A DNA stretch of 64,000 bases from Amycolatopsis acidiphila (GTDB lineage: Bacteria > Actinomycetota > Actinomycetes > Mycobacteriales > Pseudonocardiaceae), in assembly GCF_021391495.1 (NCBI RefSeq), contig NZ_CP090063.1, forward strand, positions 7,750,001 through 7,814,000, in the 5' to 3' direction. Shown piece after piece: positions 1 to 64,000 of the stretch. The notes beneath the pieces are model-generated. The model was given only the letters and a program-made list of their open reading frames with translations, was not told where the DNA came from and searched no databases. Both the position numbers and the translations under genes were made by a program. How positions within the stretch are numbered: the stretch's first letter is position 1; each line of letters begins with the position of its first letter.

Positions 1-76
1 CACCCTCTCCTACGACAAGTCTGGACCCCTCCAGAACACCACGCCCACACCGCTTGACAAGACATAGGGGCATCAA
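1..76 (+). mobile_element. 3' end of an IS110-family element
   Basis: This stretch has no gene and ends in GACATAGGGGCATC. Three other IS110-type elements in the window end in the closely similar ATAGGAGCATC (at 49349, 55076, and reversed at 52093). The IS5 transposase reading begins immediately after it, so an IS110 element appears to have entered an IS5 element. The transposase itself would lie before the window. Inferred from shared termini only. Confidence 0.5.
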
Positions 77-485
77 GCACAAGAAGCACGGCATGAACCT
101 GCAGGTCATCGCCTCGCCGGACGGCACCATCCTGTGGGTCTCGGGTGACCTGCCCGGCAGCACCCATGACACCGCCGCTGCCCGGATCTGGCAGATTCTC
201 GCCGCCCTGCGCGACGCCGGGCTCATCGCGCTGGGCGACAAGGGCTACCACGGCTACGACGAGACCAGACAACACGTGATCACCCCGTACAAGGGCAAGA
301 ACAAGCCCGAGTCCCAAAAGGACGTCAACCGGGCTCACGCACGGCTGCGCGGCCCCGGCGAACGCGCCAACGCCCAACTCAAAACCTGGCACATCCTGCG
401 CAAACTCCGCAGCTGCCCCCGACGCGCCGGCCAACTCGCCAAAGCCATCCACGTCCTACAGAACTACGAGACCACCGCAGGATGA
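77..485 (+). pseudogene. IS5-family transposase, C-terminal fragment
   Basis: About 135 residues of a DDE_Tnp_4-type IS5 transposase are present. HKKHGMNLQVIA lies near the start, DKGYHGYDE carries the second catalytic aspartate, and GERANAQLK carries the catalytic glutamate region. The N-terminal half with the first aspartate is missing, replaced by an IS110 end. The 3' side runs straight into the IS256 transposase, whose reading stops at NAIES, so this IS5 had itself inserted into IS256. It is not functional as it stands. Confidence 0.8.
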
Positions 486-1221
486 AAAAGGCTCAGTGAT
501 TCGATCGCGTTCGTCGAGCAGATCATGCGCCGGATTTCGATGTCGTAGTCGAGAAAGGGCACGAACTCTTCCCATGCGTTGCGCCACAGTCGAATCACGG
601 CACCATATTTGTTCCCCCATTTCTCTTCCAGGGCATTCAATGCGGCGAGTGCGGCGTCGGGATTGGGTGCCGTGTAGATGGGCTTGACATCCCGCTTGAC
701 TGCGTCCCAGTTCTGCCGCGCGACAAGGCGGAAGGTGTTGCGAATCAGATGGACGATGCATGTCTGGACGATGGTGTACGGCCACACGTTCACGACGGTC
801 TCCGGGAGGCCTTTGAGGCCGTCGCAGACGAGGAAGAACACGTCGCGGACACCGCGGTTCTTCAGGTCGATCAGAACGCTCATCCAGAACTTCGCGCCTT
901 CGCCGCCGACGCCCATCCAGAGGCCCAGGACGTCCTTGCGGCCGTCCACGGTCACGCCGATGGCCGCGTAGACCGGGCGGTTGGCGACTTGCCCGTCGCG
1001 GACCTTGACGTGGATCGCGTCGATGAACACCGCCGCGTAGGCCGCGTCGAGCGGCCGGTTGGCCCAGTCCTGCATTTCGGCGATCACTTTGTCGGTGATC
1101 CGCGATATCGTCTCCTTGCTCACCGAAGCACCGTAAATCTCATTGAAATGCGCCGAGAGTCGAGTCGGCCTGGGGCGCAGTTCCGGCGTTGCCGTCGGTC
1201 TGTTTCCCCAGGCCGCTCGCC

Positions 1222-1255
1222 GAACCCGCCGTGCGCCTTTCAACGCAACGGGCTC
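1222..1255 (-). ncRNA. Domain V hairpin of group II intron 1
   Basis: On the minus strand the 34-nt hairpin starts GAGCCCGTTGCG, has a TTGAAA loop region, and closes with GGCGGGTTC. This matches the near-invariant domain V (catalytic triad stem and GNRA-like loop) of group II introns. It lies about 60 nt before the 3' splice site, as expected. Confidence 0.9.
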
Positions 1256-1271
1256 TCCACGGTTTCTGTCG

Positions 1272-2735
1272 TTAGGCGCGGTTCGCGCAGGGCCAAGGGC
1301 TGGGAATACTGCGCCGACGGTACCGGGTGACCGGTGTCGCCGCGATGTTGCGCAGTTCAATCCCGTCCACCGCGATCGGCCGCCACCCCGTCGGGGTTCG
1401 CAGCCAGCGGTGGACGTCCTTCCATCTCCAACGCCGTTTGGTCTTCACCCATCGGACGATTCGCCACCAGATAAAGTAAGCGATCCGGTCGAAGGTGTGC
1501 TTGGCCACGGCGTGCCGGAAATATTCAGCCCAGCCGCGTGTGATCCGATTGATCCGGATCAACACGGCCCGTAGGTCCTGCTGTGATGTCCTGCGCGTCA
1601 GGGCACGAATTCTCGCTTTCAACGACCGGAGTGGCCGATCGCCAATGAAAGTGTAGAGCCGCCACTGATCGCGGGTCCCTTTCTTGATTCTCCACCGGAT
1701 GCGGAAACCCAGGAAATCGAACCCATCGGCGATGTGCACGATCCGAGTCTTGGCCGGCGATAAACGCAGACCCATCGGAGCGAGCACCTGCGCGACTTCC
1801 TCGCGCAACGTCACCACGTGGTCCCTGGTGCCGAACACCATGACGACGAAATCGTCCGCATACCGGACGAGTCGCCAGGTCGGCAGACCCAGGCGCCGAT
1901 GGCGGTGACGCCGGTTTTCTGTCGACATCCAACCTCCTGGCCGCCAGTCGCGGTGCAGGTACTCATCCAGCACCGACAACGCGATATTGGCCAATAACGG
2001 CGAGAGGATGCCCCCTTGCGGCGTCCCGGTCGGTGTGTCCCGTTCCTCGCCGAGCTCGGTCAGGATCCCAGCCTTGAGGAACGATTTTACCAACGTGAGC
2101 ACACGCTTGTCCGTCACCCGCGCCCGCACGCGGTCCATCAGGGCCGCATGGTCGATGGTGTCGAAACAAGCTTCGATGTCGGCGTCCAAAACCCATTCGT
2201 AGCCGCGGCTCCCGAATAGATGGATGTCGGCGATCGCGTCGTGTGCCCGCCGCTTGGGCCGGAACCCGAACGAGACCGGATGAAAATCAGCCTCGAATAT
2301 AGGTTCCAGAACCAGCTTCAAGGCAGCCTGAACCACACGATCCGCGACAGTAGGAATGCCCAACCTGCGGACTTTCCCCGACCCACCAGGTTTGGGAATC
2401 AACCGTTCCCGAACCGGCTGCGGCCGAAACGAACCGTCTTTGACCGCTCTGCGAATGCCACCCAGAAACTCCAGGGCACCGATTTCCCGCTCAATCCGGG
2501 CGACGGTGACGCCGTCCGAACCAGCGGTTCGTGCCCCGGTATTCGTCGCGACCCGCTCCCACGCAACACGCAGGGTCGCCGGGTCGTGCACGAGGTTGAA
2601 CAAGTCATCGAACCGTCGGCCAGGATCGGCCGACGCCCAACGATGAAGCTTGGCCTGCATTTCCGATACCCGACGGAACGACCCAGCTTCGGGTTGTTCC
2701 GGAGCGCCGCTATTCAGCGGCGCGTCTTTCGGCAT
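1272..2735 (-). CDS. Group II intron reverse transcriptase/maturase
   Basis: About 487 residues. It supports splicing of intron 1 and its retrohoming into DNA. The RT fingers/palm motifs are visible: LIPKPGGSGKVRRLGIPTV, FGFRPKRRAHDAI, VLDADIEACFDTIDH, GTPQGGILSPLLANI and the catalytic RLVRYADDFVV. A maturase (X) domain follows (GFDFLGFRIRW, RGWAEYFRH). I see no C-terminal HNH endonuclease motif, so retrohoming may rely on replication-fork priming (inference). The ATG at 2735 is preceded by GAAGGGA at good spacing. The reading frame is open further upstream, but that part is intron domain sequence. No frameshift is seen. Confidence 0.93.
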   Translation of the reverse strand: MPKDAPLNSGAPEQPEAGSFRRVSEMQAKLHRWASADPGRRFDDLFNLVHDPATLRVAWERVATNTGARTAGSDGVTVARIEREIGALEFLGGIRRAVKDGSFRPQPVRERLIPKPGGSGKVRRLGIPTVADRVVQAALKLVLEPIFEADFHPVSFGFRPKRRAHDAIADIHLFGSRGYEWVLDADIEACFDTIDHAALMDRVRARVTDKRVLTLVKSFLKAGILTELGEERDTPTGTPQGGILSPLLANIALSVLDEYLHRDWRPGGWMSTENRRHRHRRLGLPTWRLVRYADDFVVMVFGTRDHVVTLREEVAQVLAPMGLRLSPAKTRIVHIADGFDFLGFRIRWRIKKGTRDQWRLYTFIGDRPLRSLKARIRALTRRTSQQDLRAVLIRINRITRGWAEYFRHAVAKHTFDRIAYFIWWRIVRWVKTKRRWRWKDVHRWLRTPTGWRPIAVDGIELRNIAATPVTRYRRRSIPSPWPCANRA

Positions 2736-3885
2736 TGCAGCATCCCTTCTTCTCGGAACCGCTGCCGTCCTTCCCCAATGTGACCGGCTTTCCCGGCCTC
2801 CGAGTACTACGACGGCTCCGCCCTGTCCGGTGTGTTCGGCAGACGGTGTGCCTATCCCGACGCGCAAACTGGATGCCCACGAGCCGGGAACCATCGCCAG
2901 ACAGTTCCCGTGTTCACTGCTGATCGCTTGCCGAAGGAGGCATCTGACTTTGTTCCCGCGATATCGCCGTGACTACGCCGCAGACCTTCACCACGGCCTC
3001 CCTGCGAAGGTGAAAATCCCCGCTCAGGAGTTCCCCGCCTCACCAGAGAACGGGTGCGCATCGCAACCGGCCATCCGCCAGGTTTCAGCCGGTGACTACT
3101 TAGGAAACGTAACACGCCAGTTCCTCGCGTATACCTCTTCGGCTCGTTTGCCGGACCCGCACCATCTGGCAGTTCTGGCACGTCCCGGTTTTGTCAGGGC
3201 CGCTTGCCACCCTTACCGGCACCTCCCGGTTCAGGCTGCCCTCAACTTCAACAGTCCGCTGCGACGGCCTGCAGGAGAAGGTCTTCCACCTCCTCGCGAT
3301 ACAACAGCGCTTTCACGGCGCACTTTCCCCGGTTGTCATCCCTTTCGCGTACAGCGACAGCACGATCTCGTCCACGTCGGCGAGCCGGCGTTGCCGCTTC
3401 TTGACGATCTGAGGCTCGAAAGTGCTTTCCCGATCCCTCGGCACGTCGATCCGCACCTCGCCGGCGGCATCCGAGAGCACGGTCTTCGGCCGGCTTCCAT
3501 TTCGCACATTGGTCGATTCCCGACTCGGATCGGCCTGGCGCTTCTCGTGACCGAGGTGCTCGGTCATTTCCTCGTTCAGCGCCGTTTCCAGCACGTTCTT
3601 GGTGAACAGCTTCAGCAGGCCGTCCGGCCCGGTCAACGCCAGCCCGCGAGCCCTCGCCTCGGCCACCATCGCCGCCGCGGCGGCCTGCTCCGGCGACAGT
3701 TGCCGCCCCGATTTCTTGGTCTTCTTCTCCGCGTCCACGGCGTCAGAGTCCATCACTCTCCGTGCCCATCCCGCCGGACCTCGGCCCGGCGTAGTAAGGG
3801 AACTATGCCGATGCGTGTTGATCACGGGGACGTCCTCCTGATGTCGTGTGCGGGCTTGCAGTCCCAGGACATCGAGGAGGACGTC

Positions 3886-5199
3886 ATGCCCCACGGTAGT
3901 GGCCTGTCACGTGGTGACAAGCGCCGAAACGGGCGATTGGCTCGGTTGCGGGCGCTGGTGCCGCCCCAGAACGCGATTCTGGGGATTGATCTGGCGGATG
4001 AGAAGCAGGCGCTGGTGGTGACCGATCACGATTCACGGGTGCTGGCGCGTAAACGGGTCCGGGCGAAGGCATGGCGGCTGGATTCGGCGTTGGAATGGGC
4101 CCGCAACGTGGCGCGCCGGCACGGGTTCGCCGATGTCACGGTGGGCTGCGAGCCGACCGGGCACCGGTGGCGAGTGCTTGATCAGCTCGCGGCCGGGTTG
4201 GGCATGCCGCTGGTGTGTGTGCAACCGCTGCTGGTCGGCCGGGCCCGGGAAAGTGAGGACTACACCCGGGACAAGACAGACGACAAGGATGCCGTGCTGA
4301 TCGCACGGCTCGTCGGTGACCTGCGCTGCTACGTGCTGGAACGGGCAGAGGAAACCTGGGCGCGGCTGCGGCACCTGGGCGCTCGACGGGAGGGGCTGGT
4401 TGCCGAGGCCACCGCGAACGTGCAGCAGCTGCGCGATCTGCTGGAATGCGCCTGGCCCGCGGTGCTGGGCTGCGCGGCCAAACCGTTCGAGTCGAACAGC
4501 TGGTGCGCCGCGCTCACTGTGGTGCTCGACCGCTGCCACGGCCGACCGGAACGACTGGCCCGGATGGGTCTTGCGCGATTTCTGCAGGCAGTCAACCGTG
4601 AAGTCGCGCGCTGGGGCGGGCGCCAGGTCTGGCGGCTGACCGATCAAGCGGGCGTAACCGCCCAGCGGACTGGTGCGCTGGAACGGGCCTCCTTCGTGCT
4701 CGCCGACTGGCATGCGACGAAGCGTCGACTGTCCGAAGTGGAGGCTCGCATGGTCGAGGTCCTCGACCATCTTGAACTGACCGACCTGGTCACCTCCATC
4801 CCGGGACTGTCGACCGTTGGCGCAGCCGCGATCCTGGCCGAAACCGGGGATCTGGCCAGGTTCGACAGCCCCCGCGCGGTGGTCAAACACGCCGGGCTAT
4901 GTCCCCGTGAGAACAGCAGCGGCACCAAAGAAGGCCGGGCCCGCATCGCCCGCCGCGGCCGCCCCGGGCTGCGCCTGGCCGCATGGCGAGCAGTCTGGGG
5001 AGCTCAAGCGAACAACCCGGTACTTACCGCTCGCTTTCATCATCTGACCGCCCGGGAGGAAAACCCGCTCACCACCGGCCAAGCCCACGCCGCACTCGCC
5101 GCCGCGCTACTGCGCTGGCTGCATGTCATCATCACCCAGCGTGTCCCCTGGAACGAACAGATCGCCAGTGGACGCACCGATCTTTCCGCCGCCGCCTGA
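3886..5199 (+). CDS. IS110-family transposase (DEDD), apparently intact
   Basis: 437 residues. The N-terminal RuvC-like DEDD domain shows ILGIDLADEKQALVV, VGCEPTGHRW and YTRDKTDDKDAVLIARL. The C-terminal Tnp_20 domain shows LVTSIPGLSTVGAAAILAE and ENSSGTKEGRARIARRG, with the serine-containing motif typical of the family. The ATG at 3886 follows GAGGAGGACGTC, a strong ribosome-binding site. The frame is open far upstream (through the intron and IS256), but that part is antisense to those features and is rejected. It lies directly upstream of, and divergent from, the broken IS256. This subgroup differs from the other IS110 proteins in the window, and its element ends are not obvious to me. Confidence 0.92.
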   Translation: MPHGSGLSRGDKRRNGRLARLRALVPPQNAILGIDLADEKQALVVTDHDSRVLARKRVRAKAWRLDSALEWARNVARRHGFADVTVGCEPTGHRWRVLDQLAAGLGMPLVCVQPLLVGRARESEDYTRDKTDDKDAVLIARLVGDLRCYVLERAEETWARLRHLGARREGLVAEATANVQQLRDLLECAWPAVLGCAAKPFESNSWCAALTVVLDRCHGRPERLARMGLARFLQAVNREVARWGGRQVWRLTDQAGVTAQRTGALERASFVLADWHATKRRLSEVEARMVEVLDHLELTDLVTSIPGLSTVGAAAILAETGDLARFDSPRAVVKHAGLCPRENSSGTKEGRARIARRGRPGLRLAAWRAVWGAQANNPVLTARFHHLTAREENPLTTGQAHAALAAALLRWLHVIITQRVPWNEQIASGRTDLSAAA

Positions 5200-5479
5200 C
5201 CCAGGCCGCGGCGGATTCCAGGGACGGGCCAAGCTCCACCCGGCGTTGAGGACCGACCTCGACCGACACCCTGAGCAGGCCCGCCGTCTCCTCCCCAAAC
5301 TCGATTGCACGCTGTCGGGTCAGCAACCCCATTGCCAGCTACGTAGAGCCGAGGAGCCGGTGAGCCCCCGATCCCACTTGACAAATTTCGTCTTACGCTG
5401 GTGTCGGGCCGGAAACACCGATCCTGGAACAGTCCCTCGGGGCCCCTCAGATCACGAGATAGTCCCGGTTTGTGTCCTT
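5200..5479. other. Gene-free spacer between IS110 and the tmo operon end
   Basis: No convincing coding sequence, RNA gene or strong hairpin. It probably holds the right end of the IS110 element and the boundary between mobile DNA and the catabolic operon. Confidence 0.4.
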
Positions 5480-5920
5480 TCAGTCGCCGCAGCTGGTGGG
5501 GTTCAGGACGACGTGGTGCTGCACCACCAGTGTGCCGTCGCCGAGTTGAGTGGGCACGATGCTGCTTTCGGCTCGCGCCGGTGCTCGTGCGCAGGTCTGG
5601 TCAGGCCGGTCGAGTGTGATTCGGACGGTGTGGGGTCGATAGCCGGGAGCGGTGACTCGGATTTCGATTGCGGGGTGGCTGCCGCCCGGATTCTTGGTCA
5701 GGATCTCAAAGGTTCCTTCGCGGTCTGCACGAACCTGGTACCCGTGGAGGGTGAGCATGGCGTCGGTGATGGGTGTTCCCTCGGCAGTGATGATCTGTCC
5801 GGCGACGAGCACCTCGCCCTGTCGGCTTCGGTTAAAGTCGGGGAGCACTGTGGGCGAAGCAAGCGGTGCTGACGCTGGATATGGTGTCGGCGCGGTCGTG
5901 GTGGGAGTGACGGTATCCAT
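5480..5920 (-). CDS. Uncharacterised protein, Pro/Thr-rich N-terminus plus beta-sandwich-like domain
   Basis: 146 residues, last gene of the tmo operon, 75 nt after the dehydrogenase. Residues 1-30 are rich in Thr, Pro and Ala without a clear signal peptide. From about residue 35 to 110 the pattern GQIITAEGTPITDAMLTLHG...REGTFEILT...IRVTAPGYRPHTV resembles carboxypeptidase-regulatory/transthyretin-like beta-sandwich domains, also seen as accessory folds in intradiol dioxygenases. No catalytic residues can be named. Two Cys (in TCARAP and TSCGD) lie in the C-terminal third. The ATG at 5920 has GAAGGA upstream. Function unknown; its position suggests a role with the monooxygenase or its products. 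Confidence 0.7.
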   Translation of the reverse strand: MDTVTPTTTAPTPYPASAPLASPTVLPDFNRSRQGEVLVAGQIITAEGTPITDAMLTLHGYQVRADREGTFEILTKNPGGSHPAIEIRVTAPGYRPHTVRITLDRPDQTCARAPARAESSIVPTQLGDGTLVVQHHVVLNPTSCGD

Positions 5921-5995
5921 GGTGTCAGTCCTTCATTGGCGACACGGGCGGATGCCCGTGTGGACTGGTCGAGTATGGGCGCGTTGCATCGGTGG

Positions 5996-7066
5996 CTATG
6001 GTGTGATGAGCATTTTGAGGAAGCCTGGTTCGCGGTCGGCGAACTGCTGAGCGGCGGTGGGGAATTCGGCAAGACGGGTACGGTGGGTGACTACGGTGGT
6101 CGGGTCGATCACGCCGTGTTCGATCAGTTGTATCGCTCGCCATTGTGCGGTCTTGGCGTTGGCGAATCCGTTGAGCAGCAGCCGCAGGTTCTTGAAGTAC
6201 ATGTCGAACAACGACACCGTGTGGTCTCGTTCGAGGTAGACGCCGCCGCCGCTGATGGTGGCGCCTGGGCGGGCGAGGGCCACGGCAAGGTCGAAGGCCG
6301 GGCCACGACCGGCGAACTCGATGATCTTGTGCACGCCGAGCCCGTGGGTCGTGTCGATGATCGTCTGGATGGAGGCGTCCGCTGCGTCTGGTCCGGCGTC
6401 GAGGGCGATCGCGCCGCGTTTTTCGGCCTGTTCCCGGCGGAAGGCCACCGGGTCCAGCGCGTACACCGCGGCGTGGGTGCGCTGGCGGACGAGGTCGAGC
6501 GCCAGCAGCCCGGTGGGGCCGCAACCGACGACCGCCACGGTGTCGGTGGATTCGATGCCGGCCGCGTCGACGGCGATGGCGGCGGCGGGCAGGTTGCACG
6601 ACAGGAACGGTGCGACGTCGTCGGAGATCGCGTCGGGCACGTGCTCGAGGTGATCGTCGGCGTGGGGTACGCGCACATATTCGGCTTGGCTGCCGCCCAG
6701 GTCACCGAAGGCGGTGCCGAAGCCGTAGATCGCCTTACCGGTGGTCAGGCAGTGTGCGGTTTGCCCGGCTCGGCAGCATCCGCAGCGCCCGCAGCTGACG
6801 GAGTAGGGGAACGTCACGCGGTCGCCGACGGCGAATCGTGTTACCGCGGGGCCCACTTCGACGACTTCACCGCAGATCTCGTGCCCGAGTGTCGTGTGTC
6901 CGGGCGCGACGAGGTCGGGTACCTCCCCGTTGAACAGGTACAGGTCAGAGCCGCACATGGAGGCGGTTTTCGTCGCGACGACCAGGTCGCCGGGCTCCTG
7001 GATCGTCGCATCCGGCACGTCCTCGACGGTGACGGTGCGCGGTCCGTGATAGACGGCTGCTCGCAT
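5996..7066 (-). CDS. Zinc-dependent medium-chain alcohol dehydrogenase
   Basis: 356 residues, the usual MDR length. Catalytic zinc ligands are C38 (MCGSD) and H62-E63 (GHEICG). The structural zinc loop is C92, C95, C98, C106 (SCGRCGCCRAGQTAHC). The Rossmann motif VVGCGPTGLLAL is near residue 180, with D205 (YALDP) after the second beta-strand, favouring NAD+. It lies 48 nt downstream of tmoF and is probably cotranscribed. A role in oxidising an alcohol formed by the monooxygenase, for example a benzylic alcohol, is plausible, but the substrate cannot be read from sequence. ATG at 7066 with AGGAGACCCTC upstream. Confidence 0.88.
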   Translation of the reverse strand: MRAAVYHGPRTVTVEDVPDATIQEPGDLVVATKTASMCGSDLYLFNGEVPDLVAPGHTTLGHEICGEVVEVGPAVTRFAVGDRVTFPYSVSCGRCGCCRAGQTAHCLTTGKAIYGFGTAFGDLGGSQAEYVRVPHADDHLEHVPDAISDDVAPFLSCNLPAAAIAVDAAGIESTDTVAVVGCGPTGLLALDLVRQRTHAAVYALDPVAFRREQAEKRGAIALDAGPDAADASIQTIIDTTHGLGVHKIIEFAGRGPAFDLAVALARPGATISGGGVYLERDHTVSLFDMYFKNLRLLLNGFANAKTAQWRAIQLIEHGVIDPTTVVTHRTRLAEFPTAAQQFADREPGFLKMLITP

Positions 7067-7114
7067 GAGGGTCTCCTGGGTGGATGCTGGGCTGACTCGG
7101 CGCGCGGTGGCTTG

Positions 7115-8134
7115 TCAGCCGAATCGGTCGTAGTGGATATGGTCGATCGGGGCGTTGTGTTCGCGCAGTAGCGTCAGCACGGCGTCAACCATCACCGGTG
7201 GGCCGGCAAGGTAGTGCTCGGCGCCGCGCAGTTCGGGGAGCCGAACCCGCAGCGCGTCGGTCACGAGCCCGACGGTTCCCGACCAGGATTCACTTGGCTT
7301 GAGCAGCGCGCCGTGTAGGCGGGCGGCCGGCAGTCCGGCGACGAGCGCCTGGAGCTCGTCCCAGCACACCAGGTCCTCCTCGGTGTTCGCGCCGTAGAAG
7401 ACATGCACGCGGCGGGTGTCGGCGGTGTCGGCGAGTTCGCGCAGCAGGGCGAGGATCGGCGAGAGTCCGGTGCCGCCTGCGGTGAGGACGATGTCGCGCT
7501 CGCCGGGGCGCAGCCACATGTCGCCGTAGGGCAGCTCGACCGGGACGGCATCACCGGGAGACAGCGTGAACAGCGCGGTGCTGCCGGCCCGGCCCGGGTA
7601 CCGCTTCGCGATGAACTCCACCGTGTCCAGTCCGGCCGGGCCAGTCATCGAGTAGCAGCGCCGCAGGCCGCGGCCCAGCTCGACGATGGCGTACTGGCCC
7701 GGCCGGTACCGGCTGGTGGTGTCGAGCCGGAATCGGAAGCGTCGGATGTCGGGCCCCAGCTCCTGGGCGTCGAGCAGCTCGGCCCGGTGGTCGCAAGTGG
7801 GGCGTTCTGCGGTGGGTCCGGTCCGCAGGACCTTGAGGGTGAGATCGGAGCAGGGGGTGGTCTGGCAGGTCAGGATGCGTCGTCGGCGGGCGTCGCGCGG
7901 CTCGACGGCGGGGGCGTCGGGGTAGAGCAGCTCGACTTCGCCCTCGACGAGAGTGGCTTTACAGGTGCCGCAGCTGCCCCAGCCGCATTCGAACGGCAGC
8001 CAGATCCCTGCCCTGCGGGCGGCGGCGAGGATCCGTTCGCCGGGGCCGACCGTGAATCGCAGGTCGGTCCCGGCGAGCCGAACACTGAACGCACCGGCAC
8101 CGGGGTCAGACGGATGTTCCGGTGAGGAACTCAT
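7115..8134 (-). CDS. tmoF: Toluene monooxygenase NADH reductase (TmoF-like)
   Basis: 339 residues. The N-terminal plant-type [2Fe-2S] domain has cysteines C50, C55, C58 (FECGWGSCGTC) and C90 (ILTC). The FAD domain shows RPGQYAIVEL and RCYSMTG (R159, Y161, S162). The NAD domain shows VLTAGGTGLSPILALLREL and YLAGPPVMVDA. It passes electrons from NADH to the Rieske ferredoxin TmoC. The gene starts inside the end of tmoE (29-nt overlap), implying translational coupling. Length and domain order match the family. It is the last of six components in the order A-B-C-D-E-F of toluene-4-monooxygenase operons. Confidence 0.93.
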   Translation of the reverse strand: MSSSPEHPSDPGAGAFSVRLAGTDLRFTVGPGERILAAARRAGIWLPFECGWGSCGTCKATLVEGEVELLYPDAPAVEPRDARRRRILTCQTTPCSDLTLKVLRTGPTAERPTCDHRAELLDAQELGPDIRRFRFRLDTTSRYRPGQYAIVELGRGLRRCYSMTGPAGLDTVEFIAKRYPGRAGSTALFTLSPGDAVPVELPYGDMWLRPGERDIVLTAGGTGLSPILALLRELADTADTRRVHVFYGANTEEDLVCWDELQALVAGLPAARLHGALLKPSESWSGTVGLVTDALRVRLPELRGAEHYLAGPPVMVDAVLTLLREHNAPIDHIHYDRFG

Positions 8135-9116
8135 CGTGCACCTCTCGGACCCGCGCGGTGACCTCGCCCGGGTTCAGCGGCTGCGGCGCCTGGGCGAACT
8201 GCCCGGCGAGGCCCTCGACTGCCTGGTCGGCGCGGGGCTGCCACTGTTGCACCCAGTCGCCGAGCACCCCGGCCAGGTCCGGGTTGCGTTCGATCGCGTA
8301 GCCGGTTAGGGCCTGAGTCCAGTCCTGGCTGCGGCGGGCGTCGCGGCCGAACTCGGTGCACAGCGCGGCCAGGAACCGGTCCCCGTTGGCCTCGGCCAAC
8401 TGCCCGAACACGTTGTTGACCAGGGCGTCCACCGCGGGCTTGACGACGAGGTTGAGCGCGGTGAACGCCTCACCCCAGTCGTAGGCGATGAGCAGGGTCT
8501 CCAGCGTCTGCCGCAGCGGCTGCCAGGCGGGGTCGTCCTCCCACGCTCGGCGCGCGGTGCTGGTCGCGGCGATGTCGTCGCCGTGGGCGTTGGCAAGGAC
8601 CTTGGTCCAGTAGGCGATCCGCTGGATGCGGCGCATCTCGTCGGCGGCCTGGAAGTGCGCGCAGTTCGTGATGTACGACGAGGGCGCCATCTGCCCCACG
8701 TACAGGCTGGTCATCTGCAGCACGTGCAGCGGGAACCGCAGCGGCACGAACAGCGTCCGCAGTGTGTCGACCCAGCCATGATCGAGCTTGTCCGCCGACC
8801 CGGCGGCCTCGTGCTCGTCGACCAGGGCGTCCACATACACCTCGCGGTCGTGCTGGAGGGCGACGTAGTCGCGGTAGGTCAACTTGTGTGGGTCGCGGAA
8901 GTCTTCCCAGTCCTCGACCTGCAGGGGCGAACCCTCACGATGGGTGAGGTACCACTGGTTGAGCGACCACTGCGGGTCCATCTCGAATGGCGCGGGATCG
9001 CGCCGGAAGTGGTAGTGGAACTTGCCGGTGACCGCCTCGTACGGCGTCGGCTTGCGCCGGACATCACCGAACATGCTCCAGGTCTTCTGCCGCCGGCGGC
9101 TCTGCGCGGTCGTCAC
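8106..9116 (-). CDS. tmoE: Toluene monooxygenase hydroxylase beta subunit (TmoE-like)
   Basis: 336 residues. This is the ferritin-like beta subunit that forms the (alpha-beta-gamma)2 hydroxylase core but lacks the diiron ligands. Recognised by length, operon position and family patterns such as YEAVTGKFHYHFRRDPAPFE, LTYRDYVALQHDREVYVD and FPLHVLQMTSLYVGQMAPSS. It starts at GTG 9116, just after the tmoD stop (9120), with a GGAG-like site in the tmoD tail. No damage seen. Confidence 0.92.
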   Translation of the reverse strand: MTTAQSRRRQKTWSMFGDVRRKPTPYEAVTGKFHYHFRRDPAPFEMDPQWSLNQWYLTHREGSPLQVEDWEDFRDPHKLTYRDYVALQHDREVYVDALVDEHEAAGSADKLDHGWVDTLRTLFVPLRFPLHVLQMTSLYVGQMAPSSYITNCAHFQAADEMRRIQRIAYWTKVLANAHGDDIAATSTARRAWEDDPAWQPLRQTLETLLIAYDWGEAFTALNLVVKPAVDALVNNVFGQLAEANGDRFLAALCTEFGRDARRSQDWTQALTGYAIERNPDLAGVLGDWVQQWQPRADQAVEGLAGQFAQAPQPLNPGEVTARVREVHDEFLTGTSV

Positions 9117-9119
9117 AGC

Positions 9120-9434
9120 TCAGTCCTGCCTCTCCAGGTACCAGACCATCTGGTCCTCGGTCTGCTTGACCCGCCCGGCGAACGCCGACAGGGCGGGCTC
9201 GAGATCGCTGAGCGGGAACTCCCGGCCCAGCTGTTCTTCCAGGCTGCGCCGGGTCAGCACGCAGCGGTGGGGCACGCTGATGCGGATGTAGCCGCCCTGG
9301 TCGTCGACCAACACCTCGGCGTCGGGGTTGTCCAGCTCAATCGCGGCGGCCACCGCATCGGCGAGGTCGCCGTCGACGCCGCGGATCACCGGGCCCACCA
9401 GTTTCCGGCTCGGAGTTTGGGGAACTGCTGTCAT
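9120..9434 (-). CDS. tmoD: Toluene monooxygenase effector protein (TmoD-like)
   Basis: 104 residues, the MmoB/DmpM/TmoD regulatory-component family. This cofactor-free protein docks on the hydroxylase and controls active-site access and coupling. The pattern VGPVIRGVDGDLADAVAAAIELDN followed by GGYIRISVPHRCVLTRRSLEEQLGR is typical. ATG at 9434 follows GAGGACGAGACG. It is 13 nt downstream of tmoC and directly upstream of tmoE. Confidence 0.92.
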   Translation of the reverse strand: MTAVPQTPSRKLVGPVIRGVDGDLADAVAAAIELDNPDAEVLVDDQGGYIRISVPHRCVLTRRSLEEQLGREFPLSDLEPALSAFAGRVKQTEDQMVWYLERQD

Positions 9435-9447
9435 CGTCTCGTCCTCA

Positions 9448-9813
9448 TCATTCTCGGCAGCGGTTGTAGTGGATCTGTCCGTCCTGCGGGATACCGACCC
9501 GCACCACCCCGCCGTCGGCCTCGACGGGGTAGCGGTACAGTCGGCAACCCGAGGGGTTGATGCCGGAGCCGTCCTTCAGGTCGAACTCCCAATCGTGGCC
9601 ACTGCAGGTCAGGGTGCTCTTCTCCTCATCCCATTTGCCGTCAGCCAGCAGGATCTCCTGGTGCGGGCACAACCCCTGGTAAGCCGCGAAGGAGCCGTCG
9701 AGGTGATGCACGACGAGCACCTGCTCACCGGCGACCTCGGCATCAATGAGATCGCCTTCCCACAAACCCTCGGCTTCCGGCACGTCGAACCACTGCACCG
9801 GAGCATCGTTCAT
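9448..9813 (-). CDS. tmoC: Toluene monooxygenase Rieske ferredoxin (TmoC-like)
   Basis: 121 residues. The Rieske [2Fe-2S] cluster ligands are CPH (C49, H51) and CSGH (C70, H73), in LCPHQEILLADG and LTCSGHDWEF. It carries electrons from TmoF to the hydroxylase. ATG 9813 overlaps the tmoB stop as TGATG, so translation is coupled. A GTG three bases upstream (9816) is an equally possible start. A separate Rieske ferredoxin marks the toluene-4-monooxygenase/alkene-isoprene monooxygenase group and separates this operon from the phenol hydroxylase operon further on. Confidence 0.94.
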   Translation of the reverse strand: MNDAPVQWFDVPEAEGLWEGDLIDAEVAGEQVLVVHHLDGSFAAYQGLCPHQEILLADGKWDEEKSTLTCSGHDWEFDLKDGSGINPSGCRLYRYPVEADGGVVRVGIPQDGQIHYNRCRE

Positions 9814-10058
9814 CACGCATACCCCACTTCCACCACGTCCAACGGCCCCACACCGGCGGTCACCACCGTGGCGTCCTCGGGCAGCGGGTTTCCGTCGTGG
9901 CGCACGCGCAGCGGCCGGTCCTGCCTCGCCACGCGGTGATCCACCACGTGATGAGCCACCTTGTCGGCGACCACGCTCATCGAGTCCTCGTCATCGACCG
10001 GGACCAGCAACACCACGAAGTCCCCGTCGAACACGGCCTGCAAGGGAAACAGCGCCAT
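9813..10058 (-). CDS. tmoB: Toluene monooxygenase hydroxylase gamma subunit (TmoB-like)
   Basis: 81 residues, the small ubiquitin-like gamma subunit of the hydroxylase. It starts MALFPLQAVFDGDFVVLLVPVDDEDSM and has the conserved middle RPLRVRHDGNPLPEDATV. T4MO TmoB is of the same length. ATG at 10058 is preceded by GGGAAGGAGGATTCAGCA, a strong ribosome-binding site. The stop overlaps the tmoC start. Confidence 0.92.
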   Translation of the reverse strand: MALFPLQAVFDGDFVVLLVPVDDEDSMSVVADKVAHHVVDHRVARQDRPLRVRHDGNPLPEDATVVTAGVGPLDVVEVGYA

Positions 10059-10094
10059 TGCTGAATCCTCCTTCCCTTTGGGTTGTCGGCTTGG

Positions 10095-11609
10095 TCACGC
10101 GCCGGAGACCAGGGCAGGACGTCGTGCGTGCGCCCAGGCATAGTCGGTGGCGTCCTGGCCACATTCCTGCGGAGACAGGCTCATGTAGGCCAGCGCCCCT
10201 TCAAGTGTCGGTGGCTGGATCTGCCCGGCGAGGAACCGGTCGACCAGGTTTTGGTGGCCCTGGAACCGCTGCGGCGCCTGCTCAAAGACCCACCGGCAAG
10301 GCTCCGAGCAGAAGTTATAGCGGCGGCCGTGGTGATCGAGGATCTTTGATGCCGGGCTGGCCAGCTTGCCCGCGTTGAACCCGGACGGCGTACAGATCGG
10401 GATATGGCACATGTTGCAGATCATCGGGAGCGTCTCGGGCAGCGTCGCCTCCAGCTTGCCAGCCCGGATATTGTCCGTGATCACGTCCCACTGCCGACCG
10501 AACGTGTCGTTCCAGCCCGGGTACTTCTCCTCCAGCCAGTCCCGCTCCTCCGGCGCCACACCGCCATCGGGGTTCCACCACACCGTCGGACGCCAATACC
10601 AGACACCCAAGTGATACGCATGATGCACCCAGTCGAGCTCAGGAATGAAATGCTCGTCCCAGTACCATGGTTTCTCCAGGCCGAAGTCGCGGAACTGGTC
10701 GAGGAACTGCTTACAGATCCACTCCTGCATGAACTCCTTGAACGAGTGGCTACGGTGCTCCAACGGCGTGTAGTAGTCCATCGACAGCCCGGTCAGCAAC
10801 GCGAAGATCTTCCACGTCCGCCAAAACATGTGGTCCACCAGCTGCTGCGCGACATCCTTGCGCCCGTGTTCCACCAGAAGCTTGATCGTCGGCTCGCCCT
10901 GCTGGGAGTGCCGCGCCTCGTCGGTCTGGATCGAGGAGATCAGCGCCCCGAAATCGACGTCGCCGACTTTCATCGCGTCCGCGGCCATTCCGAGGAACTG
11001 CAGGTTGGTGAAGCCGGTCTCGAAGGTGAAGGTCAGTTGGATCGCGGTGGACACCGCATCGTTCGCGGTGAACATGTCGTCGAACAGGCTGCGCGCGGCG
11101 AGCGCGCCCCACTCGTTGGTGTGCAGGGCCTTGTGCGCCCAGTCCGCCCGCGGTTCCTTCGCCAGCAGGCCGTAGGGGAAATACGTCTGAATCTGGCCGT
11201 GGCGGGTCTCATCCAGGGTGCCGAACGTGGCCATGTTCCGCCACGCCGCCGCGCGGCCGAACCGCCCCATCCGCGACTCACCGATGGCGGCCAGATACTC
11301 GGGGACCGCGATCGCGCCGTAGTGCGCGATGATCGCCGACTTCCACCCGGGGTCGAGCTGCTCGTACATCTTCGACCGGCCCAGGACGGCGTTGACGGCG
11401 TAGACGCCGGCGTCCTTGCCGAACTGGTTGTGCACGTACTCCGGGTAGGTGACCTTGTACGGCTCGTCCCAGGTCCACCATGCCTCCGCCGGTAGCCCGA
11501 AGCCGTTCGACAACTCGGCCGGCCAGACCTCCTCTTCCTTGACGTAGGACAGCGACCAGTTCATGTCGCGGGTCAGGTCGTACCACTCGGAACGAGTAAG
11601 ACACGGCAT
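10095..11609 (-). CDS. tmoA: Toluene-4-monooxygenase-type diiron hydroxylase alpha subunit
   Basis: 504 residues, matching TmoA (about 500). With the ATG at 11609 (GAGAAGGGAGCCGTC upstream) the diiron ligands fall at E104, E134, H137 (DETRH), E197, E231 and H234 (DEARH), the positions known for T4moH. T201 and pocket residues I100, A107, F176, F196 and F205 also agree, but residue 103 is Pro instead of Gly. The protein hydroxylates toluene, benzene or a similar hydrocarbon. The C-terminal region has CNMCHIP...NFCSEPC, a four-cysteine motif like that in phenol hydroxylases. Isoprene or alkene monooxygenases share this architecture, so the substrate is not proven. First gene of the operon. Confidence 0.94.
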   Translation of the reverse strand: MPCLTRSEWYDLTRDMNWSLSYVKEEEVWPAELSNGFGLPAEAWWTWDEPYKVTYPEYVHNQFGKDAGVYAVNAVLGRSKMYEQLDPGWKSAIIAHYGAIAVPEYLAAIGESRMGRFGRAAAWRNMATFGTLDETRHGQIQTYFPYGLLAKEPRADWAHKALHTNEWGALAARSLFDDMFTANDAVSTAIQLTFTFETGFTNLQFLGMAADAMKVGDVDFGALISSIQTDEARHSQQGEPTIKLLVEHGRKDVAQQLVDHMFWRTWKIFALLTGLSMDYYTPLEHRSHSFKEFMQEWICKQFLDQFRDFGLEKPWYWDEHFIPELDWVHHAYHLGVWYWRPTVWWNPDGGVAPEERDWLEEKYPGWNDTFGRQWDVITDNIRAGKLEATLPETLPMICNMCHIPICTPSGFNAGKLASPASKILDHHGRRYNFCSEPCRWVFEQAPQRFQGHQNLVDRFLAGQIQPPTLEGALAYMSLSPQECGQDATDYAWAHARRPALVSGA

Positions 11610-11759
11610 GACGGCTCCCTTCTCTCTGTCAACGACGGCCGGCGTGGCGTCCAGGACCAGCTCACCGTTTCGCGTCCACGCGGGCTCGCTCCGGCGACAG
11701 TGACCCACAGCAAGCGCGCGTAACAAGGATCACCCCATCCCCGGCCGACTGGGGAAAGT

Positions 11760-11776
11760 GTTCCTCGTCCCGGAAC
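11760..11776. promoter_or_regulatory. Palindromic operator GTTCC-N7-GGAAC upstream of tmoA
   Basis: GTTCCTCGTCCCGGAAC, about 150 nt upstream of the tmoA start codon. The same arms with the same 7-nt spacing occur at 20442, 25536 and 28235, each upstream of another aromatic-degradation transcript. A likely regulator-binding site; an IclR protein is the obvious candidate because two are encoded nearby. Confidence 0.6.
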
Positions 11777-11879
11777 GGGCAACGACAGCCAGCGAGACGG
11801 TACGGGCATCGCGGTGCACGGGACACCGACCAAGAGCTCCGTGCGGTCCCCAACGCGACACATGCGGCTCACAACCGAC

Positions 11880-12076
11880 GGCGCTTCCCGAGGACGTCGA
11901 GCCCGGCTCGGACGCGGTGGTCCAGGGCCGGATCGATGCGTTCGCCAAGCGGGGCGCGACTCCTACCCGGCGGCGGTGCGCTGCCTGCTCGCCGACCGCG
12001 AGTCGCTCACCGTCCAACTGCGGTTCCCGCGCGGGCACTGGCAGCGGATCCGGCACTCCAACTTCATTGAGCGCGC
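11880..12076 (+). pseudogene. Mutator (IS256)-type transposase C-terminal remnant
   Basis: YPAAVRCLLADRESLTVQLRFPRGHWQRIRHSN followed by FIER (11964-12074) is the C-terminal core of a mutator-type transposase around the catalytic glutamate. About 25 codons upstream match in another frame (EDVEPGSDAVVQGRIDAFAK), so a frameshift separates the pieces. No element ends are recognisable. Decayed fragment behind the tmo promoter region. Confidence 0.65.
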
Positions 12077-12328
12077 GGGTTCACCATGTGACCCCGGCCC
12101 GGACTGCGGCTACTACAGAACCTGCGCCGCTCGCACCACCGACACCCAACAACCCCGCCCGCCACAGCCGGACACGACGGATCACGAACAGGCGGCCGAA
12201 ACTGTCGATCCCGTGGCCTAACATCATCACTCCCGAGCGGAGCGCCCCCGTTCCCCTCTTGGTCAGACTGGCGTGAGACACCCCGTGTGAGTGGGGGTTC
12301 CTGACCGAGGGTGGGATCGGAGATCCTT

Positions 12329-12772
12329 GTGCACGTGTCCACGCTATCTGACAAGCAGTCCCGACGGTCGTCCGGCGACGAGCAAGCCGACCCCGCACCG
12401 CGCCCGTCGCGGCGGGCGTTCACCGCGGAGTACAAACTCGCCGCGGTCGCCGAGTACGAAAACGCCCCGAACGGGGAGAAGGGCGCGATCCTGCGCCGGG
12501 AAGGCTTGTACTCGTCTCACATCATCGAATGGACACGAGCTCGTGACGCGGGACGCCTGGGCGGCGAACCGGCCGGGCCTGGGACACCGGCGAAACAGGC
12601 AAAGAAATCAGCCGACCAGGTCGAGTTGGAGAAACTCCGCCGGCAGAACCAGAAACTCTCCGCCGACTTGACGAAAACCCGGATGGCGCTCGACATCATG
12701 GGAAAAGCACACGCGCTCTTGGAAGAACTCTCCGAGAGCACGGACAACGACAAGCCGCCGAGGACGTCCTGA
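12329..12772 (+). CDS. IS3-family OrfA (helix-turn-helix)
   Basis: About 147 residues. The N-terminal helix-turn-helix (AFTAEYKLAAVAEYENAP...GAILRREGLYSSHIIEW) is followed by a leucine-zipper region (VELEKLRRQNQKLSADLTKTRMALDIM). GTG 12329 follows GGAG at 6 nt; GTG 12311 and 12335 are alternatives. OrfA binds the IS ends and is fused to OrfB by frameshifting in this family. Confidence 0.8.
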   Translation: MHVSTLSDKQSRRSSGDEQADPAPRPSRRAFTAEYKLAAVAEYENAPNGEKGAILRREGLYSSHIIEWTRARDAGRLGGEPAGPGTPAKQAKKSADQVELEKLRRQNQKLSADLTKTRMALDIMGKAHALLEELSESTDNDKPPRTS

Positions 12773-13773
12773 CCGCCGCGTTCACCGAACTTCGCGCGGC
12801 GGACGTTTCCGTCAAGAGATCGTGCGCGCTGACCGGGACGTCGAGAGCGACGCACTATCGCCACGCCAACCCGAAAGGGCCGGTGCACGGCCCGTGGCTG
12901 CCCCGCGCGCCGCCGCCGCAGGCCCTCGACGCCGCCGAACGGGACCTGGTGCTGGCGTTGCTGACCGGCCCGGCCTGCCGGGACCTGGCGATCCCGCAGG
13001 TCTGGGCCAGGGAGCTGGACGAGGGCCGGTACTGGTGCTCGGTCTCCACGATGTACCGGATCGCCCGCGCCGCAGGCCAGGTCCGGGAACGCCGCCGCCT
13101 CGCCACCCACCCCGCTCGGGTCCGGCCCGAACTGGTCGCCCGCGGCCCGAGCGAGGTGTGGTCCTGGGACATCACCGCGCTGAAAGGACCGTCGAAAGGG
13201 ATTTGGTACAAATGCTACGTTATCCTCGACATTTACTCTCGCTATGTCACGGGCTGGCTGGTCGCTGCCGCGGAGGACGCGGTCGTGGCGAAAGAGTTCC
13301 TCGACGACGCCATGCACCGCAACGGCAGCCGGCCCCACACCATCCACGCCGACCGCGGCGGCGTCATGGTGTCGAAACCGGTATCGGAACTGTTGGTCGA
13401 TCTCCGCGTCATCCGGTCCCATTCCCGCCCTCGCACCTCGAATGACAACCCGTATTCGGAGGCCCAGTTCAAAACCTTGAAGTACATGCCCGACTTCCCT
13501 GAGCGCTTCGGGTCGCTGGAGGACGCCCGCGCGTTCTGTGACAGTTTCTTCATGGCCTACAACCACGAGCACCGGCACTCGGGGATCGGAATGCACACCC
13601 CCGCATCGGTGCACTTCGGCACCGCCGAGCAGATCCGCACCCGGCGGCAGGCCACGCTCAACCAGGCCTACGCCGAGCACCCCGAACGCTTCGCGCGCCG
13701 GCCCCGACCACCCCAACTGCCCGAAGCGGCCTGGATCAACCAGCCCGCCGACCAGCCCGAACCAGCGTTCTAA
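12751..13773 (+). CDS. IS3-family OrfB (DDE integrase), expressed by frameshift from OrfA
   Basis: About 340 residues in the frame -1 to OrfA. The N-terminal HTH_21-like part (AAFTELRAADVSVKRSCALTG) is followed by an rve integrase core. The three catalytic acids lie in WSWDITALKG (D), HADRGGVM (D) and NPYSEAQFKTLK (E). The start is not at a normal initiation codon; translation is expected by programmed frameshifting near the end of OrfA. I could not pin the slip site. No stop or frameshift inside the catalytic core. Confidence 0.78.
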   Translation, partial: QAAEDVLTAAFTELRAADVSVKRSCALTGTSRATHYRHANPKGPVHGPWLPRAPPPQALDAAERDLVLALLTGPACRDLAIPQVWARELDEGRYWCSVSTMYRIARAAGQVRERRRLATHPARVRPELVARGPSEVWSWDITALKGPSKGIWYKCYVILDIYSRYVTGWLVAAAEDAVVAKEFLDDAMHRNGSRPHTIHADRGGVMVSKPVSELLVDLRVIRSHSRPRTSNDNPYSEAQFKTLKYMPDFPERFGSLEDARAFCDSFFMAYNHEHRHSGIGMHTPASVHFGTAEQIRTRRQATLNQAYAEHPERFARRPRPPQLPEAAWINQPADQPEPAF

Positions 13774-13787
13774 ACACAACCTGTCTC

Positions 13788-14665
13788 AGAGGGTGTCTCA
13801 TGTGGTGGTTTTGTGGAGTTTCTTCCAGCAGGTCACGGCGGCTCCGAGTTGGAGGAAAGCGAGGAAGTGGTCGGCTTTGTGTTCGTAGCGCAGGGTCAGC
13901 CGTCGGTATCCGGTGAGCCAGGCGATGGTTCGTTCGATCACCCAGCGGTGTTTGCCGAGTTTCTCGGCGGAGTCGATGCCTTTGCGGGCGATGCGTACGG
14001 CGATACCTCGGGCGCGGACCCAGCGGCGGAGTGCGGGCTGGTCGTAGGCTTTGTCGGCGTGCAGTTTGGCGGGTCGGCCTCGCCGGGGGCCGCGGCGCGA
14101 TGCCACCGCGGGGATGGCCATCACCAGCGGTTTGAGCGCGCGCGAGTCGTGGGTGTTCGCGGCGGAGATCGCGACCGTGAGCGGCAGTCCGCCGCGATCG
14201 GAGACCACGTGGATCTTCGAGCCCGGTTTACCTCGGTCGACAGGGCTCGGGCCGGTCAGAGATCCCCTTTTTTCGCGCGAATGCAGGCACCGTCCACGAT
14301 CGCGCGGCTCCAGTCGAGCAAGCCTCTCCTGCCGAGCTCGTCGAGCAGAGCATGGTGGAGGTCGCGCCACAGCCCTGCCTTGGTCCACTGAGTGAAGCGC
14401 CGGTGCGCGGTCTGGAACGGCACGCCGAACGACGGCGGCAGATCCCGCCACGCGCACCCACTGGTCAACACGTACACGATCGCGGTGAACACCTGCCGCG
14501 GCTCCAGCGGCGCGGTTCCCCCGCCCTGGGGACGCGCCGCGAACGCGGGGATCAACGGCTCCACCAACTCCCACAGCTCGTCCGGCACGAGCCGCAATGA
14601 CAAACGATCAACCACGACCAAGATCATGACGCATCAGCAGCTGATCACCACGTAAGACACGCTCT
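13788..14665 (-). mobile_element. IS5-family insertion sequence
   Basis: An approximately 878-bp element with imperfect inverted ends: the left end reads AGAGGGTGTCTCATGTGGTG and the right end, reversed, AGAGCGTGTCTTACGTGGTG. It encodes one transposase in two overlapping frames. Its left end abuts the IS3-d right end. No target duplication is evident. Confidence 0.7.
13798..14627 (-). CDS. IS5-family (IS427-like) transposase, two frames joined by frameshift
   Basis: The first frame (14627-14256) starts MILVVVDRLSLRLVPDELW and holds DUF4096 with ...FTQWTKAGLWRDLHHALLDEL and the first aspartate (IVDGACIRAKKG). The second (overlapping, to 13798) continues SLTGPSPVDRGKPGSKIHVV, LHADKAYDQP (second Asp) and HRWVIERTIAWL (Glu). 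The frames meet at a run of six A followed by four G on the minus strand (plus 14262-14271), a classic slippery site. The shift is therefore probably programmed, as in the IS427 group. About 275 residues when joined. Confidence 0.8.
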
Positions 14666-14771
14666 CACTTGACTTGACAACTACCGTTCGCGGGTCATAA
14701 GGCAGGGCCATTCCCAGTTCGCCGTGTCCTGTCCAATGTCGATCGGTGCAGTCTCCGATCGCCGCGGGCGC

Positions 14772-15536
14772 TCACACGCCGACGATGTGCGTCACCTTCG
14801 CCGCCGTGATTGTCGCGAGCCGGGCGTACCGCCCGACGTTGCGCTCGGCGTCGGGCGTGGGCGCCACGATCGAGATCGCGGCGTACGCGTGCCCGGCGTG
14901 GTCACGCACTGGGCATGCCACGGAGGTCAGCCCGGAGCGCACCTCGTCGTGGTTCGTTGCGAAATTGAGCTGTCGGACGCGGCCGAGCTCCCGTTCGAAG
15001 TCTTCGGCCGTCCGGATTGTGGAGGGAGTGAATGCCGGGAATCCCGCGCTGATCCGTGCCGACGCGCAGACCGGGTCGAAGGCTGCTATCGCCTTTCCGC
15101 ATGCCGTGCTGTGTACGGGCAGCCGTCGCGCGACGTCGCGGAACAACCGCATCCCACGCAGCGTCTCCAACCGTTCCAGGTGGATCACGTCAGCGCCGAC
15201 GACGACCCCAAGATGGACGGTGTTCCCGGTCCGTTCCCTTAGCTCCTCCAGCAGCGGCATCGCCGCTCGCCGCAGGTCGTAGCGGCTGATCGCCAGCAGC
15301 CCCAGTTCGTGCAGGCGTAACCCGAGACGGTACTGCCCGGTCTCGGTGTTTCGCTGAATGAACCCTCTCGCGCACAGGGTGGTCAGCAGTCGGTGCGCGG
15401 TGCTCTTCGCGACACCGAGCCGCCGTGCCAGCTCAGATACCCCGAGTTCCTTTTCGGCGGTGAAGCAGTCCAGCAGATCCAGCGCGGTCAGCACGGAGCG
15501 CAGACCGCCTGCGCACTCCCCGGCGTTCTCCACCAT
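14772..15536 (-). CDS. IclR-family transcriptional regulator (end of phenol hydroxylase operon)
   Basis: 254 residues. The N-terminal winged HTH is LDLLDCFTAEKELGVSELARRLGVAKSTAHRLLTTL. The IclR effector-binding domain has GNTVHLGVVVGADVIHLERLE, LPVHSTACGKAIAAF and HDEVRSGLTSVACPVRD. ATG 15536 is preceded by AAGGAGG, which decides against the longer frame. It lies 99 nt after dmpP on the same strand and is probably cotranscribed with the hydroxylase genes. It likely senses an aromatic compound and binds sites such as GTTCC-N7-GGAAC (inference). A second IclR protein is at 27405. Confidence 0.9.
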   Translation of the reverse strand: MVENAGECAGGLRSVLTALDLLDCFTAEKELGVSELARRLGVAKSTAHRLLTTLCARGFIQRNTETGQYRLGLRLHELGLLAISRYDLRRAAMPLLEELRERTGNTVHLGVVVGADVIHLERLETLRGMRLFRDVARRLPVHSTACGKAIAAFDPVCASARISAGFPAFTPSTIRTAEDFERELGRVRQLNFATNHDEVRSGLTSVACPVRDHAGHAYAAISIVAPTPDAERNVGRYARLATITAAKVTHIVGV

Positions 15537-15635
15537 CCTGGCCTCCTTGCCACCCGGTGCACCGTGATAGCGACCAGCATGGTCGGGCGTCGTCGCTTTC
15601 GCAACCACCGCGTCCCATTCAGCGGCACAGCTGGG

Positions 15636-16691
15636 TCAGCGTTTCAGGAGCGGGCTTCGCAGTCCTCCGGTGGCCTTGTCGCGGGCGTCGAAGAAGTCCT
15701 CCCGATAGATGTCGCGGGGGAACAGCCGTTTGCGCATGAGGGTTTTCAACGTGGCATCCACCATGGGTGGCGGCCCGCACACGTAGGCGACGTGCCCGGT
15801 GCAGGTGTCCAGTTCGGCGTCGAGCACGTCGGTGACCCTGCCGGCTGCGTACCCTTCGGCCCGCTGTTCGGACAGGCAGGGCCGGTAGTGGAACCGGTCG
15901 GGGTATCGCTGCTGCAGCTCCCGGAACAATGCCACGTTGTAGAGGTGCTCGGTGGTGCGCCCGCCGGCGTAGAGGGTGATCCGCTGCTCGGCCTCGGCGA
16001 GTGCGTGCCGGATGATCGACGTGATCGGCGCCTGCCCGGTACCGCCGGCGATCATGAGCATCGGCTCGGGGCGGGCCGGACGGAAGAAGAACCGGCCGTA
16101 CGGCCCGGACAACCGGATCTCGTCGCCGACCTCGAGGGTCTTGAAGATCCAGTTATCGGTGGCCAGCCCGCCGGGTGTGCGACGGATGTGCAGCTCGACC
16201 CTGCCCGGTTCGGCCGGCACGTTCGCCATCGAGTAGGTGCGGGTCTGTCCGGTACCGGGCACCTCCAGCGAGACGTACTGGCCTGGGTTGAAGGCCATCT
16301 CGCGGTCGAGGTCGAGTAGCAGCCGGCGGGTGTCGGTGGCGCAGTCGGACAGCTCGACCACGGTCCCGGTGTAGTCGCTCACCGGATGCATGGTGATGCC
16401 CTGCTCCAGTTCCACGTCACCCTCGATCGTAACGTCCGAGCGGGGCATCGCGCAGCACAGCAGCGCCTTGCCCTCCTCCCGCTCGAAGTCCATCAGCGCG
16501 AAGGACGACGCCTCGCCGAAGTCGACCTCGCCGTCTGTGACCTCGGCCTTGCAGGTGCCGCAGGTGCCGTGCGTGCAGGCGTGCGGCAGCCATACCCCCG
16601 CGCGCAGGCAGGCGTCCAGGATGGGCTGGTCCGCGCGGCATTGCACCTCGGTGCCCAGTGGATCGACGGTGACCGTATAGACCTCCGACAT
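15636..16691 (-). CDS. dmpP: Phenol hydroxylase reductase component P5 (DmpP-like)
   Basis: 351 residues. The [2Fe-2S] domain has C39, C44, C47 (HACTHGTCGTCK) and C79 or C80 (LLCCAMP). The FAD site is FNPGQYVSLEV...RTYSMAN and the NAD site MLMIAGGTGQAPITSIIRH plus YVCGPPPMVDATL. It supplies electrons from NADH directly to the hydroxylase without a separate ferredoxin, the hallmark of phenol hydroxylases. ATG 16691 has GGGAAAGAGGATC upstream. An 84-nt gap with a long hairpin separates it from dmpO. Confidence 0.94.
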   Translation of the reverse strand: MSEVYTVTVDPLGTEVQCRADQPILDACLRAGVWLPHACTHGTCGTCKAEVTDGEVDFGEASSFALMDFEREEGKALLCCAMPRSDVTIEGDVELEQGITMHPVSDYTGTVVELSDCATDTRRLLLDLDREMAFNPGQYVSLEVPGTGQTRTYSMANVPAEPGRVELHIRRTPGGLATDNWIFKTLEVGDEIRLSGPYGRFFFRPARPEPMLMIAGGTGQAPITSIIRHALAEAEQRITLYAGGRTTEHLYNVALFRELQQRYPDRFHYRPCLSEQRAEGYAAGRVTDVLDAELDTCTGHVAYVCGPPPMVDATLKTLMRKRLFPRDIYREDFFDARDKATGGLRSPLLKR

Positions 16692-16719
16692 GATCCTCTT
16701 TCCCTTTCCGATGTCACGT

Positions 16720-16771
16720 GGACCGTGAGTGTTCCTTGCCGCCCTGTAGGCGCCAAGAACACTCACGGTCC
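16720..16771. promoter_or_regulatory. Long intercistronic hairpin between dmpO and dmpP
   Basis: GGACCGTGAGTGTTC (16720-16734) pairs perfectly with GAACACTCACGGTCC (16757-16771). The inner arms CTTGCCGCC / GGCGCCAAG add nine pairs with one mismatch, leaving a 4-5-nt loop. There is no T-tract on either side. It sits inside the operon, so it may act as an mRNA-processing or stability element, or as a partial terminator limiting reductase expression. Confidence 0.7.
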
Positions 16772-16775
16772 GAGG

Positions 16776-17108
16776 TCAGATGGTGGTGGGAGCCCGGAAT
16801 GACACCACGCTCTTATGGCCAATGCCGAGGTCGGCGAGCGAGCGGGCCTCGTCGGGCTGCCACGGCTGCCCGTCGAGCGTCCAGTCGGTCGGACTGCCGG
16901 GCTGGAAGTCCGGGTCGGAGGCCGCCCACGGGTTAACCATCTGCTCGATGAACTCCCGCCACCCTATTGCTGTGGGCACCCGGAAGCAGGCCGCGGCGCA
17001 GAACATGGGGTTGTTCTCCCACCACACGTGCACCAGCTCGTCGTCGCCGTAGAGCTCCTGCCTCGAGCGCGACGGGTGGTCATACTCGTACAGTGCCTTC
17101 ACCGCCAT
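16776..17108 (-). CDS. dmpO: Phenol hydroxylase component P4 (DmpO-like)
   Basis: 110 residues, the small hydroxylase gamma-type subunit. It starts MAVKALYEYDHPSRSRQELYG and contains LVHVWWENNPMFCAAACFRVP, the well-conserved DmpO core. Residues 86-105 (DEARSLADLGIGHKSVVSF) close the protein as in the family. ATG 17108 follows GGGGAGCTGATCGCG, inside the last codons of dmpN plus 5 nt. The upstream extension of this frame overlaps dmpN and is rejected. Confidence 0.93.
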   Translation of the reverse strand: MAVKALYEYDHPSRSRQELYGDDELVHVWWENNPMFCAAACFRVPTAIGWREFIEQMVNPWAASDPDFQPGSPTDWTLDGQPWQPDEARSLADLGIGHKSVVSFRAPTTI

Positions 17109-17113
17109 CGCGA

Positions 17114-18637
17114 TCAGCTCCCCATCGGCGCGGTCTGCTCGGCTTGCTGCGCGTGCCACTGCTGCCAGTGGCGGTGCTCGACCGAGCCGAGGTACTCGCC
17201 GTTGTCGCCGTCGGTGATGCCGTACCACTCCAGGACTTCCGGCACCGAGGGACCACCGCAGTTGCCCTGGTAGATCTGGTGTACCGGCAGCCATGCCTGC
17301 CGGTACTTCTCCGGTTCCCGGTCGAAGATCCATTGGCAGCCGTCGGAGCAGAGGTTGTACCGCTCACCGTCGAACACGCTGGCGCGCTGCGCGATCCGGG
17401 TCGGGTCACCGGGTTCGGTGAAGGTCATCGGGATCTGGCACACCTGGCACAGCTCGGGCAGTCCCTGGAAGAAGAACCGGTCGCCGCCGTCCTGGATTCG
17501 CTTGGCCTTGTTCCACAGTGGACGATAGTGCTTGTCGAAGCTGTCCGGGTACTGCTGGGCCAGCCACTCCATCTCCGACGGCTCGGGCACGGTGGTGGTG
17601 AACGCTGCGGCGAAGCCGAACTGGTACAGCGTCCAGTACACCTGGTGGGACACGAGGTCCTTCTCGGCGATGGCCTGCTCGACGTGCCGCGGCGGGCGGA
17701 TGCCGTAATAGGCCAGGTCGGGGAATAGCCCGTTCAGCATCTGCTCCTCGAAGTACAGCTCGAAGGCCTCCTTCCAGCTCATCACCTTGCGCGGCAGCAT
17801 GTAGTCCAGCATCGCCGCGACCAGCGCGGTGACCCGGTAGCCACGCCAGAACCACTTGTCGATCCAGTCCTGGATGATCGGCACGTTGCCCTCGTCCTGC
17901 TCCAGCAGGAACTTGATGGACTCCAGTCCGAGGGTCATGTGCCGGCTCTCGTCGCTCTGCGCGGAGAACCCGAACGTCATCGACGGCATGTCACCGTTGA
18001 AACTGGCCGCCGACATGAACGGCACGAACAGCAGATTGGTGAGCAGGTACTCGAAGCTGAACGAGATCGCGATGAGAGACTCGAACGGGCCCGCCGCCAG
18101 CGCGTCGTCGAAGAACGACTTCGGCACCGACAGGTACCACACCCGGTCGTGCATCTCGCGCCAGTTGTGGAAACCCGGGTAGTACTTGTTGTAGTTGGAC
18201 AGCGTGTGGATCTCGGTCTGGGTGTGTCGCAACTCGTCGATCGACTGGCAGAGCGCGGCGAACCGCGGTCCGGGCCCGTTGAAGTTCCGCGACAGGTCCG
18301 CGAACAGCCGGTGGGACGCGTACTCCAGCGGCGTCACGCCCTGCAGGAACAACTTCATCGCGTTGAGGTAGCGCCCGTCCGAGAGGGTGAGGTGTCCCTG
18401 CGACTGGGCGAACCCGTCCAGCACGGCGTAGAGCCGCTTGTCCTTCTCCGCCTGGTACTTGTGATAGGCGTCCACGGTGAGCCGGAACGGGTCTTCCCAC
18501 TTCGACCAGTCGTGGATCTTGATGCCCTCGAACGTGGTGTGCGGGAACACCTTCTCGGCGGCCACATAGGACGGGTCCCAGTGCACGTCCCGGGTCAGGG
18601 CCGCATAACGCTGCTTGAGCGGAAGTTTCTTGGCCAT
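17114..18637 (-). CDS. dmpN: Phenol hydroxylase diiron alpha subunit P3 (DmpN-like)
   Basis: 507 residues (DmpN about 515). Diiron ligands: E105, E135 and H138 (DELRH), E195 (SFSFEYLLTN), E229 and H232 (DESRH). The C-terminal four-cysteine motif is CQVCQIP...NLCSDGC. This is the catalytic subunit that ortho-hydroxylates phenol or cresol to (methyl)catechol. ATG 18637 is preceded by AAGGAGG at 10 nt; the longer frame runs into dmpM and is rejected. Order L-M-N-O-P agrees with dmp/pox operons. Confidence 0.95.
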   Translation of the reverse strand: MAKKLPLKQRYAALTRDVHWDPSYVAAEKVFPHTTFEGIKIHDWSKWEDPFRLTVDAYHKYQAEKDKRLYAVLDGFAQSQGHLTLSDGRYLNAMKLFLQGVTPLEYASHRLFADLSRNFNGPGPRFAALCQSIDELRHTQTEIHTLSNYNKYYPGFHNWREMHDRVWYLSVPKSFFDDALAAGPFESLIAISFSFEYLLTNLLFVPFMSAASFNGDMPSMTFGFSAQSDESRHMTLGLESIKFLLEQDEGNVPIIQDWIDKWFWRGYRVTALVAAMLDYMLPRKVMSWKEAFELYFEEQMLNGLFPDLAYYGIRPPRHVEQAIAEKDLVSHQVYWTLYQFGFAAAFTTTVPEPSEMEWLAQQYPDSFDKHYRPLWNKAKRIQDGGDRFFFQGLPELCQVCQIPMTFTEPGDPTRIAQRASVFDGERYNLCSDGCQWIFDREPEKYRQAWLPVHQIYQGNCGGPSVPEVLEWYGITDGDNGEYLGSVEHRHWQQWHAQQAEQTAPMGS

Positions 18638-18654
18638 CTTGGTCGGGTCCTCCT

Positions 18655-18945
18655 TTAGTGGTCCCAGGCGAGGACGATCTCGTCGTCGTCGTATTCCTGG
18701 ATGTGGCCGTAGTAGGTGACGATCGCCATCTGGAACTCGTGGGTCTCCCACTCGCGGCCGAGTAGCTCCTCCACGGTCTCCCGACGCACCACCAGCCGTC
18801 CCGGCACCTGAATCTTGATCAACCCCGGGAAGTGCTTGATCCTGCAGTCGGGATTGTCCCGCTCGATCGCCTCGATGATCCGCCGGTTGTCCTCACTGCT
18901 CTCCTGCAGATCGACACCGACCGTTCGGGTCCCTGCGGTGGTCAT
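18655..18945 (-). CDS. dmpM: Phenol hydroxylase effector P2 (DmpM-like)
   Basis: 96 residues, MmoB/DmpM family. TRTVGVDLQESSEDNRRIIEAIERDNPD and the central IKIQVPGRLVVRRETVEELLGR are characteristic. It is a cofactor-free protein that gates the hydroxylase active site. ATG overlaps the dmpL stop (ATGA), so the two are translationally coupled. It ends 17 nt before dmpN. Confidence 0.93.
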   Translation of the reverse strand: MTTAGTRTVGVDLQESSEDNRRIIEAIERDNPDCRIKHFPGLIKIQVPGRLVVRRETVEELLGREWETHEFQMAIVTYYGHIQEYDDDEIVLAWDH

Positions 18946-19949
18946 ACGCTCAACTCCTCGGCCAGTTGGTTGCGCAGTTCGGTGGTCTGCTCATGCACGG
19001 CATCCACCGCGCCGACCTCGGCCGCGGTGTCGGCGGCACGGGCCAACCCGGCCACCGCCTCGGCCGCCAGCGGCAGCCAGGTGTCGACCGTGGAGCGCAG
19101 CACCTCGGCGTTGCCCGTGCCGTGTTCCGGGTCAGCCAGCCACGCCGTGATCAGCGCGTCGAGCCACTTGCGGTGGTCGGTAAACCAGGTGCCCAGGTGC
19201 TGGCTGAGCAGGCTGAGCGCGCCCGCCCCGAAGCTCAGCGCCTGCTCGTCGAGATGCCGGTAAGCCAGCGGGTAGATCAGCCGGTCGGCCAGATCCAGGG
19301 CGATGGTGGCCACCGCCCAGTCGGGCTCGACGAGCAGCTCTTCGCAGTAGCGTCGCAGCGGCTGCAGTTCCTCGGCCTCCAGCCACCGCGCGCGTGCCTC
19401 GGTGAGCAGCTCAGCGGTGCCGCCGCCGAGTGCCAGCCCGACACGAGAGAGCAGCTGCGCGTTGCCGATCCGGTCGAACGCGGCGAACGACAGGCATTGC
19501 TCGATGCTGGTACCGTAGGCCAACCGGGCACCGGCCGAGCACACCAACTGGGCGCCGCCCTCGTAGTGCCGTAGCGGCAGCAGCATGCGCACCGCCAGCG
19601 TCTGCCAGGACTCCGGCAGCTTCGCCAGCAGGCCGCGGCTCTCGACGTAGTCCAGCGTCTTGGCGAAGGCATCGAACAACTGGCTGCGCGCGGTGACATA
19701 CGGCGCGTAGTAGTACTGGCGGGGGTCGGTGAACGAGTACGGGTCGACCAGCCGCAGCGCGGAGAACCGCTCGTCGTAGATCTCGCGTTCGGCGTCCCAC
19801 TGCGGCCGGTAATGGAAGTGTTCCACCGCCTGCACGTCGATGGTGCCCTCCTGGTAGCGGGTGGCCGGCTTGGCGCCGAACCGTCGCTGCAGGTGGGTAA
19901 AGGTCGGCCGCAGCGGCTCGATGGTCTGGGTGCGAAGTTCGTACTGCAC
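18942..19949 (-). CDS. dmpL: Phenol hydroxylase beta subunit P1 (DmpL-like)
   Basis: 335 residues, the non-catalytic ferritin-like subunit. It is recognised by MQYELRTQTIEPLRPTFTHL, RYQEGTIDVQAVEHFHYRP and LRLVDPYSFTDPRQYYYAPYV, all family signatures. It starts at GTG 19949 with GGAGG in the tail of the upstream gene; spacing to that gene's stop is 1 nt. Intact. Confidence 0.93.
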   Translation of the reverse strand: MQYELRTQTIEPLRPTFTHLQRRFGAKPATRYQEGTIDVQAVEHFHYRPQWDAEREIYDERFSALRLVDPYSFTDPRQYYYAPYVTARSQLFDAFAKTLDYVESRGLLAKLPESWQTLAVRMLLPLRHYEGGAQLVCSAGARLAYGTSIEQCLSFAAFDRIGNAQLLSRVGLALGGGTAELLTEARARWLEAEELQPLRRYCEELLVEPDWAVATIALDLADRLIYPLAYRHLDEQALSFGAGALSLLSQHLGTWFTDHRKWLDALITAWLADPEHGTGNAEVLRSTVDTWLPLAAEAVAGLARAADTAAEVGAVDAVHEQTTELRNQLAEELSV

Positions 19950-19950
19950 G

Positions 19951-20400
19951 TCACGCCTCCACGTGGGTCTGCTGAATCGTCGACGGCCGCCCGGACAGCA
20001 ACGCCAGGATCAGATCGGCCACCGTGTCCGGGCATGCCAACTCGCGCCGGGCGTCGGTGCACTCACCCGGTAGTGCCGGTACCACACCCCCCGCGCAGAC
20101 GAGCCGGGCCTCGGCCTGCCGCCCGGTGAAGGTGGTAGACAGCTCGGCACGGCGGTCGCCGTAGCGCAGGATGAAGCACAGCCGGTCGCCCCCGGCCTGG
20201 TCCACGAGTTCGATCCGCTCACCCCGAGCGGCGAGCACGGCGTTGGCCTCGCACACCATCTGCTCGGCCAGCGAACGCACCATGACCTGCTTGTCGGCGC
20301 CCTCCCCCACAGGCCTGGGCACCGCAGCGATCGTCGCCGGCGCCCTGCTACCGTCCGCCGTTCCGAGCGCCTCGGTGACAGCGAGCATGAATGGAGTCAT
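19951..20400 (-). CDS. Unknown 149-residue protein at the dmpK position
   Basis: First gene of the phenol hydroxylase operon, ending 1 nt before dmpL. It starts MTPFMLAVTEALGTADGSRAP. The middle EQMVCEANAVLAARGERIELVDQAGGDRLCFILRYGDRRAELST looks like a small alpha-beta domain, and it ends ADLILALLSGRP. Proteobacterial operons have dmpK (about 90 residues, assists hydroxylase assembly) here, but I see no convincing resemblance to DmpK. ATG 20400 is chosen because the palindromic operator lies just upstream at 20442-20458; the frame remains open further up. Function unknown, probably a hydroxylase accessory. Confidence 0.65.
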   Translation of the reverse strand: MTPFMLAVTEALGTADGSRAPATIAAVPRPVGEGADKQVMVRSLAEQMVCEANAVLAARGERIELVDQAGGDRLCFILRYGDRRAELSTTFTGRQAEARLVCAGGVVPALPGECTDARRELACPDTVADLILALLSGRPSTIQQTHVEA

Positions 20401-20441
20401 GTGCCCTACGCTCGTGACCACGGCCGCCCGGCGCCAGCGAC

Positions 20442-20458
20442 GTTCCCGATAACGGAAC
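20442..20458. promoter_or_regulatory. Palindromic operator GTTCC-N7-GGAAC before the phenol hydroxylase operon
   Basis: GTTCCCGATAACGGAAC, extended to ACGTTCC/GGAACGT arms (20440-20460), 42 nt upstream of the first start codon of the operon. Same spacing as at 11760, 25536 and 28235. Confidence 0.65.
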
Positions 20459-20614
20459 GTTCGACGAGACCGGGCCGCCGATTTCAGGCAGTGGTGGCTG
20501 GGTGGACAGAGGATCCGGCTGCTCCGTCCTCGACGCCGAAGTCGATCCGCAGGCGAAGGCAACCGGGGTGAGCGCGATCGCGTGTGCGGGGACGCGCTCG
20601 TCCACCGCTGCTTG

Positions 20615-21442
20615 TCATCCCTCCCGGGTCGACACCGACGGTGACCGTTCGGGGACATCAGGTGGCGCGGCGGTGGCGCGGCGATGCACGGTCACCGGAG
20701 GATAGCCGGAGACGGCGGCCGAGATCACGTCACCGGGTCGCACCGGTACGGCGGCGGTGAGCCCGCCGGTGAGAACGACATCACCGGCACGCAAACCCTT
20801 GCCGCGGCGGGAGAGTTCCCGAGCGAGCCAGGTTAGCGCGTGGACCGGGTGCCCCATGACCGCCCGGCCGTGGCCCGTGCCCGCGACCGCACCGTTTCGG
20901 CGCAGCACGACCCGCAGCGCGCCCAGGTCGGTACCCGGGTGCAGCGCCGGACCGAGCACCACGTGTGCCGCCGAGGAGCCGTCCGCCGTGTTGTCTTCCA
21001 GGCGAAACCGGTAGTCCTGCCAGACCGAGTCGACGATCTCCAGCGCGAGGTACGCGTCGCCGATCGCGGCCCGGACGTGTTCGACTGTCGTCCCCGGTCG
21101 CACATCGGTGTGCAGGCGTATCGCGATCTCCGGCTCGGCGCGAGGCTGAATCAGCTCAACGCTGAGAGCCCCGCCGTCGGCCAGGACCATCTGGTCGGTC
21201 AGGGGACCGTAGTTGGGGGCGTCCACGCCCATCTGTTCCCGCATCGCCGCCGAGGTGTAGCCCAATTTCCACCCTATGGGTCGAGCACCGCGCGCGGTGC
21301 GGCGCGCCGTCAGCAGTTCCTGAATGGTGTAGGCGTCGGTCAACGTCACCGGTTCGGTGTCGGTGATGGGTTGCAGCAGCCACCCTTGCCGGTGGGCCGC
21401 GTCGATCGTCGCGGCCCAGCGTTGCAACCGGGCCGGACCCAT
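20615..21442 (-). CDS. 2-hydroxypentadienoate hydratase / oxalocrotonate decarboxylase family protein
   Basis: 275 residues of the FAH-fold hydratase family (DmpE/DmpH/MhpD). Motifs: ARPIGWKLGYTSAAMREQMGV, LIQPRAEPEIAIRL (metal-binding E-x-E), ALEIVDSVWQDYRF, DNTADGSSAAHVVLG and GDVVLTGGLTAAVPV. It would hydrate 2-hydroxypenta-2,4-dienoate to 4-hydroxy-2-oxovalerate, or decarboxylate oxalocrotonate. It is the third paralogue of this fold in the window, besides dmpE (28332) and dmpH (31167). The start is taken at ATG 21442; the frame extends to 21517. It lies 214 nt upstream of the hydroxylase operon, so it may have its own promoter. Confidence 0.82.
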   Translation of the reverse strand: MGPARLQRWAATIDAAHRQGWLLQPITDTEPVTLTDAYTIQELLTARRTARGARPIGWKLGYTSAAMREQMGVDAPNYGPLTDQMVLADGGALSVELIQPRAEPEIAIRLHTDVRPGTTVEHVRAAIGDAYLALEIVDSVWQDYRFRLEDNTADGSSAAHVVLGPALHPGTDLGALRVVLRRNGAVAGTGHGRAVMGHPVHALTWLARELSRRGKGLRAGDVVLTGGLTAAVPVRPGDVISAAVSGYPPVTVHRRATAAPPDVPERSPSVSTREG

Positions 21443-21705
21443 GGCCCACCGTCCTCCTGGTGCTGTCCACCCCTTATCGGGCGGAGCGTGATCCCAGTGC
21501 GCGTGGCCCTGGCTCATCGAGACGCCGCGCCCCGGCGTCGACCGGCGCGGGCCACACGGACGTCACGCAACCCAGCATGGCGTGCTGCCCCGACCGCGGC
21601 CACGTCTGTTCCTCACACCGGAACGTCGGCTTGTCGGCCTGAGGGCCGCGTAGTAACCGGGCTGGGCCGCCGCTGCGTCAGCGACGACAGACAGGCGGGA
21701 GGCGT

Positions 21706-22334
21706 TCAGTCCCAGGGAGCGGCCAGCGGCGGCGGAGTGATATCGACCCAGATCGCCGCTGCCCCTAACGCCGCGGCGGCGTCGGTGTTCCATACCTGGC
21801 CGCCAAGGAATACCGGGTCGGTCACGGCGACCCCGAGCTGGTGCGCCGCGAGCAGGAAAGCATGCGGATCGGGTTTGAGCAGCCCGGTGTTCGAGCCGTC
21901 CACCACGGCATAGAATTCCCTCAGGATGCGCTGCTCCGCGACCCACCGGGCACCGTAGAAGTGTTCCAGATCGTTGGACAGCACCCCGCGGTGCGCACGC
22001 CCGCGGTGCGCGCCGCCCGCAGCAGGCTCCCGGCTTCCCGGCGCAGCTACTGTTGCTCGGGCCCGCCAATTACGCGCACCAGCAGGTCCCGAGCCTGCCG
22101 CTGGTAGCCGAGCAGTCCGCCGATCTCTGCCGCCCGCTGCGCCCAGTACTCCCGCTCGGTCAGCTCACGGCGCGGCATGCGTTTCCACAGCTGATCGACA
22201 AGAGCACCGCACGGGCCGCTGCGCTGGGTGATGTGGTCGGGCAGCCCGAACCGGGCCGACCACGCCGGGAGTAGTTCCAGCACCGAATGCTGGATCACTC
22301 CGCCAAAGTCCATCAGCAATGCGCGCATGATCAA
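21706..22334 (-). pseudogene. HAD-superfamily hydrolase, broken by stop codon and frameshift
   Basis: The N-terminal part (22334-22047) begins MIMRALLMDFGGVIQHSV, where DFGG is a variant of the HAD motif I DxD. After IGGPEQQ comes an in-frame TAG at 22049-22047. Homology continues as LRREAGSLLRAARTAGVRT and then needs a shift near 21990 to read VLSNDLEHFYG (motif II Ser). GLLKPDPHAFLLAAHQLG (motif III Lys) and VFLGGQVWNTDAAAALG (motif IV) follow. Two lesions make this a probable pseudogene. A phosphatase here is interesting because a phosphotransferase pair starts on the opposite strand. Confidence 0.8.
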
Positions 22335-22647
22335 AACTCCGCTGCTCCTGAACTCAACGATTCAACGATGTCCGTGCGGTTTGGGGACCAAAGCCCACGA
22401 CACTGCCAGATGCGCATGTCCACGGCCTCGTCTCGGTAACGATCGGGTAAATGCCGGTGGTCGACTGTCGCCGCGAGCTTGAGGGTGCCCCACTGTCGCG
22501 CCTCCGGTCACCGGGCCGGTGAGCTGGGCCAGGCAATGCGTCGCCTGGCACGGGTGGGAGTTGTCACGGGTGGCAGCCAGCTTCCATTATCGCTCAATCC
22601 GGTCCCGTAACGGAAGCTCCGGGTGCTCGCGATCAAGGAGGCTTGCG
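22335..22647. promoter_or_regulatory. Divergent promoter region between HAD pseudogene and phosphotransferase
   Basis: No gene in these 313 bases. At 22600-22617 CGGTCCCGTAACGGAAGC resembles the operator CGTTCCCGATAACGGAACG at 20441 with one base missing. At 22580-22593 AGCTTCCATTATCG resembles its reverse complement. These may be degenerate or half operators. A strong ribosome-binding site AAGGAGG ends the region. Confidence 0.45.
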
Positions 22648-24411
22648 ATGGTCACGATCGTGCCGGTGGACCAGTTCATCGCCGACGGGGGGTATCCCGG
22701 ATACACCCCGCTCGGTGACCGTGCTGACTGGCTGGTGAAGCCGTCCGGGCCGTTCCGCGAGGCGGACGAGCAGCGGTTCTGGTTCCTGGACTTTCATTGG
22801 CCGCAGGGACTGACCCCGATGGGGTTGGCCTGCGTTGAAGACGTGTACTCTTGGGGCACCCAACTGGCCGCCGAGGCGTTGCCGGTACCGATCGGTCGTG
22901 GCATCGCCCACCGGATCGCCGGCACGCACATCTACGCCGCAGCCATCGAGGTCACCCACGAAGCGCAGGTCGCCGAACGCACGCGGCGGCTGCGGGCGAG
23001 CTTGCCAGCCTTCGTGAACAACTTCGACGCGATCTGGGCGGCGCGGGTCGGGGAAATCGGCGCCTGGTGGGATCGTCTGTGGTCGGTCGATGTGTCGTCC
23101 CTGTCTCGGCCGGAACTGGGTGAGTATCTGCGCGAGGCACGGCGGTTCCACCGGCGCGCATTTGAGATCCACTTCGAAGTGATGTACCCGCTGCTGATCA
23201 ACTATCTCGGTTTTCACCGCGCGTGCACCGGGATGGGTATCGCGCCCGGTGAGGTCGCGAAGTTCCTCCAAGGCTACGACACGAAGATCATGGAGACGGA
23301 TCGAACGCTGTACACCCTCGCCAGGAAAGCGCGCCAGGCTGGGTTACGGGAGGTGTTCGTTGCCCACGCCGCACATGATCTGCGCGGGGCGCTGTCCCGC
23401 CGCGGTGGACGCGCCGCGTCCTGGTTGACTGAGTTCGATGACTTCCTGCGCCTGTATGGCGATCGTGCCGAGGGAACGTCCGACATTGCCCTGCCCTCGT
23501 GGGCGGAGGACCCGACACCGCCCCTGAAGATGATCAAATCCTTTCTGCGCGACGACGCCGATCACGACTTCGCCGCCGCGCGGAACGCCGCGGTCGAGGA
23601 GCGGGAGGCGGCCATTGACGCCGCCCGCGCAGGGCTGACCTCGCCGGAACAAGAGATATTCGACGCGGGGCTGGCTTCGTGTCAGGTAGCGAATTTCCCG
23701 TGGTGGCAGGACGAGCACAACCTGTGGATCGACCTGCGGGCGTCGCTGCCGCTGCGGTGGGCGTGTCTGCGGGTCTCTGACGCGGTGGGCGCAGGCAGGC
23801 CCGATGACGCCCTGTTTCTGTTCTGGCCCGAGCTGATGGCGGTGGTGGACGGCACCACACCGTATGACACGCTCCGGCAGCTCGTTGAGGACCGGCGACA
23901 GTACTTCGACCACTGGCAGCAACGCAGGCCCGACATGCCCAAGATTTTGGGGACGGTGCCGGACGCGGTCACTGACCCCATCCTGATCGAGGTCTTCGGC
24001 CTCGACCGGCATTTCCTGCAAGCGGTGAGCGCCGGCGACGGCCACACCGAGGTGCGGTCACTGACCGGTATGCCTGCGGCAGGGGGCGTGGCGCGGGGCA
24101 TCGCCCGAGTCCTGTTCGACGCGGCCGGGCTACACCGAGTCCAACGCGGCGACGTGTTGGTGTGTGAATCGACCTCACCGAACTGGACCCCCGCTTTCGG
24201 CAAGGTCGCGGCCTGTGTCTGCGATGGTGGCGGCAGCCTGTCCCACGCCGCGATCGTCGGCCGCGAGTATCGGATACCTACGGTGACCGCGGTGGGCGTG
24301 GCCACGACCGTTATCCAGGACGGCGACGAGATCGAGGTCGACGGCACCCGTGGGGTCGTTACCGTCCTGCGGCGGGCGGCGCGCATCGAGTCCCTGGGAG
24401 CAGTCTCGTGA
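22648..24411 (+). CDS. PEP-utilising-enzyme swivel-domain protein (phenylphosphate synthase alpha / CreI-like)
   Basis: 587 residues. The C-terminus (about 470-587) is a phosphohistidine swivel domain: VLVCESTSPNWTPAFGKV and CDGGGSLSHAAIVGRE, with catalytic H533. The first 460 residues, rich in Trp and aromatic motifs (FWFLDFHWPQGLTPMGL, FPWWQDEHNLWIDLRA), would hold the acceptor site. There is no PEP-binding TIM barrel, so this is not PEP synthase. With the next gene it makes a two-piece ATP-dependent dikinase-type phosphotransferase, the architecture of PpsAB (Thauera, phenol) and CreHI (Corynebacterium, cresol). A phenolic acceptor is inferred from the neighbours. ATG 22648 follows AAGGAGG. 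Confidence 0.82.
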   Translation: MVTIVPVDQFIADGGYPGYTPLGDRADWLVKPSGPFREADEQRFWFLDFHWPQGLTPMGLACVEDVYSWGTQLAAEALPVPIGRGIAHRIAGTHIYAAAIEVTHEAQVAERTRRLRASLPAFVNNFDAIWAARVGEIGAWWDRLWSVDVSSLSRPELGEYLREARRFHRRAFEIHFEVMYPLLINYLGFHRACTGMGIAPGEVAKFLQGYDTKIMETDRTLYTLARKARQAGLREVFVAHAAHDLRGALSRRGGRAASWLTEFDDFLRLYGDRAEGTSDIALPSWAEDPTPPLKMIKSFLRDDADHDFAAARNAAVEEREAAIDAARAGLTSPEQEIFDAGLASCQVANFPWWQDEHNLWIDLRASLPLRWACLRVSDAVGAGRPDDALFLFWPELMAVVDGTTPYDTLRQLVEDRRQYFDHWQQRRPDMPKILGTVPDAVTDPILIEVFGLDRHFLQAVSAGDGHTEVRSLTGMPAAGGVARGIARVLFDAAGLHRVQRGDVLVCESTSPNWTPAFGKVAACVCDGGGSLSHAAIVGREYRIPTVTAVGVATTVIQDGDEIEVDGTRGVVTVLRRAARIESLGAVS

Positions 24412-25499
24412 GCGGCCAGGTGCTCGGGCTGGACGAGCTGGACTGCGGCACTGCGGTGGCCATCGGCGGCCCGAAGATCGGCCGACTCGTGGAGCTGAGA
24501 GCGGCGGGGATCACGGTGCCGCACGGATTCGTGCTCGGCGCGACCGCCTACCGCCGGCACTGTGTCAACTCCGGCTTGGACCTGATCATCGACAAGGTGC
24601 TGGGCCAGTTACCCCCTGCGCCCTCCGTGCGGCAGCTGGACGCGGCGTCGGCCGAGATCCGACGGGCCTTTCTCCGCGCGCCGATGTCACCTGAGCTGAT
24701 CTCGTCGGTCACCGAGGCCTACCAGAATCTGTGTGCCCGCCACGGGCCGGGGAACATACCGGTCGCCGTGCGCAGCTCCGCGGCCGGCGAGGATGGCGGG
24801 CAGGCCAGTTTCGCCGGCATCTTCGACACCTCCCTCGGCATCGTCGGAACCCGCCGCCTGCAGGAGGCGGTGCGCGACTGCTGGGCCAGCCTGTTCACCC
24901 CACGAGCCCTCAGCTACCGTCGCGAACGCGGCATCACGCACCAGGACATGCCGATGGCCGTCGGGGTGCTGGAACTCATTCCCGCCCGAGCCTCCGGCGT
25001 GGCGTTCTCGGCACACCCGGTGACCGGGAGGACCGACCGCATCGTGATCGAAGGCTCGTGGGGATGGGGCGAGGTCGTCGTGCAAGGACACGTCATCCCC
25101 GACCACGCCGAGGTCGCCAAGTCCGATCTGCGGGTGCTGCGCTACCACATTGCGCGCAAGGAGGTCATGTCCGACCTCGATCTGGCCAGTGGCCGGATCG
25201 TGAGTCGGCCGGTACCGCAGCACCTGCGCGAAACACGGGTCGCGGACTCCGACGAGGTCGCCGTGATCGCCGCGACAGTGCGCCGGATCGAAGAACACTA
25301 CGGCTGTCCGGTGGACGTGGAGTGGGTCATCAGTCGCGACCGGCAGGCCGGTGCGCCGGTGCACATCGTGCAGGCGCGTCCCATCACCACGCCGGTGACC
25401 GAATCCGCATCGCTGCCCCGGACAGGGTGGGATCCTGTCGCCTTCGCCTTCGGCATGCCGCCCCAGCTCGAGGTCCCGTGGTTACGACGAACCCGGTGA
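24408..25499 (+). CDS. PPDK/PEP synthase ATP-grasp protein (phenylphosphate synthase beta / CreH-like)
   Basis: 363 residues, the PPDK_N nucleotide-binding domain. The N-terminal IGGPKIGRLVELRAAGITVP and IPVAVRSSAAGEDGGQASFAGIFDT carry the conserved Arg-Ser and glycine-rich loop. VEWVISRDRQAGAPVHIVQARPITT is the QxRP ending typical of the domain. It would use ATP to phosphorylate the histidine of the partner protein, releasing AMP and phosphate. GTG 24408 overlaps the upstream stop (GTGA), so the two subunits are translationally coupled. The last 30 residues after the QARP motif are not conserved, as far as I can tell. Confidence 0.84.
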   Translation: MSGQVLGLDELDCGTAVAIGGPKIGRLVELRAAGITVPHGFVLGATAYRRHCVNSGLDLIIDKVLGQLPPAPSVRQLDAASAEIRRAFLRAPMSPELISSVTEAYQNLCARHGPGNIPVAVRSSAAGEDGGQASFAGIFDTSLGIVGTRRLQEAVRDCWASLFTPRALSYRRERGITHQDMPMAVGVLELIPARASGVAFSAHPVTGRTDRIVIEGSWGWGEVVVQGHVIPDHAEVAKSDLRVLRYHIARKEVMSDLDLASGRIVSRPVPQHLRETRVADSDEVAVIAATVRRIEEHYGCPVDVEWVISRDRQAGAPVHIVQARPITTPVTESASLPRTGWDPVAFAFGMPPQLEVPWLRRTR

Positions 25500-25535
25500 C
25501 GTGCCCGGCGGGAACACTCCAGGTGGGCGCGGGGT

Positions 25536-25552
25536 GTTCCGGGATGAGGAAC
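25536..25552. promoter_or_regulatory. Palindromic operator GTTCC-N7-GGAAC before ferredoxin-dioxygenase genes
   Basis: GTTCCGGGATGAGGAAC, 41 nt upstream of the ferredoxin start. Same arms and spacing as at 11760, 20442 and 28235. It suggests a separate, co-regulated promoter for the ferredoxin and catechol dioxygenase. Confidence 0.6.
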
Positions 25553-25593
25553 GTTGCGGGCGCGGTGGCCACCCCACGGCGCAGGATTACCGC

Positions 25594-25941
25594 ATGGGTC
25601 TGCTGCGGATCGAGCCCGCCGGGGTGAGCCTACGCTCACGCGAAGATGAACCGATGTTGGCGGCGCTTGCCCGCTGTGGCTATAGCCATCGCTTCGGGTG
25701 CCGCCGCGGTGGTTGCGGTACCTGCAAGGTCGAGCTCGTCTCCGGCGCGGTTCGCTACCCCGCGCCGGTGCCCGAACAGGTGCTCACAGCGGCGGAACGA
25801 GCGGCCGGTGTGTGTGTGTCGTGCCGAGCAGTGCCCGTGGGCGACGTGGTCATCCGGTTGCGGCGTGGTGACCGGCTTCGGTGTGTCGCACCGATCTTGG
25901 CTGCCCTGGCGGCCACAACAATGGAGGAAGGAGAGCGCTGA
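25594..25941 (+). CDS. Plant-type [2Fe-2S] ferredoxin (DmpQ/XylT-like)
   Basis: 115 residues. Cluster cysteines: FGCRRGGCGTCKVEL (C-x4-C-x2-C) and the fourth in GVCVSCRAVP. Ferredoxins of this type sit next to catechol 2,3-dioxygenases (XylT/XylE, DmpQ/DmpB), where they re-reduce dioxygenase iron oxidised by substituted catechols. Here the stop overlaps the dioxygenase start (TGATG), the same coupling. ATG 25594 has only a weak ribosome-binding site; the frame is open to 25501. The C-terminal 30 residues extend a little beyond the usual length. Confidence 0.85.
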   Translation: MGLLRIEPAGVSLRSREDEPMLAALARCGYSHRFGCRRGGCGTCKVELVSGAVRYPAPVPEQVLTAAERAAGVCVSCRAVPVGDVVIRLRRGDRLRCVAPILAALAATTMEEGER

Positions 25942-26855
25942 TGGGCGTGATGCGGCTTGGTTACGTGCACACCCGGGTGACCGATCTCGAGGCTGCCCGG
26001 TCGCACTACGCCGACACTCTCGGCATGCGGTTGGTGCACGAGGACGATGATCGGTTGTACTTCAAAGCCTGGGACGAATACGACCACCATTCGGTCGTGC
26101 TAGAGCGGGGCGGGGTCGGGCTGGTCAAGCTCGGCTACAAGGTGCAGCGCTCGGAGGATCTGGACGTTATCGAGAAGCGGGTGCAGACCTTCGGCTGCCT
26201 CACCGAGCGGATGAGCAAGGGGGACAACCTCGCGGTGGGAGACGGCATCCGTGTGGTGCTGCCCAGCGACCACGTGGTCGAACTGTATGCCGAGATCGAA
26301 TACACCGGCACCGAGACGGGCACGCTCAACCCGGATGTGTTTCCTCGCCATCTCGTCGGTGTCGGCGTACCTCGCGTCGATCACGCGTTGATTACGACCG
26401 AGGACCCGGCGACGCTGGAACGGTTTTTCGGCGAGTGCCTAAAATTCCGCCCTGCCGAACGCGTCGTGACCGACCTGAGCGAGGACGCCGACTTGCTCGG
26501 CTCGTGGATGTTCTGCACGAACACCCCGCACGACATCGCCTTCATCAAAGGGCCCAACGGGAAGCTGCATCACTTCGCCTACTATCTCAACGACTGGTCT
26601 GACATCCTGAAGGCGGGTCAGTTGTTCTCGATGGACGACGTCTCGGTGGATGTGGGGCCGACTCAGCACGGCATCACCCGCGGCGAGACGATCTATTTCT
26701 TCGATCCGGCGGGGAACCGCAACGAGGTATTCTCGGGCGGCTACCAAACCTATCCGGACTTCCCGACGATCACGTGGACGGCCGACCAGTTGGGTAAAGG
26801 CATTTTCTATGTCAGCCGCGAACTCAACGAGCGCTTCACCACGGTGCTCACCTGA
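25941..26855 (+). CDS. dmpB: Catechol 2,3-dioxygenase
   Basis: 304 residues, type I extradiol dioxygenase with two VOC modules. Iron ligands fall at H148 (VDHALIT), H211 (KLHHFAYYL) and E262 (GNRNEVFSG), close to H153, H214 and E265 of XylE. The signature LHHFAYYLNDW...IYFFDPAGNRNE is clear. It cleaves (methyl)catechol to 2-hydroxymuconic semialdehyde. ATG 25941 follows AAGGAGAGCGC; the longer frame lies inside the ferredoxin and is rejected. It lies between the phenol-phosphorylating and meta-cleavage gene sets. Confidence 0.95.
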   Translation: MGVMRLGYVHTRVTDLEAARSHYADTLGMRLVHEDDDRLYFKAWDEYDHHSVVLERGGVGLVKLGYKVQRSEDLDVIEKRVQTFGCLTERMSKGDNLAVGDGIRVVLPSDHVVELYAEIEYTGTETGTLNPDVFPRHLVGVGVPRVDHALITTEDPATLERFFGECLKFRPAERVVTDLSEDADLLGSWMFCTNTPHDIAFIKGPNGKLHHFAYYLNDWSDILKAGQLFSMDDVSVDVGPTQHGITRGETIYFFDPAGNRNEVFSGGYQTYPDFPTITWTADQLGKGIFYVSRELNERFTTVLT

Positions 26856-26952
26856 GCCGGTGTACCGGCCCAACACCCGCGAAGCGGGACGGCCGGCGGT
26901 TCCGCGCAACTAAAAGGTCTGTGTTAGGACCTATAAAAGGGAGACGAGGAGC

Positions 26953-27381
26953 GTGGCATCGGACAACGTGCGGTCCGCAACCTCGCTGACCATGGCTGGA
27001 GCGCGACGAGTGCTGGACGCCGCCGTGGCGCACGCCAAAAAGATCGACGTGGCGGTCTGTGTGGCGGTAGCTGACCGCGCCGGGCACCTGCTGGCATACC
27101 TGCGGACAGATGGTGCTCCCTTGCTGTCGGAGCAGATCGCCCGCGACAAGGCCTACACGGTGGCGGCATTCAACGGCCAACCCACACACGCGTGGTGGCC
27201 CGCCATCGCCGAGGACCCTCCGCTGCGGCACGGGCTCGTACACACCGCACGGCTGGTGATCTTCGGTGGTGGTGTGCCGGTGCGGGCGAACGGCGAGCTG
27301 GTCGGCGCGGTGGGGGTCTCTGGAGGCTCAGCCGACCAGGACCGGCAGATCGCCGAGGCCGGAGCGGCCGCGGTGAGGTGA
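26953..27381 (+). CDS. GlcG/HbpS-like (DUF336) protein
   Basis: 142 residues. ARRVLDAAVAHAKKIDVAVCVAVADRAGHL, SEQIARDKAYTVAAF and GELVGAVGVSGGSADQDRQIAEAG are the GlcG/HbpS fold. Such proteins bind haem or small ligands and are often found in aromatic catabolic clusters without a proven job. GTG 26953 follows GAGACGAGGAGC. It lies 97 nt after the dioxygenase gene and may be cotranscribed; the gap holds a short AGGTC/GACCT inverted repeat. Confidence 0.8.
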   Translation: MASDNVRSATSLTMAGARRVLDAAVAHAKKIDVAVCVAVADRAGHLLAYLRTDGAPLLSEQIARDKAYTVAAFNGQPTHAWWPAIAEDPPLRHGLVHTARLVIFGGGVPVRANGELVGAVGVSGGSADQDRQIAEAGAAAVR

Positions 27382-27404
27382 CACAGTGGGAGCGACGGGG
27401 ATGC

Positions 27405-28202
27405 TTACTGCGTGGGGGCGCCCAGGTCGCGGGAAAGGGCGAGGGCGGCGGTGCGGACGGCGGGCGCGATGCGACGCACGTTGAGCCGCCCCACCCAGCC
27501 CGATACCGACAGCGCCCCGGCGATAGTGCCGTCGGCGGCGGTGATCGGGCTGGCCGCGCACACCAGGCCCGCGCGGGACTCCTCGTGGTCGTAGGCGATC
27601 CCGTTGCCGCGCACCGCCCGCAGCTCGCGCTGCAGCAGACCAGGCCCCGCAATGGTACGTTCGGACAGTCGCGGCAGGCCGCCCCGGATCACCGCCTCGA
27701 CGGTCTCCGACGGGGAGAACGCCAGGATCGCCTTGCCGACTCCGGTGGCGTGCGCCGGCAACCGACCACCGACCCGCGACGGTAATGGCGGTGCGTCCCG
27801 GCTGCGCAGGATCTCCACGTAGACGACCTCGGTGCCGTCGAGCACGGCGAGGTGCACAGTCTGCCGGGTGGCCGCCCGCAGGTCGGCCATGTAGGGCAAC
27901 GCTGCCTCGCGCAGGTCGTGCTGACGCGGCACCCGCTCGGCCAGCTCGAACAGCCGCAGGCCGAGCACGACCCCGTCACCGTGCCGCTCCAGCAGGCCGT
28001 GCGTGACCAGCGCGCAGACCAGGCGGTGCACGGTGGATTTCGCCAGTCCGGTACGGCGCGCCAGTTCCGAGGTGCCCAGCGGGCGGGACTCCCCGTCGAA
28101 CGCGCCAAGGATGGCCAACACTCGGTCCAGCACCGACGGTGCCGCACTCGTGCCGTTGCCATCGTGCCGTTGAGTGGAACGCATGCGTTGCATTGTCGGC
28201 AT
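27405..28202 (-). CDS. IclR-family transcriptional regulator (divergent from dmpE)
   Basis: 265 residues. wHTH: LDRVLAILGAFDGESRPLGTSELARRTGLAKSTVHRLVCAL. Effector domain: RQTVHLAVLDGTEVVYVEIL, LPAHATGVGKAILAF and HEESRAGLVCAASPI. The start may be ATG 28202, 28193 or 28184; none has a good ribosome-binding site. Its promoter region (28203-28331) is shared with dmpE and carries the palindrome at 28235. Known IclR regulators of such pathways bind an intermediate and act as activator or repressor; which applies here cannot be read. Confidence 0.88.
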   Translation of the reverse strand: MPTMQRMRSTQRHDGNGTSAAPSVLDRVLAILGAFDGESRPLGTSELARRTGLAKSTVHRLVCALVTHGLLERHGDGVVLGLRLFELAERVPRQHDLREAALPYMADLRAATRQTVHLAVLDGTEVVYVEILRSRDAPPLPSRVGGRLPAHATGVGKAILAFSPSETVEAVIRGGLPRLSERTIAGPGLLQRELRAVRGNGIAYDHEESRAGLVCAASPITAADGTIAGALSVSGWVGRLNVRRIAPAVRTAALALSRDLGAPTQ

Positions 28203-28234
28203 CGAACAGAGACGGTGCAAGGGAACGTCGCGAT

Positions 28235-28251
28235 GTTCCGCGTGCGGGAAC
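28235..28251. promoter_or_regulatory. Palindromic operator GTTCC-N7-GGAAC in the iclR-dmpE divergent promoter
   Basis: GTTCCGCGTGCGGGAAC. An additional GGGAACGTCGCGATGTTCC just to the left (28221-28239) gives a second, overlapping inverted repeat. It lies 33 nt from the regulator start and 81 nt from dmpE, a typical place for autoregulation and control of the pathway genes. Confidence 0.65.
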
Positions 28252-28331
28252 GTCCCGGCCACGGCCGGATAGTCGGCGGTAGCGTCGAGGCCGGTTTCTT
28301 GAGACGAGGTGCCTTGAGACGAGGTGCAGGG

Positions 28332-29132
28332 ATGAGTACGCAAGCGCGCTCGGAAGCGGTGCGGGCACTGCTGGGCGCCTACCAAAGTGGCGTACCGGTC
28401 GACCCGTTGACCGACCAGTACGACGGCTTGGACGTTGACGATGCCTACGCGATCCAGGTAAGCCAGGTGCAGCGGTGGCAGGCCGACGGCGCGGTGGTCA
28501 AAGGCCACAAGGTGGGGCTGAGCTCGGCGGCGATGCAGCGCCAGCTCGGCGTGGACCAGCCCGACTTCGGCCACCTCACCGACCGCATGTTCCACCTGGA
28601 ATCGCAGCCGATCGATCCGTCGGCATTCGTGGCGCCGAAGGTGGAACCCGAGATCGCGTTCGTGCTGGGCAAGCCGTTGGCCGGTCCGGGAGTCACGGTG
28701 GCCGAAGCGGTGGCCGCAGTAGAGTTTGTGACGCCGGCGCTGGAGATCATCGACTCCCGCATCCGGGACTGGAAAATCAAGCTCGTCGACACCATCGCTG
28801 ACAACGCCTCCTCCGCCGGGGTGGTGCTGGGCAGTACCGCTACCCCGCTGTCGCAGGTGAACGTCCGGCTGGTCGGTGGGGTGCTGTACCACAACGGGGA
28901 GCTAGTGGGTACCGGCGCGGGCGGTGCAGTGCTCGGCTCGCCGCTGAACGCGCTGGTGTGGCTGACGAACACGCTCGGCGCCCGCGGCGTGACGCTGCAG
29001 GCCGGGCACGTGGTGCTGCCCGGGTCGATCACCGCGGCGGTGCCGGTGGCGGCCGGTGATGTAGCCACGGCGACGTTCGCCGGCCTGGGGTCGGTGACCG
29101 CCCGGTTCTCGAAGGAAGGTGGAGTCAAGTGA
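28332..29132 (+). CDS. dmpE: 2-hydroxypenta-2,4-dienoate hydratase (DmpE-like)
   Basis: 266 residues, FAH-type hydratase. [46 protein letters not shown] (metal-binding Glu pair), [26 protein letters not shown] and [15 protein letters not shown] are the family blocks. It hydrates 2-hydroxypentadienoate to 4-hydroxy-2-oxovalerate. ATG 28332 follows GCAGG. The next gene starts at GTG overlapping its stop. Order E-F-G-H-I-C, with each gene overlapping or touching the next, indicates a single operon. Confidence 0.9.
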
Positions 29133-30043
29133 CGGCAGTGGGAGATTCGGCGCGCAGGGCCACAGCGGCCATCGTGGGGCCGGGCAACATCGGTACCGAC
29201 CTGCTGGCGAAGCTGCGCCGCAGCGAGCGGATCGAGGTGCGGTACATGGTCGGCGTGGACCCGGCCTCCGACGGGCTGGCCCGGGCGGCCAAGCAGGGTG
29301 TGGAAGCCTCCGCCGAGGGGGTGGACTGGCTGCTGGCCCAGGAGCGGCCGGACCTGGTGTTCGAGGCCACCAGCGCCACGGCGCACGCGGCGCACGCGGT
29401 CCGCTACGCCGAGGCCGGTATCCAGGCGATCGACCTGACCCCGGCGGCGGTCGGCCCGTTCGTGTGCCCGCCGGTGAACCTGCCCACCCATATCGACGCG
29501 CCGAACGTCAACATGATCACCTGCGGCGGCCAGGCCACCATCCCGATCGTGGCGGCCGTGGCGGCCGTGACGCCGGTGCCGTACGCGGAGATCGTGGCCG
29601 CCATCGCCTCCCGCTCGGCCGGGCCGGGCACCCGGGCGAACATCGACGAGTTCACCGAGACCACCGCGCACGCCATCGAAGAGGTCGGCGGTGCGACACG
29701 GGGCAAGGCGATCATCATTCTCAACCCCGCCACGCCGCCGATAATCATGCGGGACACCGTGTTCTGCGCGATCGATCCCGACGCCGACCGCGACGCGATC
29801 AGCGCCTCGATTCACCGGATGGTGGACAAGGTTCGGACATACGTGCCGGGTTACACACTGCGTGCCGACCCGCAGTTCGACGACCCGCGCGAGGGCTGGG
29901 ACGGCCGTGCCCGGGTCGGGGTGTTCCTGGAGGTGCGCGGCAACGGCGACTACCTGCCCGAGTGGGCGGGAAACTTGGACATCATGACGGCGGCCGCCGC
30001 GCGGGTGGGCGAGTTGCTGGGAGAAGCGAAGGTAGCGGCCTGA
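29129..30043 (+). CDS. dmpF: Acetaldehyde dehydrogenase, acylating (DmpF-like)
   Basis: 304 residues. The N-terminal NAD site is [19 protein letters not shown]. The acyl-thioester cysteine is in [14 protein letters not shown] (C near 130). [15 protein letters not shown] is also characteristic. It converts acetaldehyde channelled from DmpG to acetyl-CoA with NAD+ and CoA. GTG 29129 overlaps the dmpE stop (GTGA). The stop overlaps the dmpG start (TGATG), consistent with the physical DmpF-DmpG complex. Confidence 0.95.
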
Positions 30044-31170
30044 TGACCACGAAGACGACGACGGCACGAGCATCGCAGGGTCGCCTGCGCCGCGGGCAGC
30101 GCAACACCGAGGAGCTGGCTCCTGTGACCGAGCAGGACCGCGGGCAGCAGTTGGACGTCCGGATCACCGATACGACGCTGCGCGATGGTAGCCATGCGAT
30201 GTCGCACCGCTTCACCGAACGGCAGGTGCGCGATGTTGTGGCCGCGCTGGACACCGCCGGGGTGCGGGTCATCGAGGTGACCCATGGTGACGGGCTGGGC
30301 GCGTCCAGCTTCAACTATGGTTTCTCCACTACCGACGAGATCCGCCTGGTCACTGCAGCGGCCGAGGAGGCGGTGAGCGCGAAGATCGCGGTGCTGCTGT
30401 TGCCCGGCCTGGGCACGGTGGCGAACCTGCGGCAGGCGCACGACGCCGGGGCTCGGGTGGCCCGCATCGCCACTCACTGCACCGAGGCCGATGTGTCGAT
30501 TCAGCACTTCGGTGCCGCCCGCGAGCTGGGCATGGAAACCGTCGGCTTCCTGATGCTGGCGCACATGATCAGCCCTGAGGAGCTGGCCGCGCAGGCGCGG
30601 ATCATGGTCAACGCTGGGTGCCAGTGCGTCTACGTGGTCGACTCCGCCGGCGCGTTGCTGCCCGACGGCGCGAAGGCGCGCGTCGAGGCGCTGGTCGCCG
30701 AGGTCGGCGACCAGGCGCAGGTCGGGCTGCACGGGCACCAGAACCTCTGCCTCGGAGTGGCCAACTCGCTGGCCGCCTACCAGGCCGGGGCGCGGCAGAT
30801 CGACGGCACGCTATGCGCGCTGGGCGCCGGGGCGGGTAACTCGCCGACGGAGGTGCTGGCGGCGGTGTTCGCGAAGATGGGAGTGCGCACCGGGCTGGAC
30901 GTGCCGGGGCTGCTGGCCGCCGCCGCCGAGGTCGCGCTGCCGTTCATCCCGCGGCTGCCCTGGGCCGAGCGCAACGCGATCGTGCAGGGCTATGCCGGGG
31001 TGTATTCCTCGTTCCTGCTGCACGCCGAGCGAGCCGCCCACCGCTACGGGGTGCCCGCACACGAGATCCTGCAGAAGGTCGGCGAGGCTGGCTACGTCGG
31101 CGGCCAGGAGGACATGATCATCGACATCGCGCTGCAACTGGCAGGCGAACGGGAGAAGGCCACAGCATGA
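30043..31170 (+). CDS. dmpG: 4-hydroxy-2-oxovalerate aldolase (DmpG-like)
   Basis: 375 residues; family members are about 340, so the first 30-35 residues (Thr/Arg-rich) are an extension or an over-long start, with a GTG at 30124 as alternative. The TIM barrel has [18 protein letters not shown] (metal Asp), HTHGDG-like [28 protein letters not shown] and [15 protein letters not shown] (two metal His). The C-terminal communication domain follows ([22 protein letters not shown]). It splits 4-hydroxy-2-oxovalerate to pyruvate and acetaldehyde, passing the latter to DmpF. Confidence 0.94.
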
Positions 31171-31949
31171 CGGAGTGGAACGTGGAACGGGCTGCCACGG
31201 TGCTAGCCGCCGCCGAAGCCGACCGCGCCGACCGCGGCCCGGTCACCGACGAGTGGCCCGAGCTGGACCTGGACACCGCCTACCGGGTGCAGGACGAAAT
31301 TCTGTGCCGCAAGGTCGCGTCCGGCGAGCAGATCGTCGGCGTCAAGCTCGGGCTCACCTCGCGGGCCAAGCAGCAGCGGATGGGCATCGACTCCCCGTTG
31401 ACCGCGTGGCTCACCGACCGGATGGCACTGCCGGCTGGCGCGCCGCTGGTCACCGGCGAGCTGATCCACCCTCGGGTAGAGCCGGAGATCGTGTTCGTGC
31501 TCGGCGAGCGGCTGTCCGGGCCCGGCGTCACCGCGGCGCGGGCGATGGAAGCGGTCTCGCACGTCTACGCCGGACTGGAGGTCATCGACAGCCGCTACAC
31601 CGACTTCAGATTCACCCTGCCCGATGTGGTGGCCGACAACGCCTCCTCAGCGCGGTTCACGGTCGGCGGGGTGATCCGCAAACCCGACGAGCTGGATCTC
31701 GCCCTGGAAGCCTGCCTGCTCGAGGTCAACGGCGAAGTGGTTGACTCCGCTACCGGCGCCGCCGTGCAAGGGCACCCGGCCGAGGCGCTGGCGCTGGCGG
31801 CGAACACCCTCGCCAAGCGGCGAGTGGTCCTGGAGCCGGGATGGATCGTGCTCACCGGCGGTCTGACCGACGCGGTGTTCGCCCACCCCGGCAGCCGCAT
31901 CAGCGCCCAGTTCGCCAACCTTGGCTCGGTCACTCTGAGGTGCGAGTAA
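31167..31949 (+). CDS. dmpH: 4-oxalocrotonate decarboxylase (DmpH-like)
   Basis: 260 residues of the hydratase/decarboxylase fold. [75 protein letters not shown] and [18 protein letters not shown]. Next to a tautomerase gene (dmpI) this is assigned as the decarboxylase rather than another hydratase; the two families are hard to tell apart by eye. It forms 2-hydroxypentadienoate plus CO2, probably in complex with DmpE. Start overlaps dmpG (ATGA). Confidence 0.88.
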
Positions 31950-32155
31950 TGCCGATGGTGGAAATCACCCTCGCCGAGGGCCGTACCCCGCAGCAGATCC
32001 GAACGCTGCTGGCGGCGGTGAGCGACGCGGTGCATCGCTCGATCGGTGTCCCCAAGGCGAACATCCGCGTGGTGGTACGGGAAGTCCCCCCAACACACTG
32101 GTGCGCAGGCGGCGTGACGCTGGCCGAGCGCGCCGCGGCAGCGAAGGAGACCTGA
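31949..32155 (+). CDS. dmpI: 4-oxalocrotonate tautomerase (DmpI-like)
   Basis: 68 residues. After removal of Met the chain begins PMVEITLAEGRTPQQIR, giving the catalytic Pro-1; further conserved residues are in IGVPKANIRVVVREVPPTHW. It isomerises 2-hydroxymuconate to 2-oxo-3-hexenedioate for DmpH. The ATG overlaps the dmpH stop (TAATG). A second in-frame ATG at 31955 would remove Pro-1, so the first is preferred. Confidence 0.92.
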   Translation: MPMVEITLAEGRTPQQIRTLLAAVSDAVHRSIGVPKANIRVVVREVPPTHWCAGGVTLAERAAAAKET

Positions 32156-32159
32156 GGTC

Positions 32160-33599
32160 ATGGAGTTCTTCGGGCACATCATCGACGGCGACGAGGTGAC
32201 GTCGGCCTCCGACGCGACGTTCGCCTCCGTCGACCCCTACCTCCGCCAGCCGTGGGCGGAGGTCGCCCTCGGCGACGCCACCGACGCCGACCGTGCGGTG
32301 ACCGCGGCGCGGCGGGCGTTCGACGAAGGCCCCTGGCCGCGGATGGGGCACGGCGAGCGGGCGCGGATCCTGCACCGGCTGGCCGATCTGATCGAGGCCC
32401 ACGCCGACGAGCTGGGTCTGGCCGACACCCGGGACATGGGCAAGCCAATCAGCCAGTCCCGCGGTAACGACGTGCCACGGGCGGCGGCGAACTTCCGGTT
32501 CTTCGCCGACCACGCCCGACTGTCCACTGCGGACACACTACCGATGGACTCGGGGCACCACACCTACACCCGGTTCGAAGCCGCCGGAGTCGTTGCGGCA
32601 ATCGCGCCATGGAACTTTCCGCTGATGCTGGAGACCTGGAAGGTCGCTCCCGCGCTCGCGTGGGGTAACACCGTGGTGCTCAAACCCGCCGAAGACACCC
32701 CCGCCTCGGCCACGATCCTAGCGCGCCTCGCCCTGGAGGCAGGGCTGCCACCGGGCGTGCTCAACGTGGTGCACGGTTACGGCCCCGACTCCGCCGGCCA
32801 GGCCCTGACCGAACACCCGTACGTCGACCGGATCACCTTCACCGGCGAGTCCGGCACCGGTCGCATCATCGCCGCCGCCGCCGCACGCAACCTCACCCCG
32901 GTGAGCCTGGAACTAGGCGGCAAAGGCGCCAACCTGGTGTTCGCCGACGCCAACCTCGACACCGCCGTGGACTGGTCCATCAAGGCCATCTTCACCAACA
33001 GCGGGCAGGTGTGCCTCGCGGGCTCCCGACTGTACGTGCAGCGCGACGTCTACACCGAGTTCCTGCGACGTTTCACCGCCGCGGCCGAGGCAATGATGAT
33101 CGGTGACCCCAACGACGAAGCCACCCAGATCGGTCCACTGGCCTCGCGTGAGCACTACACCAAGGTACGAGACTACGTCGAGACAGTGGAATCCGAGGGC
33201 GGCACGATCCTCAGCGGCGGACTGGGCGACGGCTGGACCGTGCGGCCCACGGTGGTCACCGACCTTGGCCAAGACGCCCGCCACAGCAGGGAAGAAATCT
33301 TCGGGCCGCTCGCGGTGGTAATACCATTCGACACCGAGGCCGAAGCGGTCACCCTGGCCAACGACAGCCATTACGGCCTGAACGCCATGCTGTTCACCGA
33401 CAACCTGCACCGAGCACATCGCGTTTCTGCCGCACTGCACGCCGGCACAGTGTGGGTGAACTGTTTCTTCGTCCGCGACCTGCGTGCACCCTTCGGCGGT
33501 GTCGCTGACTCCGGCATCGGCCGCGAAGGCGGCAACTTCAGCCGCGAATTCTTCACCGAACCCAAAGCTGTCGTCATACAGATCAACCAATCGGAGTAG
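32160..33599 (+). CDS. dmpC: 2-hydroxymuconic semialdehyde dehydrogenase (DmpC-like)
   Basis: 479 residues, aldehyde dehydrogenase superfamily. Cofactor region: GVVAAIAPWNFPLMLETWKV and VLKPAEDTPASA. FTGESGTGRII is the Rossmann turn, LELGGKGANLVF has the general-base Glu, and NSGQVCLAGSRLYV has the catalytic Cys. EIFGPLAVVIPF is also conserved. It oxidises the catechol ring-fission product to 2-hydroxymuconate, opening the oxalocrotonate branch. ATG 32160 lies 4 nt after dmpI with GAAGGAGACC upstream. Last gene of the coupled operon. Confidence 0.95.
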   Translation: MEFFGHIIDGDEVTSASDATFASVDPYLRQPWAEVALGDATDADRAVTAARRAFDEGPWPRMGHGERARILHRLADLIEAHADELGLADTRDMGKPISQSRGNDVPRAAANFRFFADHARLSTADTLPMDSGHHTYTRFEAAGVVAAIAPWNFPLMLETWKVAPALAWGNTVVLKPAEDTPASATILARLALEAGLPPGVLNVVHGYGPDSAGQALTEHPYVDRITFTGESGTGRIIAAAAARNLTPVSLELGGKGANLVFADANLDTAVDWSIKAIFTNSGQVCLAGSRLYVQRDVYTEFLRRFTAAAEAMMIGDPNDEATQIGPLASREHYTKVRDYVETVESEGGTILSGGLGDGWTVRPTVVTDLGQDARHSREEIFGPLAVVIPFDTEAEAVTLANDSHYGLNAMLFTDNLHRAHRVSAALHAGTVWVNCFFVRDLRAPFGGVADSGIGREGGNFSREFFTEPKAVVIQINQSE

Positions 33600-33884
33600 G
33601 TCTCGCCACTGCGAACCGATCCGGTGTGCTCACCCGACAGTCCGCGGCTGACGGCGGCTGGAGCAGACTGTACAACTGTTCCAACGTGACACCGCGCTGG
33701 CTGGCGAGGCCGGGGCGCTGCCAGGGTGGGGACGCTGTCCGCTGCGTTCCCACCGGCCGACCGTAGTGCGATCAACACCCAGGTGCCTTGATCAGATCCC
33801 CTTGGGGGCGGGTGATCACGCGCCGAGTTCGTCGGCGGGCGAAATGGTCGGCCACGATTCCGTCACTCCGTCCAGTGGCTGGGG
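33600..33884. other. Gene-free stretch after dmpC
   Basis: No convincing gene. A weak ACAGTC/GACTGT stem near 33634-33670 might serve as terminator, but there is no T-tract. It may contain decayed coding sequence belonging to the fragment that follows. Confidence 0.35.
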
Positions 33885-34181
33885 GTGGTCCTGGCCCGCT
33901 GTGGTCATGGGACCGATCATCCATACGCAGTGGCAACTCGGGTAGGGCAAGGCGCCGCCGGTCCGCTCTACGAGTCGCTGGTGGTGGGCGACTACGAGGC
34001 GTGGTTCAAGACCAGTGCCGACGACATCGTGCGGTTCGGCCAGCAGGAGATGCTGCTGTGGTTCTGCCTAGCCGGAGCGATGGCCGAACTGGGTCACCGG
34101 CCCACCTGGTCGACGTTCGTGGAGACCGAGGTCTTCAACTCCAACAAGTGCTTCGTCGTCTTCGAGGGGAGCAAGGCATGA
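33885..34181 (+). pseudogene. Fragment, possibly C-terminus of a class III (LigB-type) extradiol dioxygenase
   Basis: About 75 plausible residues: GPLYESLVVGDYEAWFKTS, ADDIVRFGQQEMLLWFCLAG and VFNSNKCFVVFEG. The pattern of an acidic helix, E-x-x-x-W, a small-residue helix and a final aromatic strand is reminiscent of LigB-family C-termini, but I would not insist. No N-terminal catalytic domain precedes it. Its stop overlaps the dmpD start (ATGA), so it was once cotranscribed with the hydrolase. Confidence 0.4.
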
Positions 34182-35035
34182 CCGCCACCGTGGCCGCCAC
34201 CGTGCTGGCCGAGAAGTTCGTGGACGTCGGAGGGATCCGCACCCGCTACCTGGAGGCCGGATCCGGGGCGCGGACCGTCGTGCTGCTGCACGGATCCGGG
34301 CCGGGGGTGAGCGCCTGGGCCAACTGGCGGCTCACCATGCCGGTACTCGCGCAGGACTACCGCGTGCTGGCCCCGGAGATGGTGGGTTATGGCGCCAGCC
34401 GCGGACCGGCCGATATCCGCTACGGCGTCGCCACCTGGCTCGAGCACATGATCGGCTTCCTGGACGCGCTCGACGTGCCGCGCGCGTCGTTCGTCGGCAA
34501 CTCGATGGGCGGGCTGATCTCCCTGCACATCGCGATCACCCAGCCGCGGCGCCTCGACCGAATGGTCCTGATGGGCACGCCCGGGATCGGTATGCGCCCC
34601 ACCGAGGGGCTCACCGCGGTACGCAAATACGAGCCGTCACCGGAGAACATGCGGGAACTGCTCACCTCGTACTTCGCCCACGACCCGTCGATCATCGGCG
34701 ACGACCTGGTGCAGGCCCGCTACGAGGCGAGTATCGCGGGCGACGCGCACGAGATCTACCGGTCCATGTTCTTCGACCCCCGCCACTCCGGCAACGACCT
34801 GGCCCTCGACGCGGACGCCGTCCGCGCCGTCACCGCGCCGACCCTGCTGGTGCACGGCATGCACGACAAGGTCATCCCGGTCGACGTGAGCTGGACCATG
34901 GCCGGGCTCCTCCCGAACGCGGACCTGCACGTCTTCGCCCGCTGCGGGCACTGGACCCAGATCGAGCGCGCGGACGAGTTCTCCCGCCTCGTCGCCGGCT
35001 TCCTCGGCGACAGCCACCCGGAAGGTGCGTCATGA
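34178..35035 (+). CDS. dmpD: 2-hydroxymuconic semialdehyde hydrolase (DmpD-like alpha/beta hydrolase)
   Basis: 285 residues. Oxyanion motif VVLLHGSGPGVSAWANW, nucleophile elbow FVGNSMGGLISLH, acid in LLVHGMHDKVIP and His in ARCGHWTQIER. This is the meta-cleavage-product hydrolase family (DmpD, TodF, BphD). It hydrolyses ring-fission products of 3-substituted catechols, where the dehydrogenase route cannot act. It sits apart from the dmpE-C operon between two gene fragments, suggesting it came from a different aromatic pathway. ATG 34178 has GGGGAGCAAGGC upstream. Confidence 0.9.
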   Translation: MTATVAATVLAEKFVDVGGIRTRYLEAGSGARTVVLLHGSGPGVSAWANWRLTMPVLAQDYRVLAPEMVGYGASRGPADIRYGVATWLEHMIGFLDALDVPRASFVGNSMGGLISLHIAITQPRRLDRMVLMGTPGIGMRPTEGLTAVRKYEPSPENMRELLTSYFAHDPSIIGDDLVQARYEASIAGDAHEIYRSMFFDPRHSGNDLALDADAVRAVTAPTLLVHGMHDKVIPVDVSWTMAGLLPNADLHVFARCGHWTQIERADEFSRLVAGFLGDSHPEGAS

Positions 35036-35370
35036 CGGTCACCGACTCCGCCCCCACCCACCGTCAGTACCGGCGTCGGACTGGTCGAGGAGGAGGCGCG
35101 ACGGTTCCGGGTGCACCGCTCCAGCATGACCTCCCCGGCGATCCACGCGCTGGAGCTGGAACGGGTCTTCGCCCACAGCTGGCTCTACGTCGGCCACGAG
35201 TCCGAGGTGCGCGGGCCGGGCGACTACGTGCGCCGTCCGGTCGGCGGGCGGCCGGTGTTCATGGTGCGCTCGGTCAAGTCCGGCGCGATCCGGGTGTTCC
35301 ACAATACGTGCACCCACCGCGGCGCGGTGGTGTGCCGCAAGGACTCCGGCAACCAGGGCCACGGCGGAAG
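35032..35370 (+). pseudogene. Ring-hydroxylating dioxygenase alpha subunit, frameshifted N-terminal fragment
   Basis: From ATG 35032 (overlapping the dmpD stop) the frame reads MTVTDSAPT, then must shift near 35064 to continue TVSTGVGLVEEEARRFRVHR and MTSPAIHALELERVFAHSWL. YVGHESEVRGPGDYVRRPV and CTHRGAVVCRKDSGNQG follow. CTHRG is the first half of the Rieske cluster site (C-x-H). The second half (C-x2-H) and the whole catalytic domain are missing; the sequence after about 35370 is unrelated. Remnant of a toluene/biphenyl-type dioxygenase. Confidence 0.75.
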
Positions 35371-35484
35371 GGTGATCCACCGTGGCCCGCCGCCCGGAAC
35401 GCGGGCGTTGCCGAACACCAGGTCAAGGAGCGCGCCGATGGACCGCTCTCGTACGGGGATCGCGCCGCCTCCCCTGGTTGGTGA

Positions 35485-35841
35485 TCAGGCGATGGCGAGC
35501 TGAGGGGTGAAGTCGAACTCACCGTCGGCGGCTCCGGCGAGGAAGGCGGACCACTCGCCTTCGTCGAAGCGAAGCTCGACCTCGGTGGTGAGCGACCTGA
35601 CCAGGGTGTCGCTGCCGACCTTGGTGATGGAGGCGACCCCATTCGCGCTGGTGGAGCCATCTTCGGCGGCGTCACGGACGAAGGCTCTCCAGGCGCGATA
35701 GGGGAAGGTGATAGTACCTGCGGCGGGATGCTTGCTATGCCGGATAACCACGCCCTCGGCTGCCGGGGCGACCTCGACGCAGTTCTCGCCGTTGCTGCTG
35801 CGGGTGGAGGTCCGCCACTCAAGGCGGTCGGCGGGGGTCAT
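35485..35841 (-). CDS. DUF397-domain protein paired with a Scr1-type regulator
   Basis: 118 residues. The DUF397 signature is WRTSTRSSNGENCVEVAPAAEGVVIRHSKHP, followed by FPYRAWRAFVRDA; a second, similar half ends GEWSAFLAGAADGEF. Such small acidic proteins are encoded next to Scr1-family XRE regulators throughout actinobacteria and are thought to work as their partners. ATG 35841 lies 1 nt after the regulator stop. Intact, but its partner upstream is disrupted. Confidence 0.85.
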   Translation of the reverse strand: MTPADRLEWRTSTRSSNGENCVEVAPAAEGVVIRHSKHPAAGTITFPYRAWRAFVRDAAEDGSTSANGVASITKVGSDTLVRSLTTEVELRFDEGEWSAFLAGAADGEFDFTPQLAIA

Positions 35842-36262
35842 CTCAGTCCTCCGAGTTGGTTGTCAAGGTCTCGATGCGCGCGGCGATGGCGTCGGCGGTA
35901 TCGGACACCGACAGCGCGGCGGCACACAGCCGGTCGGCTGACAAAGTATACGCCCCGACTTGATCTTGGTCCTGAACGTAGATGGCTCCGGTGGGGTACT
36001 CGATGTAGCCGATGCTTTGGGCTTCGTCGAAGTCCAGCAGCAGGAAGTCCCCATCGAGCCCGTCATGGACGGCGACGTTGACCGGCATGACGTGTAGTTC
36101 GACGTTGTCGCGCTGCATCAGGGTGAGCAGGTGTTCCAGTTGTGCCCGCATGACCTGCGGGCCGCCGACGACACGATCAAGGACGTACTGCTCGATGACG
36201 GCGCGGAACCGCAGCGGGTTGGTCTCGTCGGTGAGCCGCTGTCGCGCCATGCGGGCGCGCAC

Positions 36263-37691
36263 GAGCAATGCTTGGAATCTGTGGATGGCCGGGAGGGGGC
36301 GTACCTTCCCGGTGACCGGTTGAAGGTTCCAAGCATGGCCGACGCGCCAACGTCGGCCGGGAAGGTACGACCCGATGCTCACCGTAGTCCCTGACCCTGC
36401 CGCTGGCGATGACGGCGCTCCTGTCGGCTCGCGGTCGTTGATTGATGAGATCGTGCGTGAGGGCGCGTGTCGGATGCTGGCCGAGGCTCTGCAGGCCGAG
36501 GTGGACGCCTACATCGCGCGGTTCGCCGGCGAGCGTGACGAGCGCGGCCACCGCCTGGTCGTGCGTAACGGCTACCACCAGCCGCGTGAGGTGCTCACCT
36601 CGGCGGGCGCGGTCGAGGTGACGGCGCCGCGGGTCAACGACAAGCGCACCGATCCCGAGACTGGTGAGCGGATGCGGTTCTCCTCGGCGATCCTGCCGCC
36701 GTGGGCGCGTAAGACCCCGAAGATCACCGAGGTACTGCCGCTGCTCTACCTGCACGGCCTGTCATCCGGGGATTTCGTGCCCGCGCTGGGGCAGTTCCTG
36801 GGCTCGGCGAAGGGCTTGTCGTCGGCGGTGATCACGAAGCTGACCGAGCAGTGGAAGGCCGAGCAGCGCGCGTTCGCCCAGCGTGATCTGTCCACTGTGG
36901 ACTTCGTGTATCTGTGGGCAGACGGGATCCACGTCAACATCCGCCTGGAGGAGGCGAAACTGTGTCTTCTGGTGATGATCGGGGTGCGCGCCGACGGCCG
37001 CAAGGAACTCGTCGCCTTGGCCGATGGCTACCGCGAGTCCACCGAGTCTTGGGCGGATCTGCTTCGGGACTGCAAGCGCCGCGGGATGCGTGCCCCGGTA
37101 CTGGCCGCCGGGGACGGCGCGCTGGGGTTCTGGGGCGCGCTGCGCGAGGTGTTCCCTGAAACCCGCGAGCAGCGCTGCTGGTTCCACAAGATCGCCAATG
37201 TGCTGTCCGCTCTCCCGAAGTCGGCGCACCCCGGTGCGAAGAAGGCCCTCGCGGAGATCTGGAACGCCGAGGACAAGCGGCACGCGCTGGACGCGGTGAA
37301 GGCCTTCGACGCCGCCTACGGCGCGAAGTTCCCCAAGGCGGTCGCGAAGATCACCGAGGACATTGACGTGCTGCTCGCGTTCTTCGACTTTCCGGCCGAG
37401 CACTGGGTGCATCTGCGCACCACCAACCCGATCGAGTCGACCTTCGCCACCGTGCGGCACCGCACCAAGGTCACCAAAGGGCCAGGCTCGCGCGCCGCCG
37501 GGCTCGCGATGGCGTTCAAGCTCATTGAGTCAGCACAGGCCCGCTGGCGCGCGGTGAACGCACCCCACCTCGTCGCGCTCGTCCGCGCCGGAGCCCGCTT
37601 CGAGAACGGACAACTCGTCGAACGACCCGACGACCACACCCAACCCGCAGCAGCCTAAAAGATCTTCATCCACAGATCTTGACAATTGCTC
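36263..37691 (+). mobile_element. IS256-family element, copy 1 (1429 bp, intact)
   Basis: Ends: left GAGCAATGCTTGGAATCTGT; right, reversed, GAGCAATTGTCAAGATCTGT. It is flanked by a perfect 9-bp target duplication GGCGCGCAC (36254-36262 and 37692-37700), in line with the 8-9 bp made by the family. It carries a complete transposase. Inserted in the Scr1-type regulator gene. Confidence 0.95.
36375..37658 (+). CDS. IS256-family (mutator) transposase, copy 1
   Basis: 427 residues. DDE residues D183 (YLWADGIHVN), D247 (VLAAGDGALGFW) and E354 (TTNPIESTFATVRHRT). LVVRNGYHQPREVLTSAGAVEV is the N-terminal conserved block. ATG 36375 follows GGGAAGGTACGACCCG. Full length, no lesion; the protein from the second copy (61301) is identical. 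Only distantly related to the IS256 split by the intron near 1-4 kb. Confidence 0.95.
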   Translation: MLTVVPDPAAGDDGAPVGSRSLIDEIVREGACRMLAEALQAEVDAYIARFAGERDERGHRLVVRNGYHQPREVLTSAGAVEVTAPRVNDKRTDPETGERMRFSSAILPPWARKTPKITEVLPLLYLHGLSSGDFVPALGQFLGSAKGLSSAVITKLTEQWKAEQRAFAQRDLSTVDFVYLWADGIHVNIRLEEAKLCLLVMIGVRADGRKELVALADGYRESTESWADLLRDCKRRGMRAPVLAAGDGALGFWGALREVFPETREQRCWFHKIANVLSALPKSAHPGAKKALAEIWNAEDKRHALDAVKAFDAAYGAKFPKAVAKITEDIDVLLAFFDFPAEHWVHLRTTNPIESTFATVRHRTKVTKGPGSRAAGLAMAFKLIESAQARWRAVNAPHLVALVRAGARFENGQLVERPDDHTQPAAA

Positions 37692-38238
37692 GGCGCGCAC
37701 GACCTGCTGGGCGTCCATCGGCGGGACGCGGAGGTTGCCCACCAGCAGCGCGGCGGCGTAGTCAGGCGTCTGAAGTTGGCCGGGCAGCAACAGCGACTCG
37801 TAGGAGAACTCGGCGGCGGCGAGCCCTTCGAGCCCGACGAAGATCTTGAACCAGTTGGGCAGTACGTCGCTGAACGGTGCCCACCAGGTGCCCTGATCGG
37901 CACGCGCCGCCAACGACGCCATGCGGTCGACGTGCTCCACGTCCGCGTCGTACGCCCGGAGCAACGCGGTGACCTCGTCGGGTTTCTGCTGTGTCTTCCC
38001 GGTCTCCAGGTAATTGATCTTTGCCTGGCTGCAACCGAGCACCTTGGCCGCTTCGGTCTGCTTCAGGTTCGCGCGCTCACGGGCGACCTTCAGGTCATGC
38101 CCGATCAGGAAACGCAACGCGGACGGGTCTGCGCGATGGTCGGCCACTGATGCCCTCCCGTATGCCTGCCAGATCACACACAGTGTCGCATCCATCGAGT
38201 CACATAACACCAGGTCCACCCAATGGATGTATAGATCA

Positions 38239-38252
38239 TTGTATATATACAA
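38239..38252. promoter_or_regulatory. Perfect palindrome TTGTATATATACAA in a divergent promoter
   Basis: A 14-bp AT-rich palindrome with a further TGTATA copy 10 nt to the left (38229-38234), in an otherwise GC-rich region. It lies between the XRE regulator (start 38147, minus) and the small-gene operon (38452, plus). Likely the operator of that regulator. The intergenic stretch 38148-38451 otherwise has no gene. Confidence 0.6.
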
Positions 38253-38451
38253 GCTAGGTTACGGTGGTGCCGACATGGAGACGGTACACAAGGCGGACGG
38301 GACGCCAACGCGCGGGTGAGCAGCCGCGCTGCGGCTGTCCGACGCCGAAGCCCCGGCGGGGCCGGGCCGGACCCCCGACCTGGCCCGGCTTCGCCGGTAC
38401 CACCAGCCGACCCGCACCCGCGCGGATCGGTGCGGCGAGCGGAGAGCGGTC

Positions 38452-38712
38452 ATGTGGCGAACGCGACGCAAGCCTGGTCAGTGGGTGGCGGCGTGCCGGG
38501 ATGTCGCCGACCGACGCCGGGAAATCCTGGTGCTGCCCACCGACGATGACCGGGTGGCGCTGGTCTTCCCGCCCGGCGAGGTCGCCGTGTTGGAGCCGTT
38601 GCAGGCCGGTCGCCTGCGCGCCGCGCTGCGTGACGCGGTGTTCGCGCTGGACCAGCCCCCGACACGCGAGGAGCACCAGCACGCCGTCCCGACCGTGCGG
38701 GCCAGCGCATGA
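38452..38712 (+). CDS. Small conserved plasmid-type protein (86 aa), function unknown
   Basis: Starts MWRTRRKPGQWVAACRDVADRR. The core EILVLPTDDDRVALVFPPGEVAVLEPLQAGRLRAALRDAV looks like a small beta-rich domain. First of a run of compact, overlapping genes. ATG 38452 follows GGAGAGCGGTC. Repeated at 63378. Confidence 0.65.
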   Translation: MWRTRRKPGQWVAACRDVADRRREILVLPTDDDRVALVFPPGEVAVLEPLQAGRLRAALRDAVFALDQPPTREEHQHAVPTVRASA

Positions 38713-38846
38713 GTCCCGCCGGGCAGGTCGTCGTGCTGGTCATCGCGGCCACGGTGTTCGTCGTCCGGTTGATCGCCGCGATCTACCACGCGCGGGTCGA
38801 CGGCCGGATCGCCGCCCGCCGCGCCCGCCAGGAGCGACAGCCGTGA
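38709..38846 (+). CDS. 45-residue single-span membrane peptide
   Basis: MSPAGQVVVLVIAATVFVVRLIAAIYH forms one hydrophobic helix, followed by an Arg-rich tail (RIAARRARQERQP), so a type with cytoplasmic C-terminus is likely. The ATG overlaps the previous stop (ATGA) and its stop overlaps the next GTG start, which supports real translation. Function unknown. Confidence 0.6.
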   Translation: MSPAGQVVVLVIAATVFVVRLIAAIYHARVDGRIAARRARQERQP

Positions 38847-39214
38847 GCCCGCTGTCCGCGCGAGCCGCCCGCGAGCTGGGCAGACGCCTGCGCTCCGCTG
38901 GGTTCCGTCCCCTGCCCGACGTGGCCGACGACGGCGAGCTGATCGGCACCCGCCTGTGGCGAGTGCGCGCCGGATACGTGGAATACCTCGCGCTGCGCCC
39001 CAACGGACTCGCCCACGCCGTCCGCGCCGAAGCCACCTTCGACTACCAGAACCCCACCGAGCACGGCCCGGTGATCGAGCACCACTCCGGTCACGCCATC
39101 AACGCCCTCGACTGGCTGCTCACCAGCGCCAATCCGCCCTCCGGCGACCTGCTCCGCCCCTACGCCGCACCCGACGCCTCAGGCGAGCCCGACGAGCCAG
39201 GCGGTGGCCGATGA
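38843..39214 (+). CDS. Hypothetical protein of the small-gene operon (123 aa)
   Basis: MSPLSARAARELGRRLRSAGFRPLPDVADDGELIGTRLWRVRAGYVEYLALRPNG in two blocks, then a histidine-containing part (VIEHHSGHAINALDWLLTS). GTG 38843 overlaps the upstream stop. No family recognised; the C-terminus is Pro/Gly-rich. A truncated copy starts at 63769. Confidence 0.65.
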   Translation: MSPLSARAARELGRRLRSAGFRPLPDVADDGELIGTRLWRVRAGYVEYLALRPNGLAHAVRAEATFDYQNPTEHGPVIEHHSGHAINALDWLLTSANPPSGDLLRPYAAPDASGEPDEPGGGR

Positions 39215-39447
39215 CGACCCCGCCCCTCGCCGTGGACTGGCTCATGTCGGCCTACGACGCCACCTGGCACGCCTTTCCCACCGCGCAGCTCGCCGACCCG
39301 CGGCGCACGTTCTACCAGGCCATCTGTGACCACTCCGTGCCCGCACGGCACGCCGAGCGCACCGCGCCGCGCGTGTTCTGCCCCGCCTGCCTGGTGCTCT
39401 ACGGCGCCCAGATCCCCGACGACCAGCGCTGGCAGATGGATGGCTGA
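39211..39447 (+). CDS. Small protein with a CxxC pair (78 aa)
   Basis: MTTPPLAVDWLMSAYDATWHAF...DHSVPARHAERTAPRVFCPACLVLYGAQIPDDQRW. A His plus FCPACL pair suggests a minimal zinc site. ATG overlaps the previous stop. Resembles the zinc-ribbon-like small proteins found in actinobacterial conjugative elements; function unknown. Confidence 0.6.
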   Translation: MTTPPLAVDWLMSAYDATWHAFPTAQLADPRRTFYQAICDHSVPARHAERTAPRVFCPACLVLYGAQIPDDQRWQMDG

Positions 39448-39500
39448 CCCGATGCCCGCACTGACCCTGCCCACAACCGGCAACCAATTGGAGGCACGTC

Positions 39501-39914
39501 ATGACCACCGCAACGCCGACCCGCTCGGACGAGCAACAGGCCGCCGAACCCGCGCGTGAGCTGCCGAAACACCGTCACCTGCTGGACCAGGTCGTTCCCG
39601 ACCCGTCAGGGCTGACGCCGTTGAGCGACGAACCGGGATTCGCCGCGATCCTGGAAAACATGGTCGCCGACGAGGCACCCCGCCTGTTCGCCATCGTGCA
39701 GGAGTACGGCGAGCGCGTGGACGGGCGGATCGCCGCGTGGGGCATCGCGTTCGACGACGGCCACGCCGAGATCGTGGCGCGCGGCGTGCAGGGCAGGCTA
39801 CGCGCGCCGGAGGACGCGCTGCGCTTCTTCAACCTCGGTAGCCACATCCGCGCCCGACTGGTGTGGTTCAACCCGGACGCGGCCACACCGCCCGAGGACG
39901 ACGAGGCTGCCTGA
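39501..39914 (+). CDS. Hypothetical protein (137 aa)
   Basis: The N-terminal 30 residues are polar and probably disordered. The folded part includes EPGFAAILENMVADEAPRLFAIVQEYGERVDGRIAAWGIAFDDG and ARGVQGRLRAPEDALRFFNLGSHIRARLVWF. ATG 39501 follows TTGGAGGCACGTC. No recognised family; fits the accessory-element operon. Confidence 0.65.
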   Translation: MTTATPTRSDEQQAAEPARELPKHRHLLDQVVPDPSGLTPLSDEPGFAAILENMVADEAPRLFAIVQEYGERVDGRIAAWGIAFDDGHAEIVARGVQGRLRAPEDALRFFNLGSHIRARLVWFNPDAATPPEDDEAA

Positions 39915-39927
39915 ACCGGCGCTGGGC

Positions 39928-40167
39928 GTGTCGGCCGACGGTGTGCCGTGGCTGCCGGGAGTGTTCCGGCCGCTCTACCACGCCATCCCCGACAACCAAC
40001 GCGCCACCGACTTCGGCGGCGTCATCGTGCTGTGGGCCGCCTGCGGAGCGCCCGTGACGCCCTGGGCGGGCAGCACCCTGCCGTACCAATCGTGCCCCGA
40101 CTGCGAACGCCTCGTCGGCCCCATGCCGACCACAAACCCGGCCCGTCACGGCCAGAGGAAGGAGTGA
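39928..40167 (+). CDS. Small protein with CxxC site (79 aa)
   Basis: MSADGVPWLPGVFRPLYHAI...VIVLWAACGAPVTPW...PYQSCPDCERLVGPMP. ACGAP and SCPDC give three cysteines that could bind zinc. GTG 39928 is 13 nt after the previous stop; the ribosome-binding site is weak. Function unknown. Confidence 0.55.
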   Translation: MSADGVPWLPGVFRPLYHAIPDNQRATDFGGVIVLWAACGAPVTPWAGSTLPYQSCPDCERLVGPMPTTNPARHGQRKE

Positions 40168-40174
40168 ACCAATC

Positions 40175-40438
40175 GTGGCCCGATCATCGCGCCCGCTGGC
40201 CAACCGGCGCGTCGTCGTCGGCTACACCCAAGAGGGACTGGCCGAGGCGCTGGGGGTCGATCGCACCACGATCGGCCGCTGGGAACGCGGCGAACAGCAG
40301 CCCCAACCGTGGCAACGCCCCGACCTCGCCCTCAAGCTCGGTATCACGCTGGAAGAGCTGGACGGGCTGTTGCGGCATCCCAACTCCGGGTTGCCGACGG
40401 TGCCCGTTGGGCCTGGGGCGGTCGGTCTCGGAACCTAA
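40175..40438 (+). CDS. XRE-family helix-turn-helix protein (87 aa)
   Basis: The HTH is YTQEGLAEALGVDRTTIGRWERGEQQPQPWQRPDLALKLGITLEELDGLL, a full Cro/C1-type domain with little else. GTG 40175 follows AAGGAG. Last of the small-gene operon, directly before the radical SAM gene; it probably regulates the accessory element. Confidence 0.85.
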   Translation: MARSSRPLANRRVVVGYTQEGLAEALGVDRTTIGRWERGEQQPQPWQRPDLALKLGITLEELDGLLRHPNSGLPTVPVGPGAVGLGT

Positions 40439-40507
40439 ACTCCGTGTACAAGATTCACTCACCTGGGTAATCATGGAACGACAAGGCTGGCAAGGAGCGT
40501 GGAGACC

Positions 40508-41687
40508 ATGAATACCCGCCTCGGCGTCGTCACGCGCCGGGTTAATGACTCGCGTCGCACATGGACTGCGATCGTCGACCAGCACGCTACGTGGATCGCG
40601 GTGAACCCTATCCAGGGCTGCCCGAAGGTCTGCTCGTACTGCTTCTTGAACGAGCGGGGGCAGACCGCTGTTCGACCTGAGCAGTTGGCCAGCCCAGCGG
40701 AGACGGTCGACCTGCTCACCGCATCGCCGTACTACGCGCCGGATCGCCCGGTCGCGCTGTACACGTGGACCGATGTGATGGCGCTGCCGAATTCCCGCGC
40801 GCACCTCGCCGATCTGCTGGCCGTGCTGGTCGACCGGAAGATCCCCAACCCCATCGTGCTGATAACCAAGTGCCCGATCCCCGATGACACGGTCGACGCG
40901 GTGACCACGGCCCGGCAAGCCGGGCTACGGACGATCGTGTACCTGAGCTATTCCGGCTTGGGGCGCGACCTGGAACGCGGTATCCGGCACGAGGAGTTGA
41001 AGGCCAACTTCCCCCGGCTGGCCCGACGCTGGTGTACCGGTCGTGCACTACTGGCGGCCCGCGTTTCCGGAGTCCGCGACCACGCGCACGATGGAAGCGG
41101 TCTTCGACTGGGCAGCGACGTACGCGCACTGCACCGTGGCCGCCGGTCTGAAGGTGGAACCCGCCGCGCTGCCCCGATTAGCCGAGCGGTGGCCGGAACT
41201 GGCCACCACGCCGGGCGTCACCGCAGCCGAATGCGTGTACCCGCAAGCGTTCTGGGACTTCATCCACGCAACCCACCAGCGCCGCCCCGGCTATCCGTTG
41301 TTCCACACCAACTCCTGCGCGTTGGCCTACGTTCTCGGCCAACCCGACCGGTTCGGGGTGTTTGGCAGCAACGTGTGTACGGCGCGAAATCACTGTCCGA
41401 GTGCGCAACGGCAGCGCTGTGAAGCCGACAACCTCCGCAGACCGGCACTGGCGGAGGCGACCGTTCGCGCCGCGCTGGCCCGGCGTGGACACGCCAACAC
41501 GGCGTTCACCCTCGACCATCCCCGTGGAGAAGTCGTGATCCATGCGATCCTGCCCACCAACGCCGCCGCCGCGCTGACGCACGACCTGGGCATTCGGGTC
41601 CGCGTCGCCCGTCAGCACAGCGACCCCTACTGGAACAGCTGTCTTTGCCGCCTAGTTTTGGCCCCACTTGTCCGCCTTAGGTTCTAG
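40508..41687 (+). pseudogene. Radical SAM protein, frameshifted and interrupted near its 3' end by IS30
   Basis: The Fe-S site is NPIQGCPKVCSYCFLNERG (C38, C42, C45, CX3CX2C). LYTWTDVMALPNSRAHLADL, NPIVLITKCPIPDDTV and IVYLSYSGLGRDLERGI follow. Near 41027 one extra base shifts the frame; the product continues GVPVVHYWRPAFPESATTRTM to PYWNSCLC at about 41655. Sequence after that leads into the IS30 left end. ATG 40508 follows AAGGAG at 10 nt. Related radical SAM proteins occur in actinobacterial integrative elements; substrate unknown. Confidence 0.8.
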
Positions 41688-44600
41688 CGGTGGTTGCAAC
41701 GCCGAGCCTGAAAGGTGTTGCAGTGACTGGGTTTCGCCGGAACATCCGTAAGCGTGGTCCTGAGCCATTGGCTGCCAAGCGTGATCAATATCTTCAGCTC
41801 ATGGATCAGGGCGTGAGCAACTCGGCGGCGTGCCGAGAGGTGGGGATCAACCGGCGGACTGGAACGCGGTGGCGTTACGGCCGGACCGAAACGGACAGCG
41901 CGGGGCGGACCTACTCCTACCCGTCGATCACCGAGCAGCCGCGGGTTATCTCGTCGCGGTTTCTGTCCGAGGACGAACGGGTGAGCATCGCTGACCTGCT
42001 GCTGGCCGGCCATTCGATCCGGCAGATCGCTCGCCAGCTCAAGCGCGACCCGGGCACGATCAGCCGCGAGATTCGTCGCAACCGTGACCCGAAGACCGAG
42101 AACTACCGGCCCCATCAGGCCGAACGTCGCGCTCAGGTGCGTCGCGCCCGGTCAAAGGAAGGCAAGCTGCGGCGCAACACCGAGCTGCGGGAGTACGTGC
42201 AACAGCGCCTCGACCAGCGCTGGAGTCCGGAACAGATCAGCTCTACGTTGCGGCGCGAGTTCGCCGAGGACCCGGAGATGCAGGTCGCCCCGGAGACGAT
42301 CTACCAGGCCCTGTATCGACCCGAACGTGGTGGTCTGCACCGCGAGGCCGCCACGAAACTGCGCACCCGCCGACGCGCCCGGCGCAAGCGTCGCCGCCCG
42401 GACCAGCGCGTCACCCGGTTCGTCGACCCCGGTGCGCTGATCAGCGAGCGGCCCGCCGAAGTACTTGACCGTGCCGAACCCGGGCATTGGGAAGGCGACT
42501 GTGCGACACGAAGTTGCACGAATTTGAGTGGACTGACCGATTGAGAGGCGGCTGATGGCAAGGCCGTAGGTGCAGTCACGGGTCCGTGTCCGTACGACCC
42601 GTCCCCGCCTCTGACGTGCGATGCTGGTAACGGCGTGATGCGAAGCTCAGGGGAAAGCCCAAGGGCTCCCGTTCCATCCGGGAGCTACCGGCAAGGGGAA
42701 GACCGGACGGGTGAACGCAAGTGAACTCCCGATGATGCCTCGTGATCCCAAGCCCCGCCGATGGAAAGTTCCAGCGGGGTGCATGGCTGGCCGCTGAGAA
42801 GCGGCAGGCGCTGGCCGGCAGAGGTCACTCCGGCCAGGTGGACACCGCCGCCTCGGGGTAAAGGGAGCACCCACCCCGGTCGCATCTCGTTCGTGTGGAA
42901 CGTGGAAACCCCGTTGAGGTCCGGGTCGTCGTGGCCCGGTCGGCCGACCGCGAGGAAGGCTCAACTCCCCAGCGGGAACAGGATGGCCCAAGAAGCCAAT
43001 GCCGGAAGCCGAAAGGAAACGGGAACCCGGGCATGATGACCAGCCTCTCCGCCGGTCGCCCCGCATAACCGTCCGGATACGGGTGTTCTGCCCGGACCCG
43101 AAAGGGTGCTGACGTGGGCCAGGTGAGCTTGTACGGACTCACTGGACAAAGACGACGGAACCGAGAGACAAGTTGGACACCATGACCGACACGGCCGGAG
43201 CGGTCTCGACCATCCCGCCGACCGTCGCGACGGTGAACGGACCCGAGGACGAAGACCTGGACTGGGCGTCGATCGACTGGCACCGGGTCGAGGAAGACGT
43301 ACGGCGTCTGCGGCAGAGGATCTTCACGGCATCGCAGGCAGGGGACCGCAAGAAGGTCCGCAACTTGCAGAAGCTGATGCTCCGGTCCCGATCGAACACG
43401 CTGCTGAGCGTGCGGCGGGTCACGGAAATCAACGCGGGACGAGCGACTGCGGGAGTCGACGGGAAGGTGGTGCTTCTATCTCAGTCCAAGGCCGAGTTGG
43501 CCGACTGGGTCCAGCACCGTGCCCGACCGTGGACTCCCAAGCCCGTCAAGCGGGTGTTCATCCCCAAACCAGGGACCACGAAGAAGCGCGGCCTCGGGAT
43601 TCCGGTGATCATTGACCGGTGTCTGCAAGCGGTGGCACTGGGCGCACTGGAACCCGAGTGGGAAGCGCGGTTCGAGCCGAAGTCGTACGGCTTCCGGCCC
43701 GGCCGCGGCTGTCACGACGCGATCGGGGCCATCTACTCCACGCTCAACGGGAAGAACCCGCAGCGCGTGTGGGTGCTCGACGCGGACCTGACGGCGGCGT
43801 TCGACCACATCAACCATGAACGGCTGATGACCGCACTCGGTACCTTCCCCGCCCGGGACTGGTCCGGCAGTGGCTCAAGGCCGGGGCGGTGGATCGAGGC
43901 CGGCTCGCTCCGACCGAAGCGGGAACTCCGCAAGGCGGGGTGATCAGCCCGTTGCTGTTCAACGTGGCCCTGCACGGGATGGAGGAAGCCGCAGGGGTCC
44001 GCTACTACACGACCGGCAGAGACGCTGGGAGTGCGCAGAGCGGGAGCCCCGTGCTGGTGAGGTACGCAGATGATTTTGTCGCGATGTGCACCAGCCGTGA
44101 GCAAGCCGAACAGGTCAAGGAACGGCTGAGTGCATGGCTGGCACCAAGAGGGCTCGTCTTCCACGAGGACAAGACGCGCATCGTCCACGCGGACAGCGGG
44201 TTTGACTTCCTGGGATTCAACGTCCGCCGCTATCACGGCAAGCTGCTGATCAAGCCGAGCGCAGCGGCTCAACGACGGATCCGGGAACGGCTGAGCGCCG
44301 AGATGCTGGCCCTGAGAGGGGCCAACGCGGGTGCGGTGCTCAAGAGGATCAACCCGATCGTGCGGGGCTGGTCTGCCTATTACCGGACGGTGGTGTCCAG
44401 CGAGGTGTTCACCGCGCTGGACAATCACATGTGGACGCTCGCTTACAAGTGGGCCAAACACAGCCACCCGAACAAGCCGAAGCACTGGATATCCGACAAG
44501 TACTTCGGCCGGTTCAACAAGGCCAGGCAGGACCGGTGGGTGTTCGGCGACCGCGACAGCGGCGCCTACCTGCTCAAGTTCTCCTGGACGAAGATCGCCC

Positions 44601-44768
44601 GGCACCAGTTGGTCAAGGGCAGGGCGTCTCCGGATGACCCGGCGCTGGCGTCCTACTGGGCCCAGCGGCGTCGCAAGGGACCGCCCCCACCGGTCGACCG
44701 CATGACCATGCGCCTGCTTCAGGCACAGCAAGGTCGTTTGAGGTTCCCCCCGAACAGTGGACAGGTCT

Positions 44769-45739
44769 TCAAGCAGCTTTCGCTGCGCCTGTCAGGGACT
44801 GCTCGTAACACACAGGACTGAGCATCCCGATCGCGGAGTGACGTCGACTATCGTTGTACCGTCCGATCCAATTGTCAACCGCAGCAACAATTTCTGCCTT
44901 GGTAGCAAAGGTATGACGGTAGTAGTACTCATGCTTGAACGTCGACCAGAACGATTCCGCAGGGCTGTTATCCCAACATATTCCGGTATCACCCATCGAT
45001 CGTTCCAGCTTATGTGCGGCACAGGCGTTCGCGGTCAACGCCGCAGTGAACTCCCCGCCACGATCGGAATGCAGCACCGTGCCGGCGACACCGCCGCCAC
45101 GGCAGGCCGCCGCCGCGTCGATGGCCTGACGCACCATGTCCGCGCCGATATGGTCGGCCACGACGTGCCCCAGCACACGGCGAGAATGCCCATCCCGGAT
45201 CGCGCACAAGTACATATCACCCTCACCGCAGGACAGGTAGGTGATGTCGGTCAGCCAGACCGCATCCAGCCGCCCTGGTCGAAGTGCCGCCGCACCAGAT
45301 CCGGCGGAAACGACGCCGTCGGATCGGCCACCGTGGTACGCACCTTGAACGTGCGCGGACTGATGCCCTCGATCCCGATCTCCGCCATGATCGCCGCGAC
45401 GGTCTTCTCGTTCACCGTCTCGCCTCGGTCCCGCAGCTCGCTGGTGATCCGCGGTGACCCGTACGTGCCATCGGAACCGGCGTGCACGTCCAGGATCTTC
45501 ACCGTCAGATCCGCGCGCCGCTGCTGGCGCGGCATCAGCACCGTGCTCCTGGCGCGTTTCACGTACGCGTAGTAGCCGGATGTCGAGACACCCAGCAGCC
45601 GTGCCATGCGCCGCACGGAGAATCGTGTGTTCTTGGGTGAGGTGGCGCCGGCGGTCTCGGCGGGTTCGTCGGGGCGGCGTACTTCACCATCAGATCGAAC
45701 CGTTCCGGTTCTTCTGCATCGCAGCAAAGTACGCCGAGG
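44769..45739 (-). pseudogene. IS3-a OrfB (DDE integrase), frameshifted
   Basis: The N-terminal half reads [20 protein letters not shown] and [20 protein letters not shown] to RRHFDQGG. A base is missing near 45275. The second half continues [20 protein letters not shown] (Asp), VLHSDRGGEF (Asp) and CWDNSPAESFWSTFKHEYY (Glu), ending at 44769. All catalytic residues are present, but in two frames that do not correspond to the normal OrfA/OrfB slip. Confidence 0.85.
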
Positions 45740-45779
45740 GTCGAGTGGCCCGGGGGAATCGCACCCCCGGGCTCTCACA

Positions 45780-45813
45780 GAACCGTGCGTGACAATCTCT
45801 CGTCACACGGCTC
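45780..45813 (-). ncRNA. Domain V hairpin of group II intron 3
   Basis: 34 nt on the minus strand, opening GAGCCGTGTGACGAG and closing GCACGGTTC, directly after the maturase stop. A strong CCCGGGGG/CCCCCGGG stem (domain VI) follows before the 3' splice site. Confidence 0.88.
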
Positions 45814-47061
45814 CTACCATCCAGTCGCCATGAACCCACGGGTGTATTGCCAGTGCGCGAACAGCCGGGGATACCCCAGCCCCAACGCTTTCCACCAGGC
45901 ATTGACCTTCTTGAACCCGTGCAACCGCCGATACTTCTTCCGAGCCCACCGCACCAAGTAGGTGTTGATGCGTTTGCACAGCGCATACAGCTTCGACCGA
46001 TAGAACCGGCCGTAGTACTGCAACCAGCCCCGCACGATCGGGTTGATCCATCACGCGATCTGGCCCAGAGTCCAGTCGGTATGCCGATGCAGCCGCCAAC
46101 CGCGCACTTCGCGGTTGATCCGCTTCTCGGCCTCTTTGCTGATCGCAGGCAGGAACGACCCGAACAACTGACCGTTTTTGTCCCGCGCGTCCGCGCCCGG
46201 AACTCGTACCCCAGAAACGTGAACGACGTGTGCTCATACGAGCCGGTCCGCCGGTTCCAGTTCTGGCAGTACACGACTTTCGTCTTGTCCGGGTGCAGCG
46301 TCAGCCCGACCTTGGTCAGGCGCTTGGTGATGGCGTCGCGCAGCATCAGCGCTTGCTTCTCGCTGACACAGTGCACAACGGCGTCGTCCACAATACCGCT
46401 CGTACGCGACGCCCGGGAACTTCCGAGCCATCCACGCGTCGAAGGCGTAGTGCATGAATAGGTTCGCCAAAATCGGGGATACCACAGACCCTTGAGGGTT
46501 CCCCGGTCCCGTCGTTCCAGCGTCCATCCGAACGTTGCAGCGGCGCGGACAGCCACCGCTGCACATACAACACCACCCAAGCTGAGTCGGTGTTGGCCCG
46601 GACGCCTTCATCATCAGTTCGTGATCCACGGTGTCGAAGAACTTCGAGATGTCCAAGTCGAGCACCACTCGGCTTCAAACACCGCCGCCGGCACGCCGCG
46701 ACCGCGTGCAGCGCCGAGCGTTTCGGCCGATAACCGTACGAGTCGGGATGGAACATGGCTCCACCCGCTTCTCGATCTCCATGGCCACCACCGTCTGCGC
46801 AACCCTGTCCGCAACCGTCGGAACACCCAGAACACGAACTCCGCCACCGGTTTTCGGGATCTCCACCGCCCGCACGGGCGGCGGAAAGTACGTCCCGAGG
46901 ACATCCGATTCCAGACCTTGTAGAGATGTTCCGCAAGTCGGCTTCGAATTCCTCGATCGACACACTGTCGACCCCGGCGGGCACCCTTGTTGGCCTTGAG
47001 CTTCCCCCGGTTGTCCGGACACCTCACTGAGGTGACCGCCGGTCACCAGGAGGATGTTCTC

Positions 47062-47352
47062 GTGCCTGCACCACACCTGCCTGAGTTCCGTCAGCGTGCC
47101 GTCGAGCTGGCCCGGCTGGGCGACAAACCCGTCGCCGCACTGGCGAAAGATCTGGGCATCAGCCAGTCCTGCCTGCGCAACTGGATGGCCCAGGCCGACA
47201 CCGACGAAAACGGTTCGGCCACCCGGCTCTCCAGCTCGGAAAAGAAGGAACTGGCCGAGCTGCGCCGCAAAAACCGGCAACTCGAACTGGAAAACGAGAT
47301 CCTGAAACGGGCCGCCGCCTACTTCGCGCGCGAGAACATCCTCCCAAAGTAA
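47062..47352 (+). CDS. IS3-b OrfA
   Basis: 96 residues: LPEFRQRAVELARLGDKPVAALAKDLGISQSCLRNWM (HTH) and the coiled coil KKELAELRRKNRQLELENEILKRAAAYFAREN. GTG 47062 follows AGGAGG at 8 nt. Intact, but its OrfB is not. Confidence 0.82.
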   Translation: MPAPHLPEFRQRAVELARLGDKPVAALAKDLGISQSCLRNWMAQADTDENGSATRLSSSEKKELAELRRKNRQLELENEILKRAAAYFARENILPK

Positions 47353-48028
47353 CGTTCCCGCTGGTCCACGAACTCGCCGCCGACGGAATCGACGTCGCGG
47401 TGGCCTGCCGGGTCCTGAACGTGTCCCGTTCCGGGTATTACGACTGGCGCGATCGGCCGAATCCGAGCGAGACCGGGACAACGAGCTGCTGCTGAAACAC
47501 GTCGAGCAGATCCATGCCGATTCCCGACAAACCTACGGATCACCGCGAGTCCACGCCGAATTGACGCTGGGCTTGGGCCTGCCGGTGAACCGCAACGCGT
47601 CGAACGGCTCATGCGCGAGGCCGGCATCCAGGGCCTCTACCGGCGGAAACGAGCCCGGACCACCATTCGCGACCCGGCCGCCGAACCCGCCCCGGACCTG
47701 GTCAACCGCCACTTCGCCGTCACCGAGCCGGACCGGCTGTGGATCACCGACATCACCGGAGCACCCCACTGCCGAAGGGAAACTGTACTGCGCCGCGGTC
47801 ATGGACGCCCATTCCCGGCTGATCATCGGCTGGTCCATCGCCGGCCACATGCGCACCGAACTCGTCACCGACGCGCTCGGCATGGCCATCATCCGACGCA
47901 AACCCGACCACAATGCGACGATCCTGCATTCCGACCACGGCTCCCAATACACCTCCTGGGCATTCGGACAGCGACTCCGCGCCGCCGGACTGCTCGCCTC
48001 CATGGGCACCGTCGGCGACTGCTACGAC

Positions 48029-49349
48029 TGTGAGACTGTCTTTCGTCGCTCGAGTCCGGCGTGACCCGTGTTACGACTGGCCCTGCGGGTGCCCTGGCGT
48101 TGATCTGTCCGCCGGCTCGAGCGACGCCAGAGGGTGGCGCGCCGAGTGGGCAGTGACCTCATAGGAGCCTGATCGCAGCAGGTCCCATCACAGTCCTGTC
48201 CGCCCGCCCGGCTGCGCCGTGACCACGCAGCCCGGGAAGGACACGCGCCAGTGCCAAGCATCCCCCATCCCTCTCGTCCACGCATCGTCGTCGGCGTCGA
48301 TACCCACAAACAGACCCACGTCGCTGTTGCGTTGAACCAGGTCGGAGCCGTGATTGGCGAAACCACGATCCCGGCGCACCGGGCTGGCTACGCCCAGCTG
48401 CAGCGTTGGGCGTGCGAGCTGGGCGAGCACGAGGGCGAGGTCGAGTTCGGCGTGGAGGGCTGCGGGTCCTACGGTGCTGGGCTGGCCTCGTTCCTGCGTC
48501 GGGCGGGTCATCGGGTCGTCGAGGTCAACCGTCCCGATCGCAGCGTGCGGCACCGGCGCGGCAAGGACGACACCATCGACGCGGAGACCGCGGCCCGTGC
48601 GGTGCTGTCGGGCGCCGCGACCGCGGTGCCCAAGACTGGCGACGGTACCGTCGAGATGATCCGCCAGGTCAAAATAGCGAAAGACACCGCGACCAAAGCG
48701 CGCAGCCAAGCGATCATCACGCTGAAGACCATCATCGTGAACGCGCCAGCCGAGCTTCGTGAAATTCTCGAGCCCCTCGGCGACAAAGCGCTGATCGAAG
48801 AATGCCGGAAACTTCGCTATGAATCGATGAGCGGTCCCATCGATGCCGCCTGCTACACGCTGCGCGCACTGGCCGACCGATACCACGCACTCGACCAGGA
48901 AACTCGCCTGCACGACCGCGTCCTGGCCACACTCACCAACCGCGCCGCACCCGCGTTGACCAGCCTGTTCGGCATCGCCGAGGACTCCGCGTCCGAGCTG
49001 CTGATCGTCGTGGGCGACAACCCTGACCGCATCAACAGCGAGGCAGCCCTGGCCAAGCTCTGCGGCGCCTGCCCCATTCCCGCGTCGTCAGGAAAAACGT
49101 CCCGCCACCGCCTCAACCGAGGCGGCCACCGGCAGGCCAACGCCGCACTGCACCGCATCCTCGTGGTCCGCATGCGATTCCACGAACCCACCATCACCTA
49201 CGTCACCCGCCGCACAGCAGAAGGCAAAACCAAGAAAGAGATAATGCGCTGCCTAAAACGGTTCCTGATACGTGAAATCTATCAAATAATCGTGGCGCCG
49301 CACAAGACGAACCCTCTGCCATCTACAACTTGACAACTATAGGAGCATC
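48029..49349 (+). mobile_element. IS110-c, innermost element of the nest (1321 bp)
   Basis: Limits set by the restored IS3-b frame. It begins TGTGAGACTGTCTTTCG and ends ACTATAGGAGCATC; no inverted repeats or target duplication, as usual for IS110. The 222 non-coding bases before the transposase contain CATAGGAGCCTGATC, echoing the 3' terminus; this 5' non-coding end is where IS110 elements encode their bridge RNA. Confidence 0.85.
48251..49333 (+). CDS. IS110-c transposase (DEDD)
   Basis: 360 residues. DEDD domain: IVVGVDTHKQTHVAVAL, EFGVEGCGSYGAGLASFL and RRGKDDTIDAETAARAVL. Tnp_20 domain: LTSLFGIAEDSASELLIVVG, LCGACPIPASSGKTSRHRL (serine motif) and NRGGHRQANAALHRI. ATG 48251 chosen at MPSIPHPSRP. 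Intact and the only undamaged transposase inside the nest apart from short OrfA. Confidence 0.92.
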   Translation: MPSIPHPSRPRIVVGVDTHKQTHVAVALNQVGAVIGETTIPAHRAGYAQLQRWACELGEHEGEVEFGVEGCGSYGAGLASFLRRAGHRVVEVNRPDRSVRHRRGKDDTIDAETAARAVLSGAATAVPKTGDGTVEMIRQVKIAKDTATKARSQAIITLKTIIVNAPAELREILEPLGDKALIEECRKLRYESMSGPIDAACYTLRALADRYHALDQETRLHDRVLATLTNRAAPALTSLFGIAEDSASELLIVVGDNPDRINSEAALAKLCGACPIPASSGKTSRHRLNRGGHRQANAALHRILVVRMRFHEPTITYVTRRTAEGKTKKEIMRCLKRFLIREIYQIIVAPHKTNPLPSTT

Positions 49350-50839
49350 AACGCGATGATGGAATCGTTCTGGGGAACCCTCCAACTCGAACTCCTCGAC
49401 CAGAAACAATGGGAAACCCGCGACCAGCTTGCCAACGCGATATTCGAATGGATAGAATGCTGGTACAACCCGAAACGGAGACACTCCGCCATCGGGATGC
49501 ACAGCCCCGTCACCTTTGACGCCTTGCACACCCGGTCAGACCAAGATCACTGACCCCACACCGCAGGTGTCCGCCAAACGGGGGGAAACTCACCTTGACC
49601 CTGCCAAACGCTTTTGCCACAGCCCATTTCGAAATTTCGAACGGCTTCATCAACGGCCCTGATCGACTCACGCGGCTCCTCCCGGCTGCTGCCGGTTGAC
49701 CGCATCAGCGACCCGAATGGTCCGGCCCCTTCGCTCCACACCCATTACAGGCGCTTCACCACTACTACGAGCCGGTCCGCCAGCACGCCCCGCATCGGTA
49801 CTCAACGCCTTACAGTTCTTGCTGCTTGGCGCACTCCCTCTCGCTGCCGAAGCAGCAGTATCAGGGCATGCCTTCCCACGTTCCGTGCGAACGCCGCAGA
49901 TCAGGCTCACGTCGCCTCCATGCCGGACACCGCCTGGCCAGAAATCGGGACCCCCGCCAGACTTATCCCGGTGCCAAAAAGACGCCCCGGTTTCGATGTC
50001 ATCTGTTTCCATTTCGACACGTCGTCAGCGATTCACTCACGTTCGTCTTCCTGATCCCCGCCTGACGCCCTCCAACGGGGCACCTTTTCCTCATCGCTCA
50101 CCACGACGGTCGTCAGCCAACGCAGCATGAGGTGGTTTGGAGCCTCCCACCCGACGGGCGACTCCGAAGGGCCACAACCCCTTCATCATCCGCACAGCAC
50201 CACGATCTGCTACCTGACCTACTTCACGCAGCGTCTCGTGTTCGTGGCACACCTTTTACCAGGAACGCGTTGTCCTTCTCCAACTCGCCGACCTGCCGTC
50301 GCAGCCGCGCCAGCTCGGCCCGCTCGGCCGGCTCCAGGGGTTTCTCCCCGTGGACCTCGGCGGCGGCGATCCTGCGCCGCTCGTCTTTGACCCAGGTGCT
50401 CAACATCCCTGGGTCGATTCCCAGTTCGCGGGCGACGTCGGCGATCGTGCGGTCGGAATCGATCACACGATGCGCAGCCTCGACCTTGTACTCGGCCGTG
50501 CAGGACCGGCGTTTGCGAGGAGGCATGATGGACATCCTTCCAGCAGGACGGTCGTCCTGCTAACTCGGTGTCCACTCCCCGGGGGGAACCTCAGTTGCCC
50601 GACCTGCGGAGGACTTCTGTTGCACGCCGATCACCCGCCACGAAGCCCCCACGAATGGGAAACGTGGCGGGCCGTCATCAGGAAGGCGATCTCCAAGCAG
50701 TACATCGCCTTCACAGACGATGACTCGCCGGACGATCACAGGCTCCGTCTCCTTCACACCCTTTGTCGGCGACGGATTGGAGCCGTCAGGCCGACAAATC
50801 CCGCGCCTTCTCCTGACCCCGAGCCCTTGGGGCTTGCTT

Positions 50840-50874
50840 GAGCCGTGTGCGGTGAACAGCTGCTTGCACGGTTC
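50840..50874 (+). ncRNA. Domain V hairpin of group II intron 2
   Basis: A 35-nt hairpin opening GAGCCGTGTGCGGTG and closing GCACGGTTC, 40 nt before the 3' splice site. The following GGGGACGCAGTAATGCGTCCCC is a domain VI-like hairpin with an unpaired A region. Confidence 0.88.
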
Positions 50875-51439
50875 TGAGGGGCGGGGACGCAGTAATGCGT
50901 CCCCGCTACCCGACTGATCATCGGCGTGGGCAGCTCCGCGATCGGCACGCTGGTCGACCGGAGCACCAGGTTCACGATGCTGCTTCACCTGCCTCGCATG
51001 GACGGTCACGGCGTCGAACCGCGAGTGCACAACGGTCCCGCTCTCGCCGGCCGCGGCGCCGAGGCCGTCCGGGACGCGATCGCCTCGGCCATCGCCACGC
51101 TGCCCGAACCGCTGCGGCGGTCGTTGACGTGGGATCGCGGAAAGGAGATGGCCCAGCACGCCCGGCTGCGCATCGATACCGGCATCAAGGTCTACTTCGC
51201 CGACCCGCACAGTCCCTGGCAACGCGGCACCAACGAGAACACGAACGGCTTGCTGCGCCAGTACTTTCCCAAGGGCACCGATCTGTCCCGCTGGAGCCGT
51301 GACGAACTCGACGCCGTTGCTGCCGCTCTCAATAGCAGGCCCCGCAAGGCACTTGGCTGGAAGACGCCTGCCGAAGCCCTCAACGATCAGCTATTGTCGC
51401 TCCAGCAAGCCGGTGTTGCGACGACCGATTGATCTCAAG

Positions 51440-52092
51440 CTGACTGCCCGCGTCAGAATGATGAACCAGCTTGTCCTCACCTTCCTTCCACTGGTACGAT
51501 CTGTCCCGCAAGCCAATTTCGATGGCGTCGATGGCGTCGAGGACTAGGTCTGTTTCCTTGGACATGCTGCACGTCCACCCGACGATTTTTCGGGAGAACA
51601 CGTCAATCCCGAACGCGGTATACACAGTGCCCGCCCAGGTGGACACGTAGGTGAAGTCCGCCACCCACAACCGATTCGGCGCGCCCGCCGTGAACTGGCG
51701 TTTCACCAGGTCCAGGGCTCGGACACCGTCCTTGTCGGACACGGTGGTACGGACCGTCTTCCCACGAACAGCGCCGGCCAGGCCCATGTTCCGCATGAGC
51801 CGCTCCACCCGGCACCGCCCCACCGCGACGCCTTCACGCCGCAATTCCCGCCAAATCTTCCGGGCGCCGTAAACCTGGTAATTCTCGTCATACACGCGCT
51901 GGATTTCCTTCTTCAATTCCTCATCACGCACCTCCCGCGCCGACTTCGGGCGCGTCAAAGCCGCATAGTAAGTGGACGGAGCGATCTTCACACCGAACTC
52001 GGTCAGCGTGGTACAGATCGGCTCGACTCCGAACCGGTCCTTGCATTCCGTGATGAACGTTACGAGCGTGACTGTCGAGGGTCGAGCTCCCT
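51440..52092 (-). pseudogene. IS3-c OrfB, truncated at both ends
   Basis: FITECKDRFGVEPICTTLTEFGVKIAPSTYYAAL starts the clear homology (about 52063). YGARKIWRELRREGVAVGRCRVERLMRNMGL and RLWVADFTYVSTWAGTVYTAFGIDVFSRKIVGW (first Asp) follow. It ends at KLVHHSDAGSQ (second Asp), cut by IS30. The N-terminal junction with IS110-d reads RELD at the edge of the insertion. Confidence 0.85.
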
Positions 52093-53398
52093 GATGCTCC
52101 TATGTCAAGCCCCTATGTCAAGCCGCCTGCGGCAGCGGTGCAGATTCGGTTGTGGTCGGCCGCTTGGCCGGCGCGGCACGGTGCTCGTCGGCCAGAAGTG
52201 CGCGGAACACAACGTCGGAGAGCCGTCGCCGGAGCAGGCGGATGGCCTCTTTGCGGGTCTTGCCGCGCGCGAGGAGCTTGTCGACGTAGTCCTTGCCCGG
52301 TCCGATGCCTCGAACCTGGGTGATGGCGATCATGTGCAGGGCGCAGTTGATGGTGCGGTTGCCGCCGCGATTGAGCCGGACCTTGCCAGAGCTGCTGCCC
52401 GACCAGACGGGGATCGGGGCGGTTCCACTGAACCGGGCGTAAGCGTCCTTCGAGCGAAACCGTTGCGCCCCAGCCGTTTCCCCAAGGATAACCGCGGCGC
52501 CCAGAACCCCGCAGCCGGGGACTTCCAGCAGCGTGGGCGCCAGGACGCGCACCCGGTCACGCAGTTCACGCTCCAGGGCGTTGATCTGCATCGTGAGCTC
52601 CCGGCAGCGAGCCAGCAGTTCGCGGGCGATGCGCGCCACAAGACCGTCGCGGCCGGCCAGGCGGCGGGCCAACTCATCGATGACGCAGTAACGGCGCAGA
52701 CCACGCGCGGGGACATGCAAGTTCGGGTCGATTTCGTGCAGGTGCCAGCGCAACCGATTGATCAGCTCCGTGCGCTGCTCGACGAGGTTGTGGCGGTAGT
52801 CGACCAGCAGCTTCACCTCGCGAGTCGGCCCATCCAGCTGCGCGACGGCCAGGTCTGGCTCGCGCAGAGCCGCGTGCGCCACTGCCAACGCATCGATCGG
52901 GTCGGACTTCCCGGGCGCGCGCCCGCTGCGACGGGACGCGGCCATCAGATGGGTGGGCACCCGCGCCACCGCGCACCCGGCGCTCAGCAAGTCACGTTCC
53001 AGCCTGCGTGTGACATGCCGGCAATCCTCGACCGCGAAGCGCGCGTTCGGCCACTGGCCGGCCCATTCCACAATCTTCAAGTGGTCCTCGCTGGTGGTGC
53101 CGACCGTCCGCTCGGCCAGCTTCCGGCCGATCCCGTCAACGGCTACCAGCGTGTGGCTGCGTTTGTGCGCATCCACACCGATCACGACCATGCTCAACCC
53201 GGGTTCCCTTTCCTCGCAGACCGATGACACCATCGGGCGAGGCGGGCACGCGTCAATCGGGCCTGCGGCGCGCTCCTATGAAGCCACATCCTCGCCCAGC
53301 GGGTGTCCGGCGGGGCCGCACATCAGGACAAGCCACCAGTCGCCTGGGGCAGCGAAGAAACGAGCGAACCCTGCCGGACACCAAGATCATGACATTGA
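52093..53398 (-). mobile_element. IS110-d inserted between OrfA and OrfB of IS3-c
   Basis: The 3' terminus (minus) is ACATAGGAGCATC at 52093; the 5' limit near 53398 is inferred from rejoining TTCTTCGCG to AGGGAGCTC (FFAREL, a common IS3 junction). A tandem GACATAGGGGC / GACATAGGAGC pair sits at the 3' end. About 207 non-coding bases precede the transposase and include CATAGGAGCGCG. Confidence 0.65.
52118..53191 (-). CDS. IS110-d transposase (DEDD)
   Basis: 357 residues from ATG 53191 (MVVIGVDAHKRSHTLVAVDG). ARFAVEDCRHVTRRLER and GKSDPIDALAVAHAAL complete the DEDD site. The C-terminus has LLEVPGCGVLGAAVILGE, FSGTAPIPVWSGSSSGKVRLNRGG (serine motif) and RTINCALHMIA. A longer start at 53233 is possible. 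No lesion. Confidence 0.9.
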   Translation of the reverse strand: MVVIGVDAHKRSHTLVAVDGIGRKLAERTVGTTSEDHLKIVEWAGQWPNARFAVEDCRHVTRRLERDLLSAGCAVARVPTHLMAASRRSGRAPGKSDPIDALAVAHAALREPDLAVAQLDGPTREVKLLVDYRHNLVEQRTELINRLRWHLHEIDPNLHVPARGLRRYCVIDELARRLAGRDGLVARIARELLARCRELTMQINALERELRDRVRVLAPTLLEVPGCGVLGAAVILGETAGAQRFRSKDAYARFSGTAPIPVWSGSSSGKVRLNRGGNRTINCALHMIAITQVRGIGPGKDYVDKLLARGKTRKEAIRLLRRRLSDVVFRALLADEHRAAPAKRPTTTESAPLPQAA

Positions 53399-53704
53399 CG
53401 CGAAGAAAATCGACGCCGCTTTCAAAATCTCCGTCGCCCGACGCAATTCTCGGTTTTCGCGTTCAAGCTCACGAATCCGCTCCGCCTCCGCGCTCGTCGG
53501 CCCCGGTCGCTCCCCGGCACCCGCCTCCGCCTGGCGCACCCACCGGCGCAGCGTCTCCGCCGTCACCCCCACCTTCTCCGCGATCGACCGGATCGCGTCC
53601 CACTGCGACGAATACTGCCCCACCTGCTCAAACACCAACGCAACCGAGCGTTCACGCAGCTCACGCGGGTACCTCGACGACCGTCCCATGATCATATTCT
53701 CCAC
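53387..53704 (-). CDS. IS3-c OrfA
   Basis: 105 residues: GRSSRYPRELRERSVALVFEQVG, an HTH with SIAEKVGVTAETLRRWVRQAEA, and the coiled coil EAERIRELERENRELRRATEILKAASIFFAS. The last few codons (SMS, stop at 53387) come from the inserted IS110-d. ATG 53704 or 53695 (MIMGRSS). Its OrfB partner is destroyed. Confidence 0.8.
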   Translation of the reverse strand: MENMIMGRSSRYPRELRERSVALVFEQVGQYSSQWDAIRSIAEKVGVTAETLRRWVRQAEAGAGERPGPTSAEAERIRELERENRELRRATEILKAASIFFASMS

Positions 53705-53730
53705 TCACACGTGGAGTCTCCATCAAACCC

Positions 53731-55076
53731 AGTGAGACTTGCGGGGCAGACGTCACCGGCGGGGTCTGACTCGATCAAACCCTGACCTCGAATGGGAGTG
53801 TCTTCGCCCCGATCTGTCGGCCTTGCCGGGGCGTCTGCTTGGTACGCGCCGGAGGGCCGGGACGTGACTTGATAGGAGCTTGCGACCGCCCATCACTGGT
53901 TTGTCCGCCCAGCCGTCCGGCGCGTGCCGCCTTGCCCGGAACGTCCCGCAGGAAGGCGACAGGCCCCAGGATGGCACAACGCGGTCAGATGAAAAAGCCC
54001 AGCAAGCGCAGGATTGCCGGTGGGGTGGACACCCACGGCGACACCCATCACGCGGCGGTGGTGCTGCTCAACGGCGCGCGGGTGGCCGATGCGGAGTTCC
54101 CCGCCACCCAGCGGGGATACGACCAGCTGCTGAGCTGGCTGCGCTCACACGGCAGACTGCACGCGGTCGGCGTGGAGGGCACCAGTTCTTACGGGGCGGG
54201 CCTGGCGCGCCACCTGGCCAGCACGGACGTGACGGTTGTCGAGGTCAACCGGCCCGACCGCCGCCAGCGCCGCGCGAAGGGCAAGTCCGACCCGCTCGAT
54301 GCCTACGCCGCCGCCGAGGCCGTGCTCGCCGGCCGGGCCACGGCCATTCCCAAGGCGGGCAGCGGAATCGTGGAGGCAATCCGCACCCTGCACACCACCC
54401 GCGCCGGCGCGGTTAAATCCCGTACGGCCGCGATGAACGAGCTACGGTCGCTGCTGGTGACCGCCCCAGCCGACCTGCGCGACCGGCTACGCGGCCTCGG
54501 CGCGGTCGGCCTGGTTGAGGCATGCCTGCGCTTGCGCCCGGCAGGCGACCCGGCCAGCCCGCAGGCAGCTGCCCGGGTGGCGCTACGCGCCTTGGCCCGC
54601 CGCCACCGCAACCTGACCACCGAGATCGCTGATCTGGATGCCCAGCTGCGGCCGCTGGTTGAACGGGCCTGTCCCCGGCTGATCGCCATCCACGGCGTGG
54701 GCTACGAGACCGCCGCCCAGCTCCTGATCACCGCCGGCGACAACCCCGACCGAATCGGATCCGAGGCCGCCTTCGCCGCTCTCTGCGGCACCGCCCCAAT
54801 CCCCGCTTCCAGCGGCAAGACCCACCGCCACCGCCTGTCCCGCGGCGGCGACCGCCAAGCCAACCGCGCCCTGCACCTGATCGCCTGCACACGCTTGGCC
54901 ACCTGCCCCAGAACCCGCGCCTACCGCGACCGCCGCGCCCAGCAACAACTATCCACAAAGGACATCCTTCGCTGCCTCAAACGCTACCTCGCCCGCGAGA
55001 TCTACAAAGTCATCACCACACTGCACGCCCCCGACCACGAACTTCCAGCTACCGCTTGACAAACCATAGGAGCATC
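53731..55076 (+). mobile_element. IS110-e
   Basis: Begins AGTGAGACTTGCGGGGC, like the TGTGAGACTGTC start of IS110-c, and ends ACCATAGGAGCATC. The 240-base 5' non-coding region contains GATAGGAGCTTGCG, again echoing the end. The left flank is the end of IS3-c; the right flank is the broken recombinase. Confidence 0.7.
53971..55059 (+). CDS. IS110-e transposase (DEDD)
   Basis: 362 residues. RIAGGVDTHGDTHHAAVVLLNG, VGVEGTSSYGAGLARHL and RAKGKSDPLDAYAAAEAVL form the DEDD site. LIAIHGVGYETAAQLLITAG, LCGTAPIPASSGKTHRHRLS and LKRYLAREIYKVI form the C-terminal domain. Clearly related to IS110-c. ATG 53971; 53989 is an alternative. Intact. Confidence 0.92.
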   Translation: MAQRGQMKKPSKRRIAGGVDTHGDTHHAAVVLLNGARVADAEFPATQRGYDQLLSWLRSHGRLHAVGVEGTSSYGAGLARHLASTDVTVVEVNRPDRRQRRAKGKSDPLDAYAAAEAVLAGRATAIPKAGSGIVEAIRTLHTTRAGAVKSRTAAMNELRSLLVTAPADLRDRLRGLGAVGLVEACLRLRPAGDPASPQAAARVALRALARRHRNLTTEIADLDAQLRPLVERACPRLIAIHGVGYETAAQLLITAGDNPDRIGSEAAFAALCGTAPIPASSGKTHRHRLSRGGDRQANRALHLIACTRLATCPRTRAYRDRRAQQQLSTKDILRCLKRYLAREIYKVITTLHAPDHELPATA

Positions 55077-56665
55077 AGTGACCAAACGCGTTCAGTCTTC
55101 GCGGGAGCGACTGTCTGCGTCGAAGCGGGTCTGGCATTGCCGGTGAGAACCACGGGACCGGTTTTCGATGAGGACGTCTGGGATTTCACCGAGGTCATCG
55201 GTCTACGGGTGCAGATGACGCCGGCCCGCCGCCGGTTCGACTTCACCCTCATCGCCGACGCCCGCTGGCGGCTGGTTGCCAAGGAACTGGTCCCTGGCCC
55301 TGCTTGCGCCTCGACACGAAGCCGTCGCGGTGCTGCCGCGCGCCCTGCGCACACCGCTGCACCCACAGACCTGCCACGGACGACTGGCCGAGCTGACCCG
55401 GTGGTTCACCTGGCTCGCCAAGTACGGCATCGTCAGCCTCGACGAGGTCGACGAGGACTGCTGCGCGGCATACCTGGCCCACCGCCGCTACGTTCGTGAC
55501 GCGGACGGTGTCGTTGTCGGTGATCGCAGTCCCGCCGTCCGCCGAGCCGCTGCGCAGACGGTCGTCGACTTGCTCAACTATCGGGAGCTGTTCACCACTG
55601 ATCGGGTCCGGGCGGACCTGCGGCCTTGGTCGGGCGCTTCTCCATCGGCCGTCGCCGAGATGCGATCCGGCCGGGACGGCAACACCACCCCGCCACTGGA
55701 CGATCGAGTGCTGCAACCTCTGCTGGCCGCAGCGCTCTACCTGGTGACCGTGATCGGCCCGCGCACGGCCGAACTCACCGCTCAGATGCGCGAGCAACGC
55801 CAGTGGAAGCGTCGCCGAGACCCCGCCCATGACCTCCGCAAACAACCCCCAGAATCTCGAAAGGGATTCGCCCGCGTCCTCAGCGAATACCGGCAGGCCC
55901 GTCGACCGTTGCCGTTGCTTCCCGACCATATCGTCGCCGAGCGCGTGGACGCGGGCTGGTCCGTCAACGACCCGCTGACCCCGCTCGCGCTCGACAATTT
56001 GGCCAGGCAAGCCGGCTACGTCGTCTTCAACCCGAGCTGGACGCGCACGCTGCGCGATGTGATCGAGTCGACGCTCGACGTCGTCGGGGCAGAGAAACCC
56101 TTGGGACGCAACGCCACACACGTTCCTCTCGCCAACAACGACAACGAGACGGTCCCCTGGACTCTTCCCTTGCATGACGCCGAGGCACGCACGTTACTGG
56201 GTGCAGTCCGCACCGCGGCAATCATCACGATCACCCTGACCAGCGGGATGCGCTCGAGCGAGCTGATGGAGCTGCGGGCCGGCTGCCGCCAGCCCCCGCA
56301 AGAACACGCACCGGGGCTGGTGCGCTACCGGCTGGCCAGCCGCGTCGTCAAGGGCAAGCCGCTGGGCGGCGTCGAGGACGAGTGGGTCGTCGTCGAACCG
56401 GCCTACCTGGCCGCCGGCCTGGCCGAGCAACTCCTGGACGATCCCCAGTCCGGCGCCCTGTTGTTCGGACGGTTCGCCTTCGACGTCCGCTATCGATGGT
56501 TCCGCAACTGGGTGAATGGTCCCACTGGTCGCCGACTCGGACTGGCTTCCATCCCCGAGGACAACGTCACCATGCGCGCCATGCGCCGAACCCTGGCCCT
56601 TGAACTGGCCTACCGCCCCGGAGGGCTGCTGGCCGCGAAGGTCCAGCTGAAGCACATTTCCGTTG
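55077..56665 (+). pseudogene. Tyrosine recombinase, truncated at both ends and frameshifted
   Basis: Early residues FDEDVWDFTEVIGLRVQM and RFDFTLIADARWRLVAKEL are in one frame. A shift near 55285 leads to ALLAPRHEAVAVLPRALRTPLHPQTCHGRLAELTRWF. The catalytic region has TLTSGMRSSELMELRAG (Arg) and ends LAYRPGGLLAAKVQLKHISV, just before the His/Tyr motifs would come. IS110-e removes the start and the Tn554-like element the end. It looks like one member of a recombinase set from an older Tn554/RIT-type element. Confidence 0.78.
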
Positions 56666-56787
56666 TTATCTTGAGCTGCTGAACGTGTGTCTTCCATGTG
56701 CGCCACGGGTTCGTGGGGCGGCGTGATCGACCTGGTGGACGTGGTTATCTCCGGCTCGTCTATCACGTTGATCACGTTGGAGGAGTT

Positions 56788-57895
56788 GTGCACGTTCAGC
56801 GCGTGGCGATGCCCGCGTCCCGGGTTCCATCCTGGACCGTCCTGAACGAGGACGGTATCCAGGTCGAGCCGATCGAGCGGTATCTGACCTACCTGACCGA
56901 CATCGAGCGATCCCCGAACACCGTCAAGGCGTACGCCCATGATTTGAAGGACTACTGGGTCTTTCTGTGGCAGCGCGGGTTGGACTGGCGGGAGACCCGG
57001 TTGGAAGACATCGGTGAATACGTCGCGTGGCTGCGGCTGCCGCCGGCCGGCCGCGACGGCCACGTGGCCGTGTTGCCGTCGGTCCAGCCGCACGTGACGG
57101 CGTCCACGGTCAACCGGAAGCTCTCGGCGCTGGCGGCGTTCTACACCTACCAAGCGCGCAACGGCGTGGACGTCGGCGAGCTGCTGACCACCTGGCAGCT
57201 ACCGGGCCGCCGGGGCGGGTGGAAGCCGTTCCTGCACCACATCAGCAAGGGCAAACCCCAGCCTCGGCGGGCGATCTCGCTGCGGGCCGAGAAGAAGCTC
57301 CCTCGCGTCCTGACAGTGGCGGAGATGCAGTCCATCATGGACGCCTGCGGTCGACTGCGGGATCGCTTCCTGCTTGCGTTGTTGTGGGACAGCGGCGTTC
57401 GCGTCGGCGAAGCGTTGGGGCTTCGGCACGCCGACATCGCCGCGGCTGAACGCGAGGTGACGATCGTGCCGCGGATCAACGACAACGGCGCGCGGTCGAA
57501 GTCGCGCGAGCAGCGCACCATCCCGGTGTCGGCGGAACTGATCCGGTTGTGGGGCGACTATCTGCACTGCGCAGTATGGCGATCTGGACTCGGACTACGT
57601 GTTCATCAACTTGTGGGCCCAGCCCCTGGGGCACCCATGGTCCTACCCGGCAGTCTATGACCTGGTGCGACGACTACGGCGGCGAACGGGGATCGCGTTC
57701 GACCCGCATTGGTGCCGGCATTCGGCGGCGACCAGGATGTTGCGCGACGGAGTCCCGATCGAGGTCGTGTCCAAACTCCTCGGTCATTCCTCTGTGACCA
57801 CCACGCTTTCCGTCTATGGGCACCTCACGGCCGAGGACGCCCGGCGGGAGTTGGAGAAGGCCGGCTGGTTCACGGGGCGCGAGGTGAGCTGGTGA
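56788..57895 (+). pseudogene. TnpA-like tyrosine recombinase with one frameshift
   Basis: SAM-like N-terminal domain: EPIERYLTYLTDIERSPNTVKAYAHDLKDYW. Catalytic Arg in LLWDSGVRVGEALGLRHADI. One extra C near 57573 (GDYLHC then EYGDLDSDYVFIN) moves the frame. The rest is FDPHWCRHSAATRMLRDG (His, Arg), LLGHSSVTTTLSVYGH (His, Tyr). GTG 56788 follows GGAGGA closely; ATG 56809 is an alternative. If the extra base is a sequencing error the protein would be whole (about 368 residues). Confidence 0.82.
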
Positions 57896-60165
57896 CCACG
57901 TCCAAGGTGACGCCCGTCGGCGCGGTGCGTCCAGGCCTGCTGGAGAAGCTGGTCGCCGCGGTCCGACCGGAGTTCAGAGCAGAGATTCTGGCGTTCGGCC
58001 CGGACGATCCTGTCTTGGGTGGAAAGCCTTGCCGGGTAACGGGATGCGGGCGCACGGGTCGTATCCGAGGGTTGTGCTTCGGCCATGACAGCCGTTGGCG
58101 GCGCGAAGGAAAGCCAGACCTGGGCCACTTCATCGCCACTACCGACCCGAGGATGAAGGGTCACCAGCCCTTGGCGTCGTGCCGGATTCCGGGCTGCCTC
58201 AGGGGACGGAAGGAACGGGGGCTGTGCACGCGCCACCACTACGCCTGGCAGCGGTCGGGCCAGTCCGACCTCAACCAGTGGGTGGCCGCGCTGCCGCCGG
58301 TAGTGGAGCCCGATCCGCCGGCGACATGCCGGATCGCCTACTGCGACCTATGGGTCCATGCGGACTTGCCGTTCTGCCTGACGCACGGCATCCGCTGGAA
58401 AGAACAAGGCCGGCCGGACATCGACGACTACGCCCGCGGCTACGAGAACGACTCCACACCCGGCCACGAGCGCATCGACCTGCGCGAACTGGACGCGCAT
58501 CTGCGACTGGAGACGCAGTACGCCTTGCAGTGCCGGCACGACGATGCAGCGATCCGGATCGCGCCGAGCGCGGTGCAGGTCGTGGTCAACTTCCTCGCCG
58601 CCACCGAGGTTTCCTCGCTGCTGGACCACGACGAACACGCTTGGCTACAGGCGTGGAAGCAACGATTCCCCAAGCGAGCACGGTTCTCCAACGGCGACTC
58701 CGGTCGCGCGCTGCTCATCTATGCGCGCCGCAAGGTCGAGGAGTCGCATCTCGGCCGAGGCTGGGACGTCGAGTACCGCCGTGACGTCTGGCGGCTGCGC
58801 AACCTAGGGGTCGAGGAGGGGCCCGCGACGGTGCGGTTCGACCAGATCAGCCAGACCTGGCTCAAAGAACTGGCCAAGCGGTGGATCCGGTGGCGGCTGA
58901 GCAGCGGCCTCGGCACCGGATCGGCCACCAAGGCCGCGCTCGCGCTCACCAGCTTCAGCCGGTTCCTGACCTCGCCCGCCGTCGGTGTCGACCGGCTCGC
59001 CCAGGTCGACCGGCCCCTGCTGGAACGCTACCTGGCCGACCTGCACACCGAGCTGGCCGGCAAGAAGATCCACGGCGAACGCATCAGCCAGCTGCACCTG
59101 TTCCTGCAAGCCATCCGCCGGCACGGGTGGGATGAATCGCTGCCCGCGAATGCGACGCTCCACAGCGAGGACTTCCCCAAGAAGGGGCAGTTGCTTCCCC
59201 GGGCGCTGGCCGAACACGTCATGACGCAACTGGAAGATCCCCACAACCTCAATCAGTGGAACGACCCCGACCGTCGGCTGATCACCCTCATCCTCATCCG
59301 CTGCGGGCTCCGGCTTGGTGACACCCTGCGCCTGGCCGTCGACTGCGTCGTCCACGACGCCGACAACGCCCCCTACCTGCGCTACGTCAACCACAAAATG
59401 AAACGCGAGGCCCTCGTGCCCATCGATGAGGAACTCGAAGCCCAGATCATCAAGCAGCGACGAAAAGTCAGCGACTGCTGGCCGAACCGGATCCCAGTGC
59501 TCTTTCCCCGCTCCAGAGCCAACCCCGACGGCAGCAAGCGCGCCAGCCACTCCGGCTACCAGCACGCGCTGGCCGAATGGCTGCGCCGCTGCGACATCCG
59601 CGACGCCCACGGCAACCCTGTCCATGTCACCCCGCACCAATACCGACACTCACTCGGAACCCGGTTGATCAACCTCGACGTCCCTCAAGAAGTCGTCCGA
59701 CGCATACTCGATCACGATTCTCATGCCATGACGGCCCACTACGCCCGGCTGGCCGACACCACAATCCGCCGGCACTGGGAAAAGGCTCGCAAGGTCAACG
59801 CGACCGGCCAAACCGTCACCCTCGCCCCGGACGGCCCGATGGCCGAGGCGGCCTGGGCCAAGCAACGCATCGGCCGCGCCACCCAGGCCCTGCCCAACGG
59901 CTACTGCTCGTTGCCGCTGGTCAAGACCTGCCCGCATGCCAATGCTTGTTTGACATGCCCGATGTTCGTCACGACCGCCGAGTTCCTGCCCCAGCACCGG
60001 CACCACCATCAAGAAGTCCTTCAGATCATCTCCGCGGCCGAGGCCCGCGGCCACACCCGGCAGGCGGAGATGAACCGGCAGGTCGCCGACAACTTGGAGA
60101 AGATCATCACCACGCTTGAGGTCGACGATCCCGGCCAGCAAGAGGCGGCCGCCGATGCGTCCTGA
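57892..60165 (+). CDS. TnpB-like tyrosine recombinase with N-terminal zinc fingers
   Basis: 757 residues. Three repeated C-x4-C...C-x2-H units lie at about 48-64 (CRVTGC..LCFGH), 92-110 (CRIPGC..LCTRHH) and 139-160 (CRIAYC..FCLTH). Recombinase core: LIRCGLRLGDTLRLAVD (Arg), VTPHQYRHSLGTRL (His, Arg) and ILDHDSHAMTAHYARLAD (His, Tyr). The C-terminal Cys cluster CPHANACLTCPMF is typical of Tn554-family TnpB. GTG 57892 overlaps the tnpA stop (GTGA). Intact. Confidence 0.9.
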   Translation: MTTSKVTPVGAVRPGLLEKLVAAVRPEFRAEILAFGPDDPVLGGKPCRVTGCGRTGRIRGLCFGHDSRWRREGKPDLGHFIATTDPRMKGHQPLASCRIPGCLRGRKERGLCTRHHYAWQRSGQSDLNQWVAALPPVVEPDPPATCRIAYCDLWVHADLPFCLTHGIRWKEQGRPDIDDYARGYENDSTPGHERIDLRELDAHLRLETQYALQCRHDDAAIRIAPSAVQVVVNFLAATEVSSLLDHDEHAWLQAWKQRFPKRARFSNGDSGRALLIYARRKVEESHLGRGWDVEYRRDVWRLRNLGVEEGPATVRFDQISQTWLKELAKRWIRWRLSSGLGTGSATKAALALTSFSRFLTSPAVGVDRLAQVDRPLLERYLADLHTELAGKKIHGERISQLHLFLQAIRRHGWDESLPANATLHSEDFPKKGQLLPRALAEHVMTQLEDPHNLNQWNDPDRRLITLILIRCGLRLGDTLRLAVDCVVHDADNAPYLRYVNHKMKREALVPIDEELEAQIIKQRRKVSDCWPNRIPVLFPRSRANPDGSKRASHSGYQHALAEWLRRCDIRDAHGNPVHVTPHQYRHSLGTRLINLDVPQEVVRRILDHDSHAMTAHYARLADTTIRRHWEKARKVNATGQTVTLAPDGPMAEAAWAKQRIGRATQALPNGYCSLPLVKTCPHANACLTCPMFVTTAEFLPQHRHHHQEVLQIISAAEARGHTRQAEMNRQVADNLEKIITTLEVDDPGQQEAAADAS

Positions 60166-60598
60166 CAACACTAAGCCGATCATCGCCGCCGCCCGGCGGC
60201 GCCACGAGTTGACACGGGCCAAAGCGATCCAAGCACTACGCGAACTCGACCATGCCGGCACGCCGGTCACCTTCCACACTGTCGCCACTGCGGCTGCAGT
60301 CTCCCGGTCCTGGCTCTACGCCCAGCCCGACATCCGGGCCGAGATCGAGCGCCTCCGCGAGGCCACGGGACGCACGCCCACGCCGCCGATCCCGGCCAGC
60401 CAACGCACGACCGAGTCCTCGGCCCTGGCCAGGCTCGATGCTGCACTCAAACGAAACCGTGAACTCGCAGAGGAAAACCAGCGCCTGCGGCGCCAACTGG
60501 CCCACGCCCTCGGCCAGCTTCGTCATACACCCGACGCCAGCGACCCGACTGCTCCCGGCAAACGACGTCGCTCTTCGGTAACGATCGGGCCCTGCTGA
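60155..60598 (+). CDS. TnpC-like accessory protein
   Basis: 147 residues. RAKAIQALRELDHAGTPVTFHTVATAAAVSRSWLY is a helix-turn-helix, followed by a coiled coil (LDAALKRNRELAEENQRLRRQLAHALGQL). This is the Tn554 TnpC/DUF6262 pattern; it guides orientation or efficiency of transposition. ATG 60155 overlaps the end of tnpB by 11 nt. Confidence 0.85.
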   Translation: MRPDNTKPIIAAARRRHELTRAKAIQALRELDHAGTPVTFHTVATAAAVSRSWLYAQPDIRAEIERLREATGRTPTPPIPASQRTTESSALARLDAALKRNRELAEENQRLRRQLAHALGQLRHTPDASDPTAPGKRRRSSVTIGPC

Positions 60599-60700
60599 CA
60601 GGGATCCCACTACCAGCGGCGGCCGCGTCGGCGACACCGTTCACGACGTGGCCGCCCAGGTCACAGCCGGGATCAAATCGAAAGCTCAAGATAACCGTTG

Positions 60701-61057
60701 CTACGCCGTAGTCCTTCGCCGTGACCTCCCAGCCCAGGCATTCGATACCCGACCAGAAGTTCCCCACCCGAAATGAGGGGCGGGTGCGCACCGCGAACCA
60801 GCCCAGATCCACCGGGTTCGAGCTGGCGGCCCATGAAGAGGCGTAACAACACCGGTTTCTCGCGTATACCTTCCCGTCTCGCTCACCGCGCCCGGCCCAT
60901 CCGGCAGTGCTGGACCGACGCGACTTCGTCGAGGCTGCTCCCACCCTCCCCGGCGACCCCCGGTTCAGGCTGCCTCCAGCTGCACCAGGCCGCTACGACG
61001 ACCCAGCGATGGACGGTCTTCCACCTCCATCCGACACATCAGCGCCTCGTGGCGCAC
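60701..61057 (-). mobile_element. 5' remnant of a fourth group II intron (related to intron 1)
   Basis: Minus strand from 61057: GTGCGCCACGAGGCGCTGAT, which parallels intron 1 (GTGCGCCGTGAAAGCGCTGT). The similarity continues over about 350 nt, including GGAGGTGGAAGACC and GGCAGCCTGAACCGGG. It stops at the right end of the Tn554-like element; no maturase or domain V remains. Explains this otherwise gene-free stretch. Confidence 0.8.
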
Positions 61058-61188
61058 CGGACTTTGTGCCAGAGCCGGAATCCGGTCCGGACGAGCCCGT
61101 CCGCCTGGGCAAGGCCCGCGTCCAACACGTCTCGTTCGCCGCCTTGGCCAGGACGACCAGCCGTTTGACCAGGCCCCGTGCCTGGGTC
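61058..61188. other. 5' exon flank of the intron remnant; no gene recognised
   Basis: 131 bases between the intron start and the left end of IS256 copy 2. Open in several frames but without a recognisable motif. The last bases (CCTGGGTC) differ from the TSD next to copy 1. Confidence 0.4.
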
Positions 61189-62617
61189 GAGCAATGCTTG
61201 GAATCTGTGGATGGCCGGGAGGGGGCGTACCTTCCCGGTGACCGGTTGAAGGTTCCAAGCATGGCCGACGCGCCAACGTCGGCCGGGAAGGTACGACCCG
61301 ATGCTCACCGTAGTCCCTGACCCTGCCGCTGGCGATGACGGCGCTCCTGTCGGCTCGCGGTCGTTGATTGATGAGATCGTGCGTGAGGGCGCGTGTCGGA
61401 TGCTGGCCGAGGCTCTGCAGGCCGAGGTGGACGCCTACATCGCGCGGTTCGCCGGCGAGCGTGACGAGCGCGGCCACCGCCTGGTCGTGCGTAACGGCTA
61501 CCACCAGCCGCGTGAGGTGCTCACCTCGGCGGGCGCGGTCGAGGTGACGGCGCCGCGGGTCAACGACAAGCGCACCGATCCCGAGACTGGTGAGCGGATG
61601 CGGTTCTCCTCGGCGATCCTGCCGCCGTGGGCGCGTAAGACCCCGAAGATCACCGAGGTACTGCCGCTGCTCTACCTGCACGGCCTGTCATCCGGGGATT
61701 TCGTGCCCGCGCTGGGGCAGTTCCTGGGCTCGGCGAAGGGCTTGTCGTCGGCGGTGATCACGAAGCTGACCGAGCAGTGGAAGGCCGAGCAGCGCGCGTT
61801 CGCCCAGCGTGATCTGTCCACTGTGGACTTCGTGTATCTGTGGGCAGACGGGATCCACGTCAACATCCGCCTGGAGGAGGCGAAACTGTGTCTTCTGGTG
61901 ATGATCGGGGTGCGCGCCGACGGCCGCAAGGAACTCGTCGCCTTGGCCGATGGCTACCGCGAGTCCACCGAGTCTTGGGCGGATCTGCTTCGGGACTGCA
62001 AGCGCCGCGGGATGCGTGCCCCGGTACTGGCCGCCGGGGACGGCGCGCTGGGGTTCTGGGGCGCGCTGCGCGAGGTGTTCCCTGAAACCCGCGAGCAGCG
62101 CTGCTGGTTCCACAAGATCGCCAATGTGCTGTCCGCTCTCCCGAAGTCGGCGCACCCCGGTGCGAAGAAGGCCCTCGCGGAGATCTGGAACGCCGAGGAC
62201 AAGCGGCACGCGCTGGACGCGGTGAAGGCCTTCGACGCCGCCTACGGCGCGAAGTTCCCCAAGGCGGTCGCGAAGATCACCGAGGACATTGACGTGCTGC
62301 TCGCGTTCTTCGACTTTCCGGCCGAGCACTGGGTGCATCTGCGCACCACCAACCCGATCGAGTCGACCTTCGCCACCGTGCGGCACCGCACCAAGGTCAC
62401 CAAAGGGCCAGGCTCGCGCGCCGCCGGGCTCGCGATGGCGTTCAAGCTCATTGAGTCAGCACAGGCCCGCTGGCGCGCGGTGAACGCACCCCACCTCGTC
62501 GCGCTCGTCCGCGCCGGAGCCCGCTTCGAGAACGGACAACTCGTCGAACGACCCGACGACCACACCCAACCCGCAGCAGCCTAAAAGATCTTCATCCACA
62601 GATCTTGACAATTGCTC
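61189..62617 (+). mobile_element. IS256-family element, copy 2
   Basis: Same ends and length as copy 1. The right flank is GGCGCGCAC and the interrupted XRE gene, exactly as in copy 1, but the left flank is unrelated, so there is no target duplication. This marks it as the product of recombination rather than a fresh insertion. Confidence 0.93.
61301..62584 (+). CDS. IS256-family transposase, copy 2
   Basis: 427 residues, identical to the protein at 36375 including D183, D247 and E354. Same ribosome-binding site. Intact. Confidence 0.95.
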   Translation: MLTVVPDPAAGDDGAPVGSRSLIDEIVREGACRMLAEALQAEVDAYIARFAGERDERGHRLVVRNGYHQPREVLTSAGAVEVTAPRVNDKRTDPETGERMRFSSAILPPWARKTPKITEVLPLLYLHGLSSGDFVPALGQFLGSAKGLSSAVITKLTEQWKAEQRAFAQRDLSTVDFVYLWADGIHVNIRLEEAKLCLLVMIGVRADGRKELVALADGYRESTESWADLLRDCKRRGMRAPVLAAGDGALGFWGALREVFPETREQRCWFHKIANVLSALPKSAHPGAKKALAEIWNAEDKRHALDAVKAFDAAYGAKFPKAVAKITEDIDVLLAFFDFPAEHWVHLRTTNPIESTFATVRHRTKVTKGPGSRAAGLAMAFKLIESAQARWRAVNAPHLVALVRAGARFENGQLVERPDDHTQPAAA

Positions 62618-63073
62618 GGCGCGCACGACCTGCTGGGCGTCCATCGGCGGGACGCGGAGGTTGCCCACCAGCAGCGCGGCGGCGTAGTCAGGCGTCTGAA
62701 GTTGGCCGGGCAGCAACAGCGACTCGTAGGAGAACTCGGCGGCGGCGAGCCCTTCGAGCCCGACGAAGATCTTGAACCAGTTGGGCAGTACGTCGCTGAA
62801 CGGTGCCCACCAGGTGCCCTGATCGGCACGCGCCGCCAACGACGCCATGCGGTCGACGTGCTCCACGTCCGCGTCGTACGCCCGGAGCAACGCGGTGACC
62901 TCGTCGGGTTTCTGCTGTGTCTTCCCGGTCTCCAGGTAATTGATCTTTGCCTGGCTGCAACCGAGCACCTTGGCCGCTTCGGTCTGCTTCAGGTTCGCGC
63001 GCTCACGGGCGACCTTCAGGTCATGCCCGATCAGGAAACGCAACGCGGACGGGTCTGCGCGATGGTCGGCCAC
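62618..63073 (-). pseudogene. N-terminal half of the Scr1-type XRE regulator, second copy
   Basis: Same as 37692-38147: GTG start, HTH and first part of DUF5753, then truncated by IS256. No C-terminal half follows on the other side of this IS copy; reading through into the IS adds only a few residues before a stop within it. If expressed, it would give a DNA-binding fragment. Confidence 0.9.
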
Positions 63074-63164
63074 TGATGCCCTCCCGTATGCCTGCCAGAT
63101 CACACACAGTGTCGCATCCATCGAGTCACATAACACCAGGTCCACCCAATGGATGTATAGATCA

Positions 63165-63178
63165 TTGTATATATACAA
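63165..63178. promoter_or_regulatory. Second copy of palindrome TTGTATATATACAA
   Basis: Same intergenic context as at 38239, between the truncated regulator and the small-gene operon. Confidence 0.6.
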
Positions 63179-63377
63179 GCTAGGTTACGGTGGTGCCGAC
63201 ATGGAGACGGTACACAAGGCGGACGGGACGCCAACGCGCGGGTGAGCAGCCGCGCTGCGGCTGTCCGACGCCGAAGCCCCGGCGGGGCCGGGCCGGACCC
63301 CCGACCTGGCCCGGCTTCGCCGGTACCACCAGCCGACCCGCACCCGCGCGGATCGGTGCGGCGAGCGGAGAGCGGTC

Positions 63378-63638
63378 ATGTGGCGAACGCGACGCAAGCC
63401 TGGTCAGTGGGTGGCGGCGTGCCGGGATGTCGCCGACCGACGCCGGGAAATCCTGGTGCTGCCCACCGACGATGACCGGGTGGCGCTGGTCTTCCCGCCC
63501 GGCGAGGTCGCCGTGTTGGAGCCGTTGCAGGCCGGTCGCCTGCGCGCCGCGCTGCGTGACGCGGTGTTCGCGCTGGACCAGCCCCCGACACGCGAGGAGC
63601 ACCAGCACGCCGTCCCGACCGTGCGGGCCAGCGCATGA
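63378..63638 (+). CDS. Small conserved plasmid-type protein (86 aa), second copy
   Basis: Identical to the protein at 38452 (MWRTRRKPGQWVAACRDV...). Function unknown. Confidence 0.65.
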   Translation: MWRTRRKPGQWVAACRDVADRRREILVLPTDDDRVALVFPPGEVAVLEPLQAGRLRAALRDAVFALDQPPTREEHQHAVPTVRASA

Positions 63639-63772
63639 GTCCCGCCGGGCAGGTCGTCGTGCTGGTCATCGCGGCCACGGTGTTCGTCGTCCGGTTGATC
63701 GCCGCGATCTACCACGCGCGGGTCGACGGCCGGATCGCCGCCCGCCGCGCCCGCCAGGAGCGACAGCCGTGA
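63635..63772 (+). CDS. 45-residue membrane peptide, second copy
   Basis: Same as 38709: one hydrophobic helix and an Arg-rich tail, overlapping starts and stops with both neighbours. Confidence 0.6.
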   Translation: MSPAGQVVVLVIAATVFVVRLIAAIYHARVDGRIAARRARQERQP

Positions 63773-64000
63773 GCCCGCTGTCCGCGCGAGCCGCCCGCGA
63801 GCTGGGCAGACGCCTGCGCTCCGCTGGGTTCCGTCCCCTGCCCGACGTGGCCGACGACGGCGAGCTGATCGGCACCCGCCTGTGGCGAGTGCGCGCCGGA
63901 TACGTGGAATACCTCGCGCTGCGCCCCAACGGACTCGCCCACGCCGTCCGCGCCGAAGCCACCTTCGACTACCAGAACCCCACCGAGCACGGCCCGGTGA
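63769..64000 (+). CDS. Hypothetical protein, second copy, cut by the window end
   Basis: First 77 residues of the 123-residue protein at 38843; identical as far as visible. Confidence 0.65.
   Translation, partial: MSPLSARAARELGRRLRSAGFRPLPDVADDGELIGTRLWRVRAGYVEYLALRPNGLAHAVRAEATFDYQNPTEHGPV

Follow-up and report, generated by a model that had tools for sequence, protein, structure and literature searches.

How do mobile elements come to lie inside one another many layers deep in a bacterial chromosome? Nesting in bacteria is usually taken as chance clutter. In this study, we analyzed a 64,000-nucleotide stretch of an actinobacterial chromosome (Amycolatopsis acidiphila; hereafter the window), in which complete mobile elements are stacked six deep and enclosed by the remnant of a seventh. 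From the outside inwards, the order is IS3-d (truncated), IS30, intron 2, IS3-a, intron 3, IS3-b and IS110-c. The nest spans four element families, its two introns lie on opposite strands, and a second IS110 (IS110-d) sits beside the main chain, inside the IS3-d remnant. Our main reading, to which we give a probability of roughly 0.8, is that its depth comes from docking, with several members of the nest inserting at conserved transposase codons of other elements. The layers are as follows.

51441..53730, minus strand: IS3-d remnant, the truncated outermost layer (Pfam HTH_21, rve and HTH_Tnp_1)
51441-52092, minus strand: IS3-d orfB fragment, ending at HHSDAGSQ, with its C-terminal half missing
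53399-53730, minus strand: orfA side of IS3-d, separated from the orfB fragment by IS110-d
52093..53398, minus strand: IS110-d (Pfam DEDD_Tnp_IS110), in IS3-d orfA at the ASIFFARE codons
41676..51440, plus strand: IS30, with inverted ends, HTH_38 and an rve match just below cutoff
41690-42500 and 50915-51432, plus strand: halves of the IS30 transposase, split by intron 2
42501..50914, plus strand: group II intron 2, in IS30 between GHWEGD and LIIG (RF00029 domain V)
44739..50593, minus strand: IS3-a, in the reverse transcriptase gene of intron 2 (relatives L192 and L194)
45740..50252, minus strand: group II intron 3, in IS3-a orfA between FLVK and ASAYFAA (RF01999 and RF00029)
46997..49592, plus strand: IS3-b, in the reverse transcriptase gene of intron 3 (relatives L189 and L190)
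48029..49349, plus strand: IS110-c, the innermost element (Pfam IS110 domains), with an intact transposase frame (48251-49333)

The nest is a genuine stack of mobile elements. Relatives, inverted ends, target site duplications (TSDs) and protein domains all agreed with the nesting and the element identities proposed in a first-pass annotation. IS30 combined inverted ends with an HTH_38 and rve transposase, the rve domain scoring 31.2 bits on the split half against a cutoff of 32.6. Both IS3-a and IS3-b had an orfA helix-turn-helix, an orfB rve domain, inverted ends and a 3-bp TSD, and IS110-c carried DEDD and Transposase_20 domains. RF00029 domain V and RVT_1 were found in both introns and RF01999 in intron 3; on the pieces searched, GIIM appeared in intron 2 only, and the second copy of intron 2 (see below) showed RVT_1, RVT_N and GIIM. 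Group II introns start with GUGYG and end with AY, a rule that the end sequences (GTGCGAC...CCGAC and GTGTGCC...TCGAC) fit. Intron 3 was also considered as a twintron of intron 2, which was rejected since a twintron needs the same sense and the two are on opposite strands.

Each of the five inner junction pairs was compared with relatives without the insert or with the host element intact, and the coordinates first proposed proved correct, mostly to the single base. Joins using at most 60 nt per side opened the reading frame across all five junctions and gave the motifs GDCYD-NAMMESFW, KANKG, FLVK-ASAYFAA, QGR-CPTCGG and HWEGD-LIIGVG, as had been predicted. Two relatives of IS3-b in the same genome (77% identical; L189 and L190) have an empty IS110-c site, whose placement is ambiguous by 1 base (48028 and 49349 map to the same base in these relatives). 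The alignment of L189 begins at exactly the end bases of IS3-b, which has 28-bp inverted ends (82% complementary) and the expected TSD CCT on both sides (46994-46996 and 49593-49595). A relative of intron 3 (L182) is continuous through the IS3-b site, and an intron-less relative of IS3-a (L194) is contiguous at 45739/50253. IS3-a has 25-bp inverted ends (88% complementary) and is flanked on both sides by the predicted TSD GTT (44736-44738 and 50594-50596); intron 2 relatives without IS3-a have the expected length. The first and last bases of intron 2 were identical in 16 of 18 close relatives, the other two being without the 5' end. The locus supplies clean empty and filled sites for every inner step, and its TSDs are compatible with either a stepwise history or the arrival of several layers as a block.

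Two features of the architecture differed from the initial description. The IS30 ends (41676 and 51440), set by comparing inverted ends with IS30 copies having different flanks, held to about +/-1 base, but IS30 is not the outermost layer, as it lies itself in the truncated IS3-d. The strict alternation of DNA transposons and retroelements fails at the center, where IS110-c in IS3-b makes both members of the innermost pair DNA transposons.

The nest lies within a unit of about 24.9 kb that, as assembled, is tandemly duplicated between IS256 copies:

36262..37692, plus strand: IS256 copy 1 (Pfam Transposase_mut), left border of the duplicated unit, with flanking repeat GCGCGCA
61188..62618, plus strand: IS256 copy 2, the duplication joint, whose flanks are hybrid (CCTGGGT on the left and GCGCGCA on the right)

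The IS256 copies are 100% identical, and unequal recombination between two direct copies probably duplicated the unit after the nest had formed. Alternatively, the nest or its duplicate could have been made by misjoined repeats during assembly. Between the window copy and its twin, we counted 20 single-base indels in the coding frames and zero substitutions, with 19 of the 20 indels falling in 43857-47759. This points to poor consensus in that interval, and the frameshifts of the window copy look like consensus errors because indels occur there without substitutions. However, the recombination joint is clean at the IS256 flanks, TSDs are present at junctions of the nest, and relatives agree with these junctions. 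Apart from the duplicate copy and 27-bp matches shared by the genes of the two introns, the other own-genome matches to parts of the nest, among the matches listed, were partial and at most 83% identical; with no close alternative copies among them, it is unlikely that repeats caused the nest to be misassembled. Overall, we regard an assembly artefact as very improbable.

The nest had been read as six insertions without any special site. Several steps, however, occurred at sites used by related elements elsewhere, beginning with IS30. No C-terminal half of IS3-d was found left of IS30, and no target duplication was found at 41676/51440; the duplication would be absent if that left half of IS3-d had been lost. 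In one relative locus (G037), a similar IS3 is split by a different IS30 at the codon used in IS3-d, and both halves are present. Among the 23 plasmid relatives of IS30 that were fetched, 20 lay next to IS3-type HSDxGxQ catalytic codons (17 by strict HSDxG search and three via the following half), although these sites are partly non-independent (a single IS3 type is common to H13, H15, H19, H25 and H29, and another to H10 and H11). A flagged IS30 end in L174 and a flagged half in H24 were false positives of the search expression. Recurrence at the same codon spans Actinomycetota and Alphaproteobacteria. IS30 would dock at HSDxGxQ of IS3 through its own site preference. Domains and inverted ends are common to the IS30 family and the element here, and 2-bp duplications, read from the flanks, accompany the Actinopolymorpha copies; the group differs from the family in lying often at IS3-type HSDxGxQ codons, a habit for which our literature searches gave no description.

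Intron 2 belongs to a clade found at a single IS30 codon, GHWEGD, in all 15 close relatives with a usable 5' flank, compared with none of 17 more distant relatives. For L048, L062 and L101, whose 5' flanks are short or missing, the 3' flanks were read by eye. In one Streptomyces, introns about 100% identical lie within diverged IS30s, with 5' flanks that share only 60-68% identity, an indirect hint of splicing and retrohoming. The guide that may direct this choice is the following:

42823..42829, plus strand: candidate EBS1 of intron 2, in the loop of a conserved stem

Over 12 of 22 sequences, chosen as representatives of different targets, the candidate paired better on average with its own 5' exon (diagonal mean 5.58 of 7) than with those of the other sequences (3.62 of 7), although 3 of the 12 relatives paired at only 4 of 7 positions. 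Intron 2 itself pairs with one mismatch; two sequences outside this set paired at 4 of 7 (L102) and 6 of 7 (L067) positions. An earlier choice, the GGTCGCC segments, was rejected as it is invariant when the target changes, whereas the later candidate does vary.

The site of intron 3 recurred less widely. L182 carries a relative at the same IS3 orfA motif, so that one other genome has the site occupied; among the 26 relatives whose 3' end was located, it is the only one. When 394 genomes were searched by pattern for intron 3 inserted at FLxK (one mismatch allowed), only the copy in the window and its twin were returned, and no relatives of intron 3 were confirmed in viral contigs. Its guide has been placed as follows:

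49975..49980, minus strand: candidate EBS1 of intron 3, pairing with its own exon

The position aligned within one column, and all six sequences showed 6/6 pairing with their own exon when G-U was allowed (two G-U pairs in intron 3 itself); two of eight 5' ends, those of L188 and of the outer intron in L178, were left out for want of a definite position. Both introns would select their sites by EBS1-IBS1 pairing, intron 2 docking at GHWEGD of IS30 and intron 3 at FLxK of IS3 orfA.

For IS110-c, the leader precedes the transposase frame:

48029..48250, plus strand: bridge-RNA-like leader of IS110-c, with guide matches (fold z -3.22)
LTG 48069-48077, RTG 48097-48102, LDG 48161-48168 and RDG about 48188-48193, plus strand: leader guides of IS110-c

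Sequence matches and the predicted fold place two internal loops in this leader, one matching the target and the other the donor, and the target guides match the CYDNA codons of IS3. Under strict pairing, 10 of 54,061 control sites matched equally well, compared with 750 of 54,061 when G-U was allowed freely, so that it is the strict count that carries weight. Across the 1.63 Mb of loci that were fetched, a slightly loosened guide motif occurred eight times (at four distinct places, as we read them), and each occurrence reads YDNAxAES, which we name by motif as IS3-type catalytic; a relative of IS110-c lies in the same IS3 motif in another locus (G188). It appears that IS110-c may dock at CYDNA of IS3 orfB by means of a bridge RNA. 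In IS621, also of the IS110 family, the leader likewise has target and donor loops, its LTG pairing with the bottom strand and its RTG with the top strand (PMC11208160). By comparison with the account of IS621 there, the guides of IS110-c fit IS3 transposase catalytic codons, and its second core base differs in our own reading (target CA vs donor CT).

The nest might alternatively reflect random insertions tolerated in dispensable elements, with the shared motifs reflecting merely the abundance of IS3. The TSDs of the two IS3 elements that entered intron genes are ordinary, and the docking survey covered the other steps. This explanation is already disfavoured by same-codon recurrence across genomes, with IS30 in both Actinomycetota and Alphaproteobacteria, and the strict control for the IS110-c guides also speaks against it; we consider it improbable. 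Under recurrent docking, the introns would be dispensable DNA open to IS3 elements, which insert there with ordinary 3-bp duplications and would supply fresh docking sites, so that the cycle could be repeated. The nesting, its junctions, the recurrence of sites in other genomes and the sequence matches between guides and targets were observed directly, while we infer the activity of the elements, the proposed action of the guides and the role of this cycle in producing the depth.

A different question is how many of the steps took place locally. It had been suggested that the succession of arrivals is directly legible, with the oldest element outermost. This is too strong, since IS30-plus-intron units move as blocks in Actinopolymorpha, where three near-identical units of 4.01 kb lie at three places, two of them, oppositely oriented, in IS3 targets of one kind and the third in another target. 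Nesting shows only that each host predates its guest. IS30 together with intron 2, or IS3-a and everything inside it, could therefore have formed elsewhere and arrived as units, giving fewer local steps than layers; the IS3 of L182, with its intron 3 relative, fits such a history as well. However, no block of more than one layer occurred elsewhere in the genome except the tandem duplicate, among the matches listed. We treat block arrival as possible but lean against it; it is compatible with docking, and both can be true together.

The depth does look exceptional for bacteria, as first suggested: no bacterial nest of comparable depth was found in open-licence PMC text. In Thermosynechococcus elongatus, group II introns occupy conserved sites either in an insertion sequence, as F4 does in ISEL1, or in further introns to form twintrons; in addition, an insertion sequence breaks an intron gene (TeI4g::ISEL2f), as described in PMC2882425. 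The cases described there have one or two layers, compared with six complete layers and four element families in the present nest, whose introns run on opposite strands. The nested intron arrays of Methanosarcina acetivorans, as cited in the same source, likewise show repeated nesting of retroelements, but there intron lies in intron and the citing text mentions no DNA transposons between them. For other IS-rich genomes, the accessible text of PMC3196728 and PMC5013485 describes no comparable nest. The component elements are already known; the depth and the interlocking targets look new.

On balance, we favor the broader view that IS3 transposase genes are a shared docking niche, in which at least three unrelated families (the IS30 group, IS110 via bridge RNA and group II introns via EBS1) would have become independently specific for IS3 codons that are catalytic or conserved for other reasons, with a further intron clade specific for IS30; deep nests would then be the predictable outcome of a stable food chain. 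Catalytic codons suit such guests, since they are conserved at the DNA level, occur in many IS types, travel with a mobile carrier and make targets that do the cell no harm. Several sites in the nest are predictable from guide sequences and conserved transposase codons, which makes the specialization of mobile elements on other mobile elements testable genome-wide. Beside the main chain, IS110-d may dock in the same manner, by bridge RNA, at ASIFFARE of IS3-d: the G037 relative is contiguous across 52092/53399, and the leader, in an uncontrolled comparison, has a 9-nt match to the left target and a 6-nt match on the right.

The Amycolatopsis acidiphila genome (G000) is a single contig of 8,183,622 bases, in which the window occupies positions 7,750,001-7,814,000. 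The first-pass annotation had described six mobile elements nested one inside another, and the class of each layer was backed by Pfam and Rfam in the order proposed:

41676-51440, + strand: IS30, outermost complete layer
inside IS30, + strand: group II intron 2
inside intron 2, - strand: IS3-a
inside IS3-a, - strand: group II intron 3
inside intron 3, + strand: IS3-b
inside IS3-b, + strand: IS110-c, innermost

The junctions predicted for the inner layers also held. First, the best 80 of 567 intron 2 relatives included 18 close ones, at least 87% identical; 16 of these shared their first and last bases with the window copy, and the other two had no 5' end. The close relatives were 2554-2559 nt long vs 2556 nt for the window copy after subtraction of IS3-a and one target site duplication (TSD). 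Second, IS3-a showed 25-bp inverted ends and the TSD GTT. Third, an intron-less relative of IS3-a (L194, genome G118) was unbroken across 45739/50253 and another (L192, G069) was nearly contiguous there, both reading FLVKASAYFAA at the intron 3 site. IS3-b had 28-bp inverted ends and the TSD CCT, and an intron 3 relative (L182) continued through its insertion site. Finally, two IS3-b relatives in G000 itself (L189 and L190) lacked IS110-c and thus represented the empty site. As had been claimed, removal of the layers restored the reading frames: the frame was open at all five points after short joins across the junctions.

The nest is present twice in the assembly. Its second copy lies 24.9 kb downstream, in a tandem unit of about 24.9 kb between direct IS256 elements (36262-62618 in the window, with the repeat starting at 61188; G000 7811188-7837558). 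Over 26,374 aligned columns, the two copies differed by 20 gap positions and 0 mismatches, the window copy lacking 17 bases and carrying 3 additional ones; the stretch 43857-47759 held 19 of the 20 indels. In the second copy, the genes of intron 2, IS3-a, intron 3 and IS3-b were open where those of the window copy were broken, except for one stop (TGA) read late in the intron 3 protein. The frameshifts of the window copy look like consensus errors, because an indel-only spectrum is unlike natural divergence. IS110-c carries the sole uninterrupted set of transposase genes of the nest in the second copy, in which intron 2 keeps its RT and maturase domains, its C-terminal part being severed by IS3-a. 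The duplicated units are flanked by three identical IS256 copies, the first with the repeat GCGCGCA, the third with CCTGGGT and the middle one with one of each, a hybrid pattern as expected if two IS256 copies in direct orientation had recombined unequally. The unit also encodes a protein of 818 aa that bears a phage integrase domain (PF00589; 57709-60162), and therefore may contain a remnant of an integrative element.

Outside the six layers, the right end of IS30 adjoins an IS3 orfB fragment at HHSDAGSQ. In genome G037, a relative of this element (IS3-d) is interrupted at the same codon by a different IS30 in opposite orientation, with the remainder of the gene beyond it. On these grounds we read IS3-d as a truncated seventh layer of the nest; its C-terminal half was absent left of IS30 in the window. 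IS3-d is itself interrupted by IS110-d at 52092/53399, where the G037 relative is contiguous.

The insertion of IS30 at IS3 catalytic codons appeared to be recurrent. Of 1144 plasmid records with an IS30 relative, 40 were among the matches listed and 23 were studied; the other 17 were apparent duplicates, four Roseomonas and others left out without a selection rule. IS30 lay next to an IS3-type motif in 20 of the 23 (16 of 19 without H3, H10, H12 and H38, whose IS3 label was visible before selection): the strict HSDxG motif adjoined it in 17, and in H6, H9 and H32 it adjoined the half following the motif. No such motif adjoined IS30 in H17, H24 and H40. These sites, from Alphaproteobacteria and Actinomycetota, are not all independent, one IS3 type being common to H13, H15, H19, H25 and H29 and another to H10 and H11, which leaves about 14 distinct sites by reading. 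In loci fetched for other purposes, which are IS30-enriched, an IS3 motif was flagged beside 9 of 17 distinct IS30-type ends (one further flagged end was a false positive), and five of seven HHSDxGxQ motifs were interrupted, all at the same codon. A group II intron RT gene preceded the IS30 end adjoining IS3 in H10 and H32, which reproduces the outer three layers of the window nest; the Streptomyces plasmid loci with this arrangement are L243 (sp. NBC_01520) and L250 (sp. NBC_01562). In Actinopolymorpha pittospori, two IS30-plus-intron copies (L058 and L060) occupy IS3 targets of one kind (HHSDRGVQ) in opposite orientations, so that their flanks look reciprocal; this could reflect two separate insertion events or rearrangement of one copy with the other.

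The introns and IS110-c also occupied transposase codons. Among the best 80 of 567 intron 2 relatives, a GHWEGD-type IS30 was the site in every one of the 15 close relatives whose 5' flank was long enough, vs 0 of 17 more distant ones with a placed 5' end; in the remaining close relatives (L048, L062 and L101) the 3' flanks fit, judged by eye. In one Streptomyces, introns about 100% identical sat in IS30s whose 5' flanks were only 60-68% identical, so this intron type apparently moves between IS30s, and in Actinopolymorpha IS30 apparently moves carrying the intron. For intron 3, 29 relatives were surveyed and the 3' end was located in 26 (one reading N past the end, three extrapolated), of which only L182 occupied IS3 orfA, at the same motif as in the window. 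By alignment, an intron-3-type intron also appeared within the RT gene of another, a twintron-like arrangement (L178; G163:C15, about 984-4638). A relative of IS110-c, on two contig ends of genome G188, occupied a different IS3, at the motif in which IS110-c sits in the window.

Candidate guides matched these targets to varying degrees. The candidate EBS1 of intron 3 paired at 6/6 positions, counting G-U pairs, with the final six bases of the exon in six of six sequences, three of which came from one genome, the position having been aligned within a column. For intron 2, the candidate EBS1 loop paired better with its own exon (mean 5.58 of 7) than with the exons of others (3.62) across 12 of 22 aligned sequences, and three of the 12 paired at just 4 of 7. 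The bridge-RNA-like leader of IS110-c folded better than shuffles (predicted z -3.22); its left target guide TGTTACGAC matched TGCTACGAC with one wobble and its right guide GCGTTG matched CAACGC. Equally good matches were found at 10 of 54,061 control sites under strict pairing and at 750 of 54,061 under loose pairing with G-U (14 positions). A slightly loosened motif occurred eight times (four distinct places by reading) in 1.63 Mb of overlapping, IS-element-enriched loci, and all eight read YDNAxAES, an IS3-type motif. IS110-d showed a candidate guide match of 9 nt on the left target and 6 nt on the right.

The nest probably grew by docking: elements that select their targets, by an inherent preference or through an RNA guide, would insert in transposase genes, roomy introns would take in IS3 elements, and each newly arrived IS3 would supply fresh docking sites. 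For T. elongatus, the literature describes introns at conserved sites of IS elements or introns, and an intron disrupted by an IS (PMC2882425). Within open-licence literature text, we found neither a bacterial nest of this depth nor any account of IS30 elements specific for codons of IS3.

Elsewhere in the window, group II intron 1 (domain V at 1159-1257) and about 3.8 kb of sequence around it (1-3792) recur as an inverted repeat near G000 7730879-7735685 (99-100%), with equal-score domain V copies at 3759689 and 7733414. Two methane/phenol/alkene hydroxylase-type genes (PF02332; 10098-11726 and 17117-18751) lie in a catabolic region next to the mobile elements.
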